NCBI GenBank assembly: GCA_022826925.1 | Contig: JAJDTX010000083.1 | Coordinates: 1-64,000 of the forward strand | Direction of reading: 5' to 3' | Origin: Bryobacterales bacterium | Lineage (GTDB): Bacteria > Acidobacteriota > Terriglobia > Bryobacterales > UBA6623 | Length of the DNA stretch: 64,000 bases | Shown: one piece after another, positions 1 through 64,000 of the stretch | How positions within the stretch are numbered: position 1 is the stretch's first letter | Layout: every line of letters begins with the position of its first letter | Notes under the pieces: model-generated | Told to the model about the DNA's origin: nothing | Database searches by the model: none | What the model saw: the letters and a program-made list of their open reading frames with translations, nothing else | Position numbers and translations under genes: made by a program

Positions 1-96
1 GGACCCGGACCTCGCCTAACGGGATGTGCTGCGGTCCCACTCTGCGAGTTATCGCACAACCACCGCGCGTTTGTCCAGCCCCTCTCCTAACTCCTT

Positions 97-582
97 ATGC
101 AATCCGCCCCTCGCTATCTGACATTGAAAAGCCCTGCCCACCGAGGGACGCGCCTCGATATCGAAGGCGCCAACCGCGTGGCCGTGTCCGGTCGCGTCGC
201 CTATCTCGGCGCCTTCGTACCCGACCGCGTTTCGGTCGTCGACCTGAGCAACCCGGCCGAGATCTTCCAAACCGCCAACTTGCCGGTGTGCGACATCGAC
301 GCCACCGGCATGACGATCGTGGGCAAGGCGCTGTTCGTCTCCGGCGGAGAATGCGTAGAAGCGATCGACGTTTCCGACCTGGCGCACCCGGTTTCGATCT
401 CTCAATACCGCAACGGCGATCTCTTCCCCAGCCGCGAAGTCCTACTCGAAGGCGAGCCTCGATACGACAACGGTCACGACTTGGTCTACCGCGGCGGGTA
501 TCTCTACGTCAGCGCCCAGAACGACGCGCGCTTCGGCGTGCTCAGAGTGAACGACCCGCGCGCGCTGGAGTTGACCCAATGA
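97..582 (+). CDS. LVIVD-repeat beta-propeller protein (short, possibly 5'-truncated)
   Basis: The 161-residue product has repeating segments of the LVIVD type, such as VSVVDLSNPAE and VEAIDVSDLAHPVSI, each followed by a strand with VAYLGAF- or LYVSAQN-like text. These repeats build propellers in secreted or surface proteins of unknown role. There is no signal peptide, and the reading frame is closed by a TAA at 88-90 just before the ATG, so only about three blades remain and the 5' part of a longer gene may be missing. The stop overlaps the start of the downstream sulfatase (ATGA at 579-582), so the two are probably translated together. Function is not known. The gene is likely real because its frame is coding-like, but the start is uncertain. 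Confidence 0.6.
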   Translation: MQSAPRYLTLKSPAHRGTRLDIEGANRVAVSGRVAYLGAFVPDRVSVVDLSNPAEIFQTANLPVCDIDATGMTIVGKALFVSGGECVEAIDVSDLAHPVSISQYRNGDLFPSREVLLEGEPRYDNGHDLVYRGGYLYVSAQNDARFGVLRVNDPRALELTQ

Positions 583-1988
583 GAGCCTCCTGCTTGGCGA
601 TCGCTTGGCTCCTCGCAGAAGCTTCACTGGCGCAATCCCTCGACCGCACTCCCAATTTCATCGTCATACTGGCAGACGATCTTGGGATTGGCGATATCGG
701 GGTCTACGGTGCGACCTCCCAAAAGACGCCGCGGCTCGATCGCATGGCCGCCGAGGGCTTGCGGTTCACGGACTTCTACGTGTCTTCGCCGGTGTGCTCG
801 CCGTCGCGGGCGGCCTTGCTGACCGGCTGCTATCCCGTGCGGGTCGGCATTACGGGCGTAGTGCCGTACCGCTCAAAGATCGGCATACACTCCGATGAAA
901 CGCTGCTGCCGGAAATGCTCAAGAAGAGGGGTTACCGCACAGCCTTGTTCGGCAAGTGGCATCTCGGCGATCACGAGAGCTTTTCTCCCCTGCGCCACGG
1001 ATTCGACGAGTTCTTCGGCACGCCCGCATCCAACGACATGGGGCCTGACATGGATCTCGAGGTTCGCCGCCAGGGCAAGGCGGGCATCGGCCTGAGGGAG
1101 GGGGACGAGACGATCGAGCTACACCCCGACCAATCGCTGCTGACCCGTCGCTACACCGAGCGGGCGGTGCGGTTCATTGAGAGCAACCGCAACCGGCCGT
1201 TCTTTCTATACCTCGCCTACAACATGCCCCACACCCCGATCTTTGCGAGCGATCGGTTTCGCGGTAGGAGCGGCGGAGGGCTGTACGGCGACGTCCTCGA
1301 GGAGATCGATGACTCGGTCGGGCAAGTGCTCGACGCCGTCAAGCGAGTTGGAATCGACGAGCGCACGCTGGCGGTCTTTACGTCCGACAACGGTCCCTGG
1401 CTGATCTTCGGCGACCACGGCGGTTCCCCGGGCCGGCTCAGGGGCGGGAAGAAGCAGACCTTTGACGGCGGGGTGCGCGTACCGGCGATCATCCGCTGGC
1501 CCGGGGTGATTGGAGCGGGCCGGGTGAGCTCCAACATTGTGACGGTGTTCGACTTGCTTCCCACGTTTGCCAGGCTCGCCGACGCCCCCCTGCCGCAGAA
1601 GGCTATCGACGGAATCGATCTCACCAGGCTTCTGCGAGACGAGGCCGACCCATCGCTCGCGCGGCGGCCTTTCTTCTACTACTGGAACAATGAGCTCAGA
1701 GCCGTAAGGAGCGGTCGCTGGAAATTGCAGTTCCCTCATGTCGACCATCAAACCCCCGACCCAGCTGCGACCGGATTCGGCGGCAAACGCGGGAACGTCA
1801 CGGATGTCGAGCACAGCTTGGCGCTCTACGACCTCGAGCAGGACCCGGAAGAGAGCAAGAACGTCGCCGCCGAGCATCCCAGCGTCGTCGGGCGGCTTGA
1901 GCGTCTTGCCGATCAGGCCCGCACTGAGCTCGGCGATTCGTTGACGGGAGCCGCTGGCGCGGGTCTTCGGCCGGTGGGAAGGATCTGA
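579..1988 (+). CDS. Exported sulfatase (arylsulfatase family, formylglycine type)
   Basis: This 469-residue sulfatase hydrolyses sulfate esters, probably on a glycan, outside the cytoplasm. The N-terminus (MRASCLAIAWLLAEASLAQS) is a signal peptide. The metal-binding ILADDLG lies at about residues 30-36. The CSPSR motif with Cys73 is the site turned into formylglycine, and GKWHLGDH and TSDNGPW follow as further active-site blocks. A longer frame opens upstream at 24, but the ATG at 579 gives the signal peptide and overlaps the stop of the propeller gene. The natural substrate cannot be told from the sequence. A maturation enzyme is needed, and none is in this window. The family call is secure. 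Confidence 0.93.
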   Translation: MRASCLAIAWLLAEASLAQSLDRTPNFIVILADDLGIGDIGVYGATSQKTPRLDRMAAEGLRFTDFYVSSPVCSPSRAALLTGCYPVRVGITGVVPYRSKIGIHSDETLLPEMLKKRGYRTALFGKWHLGDHESFSPLRHGFDEFFGTPASNDMGPDMDLEVRRQGKAGIGLREGDETIELHPDQSLLTRRYTERAVRFIESNRNRPFFLYLAYNMPHTPIFASDRFRGRSGGGLYGDVLEEIDDSVGQVLDAVKRVGIDERTLAVFTSDNGPWLIFGDHGGSPGRLRGGKKQTFDGGVRVPAIIRWPGVIGAGRVSSNIVTVFDLLPTFARLADAPLPQKAIDGIDLTRLLRDEADPSLARRPFFYYWNNELRAVRSGRWKLQFPHVDHQTPDPAATGFGGKRGNVTDVEHSLALYDLEQDPEESKNVAAEHPSVVGRLERLADQARTELGDSLTGAAGAGLRPVGRI

Positions 1989-2024
1989 CTTTCCCGCATT
2001 CAACCGAGCGCAAAGATGCTCCGC

Positions 2025-3485
2025 TCAACCGCCCTGGAAGCAATAGAGCGCCGCCGCGGTGCGGACGTACATGCGCCGCCCGCCTAGGGCCGGTGTAGCA
2101 TAGACGGGCTCTTCGAAGTCGTGCTGCGAAAGCGGTTTCCAATCACGGCCGGCTTCGATTACTGTTGCTGTGCCCGGCTCGCTGAACAAGTAGACGCGAC
2201 CGGCGGCCCCAATCGGTGATGCGTAGTACTTGTCGTACGCTTGCGGAAGCCGCCCTTGCGTCGCAATTCGCCCGGTCTCGGGCTCGAGAACCGAGAGAAT
2301 CCCGCCGTCCTTCACGAGGTACAGCAAGCCGTTGTAGAGCAACGGCGAAGGGACGTTCGGCAGAAACTTCTCGAGACGCCAGAGCACGGCCGGCGTGTCG
2401 GTCAGATCGCCGCGGCCCTCGCCCGGCTCGATGGCGACCAGCGCGTTGGAGGCGGTGCGCTTGGCGACCTCGAAATCCCAATCGCGACGGTCTAGAAAGC
2501 CGTCGGAGTTCAGATCAATGATCTCGAAGCGGCTCTTGGGCTCGACTGCGAGAAGCTCGGGCTCGGAGATCCTGCGGTCTGAGTCCTTGTCGGCTGCGGC
2601 GAGCATGGCGGGGAAGTCGGGAACATCCTCGTGACGCCCGCCGCCGGCCCACTCCCAGGAGTTGACGAAGATGCGGCCGGCGGCGACGATCGGCGTCGAC
2701 TTGGGCTGCCATGACAGGCCGCGAACCCACCAGAGCTTATTGCCGGTCTTCTGATCGTAGGAAGCAACGCTGTATGCCCCCGGGACAATGATCTGGGCTG
2801 GGCCGGAAGAGGTCTTGAAAACCGCCGGCGTGGAATACGAGCGGGTCGATTCGGGACGTGCAGTCCTCCAAAGCCGCTCGCCTGTGTCCTTGAAGACCGA
2901 AAGCAGATAAGAATCCGTGTCCTGGTCAGCGAGCAAGATCAGGCTGTCGCCGACGATCACAGGAGACGTGCCGTGGCCGTTTGCATTGTTGAAGGGCCCA
3001 AGCGGAAGGCGCCAGCGCTCTCGCCCGGATGGGTCGTAGGAAAGCAGCCCGAAGTCCCCGAAGAAGACGTAAACGTTTCCTTCAGCGTCGACCGCCGGGC
3101 TCGGGGAGACCGGCGAGTTCGTTGGCTGGTAGCGTTCCATCCTCGGCCGCGGAGCTTTCTGGCGCCACAGCGTAGCTCCCGACTTCTTGTCGATCGCATA
3201 GGTCCACACCACGCCGCCGGCATCCACGACTTTCTGGCGGCCCGCGTCCGTGCGGGCGCCCCCCTCGGCGGCCGTGAGGTAGATCCGGTCGCTGTGGAGG
3301 ATGGGGGAGGAGTGGCCGGGCGGGAGCGGAGAGCGCCAAACCAGAGCGCCCGGCGCGGAGAAATCGGCTGGCGGGCGGGCTCTTGCCGAAACGCCGTCTC
3401 CGTTGGCCCCGCGAAATCGGTTCCACTCTTCCGCCGAAGCCGCAGTAGCCGTCACGCAGAAAACGAGCCAAAGCAGAGCGCGCAC
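2025..3485 (-). CDS. Exported PQQ-like beta-propeller protein with an internal EF-hand pair
   Basis: The 486-residue product has BamB/PQQ-type blades, seen as WRSPLPPGHSSPILH, GATLWRQKAP, GERLWRTARP and GNKLWWVRG. Between blades, two EF-hand-like loops occur (DKDSDRRISEPEL and DLNSDGFLDRRDW), which probably bind calcium. A GTG at 3485 gives a compact signal peptide (MRALLWLVFCVTATAASA) and lies 7 nt after a TATAGT hexamer. Longer starts at 3509 or 3524 would read into the neighbouring transposase remnant. There is no cytochrome domain, and no PQQ-ligand set was recognised, so it may be a structural propeller and not an enzyme. It converges with the sulfatase gene, 36 nt away. Confidence 0.85.
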   Translation of the reverse strand: MRALLWLVFCVTATAASAEEWNRFRGANGDGVSARARPPADFSAPGALVWRSPLPPGHSSPILHSDRIYLTAAEGGARTDAGRQKVVDAGGVVWTYAIDKKSGATLWRQKAPRPRMERYQPTNSPVSPSPAVDAEGNVYVFFGDFGLLSYDPSGRERWRLPLGPFNNANGHGTSPVIVGDSLILLADQDTDSYLLSVFKDTGERLWRTARPESTRSYSTPAVFKTSSGPAQIIVPGAYSVASYDQKTGNKLWWVRGLSWQPKSTPIVAAGRIFVNSWEWAGGGRHEDVPDFPAMLAAADKDSDRRISEPELLAVEPKSRFEIIDLNSDGFLDRRDWDFEVAKRTASNALVAIEPGEGRGDLTDTPAVLWRLEKFLPNVPSPLLYNGLLYLVKDGGILSVLEPETGRIATQGRLPQAYDKYYASPIGAAGRVYLFSEPGTATVIEAGRDWKPLSQHDFEEPVYATPALGGRRMYVRTAAALYCFQGG

Positions 3486-3492
3486 TGCAAAC

Positions 3493-3498
3493 ACTATA
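3493..3498 (-). promoter_or_regulatory. -10 hexamer TATAGT immediately upstream of the propeller gene
   Basis: TATAGT on the minus strand ends 7 nt before the GTG at 3485, where transcription would start at or next to the start codon. No clear -35 is seen. It supports the GTG start and a leaderless mRNA. Confidence 0.4.
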
Positions 3499-3507
3499 GG
3501 CTCAAGC

Positions 3508-3711
3508 ATCTGGGCGCTGTTCAAGCGCGGCCATTACGGGACGCACCATCACATGAGCGCGTCGCATTTATGGCGGTACCTCACCGAGTTCGGCGGGCGG
3601 CACCATGTCCGGAACGCGGACACGGAAACGCAGATGCGGGGGCTGGCGCGAGGCATGGTCGGCCAGGTACTGATGTGGAAGATACTGGCCGTGGGCCAGG
3701 CGGCGGCCTGA
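3508..3711 (+). pseudogene. IS1595/ISXO2-type transposase, C-terminal remnant
   Basis: The plus frame reads WALFKRGHYGTHHHMSASHL and then WRYLTEFGGRHHVRNADTE, matching the end of the DDE domain of ISXO2-like transposases, where the final Glu lies near the W-x-L-FKRG segment and is followed by the HLxRYLxEF block. Only about 65 residues remain. The N-terminal zinc ribbon and most of the catalytic core are gone, and no inverted repeats could be placed. The fragment lies directly upstream of the EF-hand propeller gene, so an insertion and later deletion probably remodelled that promoter. Confidence 0.7.
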
Positions 3712-3985
3712 GTGGGCCGCTGGGTCTGGTTGGCGAGTCCCAGCAAAGACCTGGAGCGGTCGGACAGGCTTCCGCCAGAGCTGCAAATGGTGCATTTGCG
3801 GGAAGGGATGCGCAGGGGAAAGCCCACCGGCGACGATCCATTCCGGTCCTCGCAAACCTCGCGAGCACCGGGAAATACCTCAAAAAATCGTGGTATCCCT
3901 AAACCCTACATCCTGGACCTTTGAAGTCGCCAACGCCCAAATCCATGATTCCGGCACTCACGTCTGCAATTCCCTAAATTATTGT
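3712..3985. other. Intergenic region right of the transposase remnant
   Basis: No coding frame resembles a known protein here. An imperfect hairpin (GGGAAATACC at about 3870, GGTATCCC at about 3892) could be the end of the lost insertion or an old terminator. The stretch from about 3920 to 4029 is more A+T-rich and serves as the upstream region of the DUF3604 gene. Confidence 0.35.
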
Positions 3986-4017
3986 TTGACAAGCACCTAG
4001 AGACCCTGCGCTGCCGA

Positions 4018-4023
4018 TATAAT
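4018..4023 (+). promoter_or_regulatory. Consensus -10 hexamer TATAAT next to a GTG start
   Basis: A perfect TATAAT is followed by six bases and then the GTG at 4030. A TTGACA lies at 3986-3991, but the 26-nt spacing is too long for a normal sigma-70 pair. If used, the mRNA would begin at the start codon. Confidence 0.45.
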
Positions 4024-4029
4024 CGTCGC

Positions 4030-6501
4030 GTGAAACGCACTGCGGCGGCATTCCTCATCTTGCTGGTAATCGTCCTTGCCAGTTGCGGCGAACCGCCTGT
4101 GGAGACGCCGGAAGTGCGGGCAGCCGATCTGCCACCCGCCGAGGTCGCCGGCGAAATAGAATCCGAGCGTGTCTCGCCTGCCGACCAGACCGCCGACTGG
4201 CCGGCCTTGGCCGCAGCCGCCGATGGCAGCCTGTGGATGGCGTATGTGGAATGGAACGGCAGCGACGCCGACACAGTCGTCGTGCGCCGCAGAAGCCCGG
4301 AAGGCACCTGGGGCGGGCCGATCGTGCTGAGCGACGGCAACTGGGACCACTACCTGCCCGCCATTGTGGCCGTGCCGGGCGGGGCGATGGCCTTTTGGTC
4401 GGGCCGCGACGAAGGCACCTTCCAACTCTACGGAGCCAGCATCAGCGACTACTCGGAAGTCGGCAAGATAGAGACCGTCGCCGAGTCCCCTCACTCGGAC
4501 TTCCACGTCCGTGCCGCGGCCAGCCCCGACGGCGACGTCACTGTCACTTGGCAGTCGCTCCGCGATCTGCAGTCCGATGTTTACGCCCGACGCCGAACCG
4601 CCGCCGGCTGGGGGCCCGAGGTTCGCGTGTCGCCGTCCGATGCCAGCGACTGGGAACCATCGGTCGCGCTGGATTCGATGGGCCGGGCCTGGATCTCCTG
4701 GGACAGCTATCACGCCGGCAACTATGACGTGTTCCTCGCGTCTTTCGACGGCCAGAGCGTAGGCGAGCCGATCGCTATCGCTTCCGATCCGAGGGCCGAG
4801 TTCCATTCCAGCGTCACGGTGGACGCGGCAGATCGGGCTTGGATCGCTTTCGACACCGCCGGCAAGAATTGGGGCAAGGACTACTCCACTTCCAGCGCAG
4901 CCGAGGGCAGCGAAGGACTGCACGCGCGCAGGGGCCTGGGCGTTCGGGTGTTTTCCAATGGCCGCGTCTTCGAGCCGGTTTCGCAAATCGCTGACGTCCT
5001 GACCGGCAGGATGTCCCGCTATGCGGAACTGCCTACGGTTCGATTCGATGGAGGCGGCTCAGCTTGGGTCGTGTTCCGACACTGGACGATTCTGAAACCT
5101 CACGAGATGTTCCACGTGTACGCCACGCGCTTGAGCGCGGACGGCTGGACGATGCCGGTGATGCTCTCCAACAGCGCGGGGCGCAACACGCAGCGGACGG
5201 CAGTCGCGGCAGGCCAGGACGGAGCGCTGCAGCTCGCCTTCGCGAGCGACCTGCGCTCCCCAGAGAACCTGCCGAAGGACCAATTTCACGCCCTGCACTA
5301 CAACGTCTTCGCGGCTGCCTTGGAGTCTGTTGAGTCTGTCGAGCCGGAACTCTCTGAAGTTGCCGTGACGCAACCCCGAGCCGGCTTCGAACCGCGCCAG
5401 CGGGCGACCATGTCTGCCGGCGGCAAGACCTACTCGCTGCTGCTCGGAGATTGCCACAGGCACACCGACGTGCGCGGCCACAGCGCGCTCGACGGCTCGA
5501 TCGAGGACACCTACCGCTACGCGATAGACGCGGCGAAGATGGACTTCGTCGGTCCGAGCGATCACAACGAAATCTTGGGCGGGCGTTGGCCGGATTCCCT
5601 GCGGGACTACCAATGGTGGTACGCGCAGAAGATGGTCGACCTCTACACCCATGCCCCGAAGTTCTGGGGGATCTACACCTATGAGCACTCGATGGCCCGA
5701 CCCGGAGGCCACCGCAACGTCCTCTACCTCAAGCGCGGCGGTCCGCTACGGCCGATCGATCGCGAAAAGGGCCTTGAAGCGCCCGACAACACGCCCCCCG
5801 TGATGTGGAAGTGGATGGAGGACAACGCCCTGAGCCAAGACGGCCAAAAGGTCGTGGTGGTGCCACACACGTTCGCCGCCGGCCCGCTGGCCGATTGGAA
5901 CTGGGAACCGGCCCCGTTTGACTGCCTGCTCGAGATCTATCAGGGCGCGCGCGGAAGTTACGAGAAGTTCCAGACTCCCGAGGGAGAGAAGCGCGGCGGC
6001 ACCCAGGTGGACGAGCCGGGGCATTTTGCCCAAGACGCGCTCAACAAGGGACACCGCTACGGATTTGTCTCCTACAGCGACCACGGCTCGACGCATAACT
6101 CGTGGGCCGCGATTTGGGCGGAAACGCCGACGCGGGACGCGCTGTTCGACGCCATGCTGGCACGGCGGACGTTTGCCGCGAGCGACGAGATCTACGTCAA
6201 GGCATCAGCAGACGGGCACATGGTCGGGGAAGAATTCCAAGCCTCGGCATCGGATCCGCCGGAAATCCGGATCGAGATTGAGGCTCAAGACGAGATCCTG
6301 CGCGTGGATGTTGTCAAGAACGGCGAATACGTCTTCACTCAACGCCCCGGCGGCCTAAAGGCTTCGCTGACGTACAAGGATTCCGAGGCCGGGCCGGGCG
6401 CGGCGTATTACTATGTGCGCGTCTTCCAGCGAGACCCTGACAAGCCCGATGGCGACCCGGAGATCGCTTGGACTTCGCCCTTCTTCATCGACTACGAGTA
6501 G
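4030..6501 (+). CDS. DUF3604 (PHP-like) lipoprotein with N-terminal propeller-like region
   Basis: The product of about 823 residues begins with a lipoprotein signal (LLVIVLASCGEPP, lipid on the Cys), so it is exported and membrane-anchored. Residues of about 50-430 hold repeated beta-rich units with SGRDEGTFQLYGA- and ISWDSYHAGNYDVFLA-like text, resembling a sialidase or Asp-box propeller. From about residue 470 the DUF3604 domain follows, with PHP-type metal-binding blocks LLGDCHRHTDVRGHS, VGPSDHNEI, VVVPHTFAAGP and VSYSDHGSTH. DUF3604 is related to polymerase-and-histidinol-phosphatase enzymes, so a metal-dependent hydrolase is likely, substrate unknown. The GTG at 4030 was chosen over the upstream ATG at 3982 because it starts the signal peptide and follows TATAAT by 6 nt. 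Confidence 0.85.
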   Translation: MKRTAAAFLILLVIVLASCGEPPVETPEVRAADLPPAEVAGEIESERVSPADQTADWPALAAAADGSLWMAYVEWNGSDADTVVVRRRSPEGTWGGPIVLSDGNWDHYLPAIVAVPGGAMAFWSGRDEGTFQLYGASISDYSEVGKIETVAESPHSDFHVRAAASPDGDVTVTWQSLRDLQSDVYARRRTAAGWGPEVRVSPSDASDWEPSVALDSMGRAWISWDSYHAGNYDVFLASFDGQSVGEPIAIASDPRAEFHSSVTVDAADRAWIAFDTAGKNWGKDYSTSSAAEGSEGLHARRGLGVRVFSNGRVFEPVSQIADVLTGRMSRYAELPTVRFDGGGSAWVVFRHWTILKPHEMFHVYATRLSADGWTMPVMLSNSAGRNTQRTAVAAGQDGALQLAFASDLRSPENLPKDQFHALHYNVFAAALESVESVEPELSEVAVTQPRAGFEPRQRATMSAGGKTYSLLLGDCHRHTDVRGHSALDGSIEDTYRYAIDAAKMDFVGPSDHNEILGGRWPDSLRDYQWWYAQKMVDLYTHAPKFWGIYTYEHSMARPGGHRNVLYLKRGGPLRPIDREKGLEAPDNTPPVMWKWMEDNALSQDGQKVVVVPHTFAAGPLADWNWEPAPFDCLLEIYQGARGSYEKFQTPEGEKRGGTQVDEPGHFAQDALNKGHRYGFVSYSDHGSTHNSWAAIWAETPTRDALFDAMLARRTFAASDEIYVKASADGHMVGEEFQASASDPPEIRIEIEAQDEILRVDVVKNGEYVFTQRPGGLKASLTYKDSEAGPGAAYYYVRVFQRDPDKPDGDPEIAWTSPFFIDYE

Positions 6502-6531
6502 GTTCTGCCGGCACAGCGAAGAGGTAGGCTG

Positions 6532-6558
6532 GCGGGCAAGGCCGGAAACCTTGCCTGC
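6532..6558. terminator. Hairpin between convergent genes
   Basis: A 10-bp stem (GCGGGCAAGG with CCTTGCCTGC, one G-T pair) encloses a 7-nt loop between the DUF3604 gene and the convergent sulfatase. No T-tract follows, so it may act as a bidirectional, factor-assisted terminator. Confidence 0.45.
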
Positions 6559-6633
6559 GCGGACCGCTGCGGCGAAACCTCGCAGTTCGTCGCATCTCGC
6601 CGCTGCGGCCGAACCCGCCGATACGTAGCTGCC

Positions 6634-8022
6634 TCAGTTGGAAGTGAGCGTCACCGACATATCCACGATGCCGGGCGGGCGCTGGTTCTTGCCAGCTCGC
6701 TTGCCATCGCCCAAGTCCCGGCGCGCGACTTCCGCCAGGGCCTGCAAGCGTTCGACCACCTGTGGGAACTCGTCGGCGACGTTGCGCTCCTCTCCTATAT
6801 CTGTCTCCAGATCGTAGAGCTCGAGCACGGGGTTGGAATCATAGTCGGGATAGCGTCCGCCCTTCCTTGCGACGTGCAATTTCCACCGCCCGCTGCGGAC
6901 ACCGTTGAGATGAGACATGAAGTAGTAGTAATACGCGACATGCGGCGTCGGTTCGGGCTTGTCGCTCAATAGCAGGCTCTGGATGTCTTTGCCGTCGATC
7001 ACTCGATCTGACGGCACGGACGCGCCGGCCAGCGCAGCAAAGGTCGGCAGGATGTCTACCGATATCGCCAACTCGTCAGTCGCCGTTCCCGCAGGAACGC
7101 GGCCGGGCCAACGGACCACGAAGCAGACGCGGTGGCCGCCTTCCCAAGTCGTTCCCTTGCCGCCGCGCAGCGGGGCGTTGCTGGCCCCGTGCTGCACGGC
7201 GCCGCCGTTGTCCGACGTGAACACGACCATCGTGTTGTCGTCGATTCCGAGTTCGTCGAGCTTTGCGAGGATCTGCCCGGTCGACCAGTCGATCTCTTCC
7301 ACGGAATCGCCCCAAGCACCGTTCTTCGACTTGCCCGCGAACCGCTCGGAGGAGTACTGCGGCCAGTGCGGCATGGTGTGCGGCAGATACAAGAAGAACG
7401 GGCCTTCCTTGTTTTCCTCGATAAACGCCAAGGCCTCCTCGGTGTAGCGCTGGGTAATCAGCCGTTGGTCGGGCTCGTCTTCGATCACCTCTTCTCCGCG
7501 CAGCAGGGGCAGCGGGGGGTAGCGGTAAGGCTGCCTCCGCGAATCGTGGCCCATGTCATTGGAAAACGGTATTCCAAAGTACGAGTCGAACCCATGTCGG
7601 GTCGGCAGGAACGGAAGCTGGTCGCCCAAGTGCCACTTGCCCACGCAGGCCGTCTTGTAGCCCACCGCCTTCAACGCCTCGGCCAATGTGATTTCGTCAG
7701 GATTGAGACCCTCTCGGTTGCCCGGAAACAGAACCCACTGCCCTTTTTCGCTCTCATCCAGGCCAACCCGCCGGGGGTAGCTGCCGGTCATCAACGAACT
7801 GCGCGAAGGCGTGCAGACCGGCGCGGTCACATAGAAGCTGGTCAGCTTGCGCCCTTCGGCCGCCATCTTGTCCAGATTGGGGGTCCGGTGCAGCTCGGAG
7901 CCGAACGGCCCGATGTCGGCGTAGCCAAGGTCATCGACGAAGATCAGGACGAAATTCGGCTTGTCCGCGGCAGTGGCGACCGCCGAACAGCAGAGCGCGA
8001 GGGCGAGAAAGAACTTGGACAT
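6634..8022 (-). CDS. Exported sulfatase (arylsulfatase family, formylglycine type)
   Basis: This 462-residue sulfatase starts with a clear signal peptide (MSKFFLALALCCSAVATAA). The longer frame to 8139 only adds low-quality sequence, so the ATG at 8022 is preferred. FVDDLGYADIG carries the metal ligands. Cys70 in CTPSR is the formylglycine site, GKWHLGDQ and TSDNGGAVQHG are further active-site blocks, and RGGKGTTWEGGHRV is typical of the family. It should remove sulfate from an extracellular substrate. It differs from the first sulfatase of the window (CTPSR, not CSPSR), so they are probably not recent duplicates. The gene stands alone, 113 nt from the glycerate kinase gene upstream of it. 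Confidence 0.93.
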   Translation of the reverse strand: MSKFFLALALCCSAVATAADKPNFVLIFVDDLGYADIGPFGSELHRTPNLDKMAAEGRKLTSFYVTAPVCTPSRSSLMTGSYPRRVGLDESEKGQWVLFPGNREGLNPDEITLAEALKAVGYKTACVGKWHLGDQLPFLPTRHGFDSYFGIPFSNDMGHDSRRQPYRYPPLPLLRGEEVIEDEPDQRLITQRYTEEALAFIEENKEGPFFLYLPHTMPHWPQYSSERFAGKSKNGAWGDSVEEIDWSTGQILAKLDELGIDDNTMVVFTSDNGGAVQHGASNAPLRGGKGTTWEGGHRVCFVVRWPGRVPAGTATDELAISVDILPTFAALAGASVPSDRVIDGKDIQSLLLSDKPEPTPHVAYYYYFMSHLNGVRSGRWKLHVARKGGRYPDYDSNPVLELYDLETDIGEERNVADEFPQVVERLQALAEVARRDLGDGKRAGKNQRPPGIVDMSVTLTSN

Positions 8023-8135
8023 CGGAACTCTCAACACAGGTGCGCGTCGGCCCGGAAGACCAACGGGTCGCTCGCTCGTCTGCACAGCGGAGCGGACGCG
8101 GCAGCAACGCAGGCCAACATACCACAGGGAGCCGG

Positions 8136-9446
8136 TCACTGCGGCGCAGCCACGAGGATGCGAAGGTCGCGGACGTTGTTTCCCGTGGGCCCGGTCATGA
8201 TCAGGTCGTCGAGCTCCCGGAAGAAGCCGAAGGAATCGGACCGCCGCTCGAAGTCGGCCGGATCCAATCCTAGCGACCTCGCGCGCGGCACCGTGGACTC
8301 ATCTGCAATGGCACCGGCCGCCGGAGAATTGCCGTCGATGCCATCCGTTCCGGCGCTCAGGACAGTCGCCCGCAGCCCCCGTTCGGCGAGCTTGCGGGCA
8401 GCCCACAGCACGAACGCTTGATTACGCCCGCCGCTGCCGTCCCCCTTGACCGGGCTGCTGAGCTCCCCTCCGGTCGTCACCGCGACGGTCTTCCCGGGGT
8501 GGGCACGGGATAGGCGTTGCAAGCGGTCCAAGAGCGTATCAGCCGCGAGTTCGACGGGCTGGTCGTCGACGCTCAGATCACGCTCGAACGCCCAGCCCAA
8601 GCGCCGCACTTCGCTTTCGAGAGTCTCCAGCGCGGCGGCGTTGTCTAGCAAGCAGACCCACTGGCTTCGCGCAAACTCGGCCATGCCAGGCTTGGGTGTC
8701 TCAGCGAGAGTCCGTGTGTCAAAGAAGCGTCGAATCGAAACGGGCAGCCTGGCAACGATGCCAAGCTCCTCGGCCGTCCGGTAAGCGTCCTCGCAGGTGG
8801 AGGCATCCGGCATGGTCGGGCCGGAAGCGACGGACGAGGGCTCATCGGGCGGCACGTCAGAAACGTACAGCGTCATCTGCCTGGCCGGGTGCGCAGCCTG
8901 GGCCAAGCGTCCGCCTTTGATGCGCGAGAGGTGCTTGCGCAGGATATTGATCTGGACAATGTTGGCCCCGCAGGTGACGAGGACCTCGTAGAACGCCTGC
9001 ATGTCGGCCAGCGACACCGATGGATCGAGCGGGGCCTCGCAAATCGCGGATCCTCCGCCCGACAAGAGGCAAACGAAGAGATCGTCGGCACCCAGGCCGG
9101 CAACTTGATCCAGCAAGAATCGGGCGGACTCGTCGCTTGCTCGGTTGGGATAAGGGTGCCCTCCCACAAACTCCTTGGCGCCCCGCAGCGGTGGGGCTGA
9201 CGCCGCCGGCGCCACCACCGCTGCAGCCGTTCTGTCGTCCGGCAGCAGCGGGAGCAACGCCCCGCACATCGGGTGCGCGGCCTTGCCGACACCCGCCACG
9301 AAGATTCGCCTCGCTTGTCCAAGATCGACCTCGCTGCCAAGGGCGGTCAGCGCTTGCCCGCGTCGCGCGACGCCGGCAGACATGACATTGGCCAGGGAAG
9401 CCCGATCCAATGTCTTGAGGAACAGGCGCAGCAGGCTCTGCTTCAT
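8136..9446 (-). CDS. Glycerate 2-kinase (MOFRL / DUF4147 family)
   Basis: The 436-residue enzyme has the N-terminal DUF4147 domain (FVAGVGKAAHPM, then LLSGGGSAICEAPL) and the C-terminal MOFRL domain (VTTGGELSSPVKGDGSGG and AGTDGIDGNSPAAGA). Such enzymes phosphorylate D-glycerate to 2-phosphoglycerate in the cytosol. Length matches the class II glycerate kinases (GckA/TtuD type, about 420-440 residues). The start lies 11 nt after the stop of the dehydrogenase gene upstream, so both are one transcription unit. With the divergent reductase at 10511 it makes a short glyoxylate/hydroxypyruvate-to-glycolysis route. Confidence 0.9.
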   Translation of the reverse strand: MKQSLLRLFLKTLDRASLANVMSAGVARRGQALTALGSEVDLGQARRIFVAGVGKAAHPMCGALLPLLPDDRTAAAVVAPAASAPPLRGAKEFVGGHPYPNRASDESARFLLDQVAGLGADDLFVCLLSGGGSAICEAPLDPSVSLADMQAFYEVLVTCGANIVQINILRKHLSRIKGGRLAQAAHPARQMTLYVSDVPPDEPSSVASGPTMPDASTCEDAYRTAEELGIVARLPVSIRRFFDTRTLAETPKPGMAEFARSQWVCLLDNAAALETLESEVRRLGWAFERDLSVDDQPVELAADTLLDRLQRLSRAHPGKTVAVTTGGELSSPVKGDGSGGRNQAFVLWAARKLAERGLRATVLSAGTDGIDGNSPAAGAIADESTVPRARSLGLDPADFERRSDSFGFFRELDDLIMTGPTGNNVRDLRILVAAPQ

Positions 9447-9457
9447 GGCAGGTCGAA

Positions 9458-10432
9458 TCAGTCCAGCACTTCAGGATTGACGATATTGGGCGGGCGTTCA
9501 CCGGCCAGGCCCGCCAGCACGTTCTCGGCGGCCATCACGCACATTCGCCTGCGGGTGGCCACCGTGGCACTGGCAATGTGGGGCACGAGGAGCGCGTTCT
9601 CGCACGCCAGCAGTTTCGGGTGGATTTTGGGTTCTCTCTCGAACACATCCAAACCGGCCGCCGCGATCGTTCCCGCTTGCAAGGCATCGGCCAGCGCCGC
9701 TTCGTCTACCACCGGCCCACGCGAGGTGTTGACCAGCACGGATGTCGGCTTCATGGCCCGCAGCTCGGCGGCGCCGACCAAGTGCCGGGTCTCGGCCGTT
9801 AACGCACAATGCAGGGTTACGAAGTCTGCCTGCGCCAAGACCTCTTCTTTTTTGGCGAATTCGATGCCCAGTTCTCGCTCGGCATCATCGCTGAGGCGAA
9901 ACGGGTCGTGGTACAGCACCCGCATGTTAAACCCGCGCCCGCGGCGCGCCACGGCCTGGCCGATGCGCCCCATGCCGAAGATTCCCAAAGTTGCACCCCA
10001 CACGTCCCAACCCGTGAGCAGGTCGATGCGCCACCCTGTATAGCGGCCCGCCCGCAAGTAGCGCTCCGACTCCCCGATCCGCCTGCCCGCCCCCAAGATC
10101 AGCGCGAAGGCCAGGTCGGCGGTCGTGTCGGTGAGCACGCCGGGCGTGTTGGTCACGATCACCCCGCGCTCGGTTGCAGCGGGAACGTCGATGTTGTCAA
10201 AGCCCACGGCGATGTTGGACACGACCCTCACGTCGGGAACCGCATCGAGCAAGGGTGCGTCGATACGGTCGGTAAGTTGGCAGATCGCCCCTTGCTTGCC
10301 GCCCAGCCGAGCCCGCAATTGCGCGCCGGAAAGGCTCTCGTCCGAGTCGTTGTAGTCGACTGCGACGCGCCCCGCCAAGTGGTCAATGGCCTCCCGGTAG
10401 ACGTGCTTGCTGACGAGCACTGAACGCAGCAC
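9458..10432 (-). CDS. D-2-hydroxyacid dehydrogenase (glyoxylate/hydroxypyruvate reductase type)
   Basis: The 324-residue NAD(P)-dependent enzyme carries the nucleotide-binding GIFGMGRIGQAVARR, the catalytic Arg in VNTSRGPVVDE, the Glu in LDVFEREP and the His in LLVPHIASAT. The substrate region VVSNIAVGFDNIDV fits glyoxylate or hydroxypyruvate reductases (GyaR/GhrB type). An open frame extends to 11461, but that part is the antisense of the divergent reductase gene. The GTG at 10432 (or 10420) gives the usual length. It probably yields D-glycerate for the kinase downstream. The exact substrate is inferred. Confidence 0.88.
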   Translation of the reverse strand: MLRSVLVSKHVYREAIDHLAGRVAVDYNDSDESLSGAQLRARLGGKQGAICQLTDRIDAPLLDAVPDVRVVSNIAVGFDNIDVPAATERGVIVTNTPGVLTDTTADLAFALILGAGRRIGESERYLRAGRYTGWRIDLLTGWDVWGATLGIFGMGRIGQAVARRGRGFNMRVLYHDPFRLSDDAERELGIEFAKKEEVLAQADFVTLHCALTAETRHLVGAAELRAMKPTSVLVNTSRGPVVDEAALADALQAGTIAAAGLDVFEREPKIHPKLLACENALLVPHIASATVATRRRMCVMAAENVLAGLAGERPPNIVNPEVLD

Positions 10433-10498
10433 GGTTGGGTATTCTCGCACAGGCTCGCGGCGCACTGGACCGGATCCGGGGAGCCCTGCCCCGTCCGA

Positions 10499-10504
10499 TA
10501 CAAT
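10499..10504 (+). promoter_or_regulatory. -10 hexamer TACAAT next to the start of the reductase gene
   Basis: TACAAT is followed by six bases (ctcaat) and the ATG at 10511. No Shine-Dalgarno fits in this space, so a leaderless mRNA is likely. The divergent dehydrogenase starts only 78 nt away. Confidence 0.4.
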
Positions 10505-10510
10505 CTCAAT

Positions 10511-11404
10511 ATGGCGAAACTCGGTTTTCTCGGACTCGGACTCATGGGCAAGCCCATGGCAGAGCATCTCCTGGCTGGTGGCCACGAAGTTGCGCTGTGG
10601 AGCCACACGAGCTCGAAGGCGAAGGATCTGGCGAACTCGCACGATGGCGGACACTTTTGCGAGACACCGGCACAAGTCGGCGCGTTCGCCGACTGCATCT
10701 TTCTGTGCGTCGGGGACTCGGCGATGTCCGAGGAAGTGCTCACCAGCGAGGATGGCGTGCTGTCGGGAGTGAGCTCGAAAACCGTGGTCGCGGACTGCTC
10801 GACGATCGGACCGAGCACGGCGCGGCGTATCGCCGCCAAGTTCGAGGCGGAGGGCTGCCACTACCTCGACAGCCCCTGCACGGGCTCCACGCCGGGCGCG
10901 ACCAGCGGCACGCTGACCTTCATGATCGGCGGCGACGAGGAAGTCTTCGAGAGCGTGCGGCCCTACTTCGAATGCATGGGCAAGAACCTCTACTACTGCG
11001 GCGGGCAGGGCATGGGACTGCACGCCAAGCTGTCCCAGAATCTGGTGCTCGCCAACACCCTGCAGGGCTTCGTCGAAGGCATGGTGCTCTCCACCAAGGC
11101 GGGGGTGCCGCCCGATCTGATGTTCGAGATCCTCGACAACTCGGCCGCCAAGTCCGGGCTCATCGCCTTCAAGGCGCCGGCCGTGTTCGGCCGGAACTTC
11201 GACGCCGCCTTCCCGCTGAAGTGGATGCGGAAGGACATCAGCCTGATGCTCGAATCCGGCCGCGAACTCGGCGTGCCGCTGCCATCGACCAGCCTGGTTC
11301 ACGAACTCTTCAGCGCCGGCGTGGCCCAAGGCCACGGCGACGAGGACATCATCGCCGCCTTCAAGATGTTCGAAGAGCTGGCCGGGGTGGTGGTCGAACC
11401 CTGA
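10511..11404 (+). CDS. Tartronate semialdehyde reductase / 3-hydroxyisobutyrate dehydrogenase family enzyme
   Basis: The 297-residue beta-hydroxyacid dehydrogenase starts with the Rossmann motif GFLGLGLMGKPMAEHL. The substrate-binding block is DSPCTGSTPGATSGTL and the catalytic Lys lies in GLHAKLSQN. It reduces 2-hydroxy-3-oxopropionate or a related beta-hydroxyacid with NAD(P)H. Its place beside glycerate kinase and a hydroxypyruvate-reductase-like gene favours tartronate semialdehyde over 3-hydroxyisobutyrate, but an mmsA gene at 58.4 kb keeps the valine route open. The start has a -10-like TACAAT 6 nt upstream and no ribosome site. Confidence 0.85.
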   Translation: MAKLGFLGLGLMGKPMAEHLLAGGHEVALWSHTSSKAKDLANSHDGGHFCETPAQVGAFADCIFLCVGDSAMSEEVLTSEDGVLSGVSSKTVVADCSTIGPSTARRIAAKFEAEGCHYLDSPCTGSTPGATSGTLTFMIGGDEEVFESVRPYFECMGKNLYYCGGQGMGLHAKLSQNLVLANTLQGFVEGMVLSTKAGVPPDLMFEILDNSAAKSGLIAFKAPAVFGRNFDAAFPLKWMRKDISLMLESGRELGVPLPSTSLVHELFSAGVAQGHGDEDIIAAFKMFEELAGVVVEP

Positions 11405-11423
11405 CCGCGCGGGCGGGCTGCGG

Positions 11424-12737
11424 CTATTCGGAACCGAACACCCGCTCGAAGATCGCGTCAACGTTGCGCAGCTGCCGCTGCAGCGAGAACGCCCGCTCGT
11501 ACTCCTCCGGCCCTAACACGGCGCTGATGTCGGGGTCGGCTTCGACCATCTCCCGAAAACTGCCATCCTCCTCCCAAGCGCGCAGAGCGTTGCGCTGCAC
11601 CCAGCGGTAGGCCTTCTCGCGCAGCACGCCCTGGGCGGAAAGTTCCAGCAGCAACTGGCCCGAATACACCAGCCCGCCGTTGGACTCCAAGTTCTTGGCC
11701 ATCCGCTCCGGATACACCAGCAGCCTGCGCACGAGGTCGCAAGCCTTGGCCAGCATGTAATCCACCAGCGTGGTGGAATCCGCGAGGATCACGCGCTCCA
11801 CCGAGCTGTGGGAGATATCGCGCTCGTGCCACAGCGCCACGTTTTCAAAGGCGGCCACGGCATTGCCGCGCACGACGCGCGCCAGCCCGCTGAGCTGCTC
11901 CGAGGTGATCGGGTTCTTCTTGTGCGGCATGGCCGAGCTGCCCTTCTGCGTCTTGGAAAAGTACTCTTGCGCTTCTCTCACCTCGGTGCGCTGCAAGTGC
12001 CGCACCTCGACCGCGATCTTTTCGATGGTCGCGGCGATGTTCGCCAGTGCGGATACGAAATGCGCGTGCCGGTCACGCTGTATGACCTGCGTCGAGACTG
12101 CGGTTGCCTTCAGGCCGAGCTTGGCGCAAATGCGATCCTCGGCCTCGGGGCTGATGTGTGCCAGCGTGCCGACGGCGCCCGAGAGCTTGCCCACCCGCAT
12201 CTGCTCCCGGGCCGCGTCGAAACGCTCGATGTGGCGCCCGATCTCGCTGTACCAGTTGGCCAGCTTGAGACCGAACGTGGTCGGCTCGGCATGCACGCCG
12301 TGCGTGCGGCCGACCATCACCGTGTCTTTGAACTCGAACGCGCGGGCGCGCAAGATTCCGTGCAATTCGAGCAGCTGCTCGGCAATCAGTTCAGACGCCT
12401 GCTTGAGCAGCAACGCCTGGGCGGTGTCCACGACATCGTTTGAAGTCAGGCCGTAGTGCAGCCAGCGCGAGTGCTCCGCCACGCCGGCCGCCGCCATGGA
12501 CTCGGACACCGAAGTCAGGAACGCGATCACGTCATGACGCACGTCGGCCTCGATGGCGTCAATCCTCTCCACGTCGAACTCCGCGTGTTGCCGCAGGGCT
12601 TGGGACGCCTCGCGCGGCACTTCGCCGAGTTCCGCCAGCGACTCCGATGCCATCAACTCGACCTCGAGCCACTGCCGGTACTTGTTCTGATCCGACCAGA
12701 TGCGGCCTAGTTCGGGCCGCGTATAGCGAGCAATCAC
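11424..12737 (-). CDS. purB: Adenylosuccinate lyase
   Basis: The 437-residue product is a fumarase/aspartase-superfamily enzyme of purine synthesis, which releases fumarate from adenylosuccinate and SAICAR. The family signature KGSSAMPHKKNP is present, as are TSNDVVDTAQAL and VGRTHGVHAEPTTFG. The preferred start is the GTG at 12737, giving VIARYTRPELGRIWSDQ, which matches the beginning of B. subtilis-type PurB. The ATG at 12794 would add 19 atypical residues. An AGAAGG lies directly before the GTG. The gene ends 19 nt from the end of the convergent reductase gene. Confidence 0.95.
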   Translation of the reverse strand: MIARYTRPELGRIWSDQNKYRQWLEVELMASESLAELGEVPREASQALRQHAEFDVERIDAIEADVRHDVIAFLTSVSESMAAAGVAEHSRWLHYGLTSNDVVDTAQALLLKQASELIAEQLLELHGILRARAFEFKDTVMVGRTHGVHAEPTTFGLKLANWYSEIGRHIERFDAAREQMRVGKLSGAVGTLAHISPEAEDRICAKLGLKATAVSTQVIQRDRHAHFVSALANIAATIEKIAVEVRHLQRTEVREAQEYFSKTQKGSSAMPHKKNPITSEQLSGLARVVRGNAVAAFENVALWHERDISHSSVERVILADSTTLVDYMLAKACDLVRRLLVYPERMAKNLESNGGLVYSGQLLLELSAQGVLREKAYRWVQRNALRAWEEDGSFREMVEADPDISAVLGPEEYERAFSLQRQLRNVDAIFERVFGSE

Positions 12738-12847
12738 CCTTCTAGTTTCGCGCAGGGGCGGCCGTCTGCCGAAGCCGCCAAGGGTGCGCCACAATTCCGT
12801 GCGGCTTGTGCTGCAGCCCGCTTCTCCCAGTCGCGTTCAAGGTCGGA

Positions 12848-12877
12848 TTGACTTCCTCTTCTTCGGTATGGTACGGT
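12848..12877 (+). promoter_or_regulatory. Weak promoter candidate for the first receptor operon
   Basis: TTGACT (12848) and TACGGT (12872) are 18 nt apart in the 269-nt divergent region between purB and the receptor gene. The -10 is poor, so this is only a candidate. Nothing else is recognised in the gap. Confidence 0.25.
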
Positions 12878-13006
12878 TCCGGCACCCTGTGGGTTTGCCA
12901 AGTAACCTCTGTGGTATCGCATTGCCGCGCGGCCACGACGCCGAAGCGGAGCAGAGGTGAAGATGTTGCGGTCGCAATTCGCCAGGGTGGCAGGAGGCCC
13001 CGTTCC

Positions 13007-16000
13007 ATGAAGCTCAGGAATTCCATCCCTTTGTTGGTGCTGTCACTGACTCTAGTAGCCGGTGCCGCCGCGCAGTTCCTTCTCCGCGGGACGATCGGCG
13101 GGCTGGTGACCGACATCACCGGTGCCGTGATCGTCAACGCGACCGTTACGCTGACCGACTTGGAGCGCAACCAGTCCACGGTCGCGCAGACCAACGATGG
13201 CGGCCTGTTCTCGTTTCCCAACTTGGTGGCGGGCAATTACCAAGTCTCCGTCGAGCAGGAAGGCTTTAAGACAGGCGTGTCGGATATCGTCGTCATCACG
13301 ACCAATGACAATGTCCGAGTCGACATCGCCATGGAGATCGGCGACGTTACCGAAACCGTCGAGGTGACGACTGCAGCTCCGCTGATCCAAACCGAGCAGA
13401 CCGTCGTGGGGCAGGTAGTGGACGAGACCATGGTGGAGGCGCTTCCGGCGCTGGGCCGCAATTTCCTGGCCTTCTCGACGCTTGCGCCGAACGTGAGCTC
13501 GTTCCCCAGAACAGGCGCGGCGAACGCCACTTGGTCTGTTGGTTCGCATCACACGGTCGGGGGAATCGCGGTCCAGGTAGGCGGGGGCGGCGACAACGGC
13601 CTCTATATGAACGGCGTCAACATCAACGACTCGTGGCTGGGCGGGACGCAATACTCCCCCTCCATGGAGAACGTGCAAGAAGTCAAGGTTGACACCGCGA
13701 ATTTCTCCGCTGCCAGCGGTCGGGACATTTCAATGACGAGTGTCATGACGAAAGCCGGCACCAACGAATTCCACGGCGGCCTCTTCAACTACCTCCAGAA
13801 CGAGGCCTTGAATGCTTGGAATCCGTTTATCAAGGCCGAGTCGGAAGCGGGCCAGAGGCAGGACAAGCTCCAGCGCAACCAGTTCGGCGGCAACCTTGGG
13901 GGCCCAGTAGTGCGCAACAGGGCGTTCTTCTTCTTCGGCTACGAAGGCATGGACAACAACAGTGGCAGCGTGGATTCAGGCTCGTTCGGCGGCAGCAATC
14001 TATTCCGCGTCCCCACCGCCGAAGAGCGGCAGGGAGACTACAGCGGATTGGTGAACCGCTTCCCGGGCGATCCGAACGTGCTTCTGTACAACCCATTCAC
14101 CACGCGGTTCGACGCGGATGGCAACAGCATCAGGGATCGCGTCGTGAACAACGACCTCCGCACGACGGGCATGATCAACACCACCGCCCTCGCGCAGATC
14201 AACGACATCTACCCGACGTCGAACGGATTCGTCAATCCCAACAACCCCGACGATTTGCGCAACCACAGGGTCATCTCGAAGCGGACCAACTTCAACTGGC
14301 GCATCGACAGCCGCTTCGACTATCGGATCACGGACAACGACAACGTGTATGTCTCCTACTCCAGATCTCTCGGTCTGGACGACAACCGCGGCGGCCTGTT
14401 CCCGGACCTTGACCGGAATGTGGAAGACTCCTCGTACGTCATCTCGGTCAGCTACGCCCGCGTGTTCACGCCGACGCTGACCAACGACTTCACCTTCGGG
14501 TTTACCCGGCCCAATCTCAACAGCGTTGACCAGGGCACGATGGACAAGCTGGCGCAGACCGACACGCCGCGGAATCGCCACTTCCAGAATCTGGGCGACC
14601 CCAACGAAGTCGGGTTCGGCATGCACAGCATCAGCGTTGGAGGGTATTCGGGCCATGGTATTGGCGGGGCGACGATCTTCGACAATCCTGGGCTCCAATT
14701 CGGCAACAACGCCAGCTGGGTGCGCGGAAGCCACTCGACCAAGTTCGGGTTTAACTACGTCAACAAGGGCGAGAGGGTTCTCAGCGCCGGCGGTCGCAAT
14801 GTCAGGTTCGACCAGACATTCACGCGGTCCGGCAGCGTGGACAGCTCGCTGGGAGGCGATGGGATGGCCTCTTGGATGCTGGGCCTGCCGACGAGCATGA
14901 CCAGAACGAACACCTTCGGCGGCGAGCAGCCTTGGAGAACGGCTTGGAACGATGTCTGGGGATTCTATTTCGAAGACAAGTGGCAGGTCAATCCCAAGCT
15001 CACGATCAACCTCGGGCTGCGCTACGACATGATCATCCCTACCTACTCGCCGAGCGATTACTGTTGCGCCCTGCTCGACAGGAACTACCCGGACTGGCAG
15101 TTGGTCGTGCCCGGCCGAGCCGACGGCTACCCGAGAAAGGCGTTGTCGTCGGACAAGAACAACTTCGGTCCGCGGCTGGGCCTGGCCTATCGGTTCCAGC
15201 CCGATCTGGTGGTGCGGGCAAGCTATGGCATCTTCTACCAAGGGGGCATTAGCGAGATCCGGGCACGAACCACTTCGAACGTGCCTTCCGCGGGAGGCGA
15301 GAGAGTGAGCAACGCTGCGCTCGGGATTCACGACGACCAGCCCAACTTGACTTTCAGCGAAATCTTCCCTCAGGGGCGCGACTTGGTCTTGGGCGATTTC
15401 CCGGTGAGCACCGGCCCAGGCACCGGATACTACCAGTTCCCGTGGAGCTGCACGGGCGAGTGCCACATGGTTGACCAGGAGTCCCAGGTTGACCCGTATT
15501 ACCAGCGGTGGATGATCGACATTCAAAAGAGCATCGGCCAAGATCTCGTGTTGTCGCTGGCATACCAAGGGGCTCGCGGCACCAAGCTGCCCTACCGGGA
15601 GGCGATCAACGCCCCGCCCTACCGCCTCGGATGGCCAGACGATGCGGAGTACATCGACCAGTTCCGCCCGAATTCGAGCGGACGGTTTCGCGACATCCGG
15701 ATGATTCGGCACGGCAACAACTCCTTTTACAACGCGGGCACCATCAAGCTCGAAAGACGCTTCAACCGAGGCCTGCAGTTCACCACCCACTACACGTGGT
15801 CCAAGACGATTACGGACCCGATCCTGTTTGGGGCCGAGTACTTGGAGACGTGGCGCACTGCGGCGCACAACCTGCAATGGGACTATCACCGCTACTTGGG
15901 GCGCGGCGAGGCTGAGTACTCGCACCCGCATCGCTGGATCGCGGCGGTTGTTTGGCAGCCTGAGTGGGGCAAGAGCCTGCCCGCCATACCCAAGGCGCTG

Positions 16001-16450
16001 TTGCACGGATGGAACACGAGCGTGATTACCACCTTCGAGTCTGGCAATGCTTGGACCGTCTTCAATCGTCAGAGTTCGGCTCGTGACCGTGAGGCGGACA
16101 TGCCGAATCGAACGGGCGACCCGAACTTGTCTCGCGGGTCCCGCACGCCGAGTGCCTTCTTCGACACCAGCGTGTTTTCCGACCCAGGCATCGATAACAA
16201 GGGCAATTCCGGCCCGGGCACCGTCCGTGGGCCCGGTCAGAACAACTGGAACGTCAACACTGCGAAGGTCTTCAGCCTGACGGAGAGGATCAATCTCGAG
16301 TTCCGGGCTGAGATGTATAACTTCTTCAACCACACCCAGTACAAGGACATCAACACGTCCTTCTCGACGTTCACTGGCACCAACTTCGGCTGGATCACTT
16401 CGGCGCGCGACGGCAGGTTCATACAGTTCGGCCTCAGGCTGACCTTCTGA
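13007..16450 (+). CDS. Oar-like TonB-dependent outer-membrane receptor with carboxypeptidase-regulatory domain
   Basis: The 1147-residue protein begins with a signal peptide (IPLLVLSLTLVAGAAAQ), followed by a CarboxypepD_reg/Cna-B-like domain at about residues 25-110 (LRGTIGGLVTDITGAVIVNA, then GLFSFPNLVAGNYQVSVEQ). A plug-like region follows (VQEVKVDTANFSAASGRD) and a long beta-barrel ends in the terminal Phe expected for outer-membrane proteins (FGLRLTF). Such receptors are abundant in Acidobacteriota and take up or bind large ligands. A perfect AGGAGG at 12992-12997, 9 nt before the ATG, fixes the start. Length is within the usual 1000-1200 residues. It precedes the DUF1553/DUF1501 genes and may serve them. 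Confidence 0.92.
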   Translation: MKLRNSIPLLVLSLTLVAGAAAQFLLRGTIGGLVTDITGAVIVNATVTLTDLERNQSTVAQTNDGGLFSFPNLVAGNYQVSVEQEGFKTGVSDIVVITTNDNVRVDIAMEIGDVTETVEVTTAAPLIQTEQTVVGQVVDETMVEALPALGRNFLAFSTLAPNVSSFPRTGAANATWSVGSHHTVGGIAVQVGGGGDNGLYMNGVNINDSWLGGTQYSPSMENVQEVKVDTANFSAASGRDISMTSVMTKAGTNEFHGGLFNYLQNEALNAWNPFIKAESEAGQRQDKLQRNQFGGNLGGPVVRNRAFFFFGYEGMDNNSGSVDSGSFGGSNLFRVPTAEERQGDYSGLVNRFPGDPNVLLYNPFTTRFDADGNSIRDRVVNNDLRTTGMINTTALAQINDIYPTSNGFVNPNNPDDLRNHRVISKRTNFNWRIDSRFDYRITDNDNVYVSYSRSLGLDDNRGGLFPDLDRNVEDSSYVISVSYARVFTPTLTNDFTFGFTRPNLNSVDQGTMDKLAQTDTPRNRHFQNLGDPNEVGFGMHSISVGGYSGHGIGGATIFDNPGLQFGNNASWVRGSHSTKFGFNYVNKGERVLSAGGRNVRFDQTFTRSGSVDSSLGGDGMASWMLGLPTSMTRTNTFGGEQPWRTAWNDVWGFYFEDKWQVNPKLTINLGLRYDMIIPTYSPSDYCCALLDRNYPDWQLVVPGRADGYPRKALSSDKNNFGPRLGLAYRFQPDLVVRASYGIFYQGGISEIRARTTSNVPSAGGERVSNAALGIHDDQPNLTFSEIFPQGRDLVLGDFPVSTGPGTGYYQFPWSCTGECHMVDQESQVDPYYQRWMIDIQKSIGQDLVLSLAYQGARGTKLPYREAINAPPYRLGWPDDAEYIDQFRPNSSGRFRDIRMIRHGNNSFYNAGTIKLERRFNRGLQFTTHYTWSKTITDPILFGAEYLETWRTAAHNLQWDYHRYLGRGEAEYSHPHRWIAAVVWQPEWGKSLPAIPKALLHGWNTSVITTFESGNAWTVFNRQSSARDREADMPNRTGDPNLSRGSRTPSAFFDTSVFSDPGIDNKGNSGPGTVRGPGQNNWNVNTAKVFSLTERINLEFRAEMYNFFNHTQYKDINTSFSTFTGTNFGWITSARDGRFIQFGLRLTF

Positions 16451-16460
16451 CCGAAGATCT

Positions 16461-16501
16461 CGCGGCCGCATCCTGACGCCTGTCGTCGGGACGCGGCCGC
16501 G
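16461..16501 (+). terminator. Strong hairpin after the first receptor gene
   Basis: The arms CGCGGCCGCATCC and GGACGCGGCCGCG pair over 13 positions with one mismatch and a 15-nt loop, starting 11 nt after the stop codon. No T-tract follows. It probably ends or attenuates transcription before the DUF1553 gene. Confidence 0.55.
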
Positions 16502-16619
16502 CCCGAGGCGCGCGAGCAGCTTGGATAGCTTGGGACGCGGCCGGAAATCCGCCGCGTCGCGCTTGCAAATGCAACGGTCGAAACATAGACTGGGAGCGGG
16601 CAGGAAATCCGCGCATCCG

Positions 16620-19454
16620 ATGGCTACACCACAGCGATTCTCACTCCCGTTGGTGGCCATCCTCGCGGTCGCTCCCGCGATTTCCGCCGCAACCCCCGAG
16701 CAGGAAGAGTTCTTCGAGAAACAGGTTCGTCCCATTCTCGTGAACAAGTGCTCCGCCTGCCACGGCGAGCAGCTGCAGACCGCTGGGCTGGACCTGACAA
16801 CGGCCGAAGGCTTCTACAAGGGAGGCGACTCGGGCCCGGCATTCGCCAGGGACGCGCCGCACACCAGCCGCCTGCTGGCAGCTGTTCGCTACGAGGGCCT
16901 GGTCAAGATGCCCCCGACGGCGAAACTGCCGGAAAGTGAGATCGAAGCCCTCACAAGCTGGATCAGCCAAGGAGCGCCGTGGCCGGGCGCAAAGGCGGAG
17001 ACGGTCGTGCAAGACCGTGATTCGGGGCCGCAATGGACGGCCAAGCAAACAGGCCACTGGGCGTTCCAGCCCATCCGGCCGGAACGGCCTCCGCGCGTGA
17101 AGGACGAAGGCTGGACGCAAACTCCGGTCGACTACTTCATCTTGGCGAGGCTTGAGGAGCAGGAGCTTGCCCCGGCGCCCCGCGCTGACCGACTCACTCT
17201 CCTGCGGCGCGCCAAGTACGACCTTCACGGCCTCGCCCCCACAGAAGCGGAAATCGAGGAATTCTTGGCAGACCAAGCCCCCGGCGCATTCAGAAGGCTC
17301 GTCGACCGTCTGTTGGAGTCCCCGCGATATGGCGAGAAGTGGGGACGCCACTGGCTCGACGTGGCGCGCTACGCGGACTCGACGGGTCTGGACGACGACA
17401 TCAAGGTGCCGTACACATGGCGCTATCGCGACTACGTCATCAACGCCTTCAACCGCGACACCCCGTTCGATCAGTTCATCGTCGAGCAACTTGCAGGTGA
17501 CCTGCTGCCGCCGGAAGGGGGCGATGGGGTCAACAAGAAAGGCGTCATCGCGACTGGATTCCTGGCAGTTGGGACGAAGCCCTTGGTCCAGCAGGACAAG
17601 ATCAAGATGAAGTACGACGTGATCGATGAGCAGATCGACACGACGGCGAAGGTCTTCATGGGACTCACGCTGGGCTGCGCTCGCTGCCACGACCACAAGT
17701 TCGATCCCATTTCGGCCGAAGACTACTATTCCATGGCATCGATCTTCGCCAGCGTCAAGAACTTCGCGAGCCTCGATCCGGCGATGACGGTCTCGAAGGT
17801 GCACCTCGAACCTCTGGTGCCCGAAGAAACGTACCGACGGTACAAGGATCACCAGGACGCGGTGAAAAACACCAAGCAGAGGATCGCGTCCATCTTGGAC
17901 CTTGAAATGTACCGGCATGTCATCGAGCATCGCGCCCCGAAGCTCGCCCGGCACATGGTCGCGGCCCGTCAGGTCTACGATGACGGAGCGGACTTGGAGG
18001 CTGTCGCGGCCCGCGAGGGGCTCGATGGCGAGGTGCTCAAATTGTGGGTGGACTACTTGAAGCCCGGCGAGGATCTGCGCCTGTACCTGCAGCAGTGGGA
18101 TGAGGCGGCCAAGGATGACCGCGCCGCGGTGGCAGAACAATACCAGCAGCGCTTCCGCGCCAGGGGTCTGGAATGGATCGAGAGATTGGTTGAGTGGCGA
18201 ACGCAGGTCGAGGGATGGGACGGCGCCGGCGAGTTTCCGGAAAAGCCCGACCTCGCGCCGGGCTCGGACCGTTTCTTCTCGGAGGTGACATTGACGTCTG
18301 CCGCCATGGATGAAGGGGCGGCTGGAGGAGACGGCCCGTTCTCGATACCCAAGGAGTCGCTGGACGAGATCCTGCCCGCCGCGTTGCGCGAACGTGTCGA
18401 AGGCCTGCGCGGGGAATTGGAGCGCTTGGAAAAGGCCGAGCCGCCCGAGCCCGCCATGGCCTACGCGGTAAAGGAAGTCGAGAGTGTCGAGCAGCACCTG
18501 TTCGTCCGTGGCAGCCACAACAATCCAGGCAAGCTGGTCAGCCAGCGCTTCCCCGTCATCCTCGCCGGGGAGGAGCAGCAGCCGATCGCGGCCGGCAGCG
18601 GCCGGCTGGCGCTTTCCAGATGGCTATCGAGTCCAGACCACCCGCTGACGAGCCGGGTTGTCGTGAACCGGCTCTGGCAGTGGCACTTCGGCCAGGGACT
18701 GGTGCGGACGCCGAACAATTTCGGAATCATGGGCGAGCCTCCGACCCATCCTGAATTGCTGGACTACTTGGCGAATCGATTCGCCGAGGACGGCTGGTCA
18801 ATGAAAGCCATGCATCGCTTGATCATGCTCTCGGCAACTTACCAGATGCAGAGTCACATCTCGGAAGAAGCGTGGACAGAGGATTCCGCGAACCGAATGT
18901 GGTCGCGCTTCAATCGCCGGCGCCTGACCGTCGAGGAGATGCGCGACTCGTTGCTCGCGATCGATGGATCGCTGGACCTGAGCATGGGAGGGGCTCTCAC
19001 GGAGAGTCTTGACTCGTACGGTTTCGAAGAAGCCTACGTGCATCCCGACGAGACCCGGAGGCGCACCGTCTACTTGCCGATCTACCGCAACAAGATGCCG
19101 CCTCTGCTCACGCTGTTTGACTTTGCCGATCCGTCGGCGAGCATAGCCGTCCGCCCGAACACCAGCGTCGCGCCCCAAGGCCTGTATTTCATGAACAGCG
19201 ATTTCGTCCAAGGGCGAGCTCGGGCGCTTGCGAGCCGCCTGCTGCAATTGGACGGAATCGACGATTCCACCCGCATCGAGAAGGCCTATTGGACCGCGCT
19301 CACGCGCAAGCCGGAATCGGGGGAAGTGGAAGAAATGCTCGACTACATCGCCGCGTACCCGGTTCGCGAAAACAGCGCCGATGGTCGACTTGAACGCTGG
19401 CAGAGCTTCTGCCGCCTGCTTTTGGGATCGAACGAATACAACTACGTCAACTGA
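16620..19454 (+). CDS. Exported DUF1549/DUF1553 protein with Planctomycete cytochrome C domain
   Basis: The protein of about 944 residues has a signal peptide, then a PSCyt1 domain with one haem-binding CSACHG near residue 45, the DUF1549 domain with [12 protein letters not shown], and a C-terminal DUF1553 domain. This architecture is common in Planctomycetota, Verrucomicrobiota and Acidobacteriota. It probably moves electrons or supports an oxidative step in the periplasm, but its reaction is not known. The ATG at 16620 precedes the signal peptide; the frame opens upstream at 16521. The DUF1501 gene follows after 9 nt and is surely co-transcribed. Confidence 0.9.
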   Translation: MATPQRFSLPLVAILAVAPAISAATPEQEEFFEKQVRPILVNKCSACHGEQLQTAGLDLTTAEGFYKGGDSGPAFARDAPHTSRLLAAVRYEGLVKMPPTAKLPESEIEALTSWISQGAPWPGAKAETVVQDRDSGPQWTAKQTGHWAFQPIRPERPPRVKDEGWTQTPVDYFILARLEEQELAPAPRADRLTLLRRAKYDLHGLAPTEAEIEEFLADQAPGAFRRLVDRLLESPRYGEKWGRHWLDVARYADSTGLDDDIKVPYTWRYRDYVINAFNRDTPFDQFIVEQLAGDLLPPEGGDGVNKKGVIATGFLAVGTKPLVQQDKIKMKYDVIDEQIDTTAKVFMGLTLGCARCHDHKFDPISAEDYYSMASIFASVKNFASLDPAMTVSKVHLEPLVPEETYRRYKDHQDAVKNTKQRIASILDLEMYRHVIEHRAPKLARHMVAARQVYDDGADLEAVAAREGLDGEVLKLWVDYLKPGEDLRLYLQQWDEAAKDDRAAVAEQYQQRFRARGLEWIERLVEWRTQVEGWDGAGEFPEKPDLAPGSDRFFSEVTLTSAAMDEGAAGGDGPFSIPKESLDEILPAALRERVEGLRGELERLEKAEPPEPAMAYAVKEVESVEQHLFVRGSHNNPGKLVSQRFPVILAGEEQQPIAAGSGRLALSRWLSSPDHPLTSRVVVNRLWQWHFGQGLVRTPNNFGIMGEPPTHPELLDYLANRFAEDGWSMKAMHRLIMLSATYQMQSHISEEAWTEDSANRMWSRFNRRRLTVEEMRDSLLAIDGSLDLSMGGALTESLDSYGFEEAYVHPDETRRRTVYLPIYRNKMPPLLTLFDFADPSASIAVRPNTSVAPQGLYFMNSDFVQGRARALASRLLQLDGIDDSTRIEKAYWTALTRKPESGEVEEMLDYIAAYPVRENSADGRLERWQSFCRLLLGSNEYNYVN

Positions 19455-19463
19455 GGAAGAACG

Positions 19464-20906
19464 GTGACCAGAAACGGCAAGATCCAGTCGACTTCGAGGC
19501 GACAGCTCCTACGCCAAACGGGCTTGGGCTTCGCTGCACTCGGCTTGGATGTCTTGCTGGCCGAGCAAGCCGCGCCTCGCGGAGCGACCGCAGTCGAAAA
19601 CCCCATTGCGCCCAAGCAGCCGCACTTCGCTCCCAAGGCGAAGAACGTGATTTTCCTGTTCATGCACGGCGGGCCCTCGCACCTCGACACGTTCGACCCC
19701 AAGCCGCGCTTGAAGGCGGATGCGGGCAAGCCGATGCCGATCAAGAAGGAGGTGTCGTTCACCCCGCTGGACAAGCTCGGCGGGCTGATGCCCTCTCCCT
19801 TCGAGTTCAAGCAATACGGACAGTGCGGCACTCCGGTCAGCAGTCTTTTCCCCAACCTGGGGGCGTGTGTCGACGACCTCTGCGTGGTCCGCTCGATGGT
19901 CGGAGACGCCGTGGACCACGGCGGCGCAATGCTGCAGCTGCACACTGGCGCGTTCAACTTCACGCGGCCGAGCCTGGGGTCTTGGGTCCTGTATGGCCTT
20001 GGTTCCGAGAATCAGAACCTGCCGGGCTTTATCACCATCAAGCCGACTCTCTGGCACGGCGGAGGGAAGAACTGGAGTTCGGCTTTCTTGCCGTCCGCCT
20101 ACCAAGGCACGCCGATCGGCTATGCCCCGATGAAGGTGGATGACGTCAGGGAAAAGCCGATCGAGCACTTGACCAATGAGAACCTGACTTCGGACCAGCA
20201 GCGTTACGAGTTGGACATGCTGCAGAAGATCAACCGGCGGCACGCGGTCGACAAGGCACACGATCCCGAACTCGAAGCTCGCATGCAGTCGCTGGAATTG
20301 GCGTTTCGCATGCAGATGGAAGCTCCCGAGGCCCTCTCCACGAATGATGAGTCCAAGGCCACCGAGAAGCTCTACGGCATCGACGACCCCGCCACGAGCG
20401 ACTTCGGCTGGCAATGCCTGATGGCTCGGAGGCTTGTGGAGCGAGGCGTGCGGTTCGTCCAATGCACGCACAGCGGCCACGAGGAGAAGTGGGACCACCA
20501 TCGCCAAGTCGCCCGGCGCCACCACGCATCCGCGAAAGAGATCGACAAGCCGATCGCCGGCTTGATCCAAGATCTCAAGGCTCGCGGGCTGCTTGACGAC
20601 ACGCTCGTGATGTGGGGCGGAGAGTTCGGCCGCACTCCCTATGCGGAGAGTGACGGCCGCGACCACAATCCGTACGGCTACACGATGTGGCTGTCAGGCG
20701 GCGGCGTCAAAGGCGGGATGATTCACGGCGCCACAGATGAGTTCGGCTATCACGCTGTCGAGAACCGCATGCATCTCCATGATTTGCATGCGACGATTCT
20801 TCATCTGCTGGGCTTCGATCACGAACGGCTGACCTATCGCTTCGACGGTCGTGACTTCCGGTTAACGGACGTGCACGGGACCGTCGTGAGCGACATCTTG
20901 GCTTAG
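19464..20906 (+). CDS. DUF1501 exported protein (alkaline-phosphatase-like fold)
   Basis: The 480-residue product starts with a GTG preceded by GAGGAA at a 5-nt spacing. Its N-terminus has a twin-arginine-like STSRRQLLRQTG followed by a hydrophobic stretch, so export by Tat is likely. FLFMHGGPSHLDTFDPKP, WGGEFGRTPYAE and GGVKGGMIHGATDEFG are typical DUF1501 blocks. The family belongs to the alkaline phosphatase/sulfatase superfamily but lacks the sulfatase Cys, and its substrate is unknown. It is the fixed partner of DUF1553 proteins, and here it lies 9 nt after one and 12 nt before the next. Confidence 0.92.
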   Translation: MTRNGKIQSTSRRQLLRQTGLGFAALGLDVLLAEQAAPRGATAVENPIAPKQPHFAPKAKNVIFLFMHGGPSHLDTFDPKPRLKADAGKPMPIKKEVSFTPLDKLGGLMPSPFEFKQYGQCGTPVSSLFPNLGACVDDLCVVRSMVGDAVDHGGAMLQLHTGAFNFTRPSLGSWVLYGLGSENQNLPGFITIKPTLWHGGGKNWSSAFLPSAYQGTPIGYAPMKVDDVREKPIEHLTNENLTSDQQRYELDMLQKINRRHAVDKAHDPELEARMQSLELAFRMQMEAPEALSTNDESKATEKLYGIDDPATSDFGWQCLMARRLVERGVRFVQCTHSGHEEKWDHHRQVARRHHASAKEIDKPIAGLIQDLKARGLLDDTLVMWGGEFGRTPYAESDGRDHNPYGYTMWLSGGGVKGGMIHGATDEFGYHAVENRMHLHDLHATILHLLGFDHERLTYRFDGRDFRLTDVHGTVVSDILA

Positions 20907-20918
20907 GGGCGCTCGCCA

Positions 20919-23855
20919 GTGCAGAGATCCCAGCTCTTCTGGCCTGCTGTGTGTCGCTGCGTTTCTCTCTCGGCAGTGCTCGTGGCTTGCGTCCTTGGTG
21001 GCGGCCGCGCTGCCGCCGCCACCACGCCGCCCACCTTCGACGAAGACGTTCGCCCCGTTCTGGAGGCCAACTGCTTTTCCTGCCATGGCGGTGACGCGCC
21101 GCAGCAGGGTCTCGATCTGCGCACGGCCCAAGCCATTCTGAGGGGAGGAAGTTCTGGCCCCGCCATCGAAATCGGTTCCTCCGCAAGGAGCGTCTTGGTC
21201 GAACGGATCGTCGCTGGCACGATGCCTCCGGGCGACTCGAATCTGGCCAAGAGCGAAATCGCTCTCATCCGGCACTGGATTGACGACGGTGTCGCGCACG
21301 AAGCTGCCGAGTTGGGAGTGGAGCTTGTCACGGACCGCGACGTACTTCCGATCTTTCAGGCGCGCTGCGTTGTCTGCCATGGCAAGCGCGAGCAGCGCGG
21401 AGGCTTGGATCTGCGAACGCGGGAAACGCGATTGGCAGGCGGCGATTCGGGCCCGGCCTTGGTGCCCGGCAGTCCTGACACGAGCCTGATCATCCGAAGG
21501 ATCGAGGCTGGCGAGATGCCGCCTCCCGACATGCAGTACGACTACGCGGTGCGCAACACGACGGACGCGGAAGTCGCGAAGCTCAGACAATGGGTGGCCG
21601 CCGGAGCTCCGCCCGCCCCGAACGACAAGGGTGCTGCCGAGCCCACGCGGCAGATCGCCGAGGAGGATCGCAACCACTGGGCCTTCCTGCCGCCCGAACG
21701 GCCGGCAGTCCCGGAAGTCAGCAGCCAGGGGTTGGTGTCAAACCCCGTCGATGCTTTCCTGCTGGCAAGGCTTGAGGAGAACGGACTCTCGTATACCGAG
21801 GAGGCAGCGCCGCTGGCCCTATTGCGCCGAGCGTACCTCGACCTGACGGGAATGCCGCCATCGCCGAAAGAGGTGCAGCGTTATTTGGAAGACGATGGCG
21901 AGGACCGCTACCGGCTATTGATCGGGCGATTGCTGGAGGCACCGGAGTACGGCGAGCGCTGGGCCCGCCACTGGCTGGACGTCGCCGGCCATATCGACAC
22001 CGAGGGATTCGGCGAGTACGCGCCTCGCCGACAGAACGCCTGGCGCTACCGGGACTACGTGATTCGGGCATTCAACCGGGACAAGCCTTTCGACGAGTTT
22101 CTGACCGAGCAGATCGCCGGTGACGAGCTTGCACCGTGGAAGGATCAAGAGGTGACGCCCGAACTCATCGAGCGGCTAGCCGCGACAGGGTTCCTGCGCA
22201 CGGCCCCCGATCCCACTTGGGAAATCGAATTCGCCTTTCTCGACGAGCGCATGAATGTCATCGCCGACGAGGTGCACATTCTCGGGTCAGGAATTCTCGG
22301 GCTGACCGTGGGCTGTGCCCGTTGCCACGATCACAAGTTCGACCCGATTACCCACCGCGACTACTATTCATTGGGCGCGATCCTGCAGGCAGCCTACGAC
22401 CCGTACGACTGGGTCCAGCCCAAGAAGCGTGTGCTCAACATCGGATTGGCGAGCGAGAAAACGGATGTCGATGAGTTCAACGCGCCTCTGAAGGCCAAGA
22501 TCAAGCAACTCAAGGAATCGCTCGAAACGGAAGCGGCCCCCTACAAGGCACGCTTGCTGGAGGAACGGCTCGGCCGCTTGCCGGAAGGCGTCCGGGAGGA
22601 CCTCCGCAGACTCTCCGAGACGGCCGAAGACGAGCGGACCGAAGTCCAGCAGTACCTGGCCAAGAAGTTCAAGAAAACGCTGGAGACTTCCATCAACGAC
22701 GTCAAGGAGAGCTCCGAGTCATTCAAGTCGAAGGCCGAACCCATTCAAAAGCAGATCAAGGAAGCCGAGGCGCAACTAAGACCAGACCCGGGCCTTCACG
22801 CGCTGGTGGATATGGGCGGCGAACCGTCGACCAGCTATCTGCTGCTGCGGGGCGATGCGTTCACCCCGGGACAGCCGGTCGAGCCGGGAGTTCCCGCTTT
22901 CCTCGCGCCCCACATTGACCCCTACGAGGTTGTCGCTCCTTGGCCGGGGGCGGACACAAGCGGACGGCGCCTGGCGCTGGCGCGCTGGCTCACGCAACCC
23001 GATCACCCGCTCACGGCGAGGGTGATGGTCAACCGGATGTGGATGCGCCATTTCGGTCGCGGGATCGTCGCTTCGCCGGACAATTTCGGGCGCACCGGCG
23101 AGCCCCCGTCGCATCCCGAACTGCTTGACTGGCTCGCTACCGAGTTTGTGCGGAGCGGCTGGAGCGTGAAGCACATGCACCGCCTGATGATGACTTCCAC
23201 CGCGTATCGACAGGCTTCGCGCAAGGACGGCGAAGCACTGGCAGCCGATCCCGACAACGCCTTGCTGTCGCGGATGACGATGCGACGGATGGATGCGGAG
23301 CAGCTGTACGACTCCATCCTCGTGGCCACGAGCCGCCTTGACCCCGCCCGCTTCGGCCCCCCGGCGGACCTAGAGCTGAGCGACGATGGCGAGTATCGCG
23401 CCGCTGGCTCGACGCAGGGTTTTCGCCGCAGCATCTACACCCTGCAGCAGCCGCGAACTCCAATCTCGCTGCTTGAAGCATTCGACCTTCCCCAGTTGTC
23501 ACCGAATTGCATCGTCCGGAACCAGTCCAATGTCCCGACCCAGGCATTGCACCTGATGAACAGCGAATGGATGTGGGACTTGTCACGCTACATGGCTGGA
23601 AGAATCATTGATGCGGCCGGAAGCGACGCGGAGAAGCAGGTGAGAGAGGTCTTTCTGCGAGCCTTGTCGCGTCCGCCGTCGCACTTCGAGACCAGCGAGT
23701 CCTTGGCAGCCCTGGAAGATCTTCGCAGCCACTGGCCCGGGAGGCTGGCGAGCGACCGGCGCGAAGCGCCGATCCAGGCAACCTCCCGCTGGCTGGCATT
23801 GGCGAACCTCTGCCACGCCGTCCTGAATTCGGCAGGGTTCGCTTTCATTGATTGA
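20919..23855 (+). CDS. Exported DUF1549/DUF1553 protein with two cytochrome C-like domains
   Basis: The 978-residue paralogue of the gene at 16620 carries two PSCyt1 domains in series, with CFSCHG near residue 50 and CVVCHG near residue 150, then DUF1549 with [12 protein letters not shown] and a C-terminal DUF1553. A charged, coiled-coil-like stretch ([19 protein letters not shown]) lies in the middle. It starts with GTG and has a signal peptide ending near GGGRAAAA. The two haem sites suggest that it carries more than one electron. It follows DUF1501 by 12 nt and precedes the second DUF1501 by 9 nt. Confidence 0.9.
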
Positions 23856-23864
23856 GATGGCCCG

Positions 23865-25355
23865 ATGTCAATAGCAAGAACTCCACCCGAATCCAATCGC
23901 GAGAGCGCGCGCGCGGCGATGGGGCGCCGCGATTTCTTCTCGCGCGTCAGTGATGGCTTGCACGGCGCGGGGCTCGCCTACTTGCTCGGGGCCGACTTGT
24001 TCTCGCCAAGCCCGGCGCTGGCTGCCGCCGGAGCCTCGCCAGCGTTTGACCTCACCCCGAAGCCTCCGCACTTCGAGCCCAAGGCGAAGGCGGTGATCCA
24101 GCTCTTCATGCACGGGGGCCCAAGCCAGGTCGATCTATTCGACCCGAAGCCGGATCTGGCCAAGTACGCGGGGAAGACGCCAAGTCGGGACCTGACGGCC
24201 GTCGCAGTGAGCCCGCAGCAGAACGCGGGCATTCTGCCGTCGCCTTACCAGTTCGGAAGACATGGCGAGTCGGGCCTCGAGTTCTCGGAATTGCTGCCCC
24301 ACATCAGTTCGTGCGCGGACGACATCGCGTTGATCCGGTCGATGTTCACCGAGACCCAGAATCACGAAACGGCTCTCAACATGATTCATTCCGGCCGGCT
24401 GCTGGGAGACCGACCGACGGCCGGGGCGTGGGTCTCCTACGGGCTGGGCACGGAGAACCAGAACCTGCCGGCCTATGTCGTCTTGGACGACCCCAAGGGG
24501 TTGCCGATCGGGGGAATCGACAATTGGCAGGCTGCCTGGCTGCCGCCGAACTGCCAAGGAACGCGATTTCGCGCCCAAGGCTCTCCCGTCCTGAACCTAG
24601 AGCCGCGCCCTGAGTGGCCTGACGCCGTCCTTGAGATCGAGAGGCGCCTGTTGCGCCGGCTCGACCAGGCTCACGTCGAAAAACGCCCGCACGAGGCGGA
24701 CCTGGCGGCTCGCATCTCCAGCTACGAGCTGGCGGCCCGCATGCAGCTGGCGGCGACAGATGCCCTGAACTTGGAGCAGGAAGACGAAAAGACCAAGGAG
24801 ATGTACGGGCTCAACGATGCTCTCACCGAATCGTACGGCAAGCGCTGCCTGATGGCGCGCCGTCTGGTCGAGCGTGGCGTTCGCTTTGTGCAGCTCTACA
24901 TCGAGCAGCAGATCTGGGACACTCACACAAAGCTTGACGAGGGCCTGCGATACAGTTGCGGCAAGACGGACAGGCCCTCCGCGGCGCTGTTGAAGGATCT
25001 CAAGCAACGCGGCCTGCTTGAGGACACTCTGGTTATCTGGGGCGGGGAGTTCGGTCGCCTGCCGCTGGGCCAGGGCGATTCGAACAACAAGAGCAGCCTA
25101 GGCCGGGATCACGGCCCCAACGGCTTTACCCTCTGGATGGCGGGTGGCGGAGTGAAGGGCGGCACCGTTTACGGAGCTACCGACGAGCTAGGGAACCACG
25201 CCGTGGAAAACCCTGTCAGCGTGCATGACTTCCACGCCACAGTCCTTAGCCTCCTAGGCATGAACTTTCGTGACCTGGTCTACCGTCGCCACGGCTTGGA
25301 CGAACGCCTGACGGATCAATTCCCCGCACGGGTGATTGACGAGCTAGTCGCCTGA
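23865..25355 (+). CDS. DUF1501 exported protein, second copy
   Basis: The 496-residue product is the second DUF1501 of the operon. A twin-arginine-like AAMGRRDFFSRVSDG precedes a weakly hydrophobic segment. FMHGGPSQVDLFDPKPD, IWGGEFGRLPLGQG and GGGVKGGTVYGATDELG match the first copy, but overall divergence is large, so the duplication is old or the two pairs came in separately. It likely works on the same periplasmic side as its DUF1553 partner. The gene ends 47 nt from the convergent ADP-ribosylglycohydrolase gene, with a short GCGAG/CTCGC hairpin between them. Confidence 0.92.
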   Translation: MSIARTPPESNRESARAAMGRRDFFSRVSDGLHGAGLAYLLGADLFSPSPALAAAGASPAFDLTPKPPHFEPKAKAVIQLFMHGGPSQVDLFDPKPDLAKYAGKTPSRDLTAVAVSPQQNAGILPSPYQFGRHGESGLEFSELLPHISSCADDIALIRSMFTETQNHETALNMIHSGRLLGDRPTAGAWVSYGLGTENQNLPAYVVLDDPKGLPIGGIDNWQAAWLPPNCQGTRFRAQGSPVLNLEPRPEWPDAVLEIERRLLRRLDQAHVEKRPHEADLAARISSYELAARMQLAATDALNLEQEDEKTKEMYGLNDALTESYGKRCLMARRLVERGVRFVQLYIEQQIWDTHTKLDEGLRYSCGKTDRPSAALLKDLKQRGLLEDTLVIWGGEFGRLPLGQGDSNNKSSLGRDHGPNGFTLWMAGGGVKGGTVYGATDELGNHAVENPVSVHDFHATVLSLLGMNFRDLVYRRHGLDERLTDQFPARVIDELVA

Positions 25356-25402
25356 TTGCGAGCGCGGCCTCGCGCACCCGCCGCCGTCGACTCCAGTTCG
25401 GA

Positions 25403-26674
25403 TTACAGATCGGAATTCACGACATAGACGGTCTCGCCGTCGCGCACTTCCATGCGCCCGCCGTTCTCGAGAATGGCGGTCTTGGCAACCGCGCCGATCC
25501 GCTCGACGATTTCGCTGATCGGGGTGCGCAACTTGATTTCATCGCGTGAGATATTGACGTACCGGTCGTTGAACGGCTTGTCCCACTTATCCCGCAGGGG
25601 CAGTTCCATGGTTAGCTTGACAGCTGCTTCGCCCATGCCGCTCAGCCCGTTGAGAACGCCGATCAGCCCTGCCGTGGTGGCCGCTTGGTTGTCACAGTCA
25701 TACCCGGCCGATGTCGCGATACCGACCGTCTTCATGAAGTCTCCCTCGCCATAGAGAACGGCCATCATTCCGGTCAGCCCGTTGGCCAGCGACGAGACCA
25801 CGCTCACCGGCGCTTCGTACGACCCCTTCTTGTAGGCATAGTACTTTTCGTGGATCTTGGCTCGCGTGTCGCGCCAGTCGTCGAACTCGGAGTGCCACTT
25901 GACCACATCGCGAATGCCCTCCGCGAACGGCCCCTCGTTGGGCACGGCCTTGATTCCGATATCGACCAGCTTGCGCACGTCCCTCTCGAAGAACGCCGCG
26001 CTGATCATCGCCCCGTAGGCAATCGTCGGGTGCGTGCCCCAATCGTCATTGGTAATGCGAGCGCCCCACAGCGCCCGCTCTGCCGCCTTCTGAGTCATCC
26101 CGGGATAGAAGGCGCTCCAGATCTCGTTGACCAGTTGCGGGTCGATTTGGAACCAGTGCTTGTTGTTCTCCTTGCGACCGGTGTCGGGCGCAACCAGCCC
26201 TTGGTCCATCAAGTTGCGCGCTTCTCGGTTCGCAACCCAGATGTAGTCGTTGATGTGCGTCATCCACATCTGGGTGATCTCGGGATACGTGATGTCTAGG
26301 CCGTACTTTTCGACCGCATGCAAGGTGACGAACTCGATGTCGGTGTCGTCGTCGCTGAACGCCCCGCCAAGCGTCTGGGCCATGAGCGGTATGAATCCCC
26401 GCCGGTCTCTCGAATTGATCTTCAGTTCCGGGCTGCCGTCGTAATCGGCGGTATACACCCGGTCGACCAATACGGGGATCGGCTCCTCGACATAGTTGTT
26501 CTCGAACGGAAAGCCGATGTAGTTGCCGAGCAGCTGCCCGATCCAGAACCCCGACATCTTGTCCATCAGCTCGTCGTGGCTGATGACCCGCTCCTTCGCC
26601 GTCGCGTCATCGACGAATACAGCCGAAGACAGCGCTAGGGCCGCGATCAGCCCCAAGTGACTCGCTCGTTTCAT
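25403..26674 (-). CDS. Exported ADP-ribosylglycohydrolase-family protein (copy 1)
   Basis: The 423-residue protein has a signal peptide (MKRASHLGLIAALALSSAVF) and a GAGGAA ribosome site 8 nt before the ATG. The all-helical ADP-ribosylglycohydrolase fold is seen in WIGQLLGNYIGFPFEN, the N-terminal metal site GAFSDDDTDIEF and the C-terminal metal site AGYDCDNQAATTAG. In known enzymes (DraG, ARH1, ARH3) these acidic residues hold two Mg ions that help cleave a ribosyl bond; those proteins are cytosolic, whereas this one is exported. Copy 4 at 35.3 kb is the closest relative here by motif. It is the last gene of a minus-strand run with copy 2 (72 nt upstream). Substrate unknown. Confidence 0.88.
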   Translation of the reverse strand: MKRASHLGLIAALALSSAVFVDDATAKERVISHDELMDKMSGFWIGQLLGNYIGFPFENNYVEEPIPVLVDRVYTADYDGSPELKINSRDRRGFIPLMAQTLGGAFSDDDTDIEFVTLHAVEKYGLDITYPEITQMWMTHINDYIWVANREARNLMDQGLVAPDTGRKENNKHWFQIDPQLVNEIWSAFYPGMTQKAAERALWGARITNDDWGTHPTIAYGAMISAAFFERDVRKLVDIGIKAVPNEGPFAEGIRDVVKWHSEFDDWRDTRAKIHEKYYAYKKGSYEAPVSVVSSLANGLTGMMAVLYGEGDFMKTVGIATSAGYDCDNQAATTAGLIGVLNGLSGMGEAAVKLTMELPLRDKWDKPFNDRYVNISRDEIKLRTPISEIVERIGAVAKTAILENGGRMEVRDGETVYVVNSDL

Positions 26675-26746
26675 GAAGATTTCCTCTCTTTGCCTCGCGC
26701 GTCCGGTCTGCGCCGCAGGTCGGACCCTTTCGATCCAGGACTTGGA

Positions 26747-28327
26747 CTAGCGAAAGACTACCAAGTTCTCCAACACAACGTCGCTCCCCTGCGACCCGCC
26801 GTATGGCTCACCTAGCACAACGACCCGAACGGTGTGCGAAGCGTTCTCCAAGCCGAAGGCATGCCACACGGAATCCCCATATTTCCGGTTGTCTTCGTCT
26901 GGATACACGTCAACTTGCTTGTGCAGCTCTCCGTCCAAGTAGACTTGCGCCGACCCGCCGGTTGGAAGATAGGGCCCCGTGACGATAGCTCCCGTGCCTT
27001 CAAAGGTGATCGTGGCTTCGGCACCGTTCTTCGAAGCGATCATGCCGCGCCAGTCCGTCCCGCGCCGGTCGGTGATGAGGTGCTCTTCCCAGGCACCCTG
27101 CCAGTTCCAACGAGCGTCTGAAGCGGGAATTCGCTCGACGGGCGAACCGTAATCATCCCAGATTTGCAGCTCCGGCGGCACGGCCTCCTGTCTGGGCACG
27201 ATCAAGCGGTCTCCCTCGACACGCCCGCCATGTCGCTCCGCCATTGCGATGGCACGCTTCTTGGTGCTTTCGACGATTCCCGGGAAGGTGAAATCCGTGT
27301 AGCTGAACTTCTTGTCCAAAATGGCCGGGATGCCGCTCTTCCATCGATCCGGGATCCCTCGGAATCCGGTCATGACGCCGAGGATTCCGCAAGCGTTGGA
27401 CGGGTTACAGTCCGAGTCTTGGCCGGCGCGGGTGGAAACCATGAGCGTCTTCTCAAAGTCCCTGTCGCCGTAAAGCAAGCCCAGCGCGATATAGGCACCG
27501 TTCAGCTTGGCGTCAATGTTGAAAGGCCGTAGCGCCCCGTTCGGGCACGGTTCCCGCTTGTCCCACTTTTGGCCAATCAACTCCCAGTTCTTGATCCAGT
27601 CGTCCGGGTGCTCGTCGTACCACGCGAGCACGTCGTTGATCAGCAGGGCGTAGGGGCTCTCGGGCGGCATGCACGCGACGCCGGCCTCGACAATCTTGCG
27701 CGGGTCGTCCTCGAAGAAGGCTGCCGAGTACATGCAGGAAACGAACATGCCGCCGTAAATCCCGTCACCGTAGTTCATGACTCTCCCGGCTCGGAGGCAC
27801 AGGTCGTTCGCAGCAACGGGCATGCCCGGGGTCATCAGTCCCACGAAATCCGCCTCGATCTGAAAGTCGATGTCGTTGGCATGGGCGTTGTGTTGCGGGG
27901 TCCCGGAAAGCTCGGCGGGAACTCCGCGCTTGAGGGCGCGACGGGCGCCCAGGTTTGCATGCCAGAGACGGTACTGGGCGTTCTTAAGCAGGTCCCCGAA
28001 GTCTTGCGTCGTGGCGTCGAGCCCCTTCTCGTCCAAGACTGTGGCGAAGGTCATTTCAACGTAGAGGTCGTCCTGGTCCAAGGCATTGGCCACCATGTCG
28101 GGGGTCCATTCGGGCATCTTGTCTTCCGGAACAATCTGCTGGTTGTAGACGAACTCCGTGGGATAGCCGTAGGCGACACCGACCATCTGGCCCGCCCAGC
28201 CGCCCTCGATCCGGTCTTGGAGATCCTCCAGCGAGATCGCGAGCTCGTCGGAAGGCGCTGGCGTCCCGCACTGGATCAGGACCAACGCCAACAGCACGGC
28301 AAAGGCCGCCACCAGACTGTTTCGCAT
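26747..28327 (-). CDS. ADP-ribosylglycohydrolase-family lipoprotein with C-terminal beta-sandwich (copy 2)
   Basis: The 526-residue product begins with a lipoprotein signal (LLALVLIQCGTPAPS). An AAGGAG ribosome site fixes the ATG at 28327 instead of 28354. The hydrolase domain spans about residues 30-380, with GWAGQMVGVAYGYPTEF, the metal site DQDDLYVEM and the second site GQDSDCNPSNACG. The last 120 residues are a beta-sandwich ending in VLENLVVFR, probably carbohydrate-binding. Copy 3 upstream is a close paralogue. The gene lies 39 nt after the sugar transporter gene, so release of a sugar outside the inner membrane and its uptake are probably linked. Confidence 0.88.
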   Translation of the reverse strand: MRNSLVAAFAVLLALVLIQCGTPAPSDELAISLEDLQDRIEGGWAGQMVGVAYGYPTEFVYNQQIVPEDKMPEWTPDMVANALDQDDLYVEMTFATVLDEKGLDATTQDFGDLLKNAQYRLWHANLGARRALKRGVPAELSGTPQHNAHANDIDFQIEADFVGLMTPGMPVAANDLCLRAGRVMNYGDGIYGGMFVSCMYSAAFFEDDPRKIVEAGVACMPPESPYALLINDVLAWYDEHPDDWIKNWELIGQKWDKREPCPNGALRPFNIDAKLNGAYIALGLLYGDRDFEKTLMVSTRAGQDSDCNPSNACGILGVMTGFRGIPDRWKSGIPAILDKKFSYTDFTFPGIVESTKKRAIAMAERHGGRVEGDRLIVPRQEAVPPELQIWDDYGSPVERIPASDARWNWQGAWEEHLITDRRGTDWRGMIASKNGAEATITFEGTGAIVTGPYLPTGGSAQVYLDGELHKQVDVYPDEDNRKYGDSVWHAFGLENASHTVRVVVLGEPYGGSQGSDVVLENLVVFR

Positions 28328-28366
28328 CGTTTCGCTCCTTGCAGGCCCCGTCACGGTCTCAGGTGC

Positions 28367-29362
28367 TCAGAGGGTTGCGACACCGATCAGTGTGAGGCCG
28401 CAAGTGTACCCAAGGAACATCAGCACGATGAAGGGCGTGGCACTCTTCGGCGCCGCTTTGAATTCTCTCCAGATAAAGACGCCCCAAATCGCCGCCACCA
28501 ATGTAGCACCCTGACCCAACGCGTAGGAGATCGCCGGTCCCGCCACGCCCGCAGCGATGACGTTCAACCCCAGGGCCACCATCCAGATCAGTCCTCCGAG
28601 GACTCCTAGGGAATGCAGCTTCGGGCCTCCCCGGAAGTATCTGGAGTAGGTTCTCCCGCCGGCCTTCATGAAAACCGTGTTCACGATGAAGTTGCTCAGC
28701 AAGAGGCCGATCCCGAAGTACAGCAAGGCGGTGTAGGGGGTAAGGTAGCCGGGCTGGATCGCATCCGTGCCGAACCCCGGCGAGACAGCCTGGACCAGCA
28801 TCGGGTAGAACGAACCCATCAAGCAACCGGCGATCACGGCGAACAGCAGGCCGCGCCCGAGTCGCCGACCTGCCATCGGAGGCAACTTGCTGTATGCGAG
28901 CGCCGACATGATCATCGCAACGACGATCAGCGCAACGCCGGCGAATATCAGCGTCGGGTCTCCCTTCGGCGCCTGCAGATAGCTGCGCAATGTACCGATG
29001 ACCAGCGCGAGCCCGACACCGACTGGGAACGCCAGCGACATCCCTGCGGCGTCGATAGCCACGACCAGGAGAATGTTCGAGAGGTTAAAGAGCGCACCGC
29101 TCAACAGGGCATCTGCGATCGGCCCTCCGGCCGCTTGTCCGAGATTGGCCATCGCGCCCATCCCGGACTCGCCAAAGCTGCCCAATGTCAGGGCGAATAC
29201 GATGCCCGTCAAGAACACGCCGATCGCGTAGTCCCAATAGTAGAGTTCGAAGGGCCAATCTTCCTTGCCGGCCAGCTTTTGCGTGTTGGCCCACGACCCC
29301 CAGCCCATCATGGTGATGATGCACAGAAAGATAGCCAGTCCTAGGCTTTCGACAACAAACAT
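28367..29362 (-). CDS. GRP-family sugar transporter (ten-helix permease)
   Basis: This 331-residue integral membrane protein has about ten hydrophobic helices and the GRP/RbsU-type opening GWGSWANTQKLAGKEDWPFE. LLVVAIDAAGMSLAFPVGVG and GTLRSYL fit this branch of the drug/metabolite transporter clan, whose members import glucose, ribose or rhamnose by proton symport. GGGAGG before the ATG is a good ribosome site. It sits inside the ADP-ribosylglycohydrolase run, 39 nt before copy 2 and right after the ribokinase relic, which makes ribose or another pentose the first guess for its substrate. Confidence 0.85.
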   Translation of the reverse strand: MFVVESLGLAIFLCIITMMGWGSWANTQKLAGKEDWPFELYYWDYAIGVFLTGIVFALTLGSFGESGMGAMANLGQAAGGPIADALLSGALFNLSNILLVVAIDAAGMSLAFPVGVGLALVIGTLRSYLQAPKGDPTLIFAGVALIVVAMIMSALAYSKLPPMAGRRLGRGLLFAVIAGCLMGSFYPMLVQAVSPGFGTDAIQPGYLTPYTALLYFGIGLLLSNFIVNTVFMKAGGRTYSRYFRGGPKLHSLGVLGGLIWMVALGLNVIAAGVAGPAISYALGQGATLVAAIWGVFIWREFKAAPKSATPFIVLMFLGYTCGLTLIGVATL

Positions 29363-29392
29363 GCGAACCTCCCTATGTTCCTTCCCGTCACT

Positions 29393-29671
29393 TCAAGCGG
29401 CAACCTCACTCGGGAACTGATTCACTTGCCGTCGTGACGGGATCGCAGCCCGTGCGCCCGCTCGCGTAACCGACAAGGCGGCTGCAGCATCCGCAAACTT
29501 GAGAACCACGACACGAGGGCCGCGGGCGAGGCTCTTCGCAGCCGCCGGGTCAACATCGGAATCGACAACCAGCGACTTGCTGGGCTCTCCCAGCAGCGTC
29601 AGGGTTTCCGTATCGTTCGGAGTCAGGAAGTCCACGTTGCAAAACAGGGCGGGCGCGGGTTCGAGCATCAT
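29393..29671 (-). pseudogene. Ribokinase/PfkB-type sugar kinase remnant
   Basis: The minus frame reads LEPAPALFCNVDFLTPNDTE, then an LLGEPSKS-like stretch and ARGPRVVVLKFADAA, matching the middle of ribokinases (NPAPA, LTPNE and VVVTLG blocks). The N-terminal sugar-binding part and the C-terminal GAGD catalytic motif are missing, so it cannot work. It lies between copy 3 of the ADP-ribosylglycohydrolases and the sugar transporter, which suggests that the intact operon once had glycohydrolase, kinase and permease together. Confidence 0.7.
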
Positions 29672-29714
29672 AGCGTTTGATCGAAATCCGCCGCTTGCTC
29701 GATTGGCGACCAGT

Positions 29715-31292
29715 CTATCGGAACACAACGAGATGGGAGAGCGCTATGTCGCTGCCTGTCGAACCCGGGTACGTTTCGCCCCGCACGACGACGCGCAGCG
29801 TGTGCTTGCCGTCCTCAAGCCCGTAGTCGTGCCAAACGGACTCCCAGCCCTTGGGCGCATTCTCGTCCGGATACACATCCACCGTTCGATTCAGTTCGCC
29901 GTCGAGGTAGATGTCCGCTGTGCCGCCGCTGGGAAGATAGTAGCCCGAGACGATCGCGCCCGTTCCCTCGAATTCGATCGTGGCCTCGGTTCCCGTGCTG
30001 CTGCCGGTCCTGACCGTGTGCTGGGGGCCCCAGTTCGAGATCGTGTCCTTCCAGTCCCCCTTCCAAGACCAGCGTGGATCGGTGACGGGAACGCGCTCGG
30101 CTGGGGATCCGTAGTCGTCCCAGGTCTCAAACTCCGCCGGAACTGCCTCTTGGGTCCTGACTAGCAGCCGATCACCTTCAACACGTCCGCCGTGCCGTTC
30201 CGCCATCGCGATGGCGCGCTTTTCGGTACTGTCCACGATGGTCCGGAACGAATAATTCGTATAGCTGAACTTCTCGTCGGCGATCTTTTCTATGCCGCTC
30301 TTGTACTCGTCCGGGATGCCCTCCAGTCCCGAGACGACTCCGAGGATGCCCAACGCGCTGGCGGGGTTGCAGTCCGAATCCTGCCCGCATCGAGTCGAGA
30401 TCGTCATCGTCTTGCCAAAATCTCCGTCTCCGTAGAGCATTCCCAAGGCGATGTAGGCCCCGTTGAGCTTGGCGTCGATATTGAACGAGTTTGCCGCGCC
30501 CTCCGGGCAGGGCTCGCGCTTGTTCCACTTCTCCTCGACCAGGTTCCAAGTCGTGATCCAGTCCTCAGGATGCTGCTCGGACCACTCCACGACGTCGCCG
30601 ATGAGTTGCGCATAGGGGCTCTGAGCGGGCAGGCAGGCCAGCCCGGCCTGCACCAGTTCTCGCGGATCGCTTTCGAAGAAGGCTGCGGCGTACATGCAGC
30701 TCACGAACATGCCTCCGTATATGCCGTCTCCGTGGTTCATGACTCGGCCGGCCCGGAAGCAAAGGTCGTTCGATGCCTGGGGCAGGCCGGGCGTCATCAG
30801 CCCCACAAAGTCGGCCTCGATCTGGAAATCGATGTCGTTGGCGTGCGCGTTGTATTTCGGCGTGCCGCTGAGTGTGGCAGGAACCCCGCGCTTGAGTGCC
30901 CGGCGGGCAGCCAAGTTGGCATGCCAGAGATTGTATTCGGCCTCCTTGAACATCGCCCCGAAGTCTTCGGTCGTCGCATCAAGGCCCTTGTCGTCAAGCA
31001 CTTGAGCGAAGGTCATGTCCACGTACAGGTCATCTTGGTCGATCGCGCTCGCGACAGTGTCCGGATCCCATTCCGGCAGTTTGTCGTCAGGAATGATCGA
31101 CTCTCGGTACCGGAACTCCGTCGGTTCGCCATAGCTGACGCCGATCATCTGACCCGCCCAGCCTCCAGCGATCTTGTCTCGCAGCGTTGACAGCAGAATC
31201 TGCTCGTACTCAGGCTCGGGCGCTGTAGAGCAAGTGCAGGCAGCGATGCAAATCGCAAGCGCGCAGACGGCAGTTGGAGAGAACGCTCTCAC
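29715..31292 (-). CDS. ADP-ribosylglycohydrolase-family lipoprotein with C-terminal beta-sandwich (copy 3)
   Basis: The 525-residue paralogue of copy 2 starts with GTG, an AGGTGA ribosome site 9 nt upstream and a lipoprotein signal (ALAICIAACTCSTAPE). It keeps GGWAGQMIGVSYGEPTEF, DQDDLYVDM and GQDSDCNPASALG, and ends in the same C-terminal sandwich (LSHLVVFR). Copies 2 and 3 match along their whole length, so they arose by duplication of the full gene. It is the first gene of the minus-strand run, behind a TATAAT at 31318-31323. Two-metal glycohydrolase activity in the periplasm is inferred; the substrate is unknown. Confidence 0.88.
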   Translation of the reverse strand: MRAFSPTAVCALAICIAACTCSTAPEPEYEQILLSTLRDKIAGGWAGQMIGVSYGEPTEFRYRESIIPDDKLPEWDPDTVASAIDQDDLYVDMTFAQVLDDKGLDATTEDFGAMFKEAEYNLWHANLAARRALKRGVPATLSGTPKYNAHANDIDFQIEADFVGLMTPGLPQASNDLCFRAGRVMNHGDGIYGGMFVSCMYAAAFFESDPRELVQAGLACLPAQSPYAQLIGDVVEWSEQHPEDWITTWNLVEEKWNKREPCPEGAANSFNIDAKLNGAYIALGMLYGDGDFGKTMTISTRCGQDSDCNPASALGILGVVSGLEGIPDEYKSGIEKIADEKFSYTNYSFRTIVDSTEKRAIAMAERHGGRVEGDRLLVRTQEAVPAEFETWDDYGSPAERVPVTDPRWSWKGDWKDTISNWGPQHTVRTGSSTGTEATIEFEGTGAIVSGYYLPSGGTADIYLDGELNRTVDVYPDENAPKGWESVWHDYGLEDGKHTLRVVVRGETYPGSTGSDIALSHLVVFR

Positions 31293-31317
31293 TGGATTTC
31301 ACCTAGGAGCCGGCCCG

Positions 31318-31323
31318 ATTATA
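31318..31323 (-). promoter_or_regulatory. -10 hexamer TATAAT for the ADP-ribosylglycohydrolase run
   Basis: A consensus TATAAT lies 25 nt before the GTG of copy 3, leaving a short leader with a ribosome site. No clear -35 is seen. Confidence 0.45.
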
Positions 31324-31430
31324 TCCGAGCGTCGCTCGGGGCGCGGGAAAGGGATTCAACTGCCGGCCAACCTCATTGCACGGATCCGAGGCGTCCGAAG
31401 ATAGTGGTGCCAAGAACGCGAGGTGGCACT

Positions 31431-32459
31431 CTACGGGAGCGGACGGTTTCCAGAGCGCCGCAGCTCTTCTGCGATTCCCAGATGCTCCCGGGCACGGTCC
31501 GCCTGGCCCGTCTTGTAGTAGATGCGGCTCTGAAGGAAGTGAGCTTCATAGCTGTGGGGGCGGACGTCGATCGCACGCCGAACGGTGTCTTCGGCGAGTT
31601 CCATGAGACCTTGATCGATATAGATCTTGGCGAGGAGAATGTAGGATCCGAATTCGCGGGGGGCGAGCCAGACGGCCCGCTTCAATGCCTCCACCGACTC
31701 GGCCTGCTTGCCCAAGCCTAGGAGAGCCTCGCCCATCGAATGCCATCCATCTGCGTGCTGTGCGTTCCGCGCCAGGTCTTCTTGCAGCAGCGCCGAAGCC
31801 TTTGCGTAGTCTCCCCGGCGGAGTTCGATCACTCCGAGCGCGTAGTTCACGCCCGGCAGGTCGGCCTGTAGTTCGCGAGCCTTCAGAAGCAGCGCCTCGG
31901 CGTCATTCAGGCGGTTCTCCTGCAACAGCAGCTCGGCGGTTAGGGCGAAGGCCTGCGGACTCGCCGGATCGACCTGGAAGACCTTCGAGAATGGAACCCT
32001 GGCTTGGTTCTCTCGGCCTGACCTCACGTACGTCATGGCGAGCGTGTACAGGAGCTCCGAGTCGTGAGGCTTCCAACTGGATGCTCGCTCGAGCAACGGT
32101 TCCGCCTCCTGCCACCGACCCTCGAAGAAATAAGCCGCGCCGAGGATCTCCACGGTTTGTTTCCACGGGGCCGATTCCGGCTCTTCCCGCTCCAAGGCGG
32201 CCGCCAAGTGCTGGGCCGCCTCGCTAAAGTTTCGCAGCCGGTAGTGAGCAAGGCCCAGGAAGTGAAGCGCTTCCGGACGGTCCGGCAATCTCTCGGGCCA
32301 GTGCTGGAGCGTTTCGACTACTCCTTCGAAGTCGCCTTCGGAGAGGAGTGCATCGGCCTCGCGTAGATCGCTGGCGTACTGGGAGATTTCCGGAGACTGG
32401 CCCGCGGCTGAAACGATGATGCAAGCCGAGAGCGCCGCAAGCCTTGCGGTAGCCGTCAT
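31431..32459 (-). CDS. Exported TPR-repeat protein
   Basis: The 342-residue product has a signal peptide (ALSACIIVSAAGQ) and at least seven tetratricopeptide repeats, for example EALHFLGLAHYRLRNFSEAA, PGVNYALGVIELRRGDYAKA and SYEAHFLQSRIYYKTGQADR. Such repeats form a right-handed solenoid for protein contacts. It overlaps the upstream CRTAC1 gene by 4 nt (stop and start share 32456-32459), so both are made together and the TPR protein may bind or place the CRTAC1 protein. The same pairing occurs as a fusion in the 37.6-41.6 kb gene. No enzymatic motif is seen. Confidence 0.88.
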   Translation of the reverse strand: MTATARLAALSACIIVSAAGQSPEISQYASDLREADALLSEGDFEGVVETLQHWPERLPDRPEALHFLGLAHYRLRNFSEAAQHLAAALEREEPESAPWKQTVEILGAAYFFEGRWQEAEPLLERASSWKPHDSELLYTLAMTYVRSGRENQARVPFSKVFQVDPASPQAFALTAELLLQENRLNDAEALLLKARELQADLPGVNYALGVIELRRGDYAKASALLQEDLARNAQHADGWHSMGEALLGLGKQAESVEALKRAVWLAPREFGSYILLAKIYIDQGLMELAEDTVRRAIDVRPHSYEAHFLQSRIYYKTGQADRAREHLGIAEELRRSGNRPLP

Positions 32460-34282
32460 CGCTCTCGACCGCCCTTTCCTTGTTCGATGACGAGGATCTG
32501 ATCGACCGACGAGGGCGTGTAGCGCTCGTGCAGCCCGCCCGGCCAGATGACTTCAAGGTGTTCGATCTCTTCCGCCTGGCCCAGTCCGAAGTGAACCCGG
32601 AGATCGCTCTGGGACAAGTATCCGCGGCCGGAAGCCACCTCGCCCCGCTGTCGAAGCCCTCCCGCTTGACAGAACACCACGGAACCGATCGCGTCACGCG
32701 GAACTCCTAGGGCCGGGTTCCCGACGAGCTTGACGGCGATCCAATGCCCCGTCGCTCCTGCGCGGCGGTTGCGCAGCACGGTGGGACGGCCGTCGAGGTT
32801 GTTCAAGACGATGTCCAGGCTACCGTCGTTGAAGAGGTCCCCGACCGCGGCGCCGCGAGAGTTCTTGGGGCGTTGGAGCCCGGCGCCCAGGCCGCCGGAC
32901 ACATCGACGAACCTCCCGTTGCGGAGATTGCGGAAGAGAAGAGTCCTCTGCATGTAGGACGTGCCCCAGCTCGCAGGGTCGGCCTGGGGGAAGATGTGGC
33001 CGTTTGCAGCTAGGATGTCGAGCCATCCATCGTTGTCGTAGTCGAAGAATTCCGCCCCCCAGCCAAGGAACGGAAGAGTCGCTGCCAGCAGCCCGGACTG
33101 CAAGGTGACATCGCTGAAGTCTAGGTTGCCGTTGTTGCGATGCAGCGTGTAGTTGTCCCCCGCGAAAGTAGTGAAGAAGAAGTCGTTCCTGCCGTCATGG
33201 GTGTAGTCCCCAACGGCGATTCCCATGTAAGCCTGCTCGAGACCGTCGCCATTCGTGCCGAGGCCGCTAAGCATGCCGATCTCCTCGAAGGTACCGTCAC
33301 CTAAGTTGTGAAACAGGTAGTTGGGCATCGAGTCGTTGGCCACGACGATATCGAGACTTCCGTCATCGTCGGCATCGACCCAAGCAACCGCGAGCCCGTA
33401 GCTGTTCTTCGCCGCTCGCAATCCCGATTCCCGCGTTACGTCTCGGAACCGTCCGTCACCTACGTTGCGGAAAAGGAAGTCGGGCGCTGGATCCAGTCCC
33501 TTTGGCCCGCACGCGACCGAAACGCCGTAGTAGACGCAGGCGGCCTGGTCGGAATCGTAGGTCGCGCCGGTGGCAGGCATGCTCCCGGCGGATTCTCTTC
33601 TCCGGCCTGCCCGTGGGGCCGGCGGCGCGGGGGATCCCCCGGGCGGCGGAGGGTCGTCCCAATCGAAGTCGACGTAACCGGCCACGTATAGATCGAGCAG
33701 GCCGTCACCGTCGTAGTCGCCGAACGCACATCCGGTGGACCAAGCGTCGATTTGGACACCAGCTGTTGCCGCAGCGTCTGAAAAGGTCCCGTCCCCGGCG
33801 TTGACGTAGAGACGGCTCTTGCCGAAGTTGGTGACATACAGGTCCTCCCACCCGTCGTTATTGATGTCTCCGGCGCAGACACCGACGCCCCAGCGGTTGT
33901 TCGCCACTCCTGCCGGGGCCGTCACGTCCGTGAACGTTCCGTCTAGGTTGTTCCGGAACAACGCGGCGGAATCCGGCGGAACTCGTCCCCTCCGCGCATC
34001 GTCGGACAGGGCGTTCACCAAGTAGATGTCTAGCCAGCCGTCGTTGTTGTAGTCGAACAGCGCGACACCCGACCCGATCGTCTCGGGGAGGTATGGTTTC
34101 TGAGGGGTTCCTGCGCGGTGTTCGAACGAGCCCACGGCAGAGGCTCGAGTGACATCCTCGAACGAGACTCCTGTCGCGGCCTGCGGAGAAGGCATCGGGG
34201 CCGCTAGAGTCGAGACCTGCGGAAAACTCGGTGCAGTCACGGCTAGCCACAGCGCAATGAGAGCGTGGTGGCCCCTTAGCAT
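32456..34282 (-). CDS. CRTAC1-family exported protein (FG-GAP/VCBS repeats plus ASPIC/UnbV domain)
   Basis: The 608-residue protein has a signal peptide and a run of calcium-binding FG-GAP/VCBS repeats (LFDYNNDGWLDIYLVN, FGDYDGDGLLDLYVAG, VDADDDGSLDIVVAND, FFDYDNDGWLDILAAN), building an integrin-alpha-like propeller. The C-terminal ASPIC/UnbV domain (DLRVHFGLGQAEEIEHLEV) is found in secreted and surface proteins. A proline-rich insert sits near residue 215 (PPPPGGSPAPPAP). A TATACT hexamer ends 8 nt before the ATG. It is followed by the TPR gene with a 4-nt overlap. Its role is unknown; binding of a ligand or partner is more likely than catalysis. Confidence 0.9.
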   Translation of the reverse strand: MLRGHHALIALWLAVTAPSFPQVSTLAAPMPSPQAATGVSFEDVTRASAVGSFEHRAGTPQKPYLPETIGSGVALFDYNNDGWLDIYLVNALSDDARRGRVPPDSAALFRNNLDGTFTDVTAPAGVANNRWGVGVCAGDINNDGWEDLYVTNFGKSRLYVNAGDGTFSDAAATAGVQIDAWSTGCAFGDYDGDGLLDLYVAGYVDFDWDDPPPPGGSPAPPAPRAGRRRESAGSMPATGATYDSDQAACVYYGVSVACGPKGLDPAPDFLFRNVGDGRFRDVTRESGLRAAKNSYGLAVAWVDADDDGSLDIVVANDSMPNYLFHNLGDGTFEEIGMLSGLGTNGDGLEQAYMGIAVGDYTHDGRNDFFFTTFAGDNYTLHRNNGNLDFSDVTLQSGLLAATLPFLGWGAEFFDYDNDGWLDILAANGHIFPQADPASWGTSYMQRTLLFRNLRNGRFVDVSGGLGAGLQRPKNSRGAAVGDLFNDGSLDIVLNNLDGRPTVLRNRRAGATGHWIAVKLVGNPALGVPRDAIGSVVFCQAGGLRQRGEVASGRGYLSQSDLRVHFGLGQAEEIEHLEVIWPGGLHERYTPSSVDQILVIEQGKGGRER

Positions 34283-34285
34283 GCC

Positions 34286-34546
34286 CTACGAGTATAGCCA
34301 GCCGCCTCTCTCGCAAGGTTGGTTGACAGCGGAGTTGCTGACTGATGACTGTTCCAGATCGTGGGTCAGCGGATAGCTCTCGCCGCGAATGGACAGCCAG
34401 GCCTTGAGCAGCTCTTCGACGGCCGGCTGCACGTGAAAGCCGAACACCACGTCCGCCCCCGCGTTGTGTTCCAGCATGAGCTGCACGAACTCAAGGTCTC
34501 AATCCGCCGCCAGAACCAATGCCTGGGCGCACTTAAGGTCGCTCAT
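34286..34546 (-). pseudogene. Broken HEPN-domain toxin gene
   Basis: The frame starts MSDLKCAQALVLAAD, meets a TGA at 34499-34501, and continues DLEFVQLMLEHNAG and then FHVQPAVEELLKAWLSIRGE and THDLEQ, as in HEPN proteins of HEPN/MNT pairs. After HDLEQ the match is lost and the frame ends early. The in-frame stop and the missing C-terminus, where the RNase motif would lie, make it non-functional. It overlaps the 3' end of the MNT gene by 14 nt, the normal order for such a pair. Confidence 0.75.
34291..34296 (-). promoter_or_regulatory. -10 hexamer TATACT next to the CRTAC1 start
   Basis: TATACT on the minus strand is followed by 8 nt and the ATG at 34282, so the mRNA would have almost no leader. 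The hexamer lies inside the 3' end of the broken HEPN gene. Confidence 0.4.
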
Positions 34547-34868
34547 AGAGCACCCTGCCTTCGCGAAGGGCGCGCGCAAGAACGTGGTTCAGCGAGTCCT
34601 TCCAGTACTCGACGTCGGCGGCGCTGCACACGAGGATGTCCTTGCGAACGCGGACCCTCGCGAGCGCCTTGTACAGACGGGCTTCCTCTCTCAGCCTCGA
34701 TCTGGTTTCGCCAAACGGCCCGGCCTCGATAACAACCAAGTCAACGTCTGATTCCGGTGTAGCGTCCCCCCGGCTTTGAGAGCCGAAGAGAATCACCTTT
34801 TCGGGGTCCACTGCATCGACAATGAGCCGCACCATTCGGTCCAGCACTTCTTCAGTGACGGGCTCCAT
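34533..34868 (-). CDS. MNT-type nucleotidyltransferase (antitoxin of a HEPN/MNT pair)
   Basis: The product of about 111 residues has the minimal nucleotidyltransferase signature VILFGSQSRGDATPESDVDL, with the GS-x(9)-D-x-D catalytic pattern intact. In HEPN/MNT systems this protein AMPylates and silences the HEPN RNase toxin. The ATG at 34868 begins the usual MNT fold; a GTG at 34928 would add 20 residues rich in Gly, Pro and Ser. The toxin gene directly downstream is broken, so the antitoxin is now probably an orphan on its way to loss. Confidence 0.8.
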   Translation of the reverse strand: MEPVTEEVLDRMVRLIVDAVDPEKVILFGSQSRGDATPESDVDLVVIEAGPFGETRSRLREEARLYKALARVRVRKDILVCSAADVEYWKDSLNHVLARALREGRVLYERP

Positions 34869-34994
34869 GCCAGCGCCGGACGACGGCCGACCAGCGGGCT
34901 GACGCTGCGATTCGTTCCCTTCAGGCACTGCTCAGGGCCTCTCGTGCATACGTCGCCACATGTATCAGTCCTTGCCCGCGCGATTCAGCGATGC

Positions 34995-35034
34995 TCGAAC
35001 CAGCGACCGCCCTTGCCCCCTTGGTCTGGTTCGA
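34995..35034. repeat. Hairpin TCGAACCAG / CTGGTTCGA
   Basis: A perfect 9-bp inverted repeat has a 22-nt loop. No T-tract follows. It may end the transcript of an older neighbour or be a remnant of a lost element. Confidence 0.45.
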
Positions 35035-35188
35035 ATCTCGCGCAGGCCCATTCTCGAAGCCCTGCTTCAGCTATCGTATTCCTCTTGCCAGCCACGGGCT
35101 CAATATCGATCCACTGAGAGCGAGCTCCACGGCGGTCCGAATCGGCGGAGATTTCGGTGGTGAGCTAGGCTAGGGAGCGAATCGCTCG

Positions 35189-35273
35189 AATTCATTGACC
35201 CGCTGGCCGTCGATTCGGACCTATTGCACGCTCTCTCGAGAGATTGGACTGCCTCCGAGAAAGTCAATGAATT
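35189..35273. repeat. 11-bp inverted repeat around a 12-bp palindrome
   Basis: AATTCATTGAC at 35189 and GTCAATGAATT at 35263 are perfect inverted copies. Between them, TCTCTCGAGAGA at 35232-35243 is a perfect palindrome near the centre. The layout could be a regulator-binding region for the glycohydrolase gene or the ends of a tiny decayed element. Confidence 0.4.
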
Positions 35274-35325
35274 TAGGCTTTCCACGGAACCGGACGGAGC
35301 GTCACTCGCCGGGAGGAAGACTAAG

Positions 35326-37344
35326 TTGCATCGAAAATCAGTAACTGCTTCGGGGATTGTCGCGTTGTTGCTCGTATCGAGCATCTCCGCCCAGGACCCG
35401 GAGTTCAAGAGGATCGCGGTCGAGGATTACCGCGACAAGGTATACGGTTCCTGGCTGGCCCAATGCATCGGCAACATCTATGGACTGCCTCACGAGAACC
35501 GATACATCGACGAGCCGGGCCCCGATGAGTTTCCGTACGGCTACCGGCGGAATCTAGACGCGCTCAAGAGAACCAACGGGGTGTTCTCTGATGACGACAC
35601 GGATATCGAGTACATGTATCTCTTGGCGATGGAGCAGCACGGGCCCGAGCCGAGCCTGGCGCAACTCGCCGCGATGTGGAAATACCACGTGCGAAATCGC
35701 GTGTGGCTTGCAAATCGGGCTGCCGTCGCGGCGATGAACCACGGATTCACGCCCCCTTTTACCGGCGACAAGGAACTGAACCCGCACTGGTTTCAGATCG
35801 ACCCGCAACTCATCAATGAGATCTGGTCGGTCACGGCCCCTGGCATGGTGCGCTATGCCGCCGCGAAGTCTGGGTGGGCCGCGCTGATCATGGACGACGA
35901 TTGGGGGATCGAACCGACCGTCTACTACGGTGCCATGTATGCGGCTGCGTTTTTCGAGCCGGACGCCCACAAGCTGATCGACATCGGCGTCGCTGCGCTG
36001 CCCGCCGGAAGCCGTTTCGCGCGGACTGTCTCGGACATGAAGGCTCTATATCAAAAGCACCCCGAGGATTGGAAGGCTGCCCGTCGCGAAATGGCCGACA
36101 AGTACTATCACCGGGAGCCGCGCGAGTCGAAAACGATCTGGAACGCGAACCTGAATGCAGCGGCAGGAGTCCTTGCGCAGCTCTATGGGGACGGAGACTT
36201 TCAGGAGACCCTCGATCTGAGTTGTGCGATGGGTTTCGATGCCGACAATCAAGCGGCGACGCTGGCGGGTCTGCTGGGCGTGATACTCGGCCGACAGGGC
36301 CTGCCGAATGACCTGCTCTTTCCGATCCGAGAATTCAACTGGACCAAGCCATTCAACGATTTCTACAAGAACGTCAGTCGCTACGACATGCCGGATGCTG
36401 GGCTGGAGGACATGGCAGACCGGATGGCTGCGCAGGGAGAGAAGATTATTCTCCGACACGGCGGACGGAGGTTCAGCGAAGGCGGCAGGGAGTTCTATCT
36501 CATCAACACGGAATCGCCATTCGTTCCTCCTCTCGAATTTCCGAGCGGCCCGATACCGTACATGGAGGTTGGCCAGCAAGTCGATTACGCGTTGCCTGCA
36601 TTTGGCGGGGAGGCCCCGCTGAGTTGGACCGTTTTGCGCGGCGACCTTCCGGGGAATCTTCGGATTCTCGAAGGGACGGTCTCCGGCGTGCCCTCTGCCC
36701 CCGGGGTCTTCCCGATCGCATTGCAGTTAACGGCGGGCAACGACCAACGGATATCGAAGGCCCTCAAGCTGGTGGTCCGCGGCCCGAATCTCGCCCGGTC
36801 CGCGAGAAGCGTCCTGAGCAGTGTCAGCAAGACGGATACGGCTCGTCGAGATGAGATGTGGCTAACCGTCCCACATTCTCTGTATGCCGATCAGGTCGAA
36901 GTCATCCGCGACGGAAATCGCCTTGGCGATGGTTCGACGTTTTACAGCATTGAAGACCATGGGAACCCGAAGCTTGACTTCTTCGGGTTCGAGTGGAGCC
37001 AGCCTCAACGCGTGGGCCTGATGGGGTACCACACGGGCGCTGTCGAGGAGAGTGGCGGCTGGTTCACATCCTTGAACGTCGAGTATCGCGACAGCGACGG
37101 AAACTGGAAACCAGTTGACGGACTCTTGATCAGCCCTCCGTTGGCCCCGGGCCCCCTGCCGTTCAACAAACCCCATTTTGTCGAGTACCTGTTGGCCTTT
37201 CGTCCCGTGACGACGATGGCGATTCGCATCATCGGAGACGCCGGAGGAGCCGACCACTGGCGAAGTGGCAGGACAAACTTCACGTCGATCAGCGAGTTGA
37301 GCGTGCATGGCCCGTTGCCGCGATACGAGTTGCTCAACCGCTAG
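35326..37344 (+). CDS. Exported ADP-ribosylglycohydrolase-family protein with Ig-like and discoidin-like C-terminus (copy 4)
   Basis: The 672-residue product starts at a TTG with GGAGGA 8 nt upstream; this yields the signal peptide ASGIVALLLVSSISAQD. The ATG-like start at 35224 has no such site. Residues of about 30-400 are the glycohydrolase domain (SWLAQCIGNIYGLPHENRY, metal sites GVFSDDDTDIEY and GFDADNQAATLAG). A putative Ig/cadherin-like segment follows (GDLPGNLRILEGTVSGVPSA), then an F5/8-type beta-sandwich (FFGFEWSQPQRVGLMGYH), probably for glycan binding. By motif it pairs with copy 1, not with copies 2 and 3. It stands alone on the plus strand. Confidence 0.88.
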   Translation: MHRKSVTASGIVALLLVSSISAQDPEFKRIAVEDYRDKVYGSWLAQCIGNIYGLPHENRYIDEPGPDEFPYGYRRNLDALKRTNGVFSDDDTDIEYMYLLAMEQHGPEPSLAQLAAMWKYHVRNRVWLANRAAVAAMNHGFTPPFTGDKELNPHWFQIDPQLINEIWSVTAPGMVRYAAAKSGWAALIMDDDWGIEPTVYYGAMYAAAFFEPDAHKLIDIGVAALPAGSRFARTVSDMKALYQKHPEDWKAARREMADKYYHREPRESKTIWNANLNAAAGVLAQLYGDGDFQETLDLSCAMGFDADNQAATLAGLLGVILGRQGLPNDLLFPIREFNWTKPFNDFYKNVSRYDMPDAGLEDMADRMAAQGEKIILRHGGRRFSEGGREFYLINTESPFVPPLEFPSGPIPYMEVGQQVDYALPAFGGEAPLSWTVLRGDLPGNLRILEGTVSGVPSAPGVFPIALQLTAGNDQRISKALKLVVRGPNLARSARSVLSSVSKTDTARRDEMWLTVPHSLYADQVEVIRDGNRLGDGSTFYSIEDHGNPKLDFFGFEWSQPQRVGLMGYHTGAVEESGGWFTSLNVEYRDSDGNWKPVDGLLISPPLAPGPLPFNKPHFVEYLLAFRPVTTMAIRIIGDAGGADHWRSGRTNFTSISELSVHGPLPRYELLNR

Positions 37345-37409
37345 ACTCGCGACTTCGAGAACAGCTCGCCCCCCACCCGGTCCTTGATTCCTTGGCTGTT
37401 CAAAGCCAG

Positions 37410-37523
37410 AGGCTTGAGTGATGTCCTCGCAGGAGACTCCTCTCCCAGCCTCAGGGCAAGGCGGCGGGGCAGCCAGAGTCGAGACCTGCGGAAGACTCGG
37501 CGCAGGCGCCATCAGCCACATGC
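37410..37523 (-). pseudogene. Duplicated 5' fragment of the CRTAC1 gene
   Basis: The minus strand reads APSLPQVSTLAAPPPCPEAG and then GVSCEDITQAS, nearly the same as the N-terminal region of the CRTAC1 protein at 34282 (APSFPQVSTLAAPMPSPQAA and GVSFEDVTRAS). The DNA is also alike: agagtcgagacctgcgga occurs at both sites. Only about 114 nt are left, with no downstream repeats, so this is a relic of a second copy lost by deletion. Confidence 0.7.
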
Positions 37524-37636
37524 GGGGTCCACGAGTTGGCGGCCCCATCGCTAATCCTGCGCGCGGAAAGGCCGAGCAGACGCGAACCCCTCCGAGCACT
37601 AGGACTGGACGAGGATGCAGGACTCAGGCGTTGGAG

Positions 37637-39775
37637 TCACTCGGTCAAGCGCTCTCTCAACGCAAGCGCTGTCGGATCGCCGGGGCGGACCTTGAGCAAG
37701 GCATCCAAGCTTGCGAGGGCGTTGTCCTTTTCGCCCAGCGCCAAGTGGGCCCGGACGGCATTCAAGTAGGGCTGGACAAGTTCCGGCTTCAGCCCTTGGG
37801 CTCGGGCCAGCAAGGGCAAGGCCTCACGGAATCGGCGGGTCTCGACGAACACGCCACCGAGGTCGGCGAGGGCCTCGGCATAGTCGCCACGAAGCTCCAA
37901 GGCAGCTTGCAGCGAAGATTCAGCTTCCGTGAAGTCACCCTGCTGAGCATGCACCAAGCCCAAGCTGTAATGTGCTTCGGGAAAGTCCGGTCGCACCTCT
38001 AGGGCCTTGCGAAGTGAGCTGGAGGCCTGATCCCATGCCCCGGCCTGAGCGTGAAGGATCCCGAGGTCGTGAAGCGCCTCGACGTGGTCCGGCGCAAGTT
38101 CAATTGCTCGGCGAAGAGAGGCTAGCGCGTCCGTTGTTTGCCGCGTCTGCAAATAGAGCCAGCCGAGGTTGTAGTGGGTCTCGGGGTTGTCGGGATCAAT
38201 CTCCCGCGCGGAAAGCAAGGCCGGAAGGGCAGCCTCGAACTCTCCTTGCCGCGATGCGACCGCGCCCCATACGCGCAATGCTTCCGTGTCGTCCGGTGCC
38301 TGCGAGAGCGCCGCTGTCGCGGCCGCCCTGGCCTCGGGAAGCCTGCCAAGCTCTGCCAATGCCGATGCCAGGTGAACTTGGGCCGCTATTCCGGGCAACC
38401 CCAGTTCGACCGCCGCCTGATGTGTCGCCAGAGCTTCCTGCCAGCGGCCCTGCTCGCCATACATGCTCCCCAAGCGGTCAAGAATGGCCGCGTGCTTCGG
38501 ATGGGCCTCAACGGCGTATTCCAGCGTTGCCAGGGCTTCGCCGGTCAGTCCGGCGGCCGCATACGCGTCGCCAAGTTGGACCCAATTCCTCTCGAAGCGC
38601 GTGACGTACGCGCGCCCGGGAAAGGGAAGCGCCCGCTCGAGCAGTTCAGGTTGGTCGTCCGGCCAACGCTCCAGATCGCTGAGAATCTGCTCGGCGGAGG
38701 TGAGCCCCATGTAGAGCTTTACGATGTTTCCCTTTTGATCGATCAGGAACGAAGTGGGAATCGCCAGCTCGCCCGATTGGTCAAGGATGTGACGAACCAA
38801 CAGATCGAACGCAGTCACTGAGCTGGCGTCCGGAAGCACAACAGGGAATGGCAGTTCCCTTTCGCGCACGAAGCGGCGGACGCTCTCGTGTTCGCTTGGC
38901 TCGTCCACGGATACCAACAACGGGACCAGCGAGGCCTCCTCCAAGGCTGCGCGATGCTCGTTGAAATCAGCCAATTCGACTTGGCAGGGGGCGCACCAAG
39001 TGGCCCAGAAGTTCAGCAAGACTCGTTTCCCGCGGTATCGCTCCTGCAAGAACGCCCCGCCGTCCAAAGTTCGGCCGAGCAGCGCGGGAGCCGGAGTGGC
39101 CTCGGTCAACCAGATGCCTGTCCGGCCCGGATTCGCCGCGGGTTCGGCCCAGTCCCGTTCGAACTGGCTCGCAGGGGGAGCATCGAACGGTCTTGCGACG
39201 ACATCTTCCGCTCCCTCCGTGATGAGGAATAGGTGGTCGGCCGGGATGCCTCGATGGATGTCGACGCTCCCCGAGGGCCAGAACACCTTGACTTCGCGAA
39301 TCTCGTCTTCTTCTCCTAAGCCAAAATGCACGGTCCGCGATGGCTGCGAGCGGAAGCCCGAGCCGCTGCGCACGGATCTGGTCAGATGCCGCCCGGACGC
39401 TGTTTCCAGGACGAGCCGCGCGCCGACTGCATCGCGATTGCTTGCAGTGCCCTCGAGCCGGAATGCCACCGAGTGGTGGCTTGTCGGCAGATTGTTCCGC
39501 AGCAGTCGAACCTGGGGGGAATTCCTGTTGTTGAGCAGGATGTCGGTGTCTCCGTCTCGGTCAAAGTCGAAGGTGACGAAGGCGCGGCCGTCTTCGGGGA
39601 AATCCAGGCCGGCGACCGCGGACAGGTCCGCGAACGTTCCGTCCCCGCGATTCCAATACAGAACGTTCCGTTCGTGCCCGCTAAGGCTGCCGTTGAGTCG
39701 GATCAGCCGGTACAGCAAGGCCCAGCTGCGCTCGTACTGCGAAGAGCGGGCTTCGTTCTCGGGGGAGGACGACAC
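37637..39775 (-). CDS. 3' part of a split CRTAC1-thioredoxin-TPR gene
   Basis: The 712-residue frame begins inside an FG-GAP region (FDFDRDGDTDILLNNRN), followed by the ASPIC/UnbV domain (TVHFGLGEEDEIREVKVFWP), a TlpA-like thioredoxin domain with the redox pair in NFWATWCAPCQVEL, and about nine TPR repeats to the C-terminus. There is no signal peptide. The frame is the same as that of the upstream gene, separated only by a TGA at 39797-39799, and the text across it (GTEKDDPDL, stop, SFFWRQVVSSSPENE) reads as one protein. It is thus the second half of a 1313-residue gene. Translation from the GTG at 39775 would give an unexported fragment, so alone it is probably not functional. Confidence 0.7.
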   Translation of the reverse strand: MSSSPENEARSSQYERSWALLYRLIRLNGSLSGHERNVLYWNRGDGTFADLSAVAGLDFPEDGRAFVTFDFDRDGDTDILLNNRNSPQVRLLRNNLPTSHHSVAFRLEGTASNRDAVGARLVLETASGRHLTRSVRSGSGFRSQPSRTVHFGLGEEDEIREVKVFWPSGSVDIHRGIPADHLFLITEGAEDVVARPFDAPPASQFERDWAEPAANPGRTGIWLTEATPAPALLGRTLDGGAFLQERYRGKRVLLNFWATWCAPCQVELADFNEHRAALEEASLVPLLVSVDEPSEHESVRRFVRERELPFPVVLPDASSVTAFDLLVRHILDQSGELAIPTSFLIDQKGNIVKLYMGLTSAEQILSDLERWPDDQPELLERALPFPGRAYVTRFERNWVQLGDAYAAAGLTGEALATLEYAVEAHPKHAAILDRLGSMYGEQGRWQEALATHQAAVELGLPGIAAQVHLASALAELGRLPEARAAATAALSQAPDDTEALRVWGAVASRQGEFEAALPALLSAREIDPDNPETHYNLGWLYLQTRQTTDALASLRRAIELAPDHVEALHDLGILHAQAGAWDQASSSLRKALEVRPDFPEAHYSLGLVHAQQGDFTEAESSLQAALELRGDYAEALADLGGVFVETRRFREALPLLARAQGLKPELVQPYLNAVRAHLALGEKDNALASLDALLKVRPGDPTALALRERLTE

Positions 39776-39796
39776 GACCTGCCGCCAAAAGAAACT

Positions 39797-41578
39797 TCAA
39801 AGATCTGGGTCGTCCTTCTCCGTCCCGGTGACGAAGCCGTTGACGATGTAGATGTCGAGATTCCCGTCGTTGTCGAAGTCCACAAAGTCGGAGCACCACG
39901 CCCAACGCCCCATTTCCACCCCCGACGGGACGGTGACGTCTTCGAATCGAGACCGCTCGCTGCGAAACAGCGAGTTCCCGCGCGCGTGGCGGCGGTAGAT
40001 GTCCTTGGGGGCGTCGGGGCTGTCGCGCTTAAAGTCGCGCTGCATGGTGACGCGTCGTCCGGCCGACGACCACATGTTGCCGAAGTAGACGTCTTCCAAG
40101 CCGTCCCCGTCGTAGTCGCCCAGCGCCACACTCATGCCGGCGCCGGCATCTTCGATTCCGGCCTGCTCGGTGACGTCACGAAACTGGCCATCGCCCTGGT
40201 TTCGATAGAGGTTCTTGCGGCCGAAATCGTTGGCGACAAAGAGATCCGGAAGGCCGTCTTGGTCGTAATCGCCCCACGTACAGGCGTGACTGAACCGATC
40301 GTTGTTCTGATTGAGGCCCGTTGTTGACGTCACGTCCTCGAACGTTCCGTTGCCGAGATTCCGGTACAAAACGTTCGGCGGACCGTTCGTCGCATCGTAG
40401 TAGGGCCGCGGCAGCTGCGACGCGGCATTCGGCCAGAGGTAAGCGGTCACATATAGGTCGAGATAGCCATCTAGGTCATAGTCACCGAGGCACCCTCCTA
40501 CGGCTCCTGGCTTCACGCCCATGGGAAATCCCGTTCGCGACAAGCGGAAGCCGCCGTTCCCACCGCTGAGGAAGAGAAGCGGCTGGCCCGTCGAGAGAAT
40601 CACGATCAGGTCTTGCGTGCCATTGTTGTCGACGTCCGAGAAAAACGCGGCTGAAGAGCCGTCGAGGGCATCCAGGCCGGCCTCGGCGCTCACATCGGCG
40701 AAGCGGCCGTCGCCGAGATTGCGAAACAAGCGGTTGGGCAGTCCTCCCGGCTGTGTCAGGTAGAAGTCCTCGAGGCCATCCCCGTCGTAATCCCCGACCG
40801 CCAGGCCCTGCTGGCCGTACACGTCCATTCCCGAGGCGGCGTCCATGCGAGTCCGCCAGACCTCTGTGCCGAACTTCAATTGCTGATGGAAGGAGGCGTT
40901 CTGCCCGAACGCCGCTTCAGAAACATCCTCGAAAGCCGCGACGCTAGAGTGGTTTCGCTCGCTATCGCCTGCTTGCAGGCCCGCCAGCAGCCAGCGGCCC
41001 TCCGGTGTTTGTTCCCACTCCGACGCCCACTCGACGCCGATCTGCTGGCGGAGGCCCTCCTGTGTCACTCCCGCCATCTGAAACCGCAGCGTCGCGCTGG
41101 CGGCGCGCTCTCCGTGCGGCTCGATGCCAACTATCTTGAACTTGGCCCAATCTATCGAGCGGTAATCCGCCAAGAGGGTGTCGAACTCGCTGCCGAGGGA
41201 ATCGGAAGTGACGCTCCTCTCGGTTTTCGGTGCACCGCGGAAGGACCGCAGCACTCCCATTGAGTGAGCGAGCTCTTCGCGGGCCGGACTCAGAGGGGTA
41301 CCCTCAAACTGCGGAGCGACTCTTTCTGCCACGCGCAGATCACGGGAGACCAGTTCGCTGGCCAGCTCAGCCAGAAAGCGCTCGATCTCGCCAGCCTGTA
41401 GCTCCGATAGGGAGCCGGCCGCCTGGTGGTCGACTACCGCCAAGACCTGCTGGACAGGTGTGGCGCCTGCCGCCGATGCCTCGTTGCGCAGAGGGGCGCT
41501 TTCGCCAATTTCCACCAACTGCCCCGGACAGAGTCCAGTCGCCGCGCAAAGGCCAATAGCCAAGAGCCTGAAGGCCAT
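39797..41578 (-). CDS. 5' part of a split CRTAC1-thioredoxin-TPR gene
   Basis: The 593-residue frame starts with a signal peptide (MAFRLLAIGLCAATGLCPGQ). Residues of about 30-210 look like a SnoaL/NTF2-type or helical region, then FG-GAP/VCBS repeats follow (VGDYDGDGLEDFYLTQ, GDYDLDGYLDLYVTAY, WGDYDQDGLPDLFVAND, VDFDNDGNLDIYIVNGFV). It ends at a TGA right after the NGFVTGTEKDDPDL block, where relatives continue into SFFWRQV. The next frame on the same strand carries on in phase. Either a nonsense mutation, a sequencing error or rare readthrough is involved. A TATAAT lies 51 nt upstream of the ATG. Confidence 0.75.
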   Translation of the reverse strand: MAFRLLAIGLCAATGLCPGQLVEIGESAPLRNEASAAGATPVQQVLAVVDHQAAGSLSELQAGEIERFLAELASELVSRDLRVAERVAPQFEGTPLSPAREELAHSMGVLRSFRGAPKTERSVTSDSLGSEFDTLLADYRSIDWAKFKIVGIEPHGERAASATLRFQMAGVTQEGLRQQIGVEWASEWEQTPEGRWLLAGLQAGDSERNHSSVAAFEDVSEAAFGQNASFHQQLKFGTEVWRTRMDAASGMDVYGQQGLAVGDYDGDGLEDFYLTQPGGLPNRLFRNLGDGRFADVSAEAGLDALDGSSAAFFSDVDNNGTQDLIVILSTGQPLLFLSGGNGGFRLSRTGFPMGVKPGAVGGCLGDYDLDGYLDLYVTAYLWPNAASQLPRPYYDATNGPPNVLYRNLGNGTFEDVTSTTGLNQNNDRFSHACTWGDYDQDGLPDLFVANDFGRKNLYRNQGDGQFRDVTEQAGIEDAGAGMSVALGDYDGDGLEDVYFGNMWSSAGRRVTMQRDFKRDSPDAPKDIYRRHARGNSLFRSERSRFEDVTVPSGVEMGRWAWCSDFVDFDNDGNLDIYIVNGFVTGTEKDDPDL

Positions 41579-41629
41579 GTCAGGTTATGAGCTGAAGTCT
41601 GCCAGACACCAGCGAATTCGCACGCTGAG

Positions 41630-41635
41630 ATTATA
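41630..41635 (-). promoter_or_regulatory. -10 hexamer TATAAT for the split CRTAC1 gene
   Basis: A consensus TATAAT on the minus strand leaves a leader of about 45 nt before the ATG at 41578. No -35 was recognised. Confidence 0.4.
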
Positions 41636-41732
41636 CCGACGGCCGGAGGGTCATTCAAGGCCGGCGTTCTGGACGGGTTGATTCTCGAAGTCGCGCAGGC
41701 TCCTATACATTCGTTAACGTTCGCGATACTCT

Positions 41733-41746
41733 AGTACTTGAGTACT
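41733..41746. repeat. Palindrome AGTACT-TG-AGTACT upstream of the second receptor
   Basis: Two self-complementary AGTACT hexamers are 2 nt apart, and CGTTAACG, another 8-bp palindrome, lies at 41712-41719. They sit in the 246-nt divergent region between the split CRTAC1 gene and the receptor gene and may bind a dimeric regulator. Confidence 0.35.
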
Positions 41747-41824
41747 TGGCTGCTGGGGTGGGTAATCCCGAGGCGGACCCCGGCCGAGCGCCCGCAGGCG
41801 AACTGTTGGGGCATCCGAGTTTCT

Positions 41825-44521
41825 ATGCGGCCCAAAATCAGGATTGCGCCCTCGTTCCGGCAACTGGCCGGAGTCGCCGCTATGGCCGGACTGGCACTGG
41901 CGGGTCAGAACCTCAACGGAGAATCTGGCGGATCCGGCTCGTCCGAGCCGGCCGCCGAACTGCGCGCAGAGGCCGCCCCCGAGACTCAGGATGCGTCCAT
42001 CGACGAGGAAGCGGAGGGCAACCGCGAGCGCACGGAACTGAACTTGCTCGGCGAGGTCGACAGCGAATCGGGGGAGAGCCGCCGCAACGAGAACGTCCAG
42101 CTCACCCTGATCGACAACAACGTCCTGAAGGAAATCAACATCCGGATGGGAACCACCGCGACGATAGTGCGGGAGTTCCAGGCGACAAGGGGCTATTTCG
42201 GCACCGAATTCGGCAACCCGGCCACCCGGCCGATGCACCTCAGCCAGCCGGCGGGACGTGACTTCCACGCCTCGCTCTACGAAACTCACGGCAACAGCGT
42301 CTTCTCGGCCCGGTCGTTCTTTCAGGTCGGATCGGTCAAGCCCGCAACCTCGAACGACTACGGCGTGCAAATGACACTGCCCTTGCTGGGCGAGTCCGCG
42401 CTGTCGGTGGACGCGAACCAGCAGCGCAACCGCGGCAACGTCAACGGCAACGTCTTGGTGCCGCTGCCCGAAGAGCGGGTTCCGCTCGCCACCGATCCCG
42501 AACTGCGAGCGCTCGTGTCAAGGGTCCTGGGGTCCTATCCCGACGAGGCTCCCAACCGGCCCGACATCAATCCTCGCGCGCACAACACCAACGCTCCGCA
42601 AGTGATCAACAACGATGTTGCCGGGGGCCGCTACGACCTGCCGCTGGGCGAGAACGACAGGCTGGCCCTCGACTACCGGTTCCGCAAGCAGATCGTGGAC
42701 GCCTTCCAGCTCGTCAAGGGCCAGAACCCCAACACAACCACCGGCTCCCACGACGGACGCTTCACTTGGAACCGGTCTTGGTCCCCGCAGACCTCCACCG
42801 ACTTTTCAGCCGGTTTCCGCCGCACGACCTCGCTGATCGTGCAGGACGAATCGGCCTTGGGCCCGCTGTTCTTCATGGGCAGGCAATTGCAGTCCCTCGG
42901 CGGCACGAGCAGCGTTCCTTATGACCGCGTGCAGAACTTCTTCCGCTATGCCGGGACCGTTAGCACGACCCGTGGCAATCACACAGTCGTGGCGGGCTTC
43001 GGCCTGACGCGCGAGCAACTCAACGGGATCGAGAGCTCCGGTCACCTGGGGATGGTGATGTTCACCGCCAACTTCGGGCGAGACATGATGACCAACCTGC
43101 GCCTGGGCACGCCGACCCGCGTCACGCAGTCTATCGGCATGACCCATCGAGGCTTTCGGCGCTGGCGAATGCAGTATTTTGTCGGGGACACTTGGAAGGC
43201 CGCTCGGAACCTGACGCTGGATTTCGGGCTGCGCTTCGAGCCCACCACCAGGCCGGTCGAGGTCAACGGGTTCTCCGACCTCCCGTTTCGCTGCGACTGC
43301 AACAATTTCGCACCGCGCTTCGGCTTCGCCTACCGCACCAAGCTCGGCGTCCTGCGAGGCGCGTACGGCACTCATTTCGGCGAGATCTTCACCGCCACGT
43401 ACACGCAAGAGCGGTTCAACCCGCCTGGCAACGTCCGCGTCAACGTCTTGGCGCCTAACCTGCTGGACCCGTTGGCCGGCGTCAACTTCGACACCTCCGA
43501 TCCCACCGTGCGCAGCACCATAGTCCAGATCGATCCCGACTTGGTCGCCCCCTACTCGCACCACTACAACTTCAGTTGGATCGTCTCCAGCTCGCGGGGC
43601 ATCTTCGCGGAGCTGGGCTACCTCGGGAGCCGCTCGCACAGGCTCATTGCCGGCTGGTTCCTGAACCGAGCCCGCAACGTCGCCGGAGTCCCGACGTCTA
43701 TCAGGACAATCAACGACCGCCGCCCGGACCAGCGCTACTTCGACATTCGCCGCATTCTCAACGGCTCGCGGGGGTATTTCGACTCGGCCAAGGCCACGGT
43801 CGGGCTGCGCGATGTCGGCGGCCTGACGATGGATTTCTCCTACTGGCTGAGCAAGGCGATCGATCTCGGGGCGCACTACGCCAGCAATGCCAGCTCGCGC
43901 GATGCATTCTACGGCCGCAGCCAGACCGAAGACGACGTCCATGGCGATGTCAAGTCCCTCAGCGACTTCGACCAGCCGCACGCAGCGCTGGGCAGGATCA
44001 GCTACCTCACTCCCCGAATCGGTTCTGCAGGCAGTACGGTGAACAAGGCTCTGGGTGGCTGGTCGGTGTCCTCGGTGCTGCTGCTCAAGACCGGCACGCC
44101 CTTTCTGATGTATACCGGCTCGGACGGCCCCGGCTTCGGCAACGTCGACGGCGCGATGGGCGACCGGCCCAATCTGCTCGACCCGTCGCTGATAGGCCGC
44201 AGGATCGACCACCCCGACACCTCCCGGCAGATGATGCCGCGGTCCGCCTTCAGCTATGTCCAAGCAGGCCAGAAGAGCGGGAATATCGGCAGGAACGTGT
44301 TCCGGAAAGACGCCATCCAGAATCTCAACCTGTCACTGTCGCGCAGTTGGAAGATCGCCGGCGAGAGCACCCTGATGTTCCGCGTGGAGTCGATCAACCT
44401 CTTCAACACGCCGCAGTTCGCGTTTCCGGGTAACGAACTCACCGGCGGCAATTTCGGGCAGATCACCAACACCCTCAACGATGGCCGCACGTTCAATCTC
44501 GCTATGCGGCTGTCTTTCTGA
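41825..44521 (+). CDS. TonB-dependent-receptor-like outer-membrane beta-barrel protein, no regulatory domain
   Basis: The product of about 898 residues starts with a basic stretch and a hydrophobic segment (LAGVAAMAGLALAGQ). There is no CarboxypepD_reg domain. After an acidic linker (about residues 35-75) comes a plug-like part (QLTLIDNNVLKEINIRMG) and a barrel with typical strands (FRYAGTVSTTRGNHTVVAGF, LTLDFGLRFEPTTRP, FRVESINLFNTPQFAFPG) ending in FNLAMRLSF, with the terminal Phe used for outer-membrane insertion. It belongs to the Oar-like group common in Acidobacteriota. The frame opens at 41738, but the ATG at 41825 starts the export signal. A strong hairpin follows. Ligand unknown. Confidence 0.85.
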   Translation: MRPKIRIAPSFRQLAGVAAMAGLALAGQNLNGESGGSGSSEPAAELRAEAAPETQDASIDEEAEGNRERTELNLLGEVDSESGESRRNENVQLTLIDNNVLKEINIRMGTTATIVREFQATRGYFGTEFGNPATRPMHLSQPAGRDFHASLYETHGNSVFSARSFFQVGSVKPATSNDYGVQMTLPLLGESALSVDANQQRNRGNVNGNVLVPLPEERVPLATDPELRALVSRVLGSYPDEAPNRPDINPRAHNTNAPQVINNDVAGGRYDLPLGENDRLALDYRFRKQIVDAFQLVKGQNPNTTTGSHDGRFTWNRSWSPQTSTDFSAGFRRTTSLIVQDESALGPLFFMGRQLQSLGGTSSVPYDRVQNFFRYAGTVSTTRGNHTVVAGFGLTREQLNGIESSGHLGMVMFTANFGRDMMTNLRLGTPTRVTQSIGMTHRGFRRWRMQYFVGDTWKAARNLTLDFGLRFEPTTRPVEVNGFSDLPFRCDCNNFAPRFGFAYRTKLGVLRGAYGTHFGEIFTATYTQERFNPPGNVRVNVLAPNLLDPLAGVNFDTSDPTVRSTIVQIDPDLVAPYSHHYNFSWIVSSSRGIFAELGYLGSRSHRLIAGWFLNRARNVAGVPTSIRTINDRRPDQRYFDIRRILNGSRGYFDSAKATVGLRDVGGLTMDFSYWLSKAIDLGAHYASNASSRDAFYGRSQTEDDVHGDVKSLSDFDQPHAALGRISYLTPRIGSAGSTVNKALGGWSVSSVLLLKTGTPFLMYTGSDGPGFGNVDGAMGDRPNLLDPSLIGRRIDHPDTSRQMMPRSAFSYVQAGQKSGNIGRNVFRKDAIQNLNLSLSRSWKIAGESTLMFRVESINLFNTPQFAFPGNELTGGNFGQITNTLNDGRTFNLAMRLSF

Positions 44522-44560
44522 GCGGGCCAGCCGGGCACGTCGCGGCCGAAGCGCCGCAGC

Positions 44561-44604
44561 CGCAACCGGCTCGACCCTCCTCAGGCCGAGTCGAGCCGGT
44601 TGTG
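44561..44604 (+). terminator. Perfect 13-bp hairpin after the second receptor gene
   Basis: CAACCGGCTCGAC and GTCGAGCCGGTTG pair perfectly, and two more outer pairs bring the stem to 15 bp with one G-T; the loop is 14 nt. No T-tract follows. It begins 40 nt after the stop codon. Confidence 0.6.
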
Positions 44605-44660
44605 CTCGTCGAATTGGCACCCTTGCGAATCGGCACGCAACGACAGCCCGCCTCAGCATG

Positions 44661-44666
44661 TATACT
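44661..44666 (+). promoter_or_regulatory. -10 hexamer TATACT for the first A-B unit
   Basis: TATACT lies 76 nt before the ATG at 44743, just beyond the receptor hairpin. No convincing -35. Confidence 0.35.
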
Positions 44667-44742
44667 CTGGTTGACTCGGGACCGTGGCGGGACGAACTTC
44701 CGCCGGTCTTTTGACCCGGATCCCGCAAGACAGAGAACGCCG

Positions 44743-45573
44743 ATGTTGCGCAGATCATTGTCCGGAGCCTCAATAGCTGCCTTGGCATTGCTGTGCGGTG
44801 CGCCGGGAACGCCGGCATCCGCCCAGTACGCCGCTGCGCGCACGCCCGATGGCAACCCTGACCTTAACGGCATCTGGCAGGCCATGGGCTCGGCGCACTG
44901 GGACCTAGAAGACCACGCGGCCCGCCATGGACCGGTCGAGGCGCTGGGCGCGCTCGGCGCGATTCCGGCCGGGCTCAGCGTGGTCGAAGGCGGCACGATC
45001 CCGTACCAGCCTTGGGCCGCCGAGCAGCGCGCGAAGAACTTGGAGAACTGGCTAAAGCTTGATCCAGCGGTGAAGTGCTTCATGCCGGGCATCCCTCGGG
45101 CCACCTACATGCCGCTTCCGTTCCAGATCGTCCAGACGCCGACAAAGATCCTGTTCGCCTACGAATTCGGTGGCAACAGCCGAATTGTATGGCTGGACCG
45201 ACCCGACAGCGAAGCTCTCGCCCCTTCGTGGATGGGCTATTCGTTGGGTCGGTGGGAAGGCGAAACGCTGGTCGTTGACGTGACTGCGCAGGTGGCCGAC
45301 ACTTGGTTTGACAGTTCAGGGAATTTCCACAGCGAAGAGCTCCGCGTGGAGGAGCGATACACCCGGACGGGGCCTAACACGCTCCGCTACGAGGCCACCA
45401 TCGAGGATCCCAAGGTGTTCACCGGTCCGTGGAAGATCAGCATGCCGCTCTACCGGCGCCTCGAGCGCAACGCGCAGATTCTCGAGTTCAAGTGCGTGCC
45501 GTTCGCCGAGGGCGCCACCTACGGACACCTCAGCCGGGACGACGAGGCATCGGAGGCCGAACCCGAGGACTAG
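44743..45573 (+). CDS. Exported protein of unknown function, family A (first copy)
   Basis: The 276-residue protein starts MLRRSLSGASIAALALLCG, a signal peptide ending near ASAQ. The conserved core reads TPDGNPDLNGIWQAMGSAHW, VKCFMPGIPRATYMPLPFQI, GRWEGETLVVDV and NFHSEELRVEERYT. It matches the family A protein at 49563 over its full length, so the two are paralogues. The frame opens at 44602, but the ATG at 44743 gives the signal peptide. The family is common near quinoproteins and DUF6152 genes, but no function is known to me. The B gene follows after 15 nt. The strand-rich GRWEG block is also in B, so A and B are probably distant relatives. Confidence 0.8.
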   Translation: MLRRSLSGASIAALALLCGAPGTPASAQYAAARTPDGNPDLNGIWQAMGSAHWDLEDHAARHGPVEALGALGAIPAGLSVVEGGTIPYQPWAAEQRAKNLENWLKLDPAVKCFMPGIPRATYMPLPFQIVQTPTKILFAYEFGGNSRIVWLDRPDSEALAPSWMGYSLGRWEGETLVVDVTAQVADTWFDSSGNFHSEELRVEERYTRTGPNTLRYEATIEDPKVFTGPWKISMPLYRRLERNAQILEFKCVPFAEGATYGHLSRDDEASEAEPED

Positions 45574-45588
45574 AAGAGGAGACGAGCC

Positions 45589-46686
45589 ATGGCCCACGCC
45601 AGCGATCACACACTGCGTTTCACTACTTGGAAGCTGCGCACCTGCACGTTGCCGGCCATCGCGCTGCTGCTGGCGGCGCTGCCAGCGACAGTCCTTGCGG
45701 CCGACCCGCCGACCACGAGCTGGGGCGCACCCGACCTGCAAGGCACCTGGGACTTCCGTTCCATCACTCCGTTCGAGCGCCCGAAGGAACTCGCCGACAA
45801 GGAGTTCCTCACGGCCGAAGAGGCCGAGGCCTGGGAGAAGCGCACGCTTGACGCCAGGGCCGCTGGGCGCAATCGAGACCCGGTCCAGGGACAGGGGGAC
45901 GTGGATGTCGGCTACAACGCTTTTTGGCTGGACCGAGGCGAGAAGATGACCGGGACGATGCGAACCTCTTTAGTCGTCGATCCGCCGAACGGGCGGATAC
46001 CCGCCCTGACCGACCTCGCCAAGCGGCGCTCGGATGAGCGCTATGCCCGCTGGGGCGGCGTCCCGTCCGGCCCCGAGGATCGGAATCCCCTGGAGCGTTG
46101 CATTGTGGGCTTCAACTCCGGCCCTCCCATGAATCCGGGCGCCTACAACAACTTCGCGGAGATCTTCCAAACGCCGACGTACGTCGCCATTCTCAACGAG
46201 ATGATCAACGACCACCGCATCATCCCGCTCGACGGAAGGGACCACGTTCCTGAGAACATGCGCTTCTGGAAGGGCGACTCGCGCGGCCGCTGGGAAGGCA
46301 ACACGCTGGTCGTGACGACCAAGAACTTCACCAAGCACACCAACTTCCGCGGCTCGGGCCCGAACATGGTGCTCACTGAACGCTTCACCAGGACATCGGA
46401 GGAAACGCTGCTGTACGAATACACCATCGACGACCCCGAATCGTTCGAAGCTCCTTGGTCGGTGGCGGTGGAGATGAAGAATTCGTCCGACCCGCTGCTG
46501 GAATACGCTTGCCACGAAGGCAACCGCGCCATGACCCTGATGCTCTCCGGAGCCCGCGTGCGGGAACAGAAGGGCCAAAGCGCCGACGACTGGCTGGCTT
46601 CTTGGTATGGCGGGGCGAAGGCGGCCAAGGCCGCTAAAGAAGCCGTGGAGAGCGATGCGGCAGCCTCTCCGGACGATGGGAATTGA
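45589..46686 (+). CDS. Exported protein of unknown function, family B (first copy)
   Basis: The 365-residue protein has GAGGAG before its ATG and a signal peptide ending near ATVLAAD. Core text: WGAPDLQGTWDFRSITPFER, SLVVDPPNGRIPALTD, RCIVGFNSGPPMNPGAYNN, GRWEGNTLVVTTKNF and YACHEGNRAM. It pairs with the family B protein at 50418. The GRWEG-TLVV block and a YEYTIDDPESFEAPW segment echo family A. No catalytic motif is recognised. The product is periplasmic by its signal. Its stop shares the palindrome TGATCA with the stop of the convergent DUF6152 gene. Confidence 0.8.
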   Translation: MAHASDHTLRFTTWKLRTCTLPAIALLLAALPATVLAADPPTTSWGAPDLQGTWDFRSITPFERPKELADKEFLTAEEAEAWEKRTLDARAAGRNRDPVQGQGDVDVGYNAFWLDRGEKMTGTMRTSLVVDPPNGRIPALTDLAKRRSDERYARWGGVPSGPEDRNPLERCIVGFNSGPPMNPGAYNNFAEIFQTPTYVAILNEMINDHRIIPLDGRDHVPENMRFWKGDSRGRWEGNTLVVTTKNFTKHTNFRGSGPNMVLTERFTRTSEETLLYEYTIDDPESFEAPWSVAVEMKNSSDPLLEYACHEGNRAMTLMLSGARVREQKGQSADDWLASWYGGAKAAKAAKEAVESDAAASPDDGN

Positions 46687-47133
46687 TCAGGGGCGCTTCG
46701 GCTCGCTGGGGTCCGCACCGTCGCGGGGCGCGCCGGTCCCGGATGAGCCCATGAAGAGCTTGCGCCCGTCCTGAAACGTGATGTCGCGACCGCTGCCCTT
46801 GCAGTTCGGATCGCACAGCCTGTCCTTGCTCTGGTAGCCGCGCACCGTCACTGGCGTCCCGGGCACCAAGAGCGTCTTGGTGAGCCCGCGCCGCAGGAGG
46901 GTGTTGGGCGTGCCCGCCTCGAGCTCCCACGTCAGTGTCGCGCCATCTTCACGCTCCATCATGACGTGGACCCATGCGTGAGGGTTGATCCACTCGACCA
47001 TGACCACCTTGCCGATCACCTTGATCGGTGCGTTGGCATCGAACTCGGCGGAAAACGCGTGGTGCGCGTAAGCGCACGGAACGATCGCCAGCACAGCGGT
47101 CAAGAGCAGCGCGGAAACAGTGTTGCGAATCAT
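46687..47133 (-). CDS. DUF6152 exported protein (first copy)
   Basis: The 148-residue protein has a signal peptide (MIRNTVSALLLTAVLAIVPCAYA) and the family hallmark HHAFSAEFDANAPIKVIGKV followed by EWINPHAWVHV and the end block FMGSSGTGAPRDG. The ATG at 47133 follows an AAAGGG; a longer frame reaches 47166. A small Cys-containing insert (DRLCDPNCKGSGR) is absent from the second copy. Function is unknown; the family is small and periplasmic. It is the third member of the A-B-DUF6152 unit, but here it lies in opposite direction to A and B, with no base between the two stop codons. Confidence 0.85.
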   Translation of the reverse strand: MIRNTVSALLLTAVLAIVPCAYAHHAFSAEFDANAPIKVIGKVVMVEWINPHAWVHVMMEREDGATLTWELEAGTPNTLLRRGLTKTLLVPGTPVTVRGYQSKDRLCDPNCKGSGRDITFQDGRKLFMGSSGTGAPRDGADPSEPKRP

Positions 47134-47210
47134 CGACCCTTTCTCGTCCCGTCCAAGGCGGACCACTAAGAGTATATGCGACCCGCCACCGGGCGGGGCT
47201 GCGGAATTGC

Positions 47211-49325
47211 CTATTGGCCGGAAGTTTCGCGGTCGATGTTGGCCCGCGAGATGATGTACTGCCGGATCAGTTCCGTCTCGGTCTCGTTTAGGTCGTTGCC
47301 AAAACTGTCCATGCCAAGATCCAGCAGCAAGCCTTCACGCACGACTTTCTGAAAGGCATCGTGGATGGCCGGGCTCATCAAGCGCAGGTCGGCGTTACGG
47401 TAGCCGCGCGCTCCGTAGCCGTGGCACGAGGCGCAGAATTGGTGATAGAGCGTCTCGCCTTGGTCCAATTCCTCGGTTGACGCTGTCATCGGCGGTTGCT
47501 CCGGAATCGACCTGTCGCGCGATGGCGGTTCCGGCAGAGCATGATCCGCGCCGAGCGAGAAAACGAGCAGCTTTCCGAAATCGAGATAGGTAAAGCTGGC
47601 GCCGACCACTACTGCCACGTATTGCGTATTGCCGACTCGGTAGGTGACGGGAGGGGCGATGATCGAACCGTAGGCGTCGAACGCCCAGAGCCGCTCGCCT
47701 GTGTCGCTGTTGTAGGCCGATAGCGTCCCGCTTCCGTCACCTTGGAAGACAAGCCCTCCGGCAGTCGAAAGCACGCCTCCGATCCGCGCGGTCTTGTTCT
47801 GCACCTTCCAGACGGTCTCCCCGGTGAGCGGGTCGAAAGCCTTGAGAAACCCCTTGGCCTCGGGCCGCTCCCCCGCTTGCTCGATGAGCTCTGTGCGGTA
47901 GGCCCCCATCGCAACCCCCAAGTTCATGGTTCGCTCGCGCGGGCGGTAGACACCGGTCTCGCGATAGTCCTTCGGGAGGGCGAAAAAGAACGGCGTGTCG
48001 TGCGTCGGGATGTACATCAGGCCCTTGGCGGCGTCAAACGACATCGGCTCCCAGTTGTGCGCGCCCGTGTTTCCCGGCAGGATCCACTGCGGCTTCTCCT
48101 CCCACACGACATCCGGATTCTCGACCGGCCTCCCCGTCTCCATGTCGACGTGGGTGGCCCACGTCATCGCGCCGTAGGGATGCGCCCTGAGCAGTTCGCC
48201 ATCGATGCGGTCCAATACGTAGAAGAACCCGTTCTTGGGCGCCTGCATGAGCACCTTGCGGTCCGCTCCGTCGACCTCCATGTCAGCCAAGACCATGTCC
48301 TGCGTCGCCGTGTAGTCCCAGTTGTCGCCGGGCGTGGTCTGGTAGTACCACTTCATCCGGCCGGTCTCGGGGTCCAAGGCAACGACCGACGACAGGAAGA
48401 GGTTGTCGCCGCCACCGGGCGAGCGGATCTTGCGCGACCATGGCGTGCCGTTGCCCACGCCGATGTAGACCGTGTGCAAGTCGGCGTCGTAGGTCATGCT
48501 GTTCCAAACCGTGCCCCCGCCGCCAAGCTTCCACCATTCGCCGTTCCAAGTCTCGGCCGCCATTTCCATCTCGGGATGCTCGAACGGCATGGAGGGATCG
48601 CCCGGCACGGTGAAGAAACGCCACTCCTTCTCGCCTGTCTCGGCGTTGTAGGCAGTCACGTAGCCGCGGTGGTCCCACTCGGAGCCGCTGTTGCCGATGA
48701 AGACCTTCCCGGCGGCGGCTAGCGGAGCGCCGGAAATGGTGTAGGGGACCCGGGACGGGTAATCGTCGGTGGCCACATCCCACACTTTCTCTCCCGTCCG
48801 GGCATCGATCGCCACCAGGCGGGCGTCAAACGTAGCCGTATAGACCCGGTTCCGGTACACCGCCACGCCCCGATTGATCGGCCCGCCGCAGCACGACCAG
48901 CGAGCGCGGGTGCGCCGGGTCTTGGGGTCGAACGTCCAGATCGTCTCGCCCGTGTCGGCGTCGACTGCCGAGACAGCACTCCAGCTGTCGGTGACATACA
49001 GGACGCCATCCACCACGATCGGAGACGATTGCAAGCGATGGCGAACCTCGATCTTGCGCGTCCAGTTCAAGCCGAGGTCGCGAACGGTCCGGCGGTTGAT
49101 CTGCTCGAGCGGGGAAAAGCGGTGCTGGCTGTAGCCGCGTCCGTACGCCAGCCACTGTCCGGGATCGTTGTCGTCAATCCTGTCGATCCGCTCGTCATCG
49201 ACGCGCCCAGCGGATGGCTGGCTAGCGGAGCTCTGCGCGGAAGCCGTGGCGACGCAGCACGCTAGCACCAACGCAAGACCGGCGAAACGACGCTTGGGGA
49301 CGAAGAGGCTCGACGATAGGTCCAC
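47211..49325 (-). CDS. PQQ-dependent dehydrogenase with C-terminal cytochrome c (quinohaemoprotein)
   Basis: The 704-residue periplasmic enzyme oxidises an alcohol or related substrate with pyrroloquinoline quinone. The signal peptide ends near TASAQ, then comes the eight-bladed propeller with the vicinal disulfide in RWSCCGGPINRGVAVY, the catalytic Asp in TPGDNWDYTATQDMVLAD and HNWEPMSFD. The cytochrome c domain carries CASCHGYGARG near residue 635. Two residues after the catalytic Asp is a Thr instead of the Asp of lanthanide enzymes, so calcium is the likely metal. It starts at a GTG with a TATACT 43 nt upstream, and lies between the two A-B-DUF6152 units. Substrate unknown. PQQ synthesis genes are not in the window. 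Confidence 0.93.
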   Translation of the reverse strand: MDLSSSLFVPKRRFAGLALVLACCVATASAQSSASQPSAGRVDDERIDRIDDNDPGQWLAYGRGYSQHRFSPLEQINRRTVRDLGLNWTRKIEVRHRLQSSPIVVDGVLYVTDSWSAVSAVDADTGETIWTFDPKTRRTRARWSCCGGPINRGVAVYRNRVYTATFDARLVAIDARTGEKVWDVATDDYPSRVPYTISGAPLAAAGKVFIGNSGSEWDHRGYVTAYNAETGEKEWRFFTVPGDPSMPFEHPEMEMAAETWNGEWWKLGGGGTVWNSMTYDADLHTVYIGVGNGTPWSRKIRSPGGGDNLFLSSVVALDPETGRMKWYYQTTPGDNWDYTATQDMVLADMEVDGADRKVLMQAPKNGFFYVLDRIDGELLRAHPYGAMTWATHVDMETGRPVENPDVVWEEKPQWILPGNTGAHNWEPMSFDAAKGLMYIPTHDTPFFFALPKDYRETGVYRPRERTMNLGVAMGAYRTELIEQAGERPEAKGFLKAFDPLTGETVWKVQNKTARIGGVLSTAGGLVFQGDGSGTLSAYNSDTGERLWAFDAYGSIIAPPVTYRVGNTQYVAVVVGASFTYLDFGKLLVFSLGADHALPEPPSRDRSIPEQPPMTASTEELDQGETLYHQFCASCHGYGARGYRNADLRLMSPAIHDAFQKVVREGLLLDLGMDSFGNDLNETETELIRQYIISRANIDRETSGQ

Positions 49326-49368
49326 TGCGCGATTCCGGTGGCCGCTGCCGCGCGGCTGCCGGGCAGAG

Positions 49369-49374
49369 AGTATA
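49369..49374 (-). promoter_or_regulatory. -10 hexamer TATACT for the PQQ dehydrogenase
   Basis: TATACT on the minus strand leaves about 36 nt of leader before the GTG at 49325. It lies in the 237-nt divergent gap to the second family A gene. Confidence 0.4.
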
Positions 49375-49549
49375 GCGCAGGCTGCCCGGCGCGATCGCGA
49401 ATCCGGCGACGTGCCGCCGGTTCAGGAGCAGGCCGGCGTCCAGCCTGCTCCGGCGGAAGGACACCGCCGGACCCCTGCCAAGGCCCACATCGGGCGACGA
49501 ACTGGCTGATTCCTGCGGTGCCCGGTTTCGCTCCGGCCCGAATCGGTAG

Positions 49550-49555
49550 TAGACT
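49550..49555 (+). promoter_or_regulatory. -10 hexamer TAGACT next to the second family A start
   Basis: TAGACT is followed by seven bases and the GTG at 49563, so the mRNA probably starts at or by the codon. No ribosome site is seen there. Confidence 0.35.
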
Positions 49556-49562
49556 CTTCAAA

Positions 49563-50402
49563 GTGTTGCACGTGATTCGACCCCACGCCCGATCCTTGTC
49601 TGCCAGCGCTCCAGTGGCCGCCGCGACTCTCTGCTTCTGCCTGGCGCTTGTGCCAGCGGGCGGCCTTGCTCAGGACTATCAAGCCCCGCTCACCCCCGAC
49701 GGGAACCCGAACCTGAACGGCATCTGGCAGGCCCTGGGCTCAGCCAACTGGAATATCGAGGGCCATTCGGCCGAAGCCGGGCCGGTCGTCAACATGGGTG
49801 CTCTGGGCGCGATTCCCGGCGGGTTGGGCATCGTCGAGGGCGGCGAAATCCCCTACCAGCCCTGGGCGCTAGAGAAGCGGCTGCAGAACAAGGCGGACTG
49901 GATCAAGCTCGATCCGGTCGTCAAGTGCTACATGCCAGGCGTGCCGCGGGCCACCTACATGCCGTTCCCGTTCCAGATTGTCCAAACGCCGGACCACATC
50001 TTGGTCGCGTACGAGTTCGCCAGCGCATCTCGCGTGGTCTACATGAACCGGCCGGACTTCGAGCATCCCGGGGACGCGTGGATGGGGCACTCGCGGGGCC
50101 GCTGGGAAGGGCAGACGCTGGTGGTGGATGTCACCAACCACGTCGCCGACACGTGGTTCGACAGCGCCGGAAATTTCCACTCCGAGTCGCTGAAGGTAGT
50201 CGAGCGGTACACGCCCACCGGCCCGAACCACCTCTTGTACGAGGCCACCATCGAAGACGAGAACGTGTTCACCCGGCCGTGGAAGATCAAGCTTCCCCTC
50301 TACCGGCGCATGGACGCGAACATGCAACTGCTCGAATTCAAGTGCGTGGAGTTCGTGGAGGAGATGATGTACGGGCACTTGCGCAAGAAGGAAACGGAAT
50401 GA
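49563..50402 (+). CDS. Exported protein of unknown function, family A (second copy)
   Basis: The product of about 279 residues matches the A protein at 44743 in full: LTPDGNPNLNGIWQALGSAN, VKCYMPGVPRATYMPFPFQI, GRWEGQTLVVDV and NFHSESLKVVERYT. The signal peptide ends near GGLAQ. The GTG at 49563 is chosen because it follows TAGACT by 7 nt and sits before the export signal; GTG at 49572 is an alternative, and the open frame to 49338 is not supported. The B gene follows 15 nt after the stop, the same spacing as in the first unit, so the pair was duplicated as a block. Confidence 0.8.
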   Translation: MLHVIRPHARSLSASAPVAAATLCFCLALVPAGGLAQDYQAPLTPDGNPNLNGIWQALGSANWNIEGHSAEAGPVVNMGALGAIPGGLGIVEGGEIPYQPWALEKRLQNKADWIKLDPVVKCYMPGVPRATYMPFPFQIVQTPDHILVAYEFASASRVVYMNRPDFEHPGDAWMGHSRGRWEGQTLVVDVTNHVADTWFDSAGNFHSESLKVVERYTPTGPNHLLYEATIEDENVFTRPWKIKLPLYRRMDANMQLLEFKCVEFVEEMMYGHLRKKETE

Positions 50403-50417
50403 CCTAGGAGGTTCGCC

Positions 50418-51416
50418 ATGACACATCGGGTCTTAGGGCTGGCAGCAGTCGCAGCCCTTGTGGTTGCGCCGCTGGCGGCGGCCGACGCTGCCGCGGAACG
50501 GCAGGAATGGACTCCCCCGCGCACGGCGTGGGGCGCGCCCGATTTGCGCGGCGTGTGGGACTTTCGGACAATCACGCCGCTGGAGCGACCCGCCCGGCTC
50601 GGCGAGCAGGACGTCTTCAGCGACGAAGAGGCCGCCGAGTTTCGCGTCGAGGAGTTGGGGCGCCGCAACAAGGATCGCCGCGCGTCCGACGGCATCTCGG
50701 CCGAGCAGGACGTGCGCAACGCCTACAACCAGTTCTGGTGGGACTACGGCAACGAACTCACCGAAGACAAGCGCACCTCGCTGATCGTGGATCCGCCAAA
50801 CGGCAGGATCCCGGCCATGACCGAACCAGCTCGGACGCGCTACGCGGGGATCCGCGCCGCTCGGGCGCGAGAGCCGCACGGCCCCGAGGACCGGGGCGTT
50901 GCCGAGCGCTGCATCCTGGGCTTTAACGCCGGGCCGCCTTACACGCCGAGCGCGTACAACAACAATGTCCATATCTTTCAGACGCCCGGCTACGCGGTGT
51001 TGCTGATCGAGATGGTCAACGACGCCCGCATCGTGCCGCTGGACGGGCGGGACCACCTGCCAAGTCACATGCGCCAGTGGCGCGGCGATGCGCGCGGACG
51101 CTGGGAAGGCGACACGCTAGTGGTCGAGTCGCGCAACTTTACCGACAAGACCTCCTACCGGGGGACAGGGCCGAACATGGTGCTGACCGAGCGGTTCACG
51201 CGAGTGGCGCCAGACAGGGTCGTATACGAATACACGATCAGCGATCCCGAATCGTTCGAACAGCCGTGGTCGGCGGTCATACCCATGAAGAAGACGGACC
51301 AGCCGATGTTCGAATACGCCTGCCACGAGGGCAACTACAGCATGTTCACGATGCTGGAGGGAGCGCGCGCGACGGAGCAGGCGGGCAAGCCTCACACGGG
51401 ATCGAATCTGCCCTGA
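50418..51416 (+). CDS. Exported protein of unknown function, family B (second copy)
   Basis: The 332-residue protein has a strong AGGAGG ribosome site, a signal peptide (GLAAVAALVVAPLAAAD) and the core text WGAPDLRGVWDFRTITPLER, SLIVDPPNGRIPAMTE, RCILGFNAGPPYTPSAYNN, GRWEGDTLVVESRNF and YACHEGNYSM. It pairs with the first B protein and is 33 residues shorter because of end differences. It follows family A by 15 nt. The DUF6152 gene downstream runs in the same direction, with its own TAAACT promoter candidate, so this unit probably shows the original order A, B, DUF6152. Confidence 0.8.
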   Translation: MTHRVLGLAAVAALVVAPLAAADAAAERQEWTPPRTAWGAPDLRGVWDFRTITPLERPARLGEQDVFSDEEAAEFRVEELGRRNKDRRASDGISAEQDVRNAYNQFWWDYGNELTEDKRTSLIVDPPNGRIPAMTEPARTRYAGIRAARAREPHGPEDRGVAERCILGFNAGPPYTPSAYNNNVHIFQTPGYAVLLIEMVNDARIVPLDGRDHLPSHMRQWRGDARGRWEGDTLVVESRNFTDKTSYRGTGPNMVLTERFTRVAPDRVVYEYTISDPESFEQPWSAVIPMKKTDQPMFEYACHEGNYSMFTMLEGARATEQAGKPHTGSNLP

Positions 51417-51627
51417 TTTGGCTGCAACAGGGAGCGTTTGTTCGATGGCAAGCATTGAGCCGCAGGTCTTGCCGGCGTGGCTCGCCGATAGCACGCGAGG
51501 CTCTGGCGAGGTTCCGGCCGGAAGGCGAGTGATCGGGCTCTTGCGGCGTTCCCGCGCTATCGTTCTTCAATCGGGGTCGCCAAGCGTCGGATTGTCGCTC
51601 GCTGACCCGATCGCAGGCTCGTTAGGG

Positions 51628-51633
51628 TAAACT
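51628..51633 (+). promoter_or_regulatory. -10 hexamer TAAACT for the second DUF6152 gene
   Basis: TAAACT lies 22 nt before the ATG at 51656 and upstream of a GAGGAGAGAAGG ribosome site. The rest of the 239-nt gap after the B gene shows nothing I recognise. Confidence 0.4.
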
Positions 51634-51655
51634 GCAACCGAGGAGAGAAGGCAAC

Positions 51656-52090
51656 ATGTCCAAAGGCGCCACAAGCATCTGCGTCACCATCATCCTGATC
51701 ACCCTGGTGGCTGCAGCGCAGTTGCTGGCCCATCATGCGTTCTCGGCCGAATTCGACGCTAACCGGCCCGTGCAGCTCAAGGGCACCGTGACGAAGATGG
51801 AGTGGATCAACCCGCACGCTTGGATTCATATCGACGTGAACATGGAAGACGGCAAGGTCGAGCAATGGATGATCGAGGGGGGCACGCCAAACACCCTCTT
51901 CCGTCGCGGTTTTACCAAACAATCCCTGCTGCCGGGCACGGTCATCATGGTCGATGGCTACCAAGCCAAGGACGGCACGCAAAAGGCCAACGGTCGCGAC
52001 CTGACGTTTGAGAACGGCACGCGGCTGTTCATGGGGTCGTCCGGCACCGGCGCGCCTCGGGATGGAAGGGATCCGACCGAGCGGCGCTAG
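51656..52090 (+). CDS. DUF6152 exported protein (second copy)
   Basis: The 144-residue protein has a signal peptide (ICVTIILITLVAAAQLLA) and the family text HHAFSAEFDANRPVQLKGTV, EWINPHAWIHIDV, EGGTPNTLFRRGFTKQSLL and FMGSSGTGAPRDGRDP. It differs from the first copy by lacking the Cys insert. It lies 239 nt after family B on the same strand, and is likely periplasmic. Function unknown; the tight link to A, B and the PQQ dehydrogenase suggests that all serve one periplasmic process. Confidence 0.88.
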   Translation: MSKGATSICVTIILITLVAAAQLLAHHAFSAEFDANRPVQLKGTVTKMEWINPHAWIHIDVNMEDGKVEQWMIEGGTPNTLFRRGFTKQSLLPGTVIMVDGYQAKDGTQKANGRDLTFENGTRLFMGSSGTGAPRDGRDPTERR

Positions 52091-52359
52091 GCCGAATACC
52101 ATTCCCGAACAAGCCCTCCAACGGGTAGCTACGCGCTGGGTTTCACCAAGCAGCGGAACGCGAAGAAACCCGGGCGGTAACTAGCGACTGCGATTGCACG
52201 CAGTTGTCTCCTCGCGAAACAATCGGTCGTGCGACATTGCGGCAGCTTGCCGACGGACCCGCCGACGAGCCTAACGGGTGGGCGCGGATTCACGCGACAC
52301 CCCAGCTGGGAACCGCTGATTCCTTCGGCCGTTCGAGAGACACTGAGGAAGTGCCTGCG

Positions 52360-52779
52360 ATGAAACAGTTCGTTCGACAACTGCACGTTGAGACTAGGGG
52401 CACCGGCCTGTCCGAAGTCACCCGCCCGATACTGGACTGGGTGGCAGGGCTTGACATCGAGACCGGCATGCTGACCGTCTACATCCGCCATACGTCCGCG
52501 TCCTTGACGATTCAAGAAAACGCCGACCCAGACGTCGTGCATGACCTCGAGAGGTTCTTCTCCCGCCTGGTGCCCGAAGATAACCGCCTGTACCAGCACA
52601 CGATGGAAGGGCCGGATGACATGCCGGCGCACATCCGGACGGCATTGACCCAGACCCACTTGGCGATACCCGTTGTCGACCGCAGGCCGACCCTCGGCAC
52701 TTGGCAGGGAATCTATCTCTTCGAGCACCGCCGCCGCCCCCATCGGCGGACGCTTGTGCTGCACGTGATCGGCCAATAG
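52360..52779 (+). CDS. yjbQ: YjbQ/UPF0047-family protein
   Basis: The 139-residue cytosolic protein carries the family blocks IRHTSASLTIQENADPDV, QHTMEGPDDMPAHIR and GTWQGIYLFEHR. E. coli YjbQ has been reported to have weak thiamine phosphate synthase activity, but its real role is not settled. The ATG at 52360 follows GAGGAA at a 9-nt spacing and gives the exact family length. The open frame to 52204 is not supported. It is a single gene, with 269 nt before and 209 nt after it that hold nothing recognised. Confidence 0.9.
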   Translation: MKQFVRQLHVETRGTGLSEVTRPILDWVAGLDIETGMLTVYIRHTSASLTIQENADPDVVHDLERFFSRLVPEDNRLYQHTMEGPDDMPAHIRTALTQTHLAIPVVDRRPTLGTWQGIYLFEHRRRPHRRTLVLHVIGQ

Positions 52780-52988
52780 ACTTGTCCGGCTATTCTTGGC
52801 TCGATGGGCTGCTGCGTCTGTCCCCGAATTTCTCAATTGGGCGGGGTATTGGTGATGTGTGGTGAGCCCGGAGGAGCAGGTTCAGAGGAATGCGCTCGCC
52901 TCGCCACGCGTCCGGCCCGCCAACTTGTCGACGAGGCGATCGCGATATGGTGCCCGCGCCTTAGCTCAGATCGCCACCCGCAGCGGGG

Positions 52989-53891
52989 CTATTCCGGACG
53001 AATCGAATGAATCGCTTCGGCGAAGCGTTTGCCGAGTTCGATGTACCCGTTCGTGTCGTAGTGATAGGGGTCCGAATAGCCGTATTCGTCAGTCTCGGTA
53101 ACGATGGCGGCAGCCGTGTCGGAGTCGACGAAATCCTGTTGGGCCTGCCTGACGGCATCGCCGTAATTCCAAACCTTGCCGTCCTTGTCCTCGCCCGAGT
53201 CGGAGATGCGCCCGATCACAACCGGTAGATCGTCGACCCGCAGGGCCGCCCGCATGAGGTCCATCAAGCGCTTGAGGTTGCGTTCGTAGCGCCCTGCGAC
53301 GGCGGCGGTGCCGGCGTCGCTCTCGCCCTGCATCCATAAGATCCCGGCGGGGATCAGTGTGTCGCTTGCCCCATCGCCATCGATATCTCGCTCGGCGAAC
53401 GCGTTCTTCAACGTGCTCAAGAAGTTGTCGTACTGATTGACACCGGAGTACTGCACGGGACCCCCTATGAAGTCAGCTTCCCAGCTGCCAAACCAACGGG
53501 CCGCCGTTTCATCGATCGATGTGCCACCGCGCGAATACTTGATCAGCGCAATCTTCTCGCCGGGGCGAAGCTCACTCAATCGACGCACGAATGTGATCTC
53601 GATGCCGAATCGGTTCGAGTACTCGTTCGCAGCGCTATCGGCGCTGAAGCCCGCGCCGTGTCCCGGGCGCAGCTTGGCCCAAACGCCCAGGCCTCCGCCT
53701 GCCGCGCCATCGGGTGTGGGATTGCCATGAAAGATGGGCACGGCATTGTTTACCCCTCGGAGGTCAGCGGATAGCTCACCGACCTTGCCGTACCCGTCCA
53801 TGTTCGATTGACCGCCGAGATAGTAGACGTGATAGGTCTCCGCCGACAACAATGTCGCGGCGACAACGACCCCAAGAAGAACTCGCAACAT
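52989..53891 (-). CDS. Exported SGNH-type esterase (sialate O-acetylesterase-like)
   Basis: The 300-residue enzyme has a signal peptide (MLRVLLGVVVAATLLSA) and the SGNH/sialate O-acetylesterase blocks YLGGQSNMDGYG (nucleophile Ser), LWMQGESDAG and DPYHYDTNGYIELGKRFA (catalytic Asp and His). It should remove acetyl groups from a glycan outside the cytoplasm, fitting with the sulfatases of the window. A calcium-like loop (DIDGDGASD) lies in the middle. The open frame to 53978 has no signal, so the ATG at 53891 is preferred. A TACGAT hexamer ends 9 nt before it. Confidence 0.9.
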   Translation of the reverse strand: MLRVLLGVVVAATLLSAETYHVYYLGGQSNMDGYGKVGELSADLRGVNNAVPIFHGNPTPDGAAGGGLGVWAKLRPGHGAGFSADSAANEYSNRFGIEITFVRRLSELRPGEKIALIKYSRGGTSIDETAARWFGSWEADFIGGPVQYSGVNQYDNFLSTLKNAFAERDIDGDGASDTLIPAGILWMQGESDAGTAAVAGRYERNLKRLMDLMRAALRVDDLPVVIGRISDSGEDKDGKVWNYGDAVRQAQQDFVDSDTAAAIVTETDEYGYSDPYHYDTNGYIELGKRFAEAIHSIRPE

Positions 53892-54686
53892 TCTGTTCTC
53901 ATCGTAGTCGACGAAGTCAGTGCGAGGCACCAAACACAGCCCAGCTGCAGAATGGCATATCGGCCCTAGAGTGAGCACCGTATCCCCGTTCCGCTTTCCA
54001 TCATCACTCGCTGCAATCTCACTTCAAACCCGCCAAACAGCCGACTCTGGAGCAGCACAACGGCCAACAGTTGCCGTGAGTCCGCTTGGAAGGCAAGCAC
54101 TTGCGCCCAAATCCTTCAGAACTTTGGGTTGACGGCAATCTGAGCTGCGATGACGAACCTAATCTCCCATGAGCTGCATCCCGCCAGGGCCCGTCACACA
54201 GCGAGTTTCCGGACAGTCGATGTTCGCAGCCGGCTGGCTTCGGCTTGGGACTGATCGGGCGAGGTCGGGGCTCGAAACGGGTAGGGAGCGGAGCTGGACA
54301 GCGCCGTGCTGCGATCTTCCAGGGCATGGCGCTTCCTCCTCGCCCTGGGCCATTGCGTTGCCAAGGGCAATGGCATTCCGAGCGGGTTTGCCACGACGGC
54401 CGCCTGGGCTGCGAGGCCTTGTGGTTCCGGGCCCGCCCATTGGGATATCACCGGCCTCGCAATCCAGCTCAATACGCCAACGACGACGATCGTTCGGAAG
54501 GGTTTTCGAACAAGGCTCCACCCGCACAGCATCACGATTGGCAGGCCAATGGCCAACGGAACGGCGAATTCTTGGCTGTAGAAGATGCGGTGCGGTCACA
54601 AGCATCCCGCGGCGAAGTGGGTGTTACTGGCACCGTTTCCATCTGTCGCACGGCCTGTTGTCTCCGCCCGCCACCAGACCGCGCAT
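53892..54686. other. Gene-poor region of about 800 nt
   Basis: No frame matches a family I recognise. The only coding-like signal is a hydrophobic minus-strand frame near 54430-54598. The rest looks like decayed sequence between two minus-strand genes. Confidence 0.5.
54194..54556 (-). CDS. Hypothetical membrane protein fragment
   Basis: From a stop at about 54596 the frame reads FYSQEFAVPLAIGLPIVMLC and then GWSLVRKPFRTIVVVGVLSW, a clear pair of hydrophobic helices with a basic turn. The start shown is a TTG. After about 55 residues the text becomes Pro- and Arg-rich and shadow-like, so the real protein is probably truncated or frameshifted. I do not recognise the family. It lies upstream of the SGNH esterase on the same strand with no visible ribosome site. 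Confidence 0.3.
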   Translation of the reverse strand: MAIGLPIVMLCGWSLVRKPFRTIVVVGVLSWIARPVISQWAGPEPQGLAAQAAVVANPLGMPLPLATQWPRARRKRHALEDRSTALSSSAPYPFRAPTSPDQSQAEASRLRTSTVRKLAV

Positions 54687-55961
54687 TCACTCGGGGCCGA
54701 TTGCCCATAGGTGGTTCGCGGTGCGGATATAGAAGCGTCCGCCTGACACTGCCATCGATGCCTGCGTGTGCTCGTGCAAGCGGTTACGCGTCAATTCCTT
54801 GAATTCGCGGCCTGCTCGGATTACGGTGGTCTCGCCCTCCTCGGAGAGGAAATAGACCCGCCCCTCGGCGAGGACGGGGGATGCCCAGTGCTTGCCGCCC
54901 ACGCGTTCCTGCCAGATGACCTCGCCCGTTTCCGCATCCATGCAGGTAGCGACGCCGTTTTCGTGCACGTTGTAGAGCAGCCCAGAGTCGTAGATCATCG
55001 ACGGGATGTGCGAGGCGGAGCGCGTCTGCTCCCATACGACCTTTCCGCCCGGAGCAACCGCACGGATCGCGGTCGCCTCGAAACCCGAGATTGAGTAAGC
55101 CAGGCCGCCTCCGACGACGATCGAGGGCGCAACGCCTTCGCCCTGGGCGTAGACCGACCAGAGCCGCTCGCCGGTGTTCGGGTCAAACCCTTGGATCACG
55201 TCGCCCGCTGCAGTGACAAGTTGCGGCGCTCCTTCGACCTGCATGAGGTTGGGCGTGACGTGGGCCAGTCGCGAAAGCCCTCGCTTCGCTTCCCATTTCA
55301 GCTCGCCCGTCTCTTTGTCAAGAGCCCAGATGGCGGCTCCGTCCCAAGGAACCTTCCAGCCGAGCTTTTCCTCTCGCCGCGTCCGGCTGGATGGGTCGAA
55401 CGCCATGATGAGCAGGTTCTCGTACAGGATGGGTGAAGCGCCGAGGCCATGCTCGGAGAAGAAATCGAAGTCGCGATTCTTCCACAGCACGTTGCCTTCG
55501 AAATCGAGAGCGACGATGCTGCCGTCGGCGAACACCGCGAAGACGCTCTCGCCGTCGGTAACCGGTGTCGGCGAAGCGTAAGAATTCTGCCGCCGCTTCA
55601 TCAATGTCTCCTGGTCGAAGACGTGCTTGTCCCAAAGGAGCGTTCCCTTCCGAGCGTCGAGCGACAGGACATGGCAGGACGCGCCGTCGTTGGTGGCGGT
55701 GGAAAGGAAGATACGGTCCTCCCAGACTATCGGTGACGACCACGCGCTTCCGGTCATCGGAGTCTTCCACACCACATTGGTGTCTGGCGACCAGTGCAAC
55801 GGCAGGCCGTCCTCGAGCGAAACGCCCTGTCGTGTCGGCCCGCGAAAGGCGGGCCAGTTCTCGGCCGAAGCAACCGAGACACAGACTGTCATCAGCGCAC
55901 CGGCGAGAGCGGTCCAAGTCATCAGCGAGAGGGCGCAAGGGATGGCGTGGAGAAGGGTCAT
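54687..55961 (-). CDS. Exported PQQ-like beta-propeller protein
   Basis: The product of about 424 residues has a hydrophobic export signal (LMTWTALAGALMTVCVSVAS) and PQQ/BamB-type blades: WPAFRGPTRQGVSLEDGLPL, GTLLWDKHVF, GNVLWKNRDF, GELKWEAKRG, GERLWSVYAQ and GEVIWQERVGG. It opens like the EF-hand propeller at 2.0-3.5 kb (RFRGANGDGVS against AFRGPTRQGVS), so the two belong to one family, but it lacks the EF-hands. No cytochrome domain is present. The start could also be the ATG at 55922; the frame to 56198 is not supported. Possible roles are PQQ binding or protein contact; I cannot tell which. Confidence 0.85.
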   Translation of the reverse strand: MTLLHAIPCALSLMTWTALAGALMTVCVSVASAENWPAFRGPTRQGVSLEDGLPLHWSPDTNVVWKTPMTGSAWSSPIVWEDRIFLSTATNDGASCHVLSLDARKGTLLWDKHVFDQETLMKRRQNSYASPTPVTDGESVFAVFADGSIVALDFEGNVLWKNRDFDFFSEHGLGASPILYENLLIMAFDPSSRTRREEKLGWKVPWDGAAIWALDKETGELKWEAKRGLSRLAHVTPNLMQVEGAPQLVTAAGDVIQGFDPNTGERLWSVYAQGEGVAPSIVVGGGLAYSISGFEATAIRAVAPGGKVVWEQTRSASHIPSMIYDSGLLYNVHENGVATCMDAETGEVIWQERVGGKHWASPVLAEGRVYFLSEEGETTVIRAGREFKELTRNRLHEHTQASMAVSGGRFYIRTANHLWAIGPE

Positions 55962-56364
55962 TCTGGCGGATGGCGGCAAACGGTTCGTCGTAGCGGCTCC
56001 CGTTGGCGTTTGCTGGGCCCGCGCCTCGCTGACCGGCGTGCCGGGCGCGGAAGATGACGGTTCGAATGGGGATGGAATCTGTGCTCGCTTTCTCATGGCT
56101 GGCTTGGCCGTGTCAGCTGAAGTTCTCGCTCTGCATGAGGGTTTCGCCCCCTGCCCGGGTCGCGTGGTCTCCGCGATGGGCGGGTACCGTAGCAGCATGA
56201 CTCGGCGAGACGGTCTCTGGCGATCTGGCGCGTGGCGCTCGAGCGGTGACCGAAGTTCATCTTAGACTGCTTCAACCATTTCGGCAGGGAGCACTGCCGA
56301 CTCGCTCAAGCGCGGAGGCTGGGCTGTGGGAGAACGCAGGAAGGCACGCCCCACGCGGTGGGCT

Positions 56365-56520
56365 ATGATCTGGCTGATGCGTTTGCCGGGACTCGTGGCC
56401 ACTGCTATTGCTCTCGCCCAGTGTGGTGCAGCCGCGGATCATCCCTCCGCGCAGTTCGCGAATGAATTGATCGAAATGTAGATGGACGTGCCGGATCCCG
56501 AGAACGGCCATTACGAATGA
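56365..56520 (+). pseudogene. Start of a decayed exported-protein gene
   Basis: The plus frame begins MIWLMRLPGLVATAIALAQC, a signal peptide, continues ADHPSAQFANELIEM, meets a TAG at 56479-56481 and goes on MDVPDPENGHYE before a TGA. The text DPENGHYE resembles the beginning of a family of exported planctomycete/acidobacterial proteins that carry an NGYYRGTRFDWSG-like block. With two stops in about 50 codons and no continuation, it is a relic. The remaining gap 56199-56591 shows nothing else. Confidence 0.4.
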
Positions 56521-56591
56521 GCGACTGGAAGGGTCACTCCCAAGAGCGATTGAGACCCAGCAAATCCTAGCGAAGGCGAATGACTCCCTGA

Positions 56592-57074
56592 TTAGTAGAA
56601 CGCAATCCAGCGACCCGAGAACCCAACGCAGAACCAAAGGCCCAGCGATGCCACCGCGGTGAGCCGCCCCCAAAACGGACCAAGCGCCGCCGCATCCGTG
56701 GCAGCAACCCGCTTGCGAACAGTAAAGGTGTATAGCAGCGCCACTGCGAAGAAGCCCATCTTGTACCAAAACGGCGGGCTGTAGTAGCACTTAATCGCCT
56801 CGGAAAGAAACATCGGCACGCCGGTGGCGACCATCGTGATCAAGCCGCCAACCAGCCACGGTTGCAGGCTCTTGGCCAATGCAGCCGACGATTGGCTGCG
56901 GATGCCGAAACCAAGCAAGCGCAGGTCCACCACCAGGATCATGCCTCCGATCAGAGCCAGCGCGAGCAGATGCACTGCTTCAATCACGGGAAAGAGCCAA
57001 AGCGACTCGCGGATCACGACGCCAATGGTTGTGGCCTCGAGCCATTCGAACACCGCTAGAAGATCCACGCCCAA
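56592..57074 (-). CDS. DUF6644 integral membrane protein (copy a)
   Basis: The 160-residue protein has about four transmembrane helices and the family text FEWLEATTIGVVIRESLW, IEAVHLLALALIGGMILVVD and DLRLLGFGIRS. A His after the second segment (EAVHLLA) is shared with copy b and might bind haem, but this is only a guess. It starts 6 nt after the stop of copy b, so both are one operon. DUF6644 genes are often found with DUF6152-type genes in related genomes as far as I recall, and here the two lie 5 kb apart. Function unknown. Confidence 0.82.
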   Translation of the reverse strand: MGVDLLAVFEWLEATTIGVVIRESLWLFPVIEAVHLLALALIGGMILVVDLRLLGFGIRSQSSAALAKSLQPWLVGGLITMVATGVPMFLSEAIKCYYSPPFWYKMGFFAVALLYTFTVRKRVAATDAAALGPFWGRLTAVASLGLWFCVGFSGRWIAFY

Positions 57075-57080
57075 TCCTCG

Positions 57081-57578
57081 TTAGTCGAACCAGTTGTAAG
57101 CTTGCATGCGCCCGCAGATGACCACGATGCTCCACAGCCCGAGCGAGCAGATGCCAGCCACGCGGGCTCGTGTCGGGATTGTGTCCGCCTCGTCCCATTC
57201 CTCGACCCAGCGAAAGACCGTCTTGTGAAAGACGAACGCGTTGATTCCAGCCAAGGCGATCGTGACCATCTTGACCTGGAAGAAGATGTTCTGCGAAGCC
57301 CGCACCGGGCTGGAGAGGAACAGCAGCCCCCCACTGATGACCATCAGGACGAATCCGGCGATGGCCCACGGAAAAAGCCTGTTGACCACTTGGGAGACCG
57401 GCACACTGCGAAGTGCGCAGCCGGCCAAGCGCAGGTCCCACGCCGCGGTCATTCCCAAGAACAGGCACAACGTCAGCACGTGACTGGTCTCCACCAACGG
57501 GTAGAACAGGATCGATTCCCGGATCGAGACACTGGCCCAAGAGGCCTCCAGAGACTCCAACAGGATCTGCAGCGACAT
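57081..57578 (-). CDS. DUF6644 integral membrane protein (copy b)
   Basis: The 165-residue paralogue of copy a has about four helices. Shared blocks are LESLEASWASVSIRESILF, VETSHVLTLCLFLGMTAAWD and DLRLAGCALRS, and it ends ICGRMQAYNWFD, as copy a ends FSGRWIAFY. The conserved His and the DLRL motif point to a common function in the inner membrane. It is the first gene of the two-gene operon. Two tandem copies suggest a heterodimer. The 271-nt gap to the cytochrome gene on the right shows nothing recognised. Confidence 0.82.
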   Translation of the reverse strand: MSLQILLESLEASWASVSIRESILFYPLVETSHVLTLCLFLGMTAAWDLRLAGCALRSVPVSQVVNRLFPWAIAGFVLMVISGGLLFLSSPVRASQNIFFQVKMVTIALAGINAFVFHKTVFRWVEEWDEADTIPTRARVAGICSLGLWSIVVICGRMQAYNWFD

Positions 57579-57849
57579 AGCTGGACTCGACTCCCCAGTC
57601 CGTGTCCGCTCCTGACCGCACGCGAGTGCGAGCTAAGCGGATTAAACCAGAACAAGACTTTATCAGAAAACCGCCCGAGGCTCGCTCACCCAAACACCCG
57701 ATCGCAACCTCCGACGCGTCCATCTGCTTCATGCACCCACTGCGAGTCACCCTTAGCAAGCGCTAAAGTGTATGCAGCGCGCAGGCAGTGTTCGGCCTCT
57801 GCGGACACTCGGAGTCGGCAGCGCGAACACTAGGAACGGAGTAAGTCAG

Positions 57850-58350
57850 ATGAAACTCGGGAACCGTTGGAAGCACGAGGCCCTCATCGCTGGGATCTTG
57901 ATGGCCGGGATCTGTGCATCTTGTGGACCGAGCGAGCAAGGGTCCCCGACGGGGCCTCCGTTCAGGCCCGTAGGGACCGTGGAAGATGTGATGCACGACG
58001 TGGTCTACCCCCACGCTGAGGTCGTCTGGGACTCCGTCGGGACGATCATCACAGTCGAGGGCACCAACGAGATCCGGCCCGGCAACGAGGACGAATGGAT
58101 GCGCGTCATGCAGAGCGCCTACACCCTCGCGGAGGCAGGGAACCTGCTGATGATGGACGGGCGCGCGCGTGACACCGAGGACTGGATGGCCTACGCCAAC
58201 GGATTGATTGACGCCGCGATACAGGTGATGGAAGCTGCCGACAGGCGCGACGACCAAGGGGTCTTCGATACAGGCGGAGAGTTGTACGTCGCCTGCACTG
58301 CCTGCCACGAACAGTACTGGGAAAAGCCTCCGTCAGCCATGCGGCCGTGA
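57850..58350 (+). CDS. Cytochrome c lipoprotein with C-terminal haem site
   Basis: The 166-residue product has a lipoprotein signal (ILMAGICASCGPSEQG) and a single haem site, CTACHEQYW (Cys149, Cys152, His153), close to the C-terminus, after helical text. This resembles the cytochrome c-prime/c556 fold, where the haem site is also C-terminal, and no other haem site is seen. A GGAG at an 8-nt spacing supports the ATG at 57850. It probably shuttles electrons at the membrane and could serve the quinoproteins or DUF6644 proteins. It ends 11 nt from the convergent dehydrogenase gene. Confidence 0.82.
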   Translation: MKLGNRWKHEALIAGILMAGICASCGPSEQGSPTGPPFRPVGTVEDVMHDVVYPHAEVVWDSVGTIITVEGTNEIRPGNEDEWMRVMQSAYTLAEAGNLLMMDGRARDTEDWMAYANGLIDAAIQVMEAADRRDDQGVFDTGGELYVACTACHEQYWEKPPSAMRP

Positions 58351-58361
58351 CGGGCGGCAAG

Positions 58362-59831
58362 TCAGAACTTGCGCGACCATTCCTGCGGCCAGCGTTCGAC
58401 CACGACCTTCTTGTCGGTGTAGAACTCGACCGCATCCCGGCCTTGCCCGTGGAGCACGCCGAAAAAGCTGTCCTTCCAGCCGCTGAACGGGAAGTAGGCC
58501 ATCGGAGCCGCAACGCCGATATTCACGCCCACGTTACCGGTCGGGACCTCGCTTCGGAACTTACGTGCCGAGGCCCCGCTGCTGGTAAAGATCGAGGACG
58601 CATTGCCGAACGGGCTGCCCGCGATGACTTCAATCGCCTCATCAAGGGTCTTGACAGGCGTTAGGCCGAGCACCGGCCCGAAGACCTCGGTCGTTGCGAG
58701 ATAGCTGCCCGGCGTTACCCTGTCGAGCACGGTCGGACCGACGAAGTTGCCGTCCGCACATCCGTCGATCTGAATCCCGCGGCCGTCAAGAACCGCGGCA
58801 GCTCCGTCGGAGGTTCCCCGGCCAATGGCACCCTCGATGCGCTGGCGGCTCTCGGCGGTGATGACGGGCCCCATCTCGACACCGTCCGACAAGCCTGGGC
58901 CGACCTTCAGCGCAGCGGCGGAGGTGGCGATCGCGTCGCGAAACGGCTCGTGCGCGTCGCCAACGGTAACCACGGTGGACACGGCCAGGCAGCGCTGGCC
59001 GGCGCAGCCGAAAGCACTGTCACCGACGATCTTCGTGGTCGTCTCCATGTCGGCGTCCGGTAGGACGACCACGTGGTTCTTCGCGCCCCCTTGGCACTGC
59101 ACGCGCTTGCCGTGGCGGGCGGCTGTGGCGTAGACATGCCGCGCGACCGGACTGGACCCGACAAAGCTGATCGCCCGAACCTGGGGATGCTCCACTAAGG
59201 CGTTGGCCGCAGCCACCCCGCCATGGGCGAGATTGACCACGCCCTTGGGCAGGCCGGTTCGCTCCAAGACCTCGATGACCCTGCGGATCGACAGCGGCAC
59301 CTTTTCGGACGGCTTGATCACCACCGTGTTACCGCACGCGATTGCGTACGGCAGGAACCACAGCGGGATCATCACCGGGAAGTTGAACGGAGTGATCACC
59401 CCGACCACGCCCAGCGGCTGGCGGATCATGGTCTCGTCTATGCCGCGCGCGATGTCCTCAAGGTTGTAGCCCTGCATCATCGTCGGAATGCCGCAGGCGA
59501 CCTCGACGTTCTCGATGCCTCGCCGCAGTTCTCCGGCGGCCTCGGCGTACGTCTTGCCGTTTTCGCGCGAGACGAGGCGAGCAATCTCGTCGAAGTCCTC
59601 TTCCAGCAGCTGCTTGAAACGAAACAGGAACTGAATGCGCTCGCCCGGCGGGACGCTGCGCCAATCCGGATAGGCCCGCGCCGCGGCCGAGACCGCCTCG
59701 GCAACGGCATCGCTGCCATCCACAGGCACCGTGGCCAGCAATTCGTTCGTGGCGGGATCAATCACCGGCGAAACATCGGCGGCGGAGGCTGCGCTCCACT
59801 CGCCGGCGATGAAATTTGTAACGGCTCGCAT
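58362..59831 (-). CDS. mmsA: CoA-acylating methylmalonate-semialdehyde dehydrogenase
   Basis: The 489-residue aldehyde dehydrogenase converts (methyl)malonate semialdehyde to propionyl- or acetyl-CoA in valine, pyrimidine or inositol breakdown. The start of the protein (NFIAGEWSAASA), VVGVITPFNFPVMIPLWFL and the catalytic Cys in AGQRCLAVST are typical of MmsA/IolA. The FPFSGWKDSFFG block also fits. The ATG at 59831 gives the usual length and follows a CATAAT by 7 nt; the frame to 59903 is not supported. It has no pathway partner next to it, although the reductase at 10.5 kb could feed it if that enzyme is a 3-hydroxyisobutyrate dehydrogenase. Confidence 0.94.
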   Translation of the reverse strand: MRAVTNFIAGEWSAASAADVSPVIDPATNELLATVPVDGSDAVAEAVSAAARAYPDWRSVPPGERIQFLFRFKQLLEEDFDEIARLVSRENGKTYAEAAGELRRGIENVEVACGIPTMMQGYNLEDIARGIDETMIRQPLGVVGVITPFNFPVMIPLWFLPYAIACGNTVVIKPSEKVPLSIRRVIEVLERTGLPKGVVNLAHGGVAAANALVEHPQVRAISFVGSSPVARHVYATAARHGKRVQCQGGAKNHVVVLPDADMETTTKIVGDSAFGCAGQRCLAVSTVVTVGDAHEPFRDAIATSAAALKVGPGLSDGVEMGPVITAESRQRIEGAIGRGTSDGAAAVLDGRGIQIDGCADGNFVGPTVLDRVTPGSYLATTEVFGPVLGLTPVKTLDEAIEVIAGSPFGNASSIFTSSGASARKFRSEVPTGNVGVNIGVAAPMAYFPFSGWKDSFFGVLHGQGRDAVEFYTDKKVVVERWPQEWSRKF

Positions 59832-59838
59832 CAAATCG

Positions 59839-59844
59839 ATTATG
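59839..59844 (-). promoter_or_regulatory. -10 hexamer CATAAT next to the mmsA start
   Basis: CATAAT on the minus strand is followed by 7 nt and the ATG at 59831. No ribosome site fits, so a leaderless mRNA is likely. Confidence 0.4.
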
Positions 59845-60020
59845 CCGAATGCTAGGCGCGAACTGCGAAACGGAGTAGCGCAACGTCGAAGCGCCGTGAG
59901 CAAAGCACAGATAGGTTACTGGAAGGACGTTCGGAATGCGGAAGATTCGCTGCAACTGCGCCATGAGCCTGGACGGATACATCGCGAGGCCCGATGGCGA
60001 GCGTCGAGCAGTCTGAAGTT

Positions 60021-61523
60021 TCAGGAGTTCGATTTGTTCCGCATGGCGTTGAGTAGGCGATGGCCTCTGAGATAGAGTCCGGTTCGTGCGAGTGCTTCCT
60101 TCCATCCGTCCTGAAATCCAATAAGGCTAGGATCTTGGTAGAGTCCCTTGCTTTCCTCAATTCGAGTGAGCCGAGCGAACTTCTCATAGAAGGGATAGTG
60201 TTGCGAAACGAATAGCTCCTTACGATGAAGAATTGGTCTGTTCAGGCTAGACGTGTAGTCCCTCGCCCGAACCCGGAATGTTTGGAGATGCACAGCCACG
60301 GCTGACGCGAGAGGGGGGTGCGGATCGATATCAAACTCCGGATAGCTGAGATAGGAAACCATTGGCTCGTCCAAATGCAGCTTGATGATGTTCGCTCGTT
60401 CCACACGGCCCAGATAGCCACGAGCACATCCTTCGTACAAGCGCAGGAGGGTAGAAGTCTCAGGAAGTGCACTCTCGTGGAGGTATAGCGCGGTCGGCGT
60501 GAGCTTACCGATCGGCGACTGCGAACAGGCCGACCTGACGACACCAGGCTGACCTAGTGAGAATAGTAATTCGTCCGCTTGCGCACAAGCCTTCTTGTAT
60601 GTTCCAAACAACGCCTTCACATCGCGCTGTAGTCCGAGCGTCAAACGCCCGAAAGACGGACGGCCGTCGAATTGCGAGAGTGCTAAGTAGACCAAGAGAT
60701 CCTGTTGGTGTTCCAGACCAATCTGGTTCCATCGCTCGGCATCGGTCACCGTAAGGATGACCCTGAATGCCCTCCGGAGGGATCCGAAGACCGCGATGAT
60801 CTCGCTACCCTCCGCAAGCTCATCGGCGCATGCCAAGCGCCCCCGCTCACTAACGAAGTGCATTAGCGGTTCTAGTAAATCCTGATGGGCGGTAAACAGC
60901 TCTTCGGACTTTGTGAAGCGGGGTACGATCCCCCGGCGACGGAATCGAGACGCAATGAAGTCAGTGCGGGCTTGATCGTCACGGAAGGCGTAGAAAATCC
61001 CGGGGGCGGCTGGGACAGCCTTTACCTGAATCGTTCGTTCGATCCAATCCCGCAGTTCTTGCTGGGTGTAGAACTTTTGAAACGTCCCGCGACTTGTGAC
61101 ACAGCCATCTGCGAATTCTCGAACGTCTCTGAGCGCACGACCGTCCACCTTCATCCGCGCACTCACGACGAGAATATCCTCCGCTAGCTCCCACGCTTTC
61201 CGCAGAGTCTCGCACCGCTCATCAACATCCTCGATTACGTTCACCACGTAGCCCAGATTGACGACCGGCGATGGCCTCCGTTCGCTATCAGGTCGATGGA
61301 CGGGATCCCACCCACTTGAGACATACCCCAACGTCGCTAGACACCGGAGGTCATCTCCACGACCGCAACCGTAGTCGAAGACGTGAGTCTTAGCATTGAT
61401 CAAGCCGTCGGCGATGGCACATCTCAGCGGGCGCGAGAGATCAGTCCGAACTATTGCGGTTCGGGCGCGTCTCGCTTCTAGGCGCAATTCACCCTGCAAC
61501 ATCTGGCCAGACTGGTTGCTCAC
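60021..61523 (-). CDS. DNA phosphorothioation-associated putative methyltransferase
   Basis: The 500-residue protein has RTAIVRTDLSRPLRCA, then the SAM-binding motif VFDYGCGRGDDL at residues 48-59, YVSSGWDPVHRPD and VVNLGYVVNVIEDVDERCE. This set matches the Dnd-related methyltransferase-like family (TIGR04096 type) that accompanies dnd genes. Its target is not known; methylation of DNA or of a modification intermediate is possible. It is the last gene of the minus-strand dnd run, 186 nt after dndE. The start at 61523 is the longest option; ATG at 61502 is another. G+C is lower by eye than in the genes to its left, fitting with transfer. Confidence 0.88.
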   Translation of the reverse strand: MSNQSGQMLQGELRLEARRARTAIVRTDLSRPLRCAIADGLINAKTHVFDYGCGRGDDLRCLATLGYVSSGWDPVHRPDSERRPSPVVNLGYVVNVIEDVDERCETLRKAWELAEDILVVSARMKVDGRALRDVREFADGCVTSRGTFQKFYTQQELRDWIERTIQVKAVPAAPGIFYAFRDDQARTDFIASRFRRRGIVPRFTKSEELFTAHQDLLEPLMHFVSERGRLACADELAEGSEIIAVFGSLRRAFRVILTVTDAERWNQIGLEHQQDLLVYLALSQFDGRPSFGRLTLGLQRDVKALFGTYKKACAQADELLFSLGQPGVVRSACSQSPIGKLTPTALYLHESALPETSTLLRLYEGCARGYLGRVERANIIKLHLDEPMVSYLSYPEFDIDPHPPLASAVAVHLQTFRVRARDYTSSLNRPILHRKELFVSQHYPFYEKFARLTRIEESKGLYQDPSLIGFQDGWKEALARTGLYLRGHRLLNAMRNKSNS

Positions 61524-61709
61524 GCGGATTCGAGTGAAGTTCCGGGACTAACTGGCCGTCCTTCACGCGCCGATGGTCAGGAATTGCACATTCCCGTGGG
61601 TGCCGTTCAAACAACGAAAATTGCGACGGAACCATCGAATGGCTTCCTGCAATCCCAGCTGCCTTGCCTAAGACAAGCATCAAAGTCATCTTGATACCCG
61701 AAGCCTGAG

Positions 61710-62087
61710 CTAATGGCTTGCCATCGAGACTAGATCTTCGATACTACGAAGCTTCTTGTTGCCCGCGAGGTACGCGATGCCTCGATGCAGATGCAATCGA
61801 AACTGCTGGGCCAAGGTGGCGTCGTCGGTACCCAACCCATCGAGCAGGCAGCGTTCCTTCAGCATCGCAAGGTATAGGTCAGCGTATCGCCCACCGAAGA
61901 CCCGCCAGGTCATCTCTACATTGCTATCGGTATGAGTAGCAACACTTGGGGGTGCGCCGAGTTCTGCTAGCGACACGCAGAGCGCCCACCGACACAGCAC
62001 GTTCCAGTTCTTGATTCCCGTCTTGCGCTTTAGCTGGATTAGGTGCTCCTTGGCTTGCTGTGAGACTCTAATGTGTTCGATCGACAT
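61710..62087 (-). CDS. dndE: DNA sulfur modification protein DndE
   Basis: The 125-residue protein matches DndE: EHIRVSQQAKEHLIQLKRKT, NWNVLCRWALCVSLAE, WRVFGGRYADLYLAMLKERC and LHRGIAYLAGN. DndE is a small part of the phosphorothioation machinery, which replaces a non-bridging oxygen of the DNA backbone by sulfur; it is reported to bind nicked DNA. The start overlaps the dndD stop (TAATG at 62085-62089), so translation is coupled. The length is typical. Confidence 0.93.
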   Translation of the reverse strand: MSIEHIRVSQQAKEHLIQLKRKTGIKNWNVLCRWALCVSLAELGAPPSVATHTDSNVEMTWRVFGGRYADLYLAMLKERCLLDGLGTDDATLAQQFRLHLHRGIAYLAGNKKLRSIEDLVSMASH

Positions 62088-64000
62088 TAGGGCATCTCCT
62101 TCGAGTCAAAGTAGCCGGGCACTACCCGAGTGCGCTCAGCATTGTCGTCATAGGCCAGAGTATAGGTGCGGCCGATCCAAGGTTGCAGTCGATCCAAATA
62201 TTCCCCCGTGAGCTCTTCATCTGTAGAAAGAAGGAGCATCTGATGACTGGCGAATGGGAAGTACCGTTCAACAAGATTCATCCGGTGGGCAGTGTCTAGG
62301 CGACCGAGAGGAGTATCAATCGCAGTCGGGAGGGGGCGTCCTGAGGCTTTCGCCAAGCCCCACAGCAGGGATACCGCGAGAAGCTGCCGTTCCCCGGCAG
62401 AAAGCCGATCTGCATCCAAGACCTTGCCATCGCGCCCGGTAATCGTGATCGCAAAGGAAGCCGGATCAATTGACAGGCTTGCGATCAGAGATTCCTTTCG
62501 CAGCAACTGTTGGTAGCTCTCTAGGACGAGCCGCTCGATGCGACGGACGTGTCGGGCAATTACGGCTAGGCGAAATTCCCCGAGGGTCGTCCGGACCCGA
62601 TCAATATGACGCAGAATGCGCTCCTGGTCATCAGCATTACCCTGGTCGGCTACTTCGTCTCGAACGAGTCGCGTTAGCGACTGCTCCTTGCGTTCTATTT
62701 CTCGTCCCAGTCGGCATATCTCTTCACCGATTCCTGCATACTGCACTTCAAGAGCTGCTATTTCCGTCTTTGTCGTCTGTCGCTCTGCAACTACCTCCGA
62801 GATTACATCCGAGGTGGGAACGCTGTCGTGCTCGATCCGGGCATTCGCCACCCTCTGGCGAGCCTTTCCTTGCGCCGCCAGATGCTGTGTCGATGCAGCC
62901 AGCAGCTGTTCGAAGCCGTTCTCTAGCAATCCACAGAGGTCGTTCCGTACGTTGGGGAGCAAGTTCAGGGCAGTCTCCTGTTGACCCAGGCTACGTCTGC
63001 GGCCCCGGTCTGCTTCGAAGTATTCCGCAAGTGAGCTGACGGCGTCCTTCTCGACGGATTCGGATCTAAGGTGTTCGAGCACCTCCTGGTCTCTGTGCCT
63101 TAGAACCTCGAAGAGTTCCCGAGCGCGGCGAGCGTCCTCCTCCTGTTGATCACGGGATGCGGCTGACTCAAGCAAGTCTCGCACTAGGAGCATCGGTAGT
63201 GGACCTGCCGCGAACTCGCGCAGTGCTTCAGCACCCTCTTCGACAACCCTCTCTGCTGCCTGCAGCTCGTGTTCGATCTCCGTCCTTCTTTCGTATAGGA
63301 ATCCCCCCAGCTTCTTATAACTGACTTCGATCATCGCCAAGGTCTTGCGCTTGCGATCAATCTTGTGGGCCAGTAGTGCCGCACGCTGCTGTGTTAGCTC
63401 GTCTACACGGCTCCGCAAGTCGCGAAGGCCACGTTCAACCGTAGCTATCGCCGCCCGGACTGCATCGTCCCTCGTTTCGGTACGCTTTTGACGCTCATAG
63501 ACTCGGAGATCCTTTTCGAGCTGGTCGACTAGGTCAATACCCAGCAGGCCATGAATACCAGCACCGATCAACGAGCGGGATTCGTCACCCGAGGCGTATC
63601 TCTCGATCTGCTCACCATCGAACAGAAACAAATGCGCAATGTTCAAGGGCAGGAACTCATCCACTTGGCTGGCCCAGTTCTGTGCCAAAACGTCCTCACG
63701 TCGGCCATTCTTCAGGACCACGAACGATTCCTTGCAGTTACCATTACCGCGACGCCATGATCGCGACAGCCGGTATTTGTCCTCGTTGCCCTCGACCATG
63801 TACCGAAATCTGATTTCTATCGATGCTTCTTGGTTCGCGGCACCACGATAGATGCTGCTCGAAAGATAGTCTCGGTACGCTGTCGAGCCTCGACTTGAGG
63901 TCTTGGCGTGAGGGCCGAAGAAGCACAACTGTAAGGCATCGAGGAAGGTGGTCTTGCCCCCTCCGTTCATGCCCCCTAGCAGGATGATGGGTTTATCCCG
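62087..64000 (-). CDS. dndD: DNA sulfur modification protein DndD (ATPase), 5' end beyond the window
   Basis: This SMC/Rad50-like ATPase of DNA phosphorothioation is visible from its Walker A motif (GGMNGGGKTTFLDALQLCFF) to the stop, 637 residues. The reading frame is open to the right edge (RDKPIILLGG), so about 30 N-terminal residues lie outside. FLFDGEQIERYASGDE follows, then long heptad-rich coiled coils with a central hinge region, the ABC signature LSAGERQLLAVSLLWG and Walker B with PTAIDTPLGRLDT. DndD is thought to use ATP to nick or reshape DNA during sulfur insertion. dndB and dndC should lie further right. No restriction partner (dndFGH type) is in the window. Confidence 0.95.
   Translation of the reverse strand, partial: RDKPIILLGGMNGGGKTTFLDALQLCFFGPHAKTSSRGSTAYRDYLSSSIYRGAANQEASIEIRFRYMVEGNEDKYRLSRSWRRGNGNCKESFVVLKNGRREDVLAQNWASQVDEFLPLNIAHLFLFDGEQIERYASGDESRSLIGAGIHGLLGIDLVDQLEKDLRVYERQKRTETRDDAVRAAIATVERGLRDLRSRVDELTQQRAALLAHKIDRKRKTLAMIEVSYKKLGGFLYERRTEIEHELQAAERVVEEGAEALREFAAGPLPMLLVRDLLESAASRDQQEEDARRARELFEVLRHRDQEVLEHLRSESVEKDAVSSLAEYFEADRGRRRSLGQQETALNLLPNVRNDLCGLLENGFEQLLAASTQHLAAQGKARQRVANARIEHDSVPTSDVISEVVAERQTTKTEIAALEVQYAGIGEEICRLGREIERKEQSLTRLVRDEVADQGNADDQERILRHIDRVRTTLGEFRLAVIARHVRRIERLVLESYQQLLRKESLIASLSIDPASFAITITGRDGKVLDADRLSAGERQLLAVSLLWGLAKASGRPLPTAIDTPLGRLDTAHRMNLVERYFPFASHQMLLLSTDEELTGEYLDRLQPWIGRTYTLAYDDNAERTRVVPGYFDSKEMP

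Follow-up and report, generated by a model that had tools for sequence, protein, structure and literature searches.

The ribose-utilisation locus rus of B. thetaiotaomicron (BT2803-09), whose original description citing papers attribute to Glowacki et al. 2020 (doi 10.1016/j.chom.2019.11.009), encodes a ribokinase, a nucleoside hydrolase and a DMT permease (PMC10434189, PMC12548429, PMC12596196). RusT of this organism has been proposed as an importer of free ribose (PMC12596196), and the operon row given in PMC10434189 comprises a TonB receptor, a SusD protein, a DUF4969 protein and a nucleoside hydrolase, with no ADP-ribosylglycohydrolase (ADPRH). Staphylococcal chromosomal elements carry an annotated trio of ADPRH, permease and ribokinase genes, as in S. 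epidermidis SERP2216-2218 (PMC3637587, PMC3321955).

The window analysed here is a stretch of 64,000 nucleotides from the draft genome of an uncultured Bryobacterales bacterium (Acidobacteriota). A preliminary description of it reported three ADPRH-fold genes, a sugar permease and a broken ribokinase in one minus-strand run, with a fourth ADPRH-fold copy near 35.3 kb. We located all five frames of the run at 25403-31292, and the fourth copy on the other strand:

29715..31292, minus strand: first gene of the run, an exported ADPRH-fold lipoprotein of 525 aa with an ADPRH domain and a C-terminal beta-sandwich (PF03747, 113.2 bits)
29393..29728, minus strand: ribokinase remnant, 111 codons (TIGR02152, 39.7 bits; alignment to intact relatives)
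28367..29362, minus strand: DMT/GRP-type permease, 331 aa, RhaT/ureide-permease superfamily, probable ribose importer (PF07168 and PF06800 over cut-off)
26747..28354, minus strand: second exported ADPRH-fold protein, 535 aa, 65% identical to the first and with the same domain plan (PF03747, 117.2 bits)
25403..26674, minus strand: third exported ADPRH-fold protein, 423 aa, of another subtype with a DDT / DxDN site (PF03747, 99.7 bits; site residues and tree)
35224..37344, plus strand: fourth exported ADPRH-fold protein, in a frame of 706 aa whose C-terminal region is long (PF03747, 92.1 bits)

From the coordinates, gaps of only 12 bp and 72 bp separate the permease, 26747-28354 and 25403-26674 genes. 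A Pfam scan detected no nucleoside hydrolase among the proteins of the run, and in the flanking genes it returned DUF1501, TPR and FG-GAP domains. TonB/Oar-type receptors occur in the window only at 12806-16450 and 41738-44521, and no SusC/SusD pair adjoins the cluster. The window also carries sulfatases. As far as the published excerpts describe rus, the cluster shares with it a ribokinase gene (here a remnant), hydrolase genes and, by Pfam match, a DMT-type permease of the kind proposed for free ribose, but it differs in that its hydrolases have the ADPRH fold and that it lacks a nucleoside hydrolase, a SusCD pair and an intact linked kinase. It likewise resembles the staphylococcal trio in placing the same three gene types side by side, whereas the excerpts on that trio list it with no function, annotate its permease as a cytosine/purine type and give an ADPRH gene of 987 bp, a length that leaves no room for the added domain.

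All four ADPRH-fold copies lie well above the curated PF03747 (ADP_ribosyl_GH) cut-off of 26.2 bits. Enzymes of this family use two aspartate pairs to serve two metals, and alignment placed four aspartates and one glutamate in all four copies, which bears out the earlier claim that the acidic metal sites are kept. The copies at 29715-31292 and 26747-28354 fall into a single clade in which the acidic site is invariant: residues E59, D87, D88, D305, D307 and C308 of the former are unchanged in 21 aligned homologues, and the signature of the clade (E, DD[L/I/V/M]Y, D-E-D, GxDxDCNP) was found in at least five phyla. In both of these copies the threonines that flank the metal aspartates in the known enzymes ARH3 and DraG are replaced, with Gln, Leu and Cys as the substitutes.

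An AlphaFold2 model of the 29715-31292 protein (pLDDT 89.1, pTM 0.89) contains an ADP-ribosylhydrolase domain and a beta-sandwich, and the beta-sandwich that had been described for two copies is seen in this model and follows from alignment for 26747-28354. Foldseek matched the model to DraG/ARH3 (TM 0.72 to ARH3 by target length), the closest solved structures being DraG, ARH3, MJ1187 and the immunity protein of an ADP-ribosyltransferase toxin. The window enzymes share the helical fold and acidic metal residues of DraG, ARH3 and MJ1187, but differ from them in that they look exported and that two of them have the added beta-sandwich and lack the flanking threonines. As Foldseek prints no aligned ranges, it was size and type of fold that led us to place its CE2- and CBM6-type matches in the beta-sandwich. 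When the sequence of this protein alone was searched against the PDB, the one match with an E of 1 or less was to a lipase (E 0.054). We found no added domain in 25403-26674. The 35224-37344 protein belongs to the same subtype and likely has a related function; it is 56% identical to a protein of Parapedobacter koreensis whose locus (L208) also has a ribokinase and a permease. An AlphaFold2 model of 35224-37344, built from a 3-row alignment, reached a pLDDT of 48.2 and was set aside.

We assessed export by visual inspection of the N-termini rather than with a predictor. The earlier claim that these proteins are exported, two of them as lipoproteins, agrees with signal-like N-termini throughout and with a good lipobox (IAAC) in 29715-31292. 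In 26747-28354 the corresponding LIQC has an unusual residue preceding the cysteine, so lipidation of this protein is less sure, and the N-termini of 25403-26674 and 35224-37344 look like ordinary Sec signals.

The permease scored 47.7 bits with Ureide_permease (PF07168) and 34.4 bits with Sugar_transport (PF06800), and fell far under the cut-off of the RhaT model. To survey its neighbours we took the best 80 of at least 585 confirmed relatives and counted genes on the same strand within 4 kb. A ribokinase was present at 57/80 of these loci, an ADPRH-fold gene at 26/80 and a nucleoside hydrolase at 16/80, and near-versus-far densities around the permease were 11.6-fold, 2.9-fold and 6.1-fold, respectively; some of the proteins used to build the ADPRH and nucleoside-hydrolase models behind the 26 and 16 came from these same loci. 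With independent models and a limit of 3.5 kb, the same best 80 loci gave 57 with ribokinase, 25 with ADPRH and 3 with nucleoside hydrolase (38, 15 and 2 among the 46 with full flanks). All nine nucleoside-hydrolase candidates from these 80 loci that were scanned with Pfam passed, and some of the others are overlapping frames; with our first, narrower models, nucleoside hydrolases showed no enrichment around the permease (3 near and 2 far, p 0.69).

Individual loci show the same association. In L051 the full gene order of the window recurs with an intact ribokinase, the lipoprotein, ribokinase and permease genes also stand together in L050, L057, L058 and L068, and in L089 and L091 a ribokinase-permease pair adjoins a copy of the 25403-26674 type. 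Contiguous genes for ribokinase, ADPRH, permease and nucleoside hydrolase occur in Chryseolinea serpens, and for ribokinase, nucleoside hydrolase, ADPRH and permease in Lacihabitans, the nucleoside hydrolase passing Pfam in each case. Spirosoma spitsbergense DSM 19989, like C. serpens DSM 24574, is a culturable species in which such genes are contiguous. At L129 a LacI regulator, a ribokinase, two nucleoside hydrolases and a TonB-type receptor lie beside a 65%-identical permease encoded on the other strand, and L130 has the same ribokinase with two Pfam-confirmed nucleoside hydrolases. These two loci share the permease, a ribokinase and exported-looking hydrolases with the window, but their hydrolases belong to another family, PF01156. 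Together, the intact order in L051, the partial sets elsewhere and the neighbour counts support the proposed link of hydrolase, kinase and permease, and a lack of any such link in related species, which would have spoken against it, was not what we found, yet many relatives are without it.

The kinase frame in the window retains only middle and C-terminal pieces of a ribokinase. Alignment to intact relatives indicates that ~164 residues are missing from its start, together with a further stretch of ~53 that contains the DTTAAGD motif, and its score is below the TIGR02152 equivalog cut-off of 299.65. Beside the lipoprotein and permease genes of L050, L051, L057, L058 and L068, its position is taken by an intact ribokinase. 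Contig C55 of the same genome encodes an intact ribokinase of 329 aa, a permease 89% identical to that of the window and a frame resembling the lipoprotein C-terminus. TIGR02152 was passed by all four linked kinases scanned (L010, L051, L057 and L068; 317 to 329 bits), which makes ribose the likely sugar; none of the four passed the stricter PRK11142 model.

As the same gene types occur together, and intact, in other bacteria, the most likely role of the cluster is to release ribose extracellularly so that it can be imported. Gene presence, one model fold, the acidic site and repeated linkage are what this reading draws on, and we hold it with somewhat better than even confidence. In this scheme the exported ADPRH-fold hydrolases, two of which carry an added beta-sandwich resembling carbohydrate-binding domains, would act outside the cytoplasm and split the glycosidic bond of a riboside at a putative two-metal site of four aspartates and one glutamate. 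Free ribose would then enter through the RhaT/ureide-type permease and be phosphorylated by a ribokinase to ribose-5-phosphate. With the linked kinase of the window decayed, the intact C55 kinase may perform this last step.

Cleavage of other furanosides, for example pentofuranosyl groups of acylated glycans, with a permease carrying the matching pentose and a ribokinase linkage that reflects only some loci, is a rather unlikely alternative. In all five such Bacteroidota loci found (L217, L265, L267, L268 and L270), three ADPRH-fold genes, two PF00756 esterases and a permease form one run, and no ribokinase was found in the sequence stretch around any of the five. L265 also has a SusD gene, and both of its esterases match a xylanase/feruloyl esterase model weakly, below cut-off. 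The CE2- and CBM6-like beta-sandwich and the presence of sulfatases and TonB-type receptors in the window would fit such substrates, but the prevalence of ribokinase at the best 80 permease loci, the equivalog matches of the scanned kinases and the other loci shared with nucleoside hydrolases argue for ribose.

Removal of ADP-ribose from periplasmic or extracellular targets (proteins or NAD breakdown products), whether in self-protection or to salvage NAD, would agree with the nearest solved structures, the toxin immunity protein among them. We consider it improbable, as no recurring toxin or NAD gene appeared among the neighbours scanned while ribokinase and permease recur, and the threonines beside the metal aspartates of ARH3/DraG are replaced in the lipoprotein clade.

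Other counts bear on whether the linkage is general. Among 53 lipoprotein-type loci in relatives (same strand, within 4.5 kb), a permease was present in 7 and a ribokinase in 5, all of these among the 43 loci with full flanks; 46 had no permease. Across 150 genomes, a lipoprotein-type gene (E below 1e-180) and a close permease (E below 1e-110) co-occurred in 13, not above the 10.5 expected by chance (p 0.19); with the threshold relaxed to E 1e-20, 128 of these 150 relatives have a permease of this superfamily. The 19 Acidobacteriota loci among the best 80 permease loci had an ADPRH gene within 4 kb in one case and a ribokinase in nine, and 10 neighbouring proteins scanned at Acidobacteriota permeases lacking both revealed no family common to the loci. 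That the linkage is incidental in this lineage and the lipoprotein enzyme has another role, such as acting on an imidazole riboside beside histidine/urocanate degradation, would suit the lack of co-occurrence over the 150 genomes, the many copies that stand alone and the 8/53 loci, from five genera, in which the gene lies by hutI and ftcD on the same strand (hutU directly downstream in 7), but it is the least probable reading, given that 8 of 11 genomes within the genus have both lipoprotein and permease while 3 have neither (kinship ignored) and that the phyla with an ADPRH gene close to the permease number at least five, judged by record titles.

Returning to extracellular release of ribose, the cluster is most likely a variant of known ribose-scavenging systems. 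Because it would work like rus, the preliminary statement that no system of this kind has been described is too strong, with rus and the staphylococcal trio already on record in the excerpts cited above. The RUS loci described by Glowacki et al. 2020 reportedly vary, and ADPRH genes may belong to some of them. We considered the DUF4969 protein of rus as a possible ADPRH; DUF4969 exceeded its cut-off in 1 of 393 genomes, and that 499-aa protein matched none of three home-made models, so we make no claim that the B. thetaiotaomicron locus holds an ADPRH-type enzyme. A literature search covering few subscription papers found none joining "ADP-ribosylglycohydrolase" with "polysaccharide utilization".

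A bolder and distinctly more tentative proposal is that the lipoprotein clade of PF03747 is an undescribed family of extracellular riboside hydrolases that depend on metal, possibly alpha-ribofuranosidases, with a ribose-containing substrate other than ordinary nucleosides, and that these are, to our knowledge, the first members of the fold to serve nutrient scavenging and not the reversal of ADP-ribosylation. If so, several bacterial phyla would have turned a fold known for undoing ADP-ribosylation into an exported enzyme for nutrition, a function could be assigned to proteins that at present bear just the name of the ADP-ribosylglycohydrolase family, and attention would be drawn to a pool of ribosides in the environment that has been overlooked.

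The source draft genome (5.97 Mb in 196 contigs, with the window on contig 86) contains nine PF03747 matches. The minus-strand run that carries three of the ADP-ribosylhydrolase (ADPRH)-fold copies in the window, and the genes around it, are as follows:

29715-31292, minus strand: ADPRH-fold lipoprotein, first in transcription order of the run
29393-29728, minus: ribokinase remnant, second
28367-29362, minus: permease, third
26747-28354, minus: second ADPRH-fold protein, fourth
25403-26674, minus: third ADPRH-fold protein, fifth and last
35224-37344, plus: fourth ADPRH-fold copy, outside the minus-strand run
16521-19454, plus: PSD1/PSCyt2 protein (family scan)
19464-20906 and 20919-23855, plus: by eye, look like further partners of the PSD1/PSCyt2 or DUF1501 kind
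23865-25355, plus: DUF1501 protein (Pfam scan)
31431-34282, minus: TPR and FG-GAP/ASPIC-UnbV genes (Pfam-confirmed)
37637-41578, minus: TPR and FG-GAP/ASPIC-UnbV genes (by eye, from translations)

Sulfatases are encoded at 24-1988 (+) and 6634-8139 (-), and TonB/Oar-type outer membrane receptors at 12806-16450 (+) and 41738-44521 (+), a predicted glycan-degrading neighbourhood.

The preliminary description had proposed that homologous loci be searched for an intact glycohydrolase-kinase-permease operon. This operon is present in locus L051 of another genome, in the full order of the window (lipoprotein, intact ribokinase, permease, second lipoprotein, third ADPRH). A ribokinase, a permease and a lipoprotein also occur together in L050, L057, L058 and L068, and the order ribokinase-permease-third copy is present in L089 and L091. 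The ribokinase remnant of the window is a decayed operon gene. Contig C55 of the window's genome carries an intact ribokinase gene (329 aa) together with a second permease, and the frame upstream resembles the lipoprotein C-terminus. At the matching place, L048 and L049 contain the lipoprotein and the third copy but neither permease nor kinase; in L092 and L093 the second lipoprotein and permease are reduced to fragments alongside an intact third copy, and the second-lipoprotein match in a relative's genome (G006) carries an internal stop. These comparisons indicate that the locus gains and loses pieces inside the genus.

An AlphaFold2 model of the 29715-31292 product (21-sequence alignment; pLDDT 89.1, pTM 0.89) places a helical domain first and strands from about residue 397. 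In Foldseek searches with this model DraG was the top match by E-value (1.8e-6) and ARH3 aligned at a TM-score of 0.72 by target length, while shorter matches to CE2-type esterases, CBM6E and BT_2959 would fit the modelled beta-sandwich. Profile alignment sets D305 and D307 opposite the ARH3 GGDTDT motif and D87/D88 opposite the DD of MJ1187; we take these four residues to be metal ligands, and E59 is presumably the counterpart of the ARH3 catalytic Glu41. In a 44-protein tree, whose deep joins are unsure because some branches are long, the lipoprotein type of Acidobacteriota, Gemmatimonadota, KSB1, Neomarinimicrobiota and Bacteroidota forms one group with invariant acidic site letters (one member has Ser instead of Cys308). 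A second group, with the site DDT and DxDN, includes copies 25403 and 35224. By eye, the N-termini of most linked full-length proteins resemble signal peptides or lipoboxes.

Across the phylum, 40 of the 396 genomes have a permease homologue; a ribokinase-like gene lay in the stretch at 12 of the 20 permease places examined. The window permease shares 88-89% identity with its counterparts in two metagenome-derived Bryobacterales genomes (L149 and L150), so an uncultured member of the Bryobacterales (Acidobacteriota) is the most likely source organism. In L129, a permease 65% identical to that of the window is surrounded by genes for a LacI regulator, ribokinase, TonB-type receptor and two nucleoside hydrolases of family PF01156, and lies on the opposite strand to these neighbours. 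This ribokinase and these nucleoside hydrolases recur in L130, and L135, from another class, combines a 48% identical ADPRH protein with a ribokinase and permease. To count neighbours in a species-genome collection, we used the best 80 of at least 585 permease relatives. Same-strand neighbours up to 4 kb from the permease included a ribokinase in 57 of these 80 loci, an ADPRH gene in 26, a nucleoside hydrolase in 16 and both ribokinase and ADPRH in 17, and 13 loci had none of the three families; an ADPRH gene lay within 150 bp on the same strand in 18. Density near the permease exceeded that in farther regions of the same loci 11.6-fold for ribokinase, 2.9-fold for ADPRH and 6.1-fold for nucleoside hydrolase (p = 4e-11, 0.003 and 0.0004, respectively; either strand, loci not independent); first, narrower models gave no nucleoside hydrolase enrichment near the permease. 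The order of a Prolixibacteraceae genome (read as Bacteroidales) had the permease in 23 of 198 genomes, and 20 of its 27 permease places yielded ribokinase in 10, ADPRH in 9 and nucleoside hydrolase in 5 (within 8 kb, same strand).

Some counts argue against the linkage. Within the window's own taxonomic order, the lipoprotein type is mostly separate from ribokinase and permease genes. Among 53 lipoprotein-type loci outside the window, a permease was present in 7 and a ribokinase in 5 (within 4.5 kb, same strand), all of them among the 43 loci with 4.5 kb on both flanks. Co-occurrence of the lipoprotein with a close permease across 150 relatives was 13 observed against 10.5 expected (p = 0.19). 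Inside the genus, all 11 genomes agreed in presence or absence, 8 having both the lipoprotein and the permease and 3 having neither, a raw count that includes shared descent. The 19 Acidobacteriota loci among the best 80 of at least 585 had an ADPRH gene near the permease in 1 and a ribokinase in 9. Separately, hutI and ftcD adjoin the lipoprotein-type gene on the same strand in 8 of the 53 loci, from five genera (L070, L071, L072, L073, L082, L278, L279 and L284), with hutU (histidine/urocanate degradation) directly downstream in 7; a scan of L070 and L082 proteins confirmed the hut families. One idea for the substrate of these hut-adjoining enzymes is an imidazole riboside.

Three papers describe Bacteroides thetaiotaomicron BT2803-09 (rus) as a ribose system (PMC10434189, PMC12548429, PMC12596196), with an operon row of ribokinase, TonB receptor, SusD, DUF4969 protein, nucleoside hydrolase and DMT permease (PMC10434189) and with the permease RusT proposed as a carrier of free ribose (PMC12596196). 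A trio of ADPRH, permease and ribokinase genes is annotated in staphylococcal elements (PMC3637587, PMC3321955). By analogy the window cluster would work like rus, but it has no intact kinase, nucleoside hydrolase or SusCD alongside, and because these three tested rus features are absent we do not class it as a rus locus. Among 393 genomes, a single DUF4969 protein scored above the cut-off (L290, 156-1655, plus strand, 499 aa); it had no match to the models for ADPRH, nucleoside hydrolase and ribokinase, and the rus DUF4969 protein may therefore be of another type.

In all five Bacteroidota loci L217 (a Draconibacterium orientale record), L265, L267, L268 and L270, three exported ADPRH-fold genes, two confirmed PF00756 esterases and the permease form one run, and no ribokinase was found in the stretch examined; L265 additionally has a SusD gene. 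This arrangement suggests an acylated furanoside substrate. That the exported enzymes act on other furanosides is an unlikely alternative; confirmation of the esterases in all five loci makes it slightly more probable, and the riboside reading slightly less so.

We favour, with moderate confidence, exported riboside hydrolases whose freed ribose is handled by the permease and ribokinase: the hydrolase would release ribose outside the cytoplasm, the permease would take it up and the ribokinase would phosphorylate it. The strongest hints for this ribose scheme are the ribokinase and exported-looking nucleoside hydrolases in some of the loci. Because the five Bacteroidota loci pair the ADPRH trio with esterases and lack a ribokinase in the stretch examined, acylated glycans join nucleosides and other N- or O-ribosides among the substrates on which these enzymes may act.
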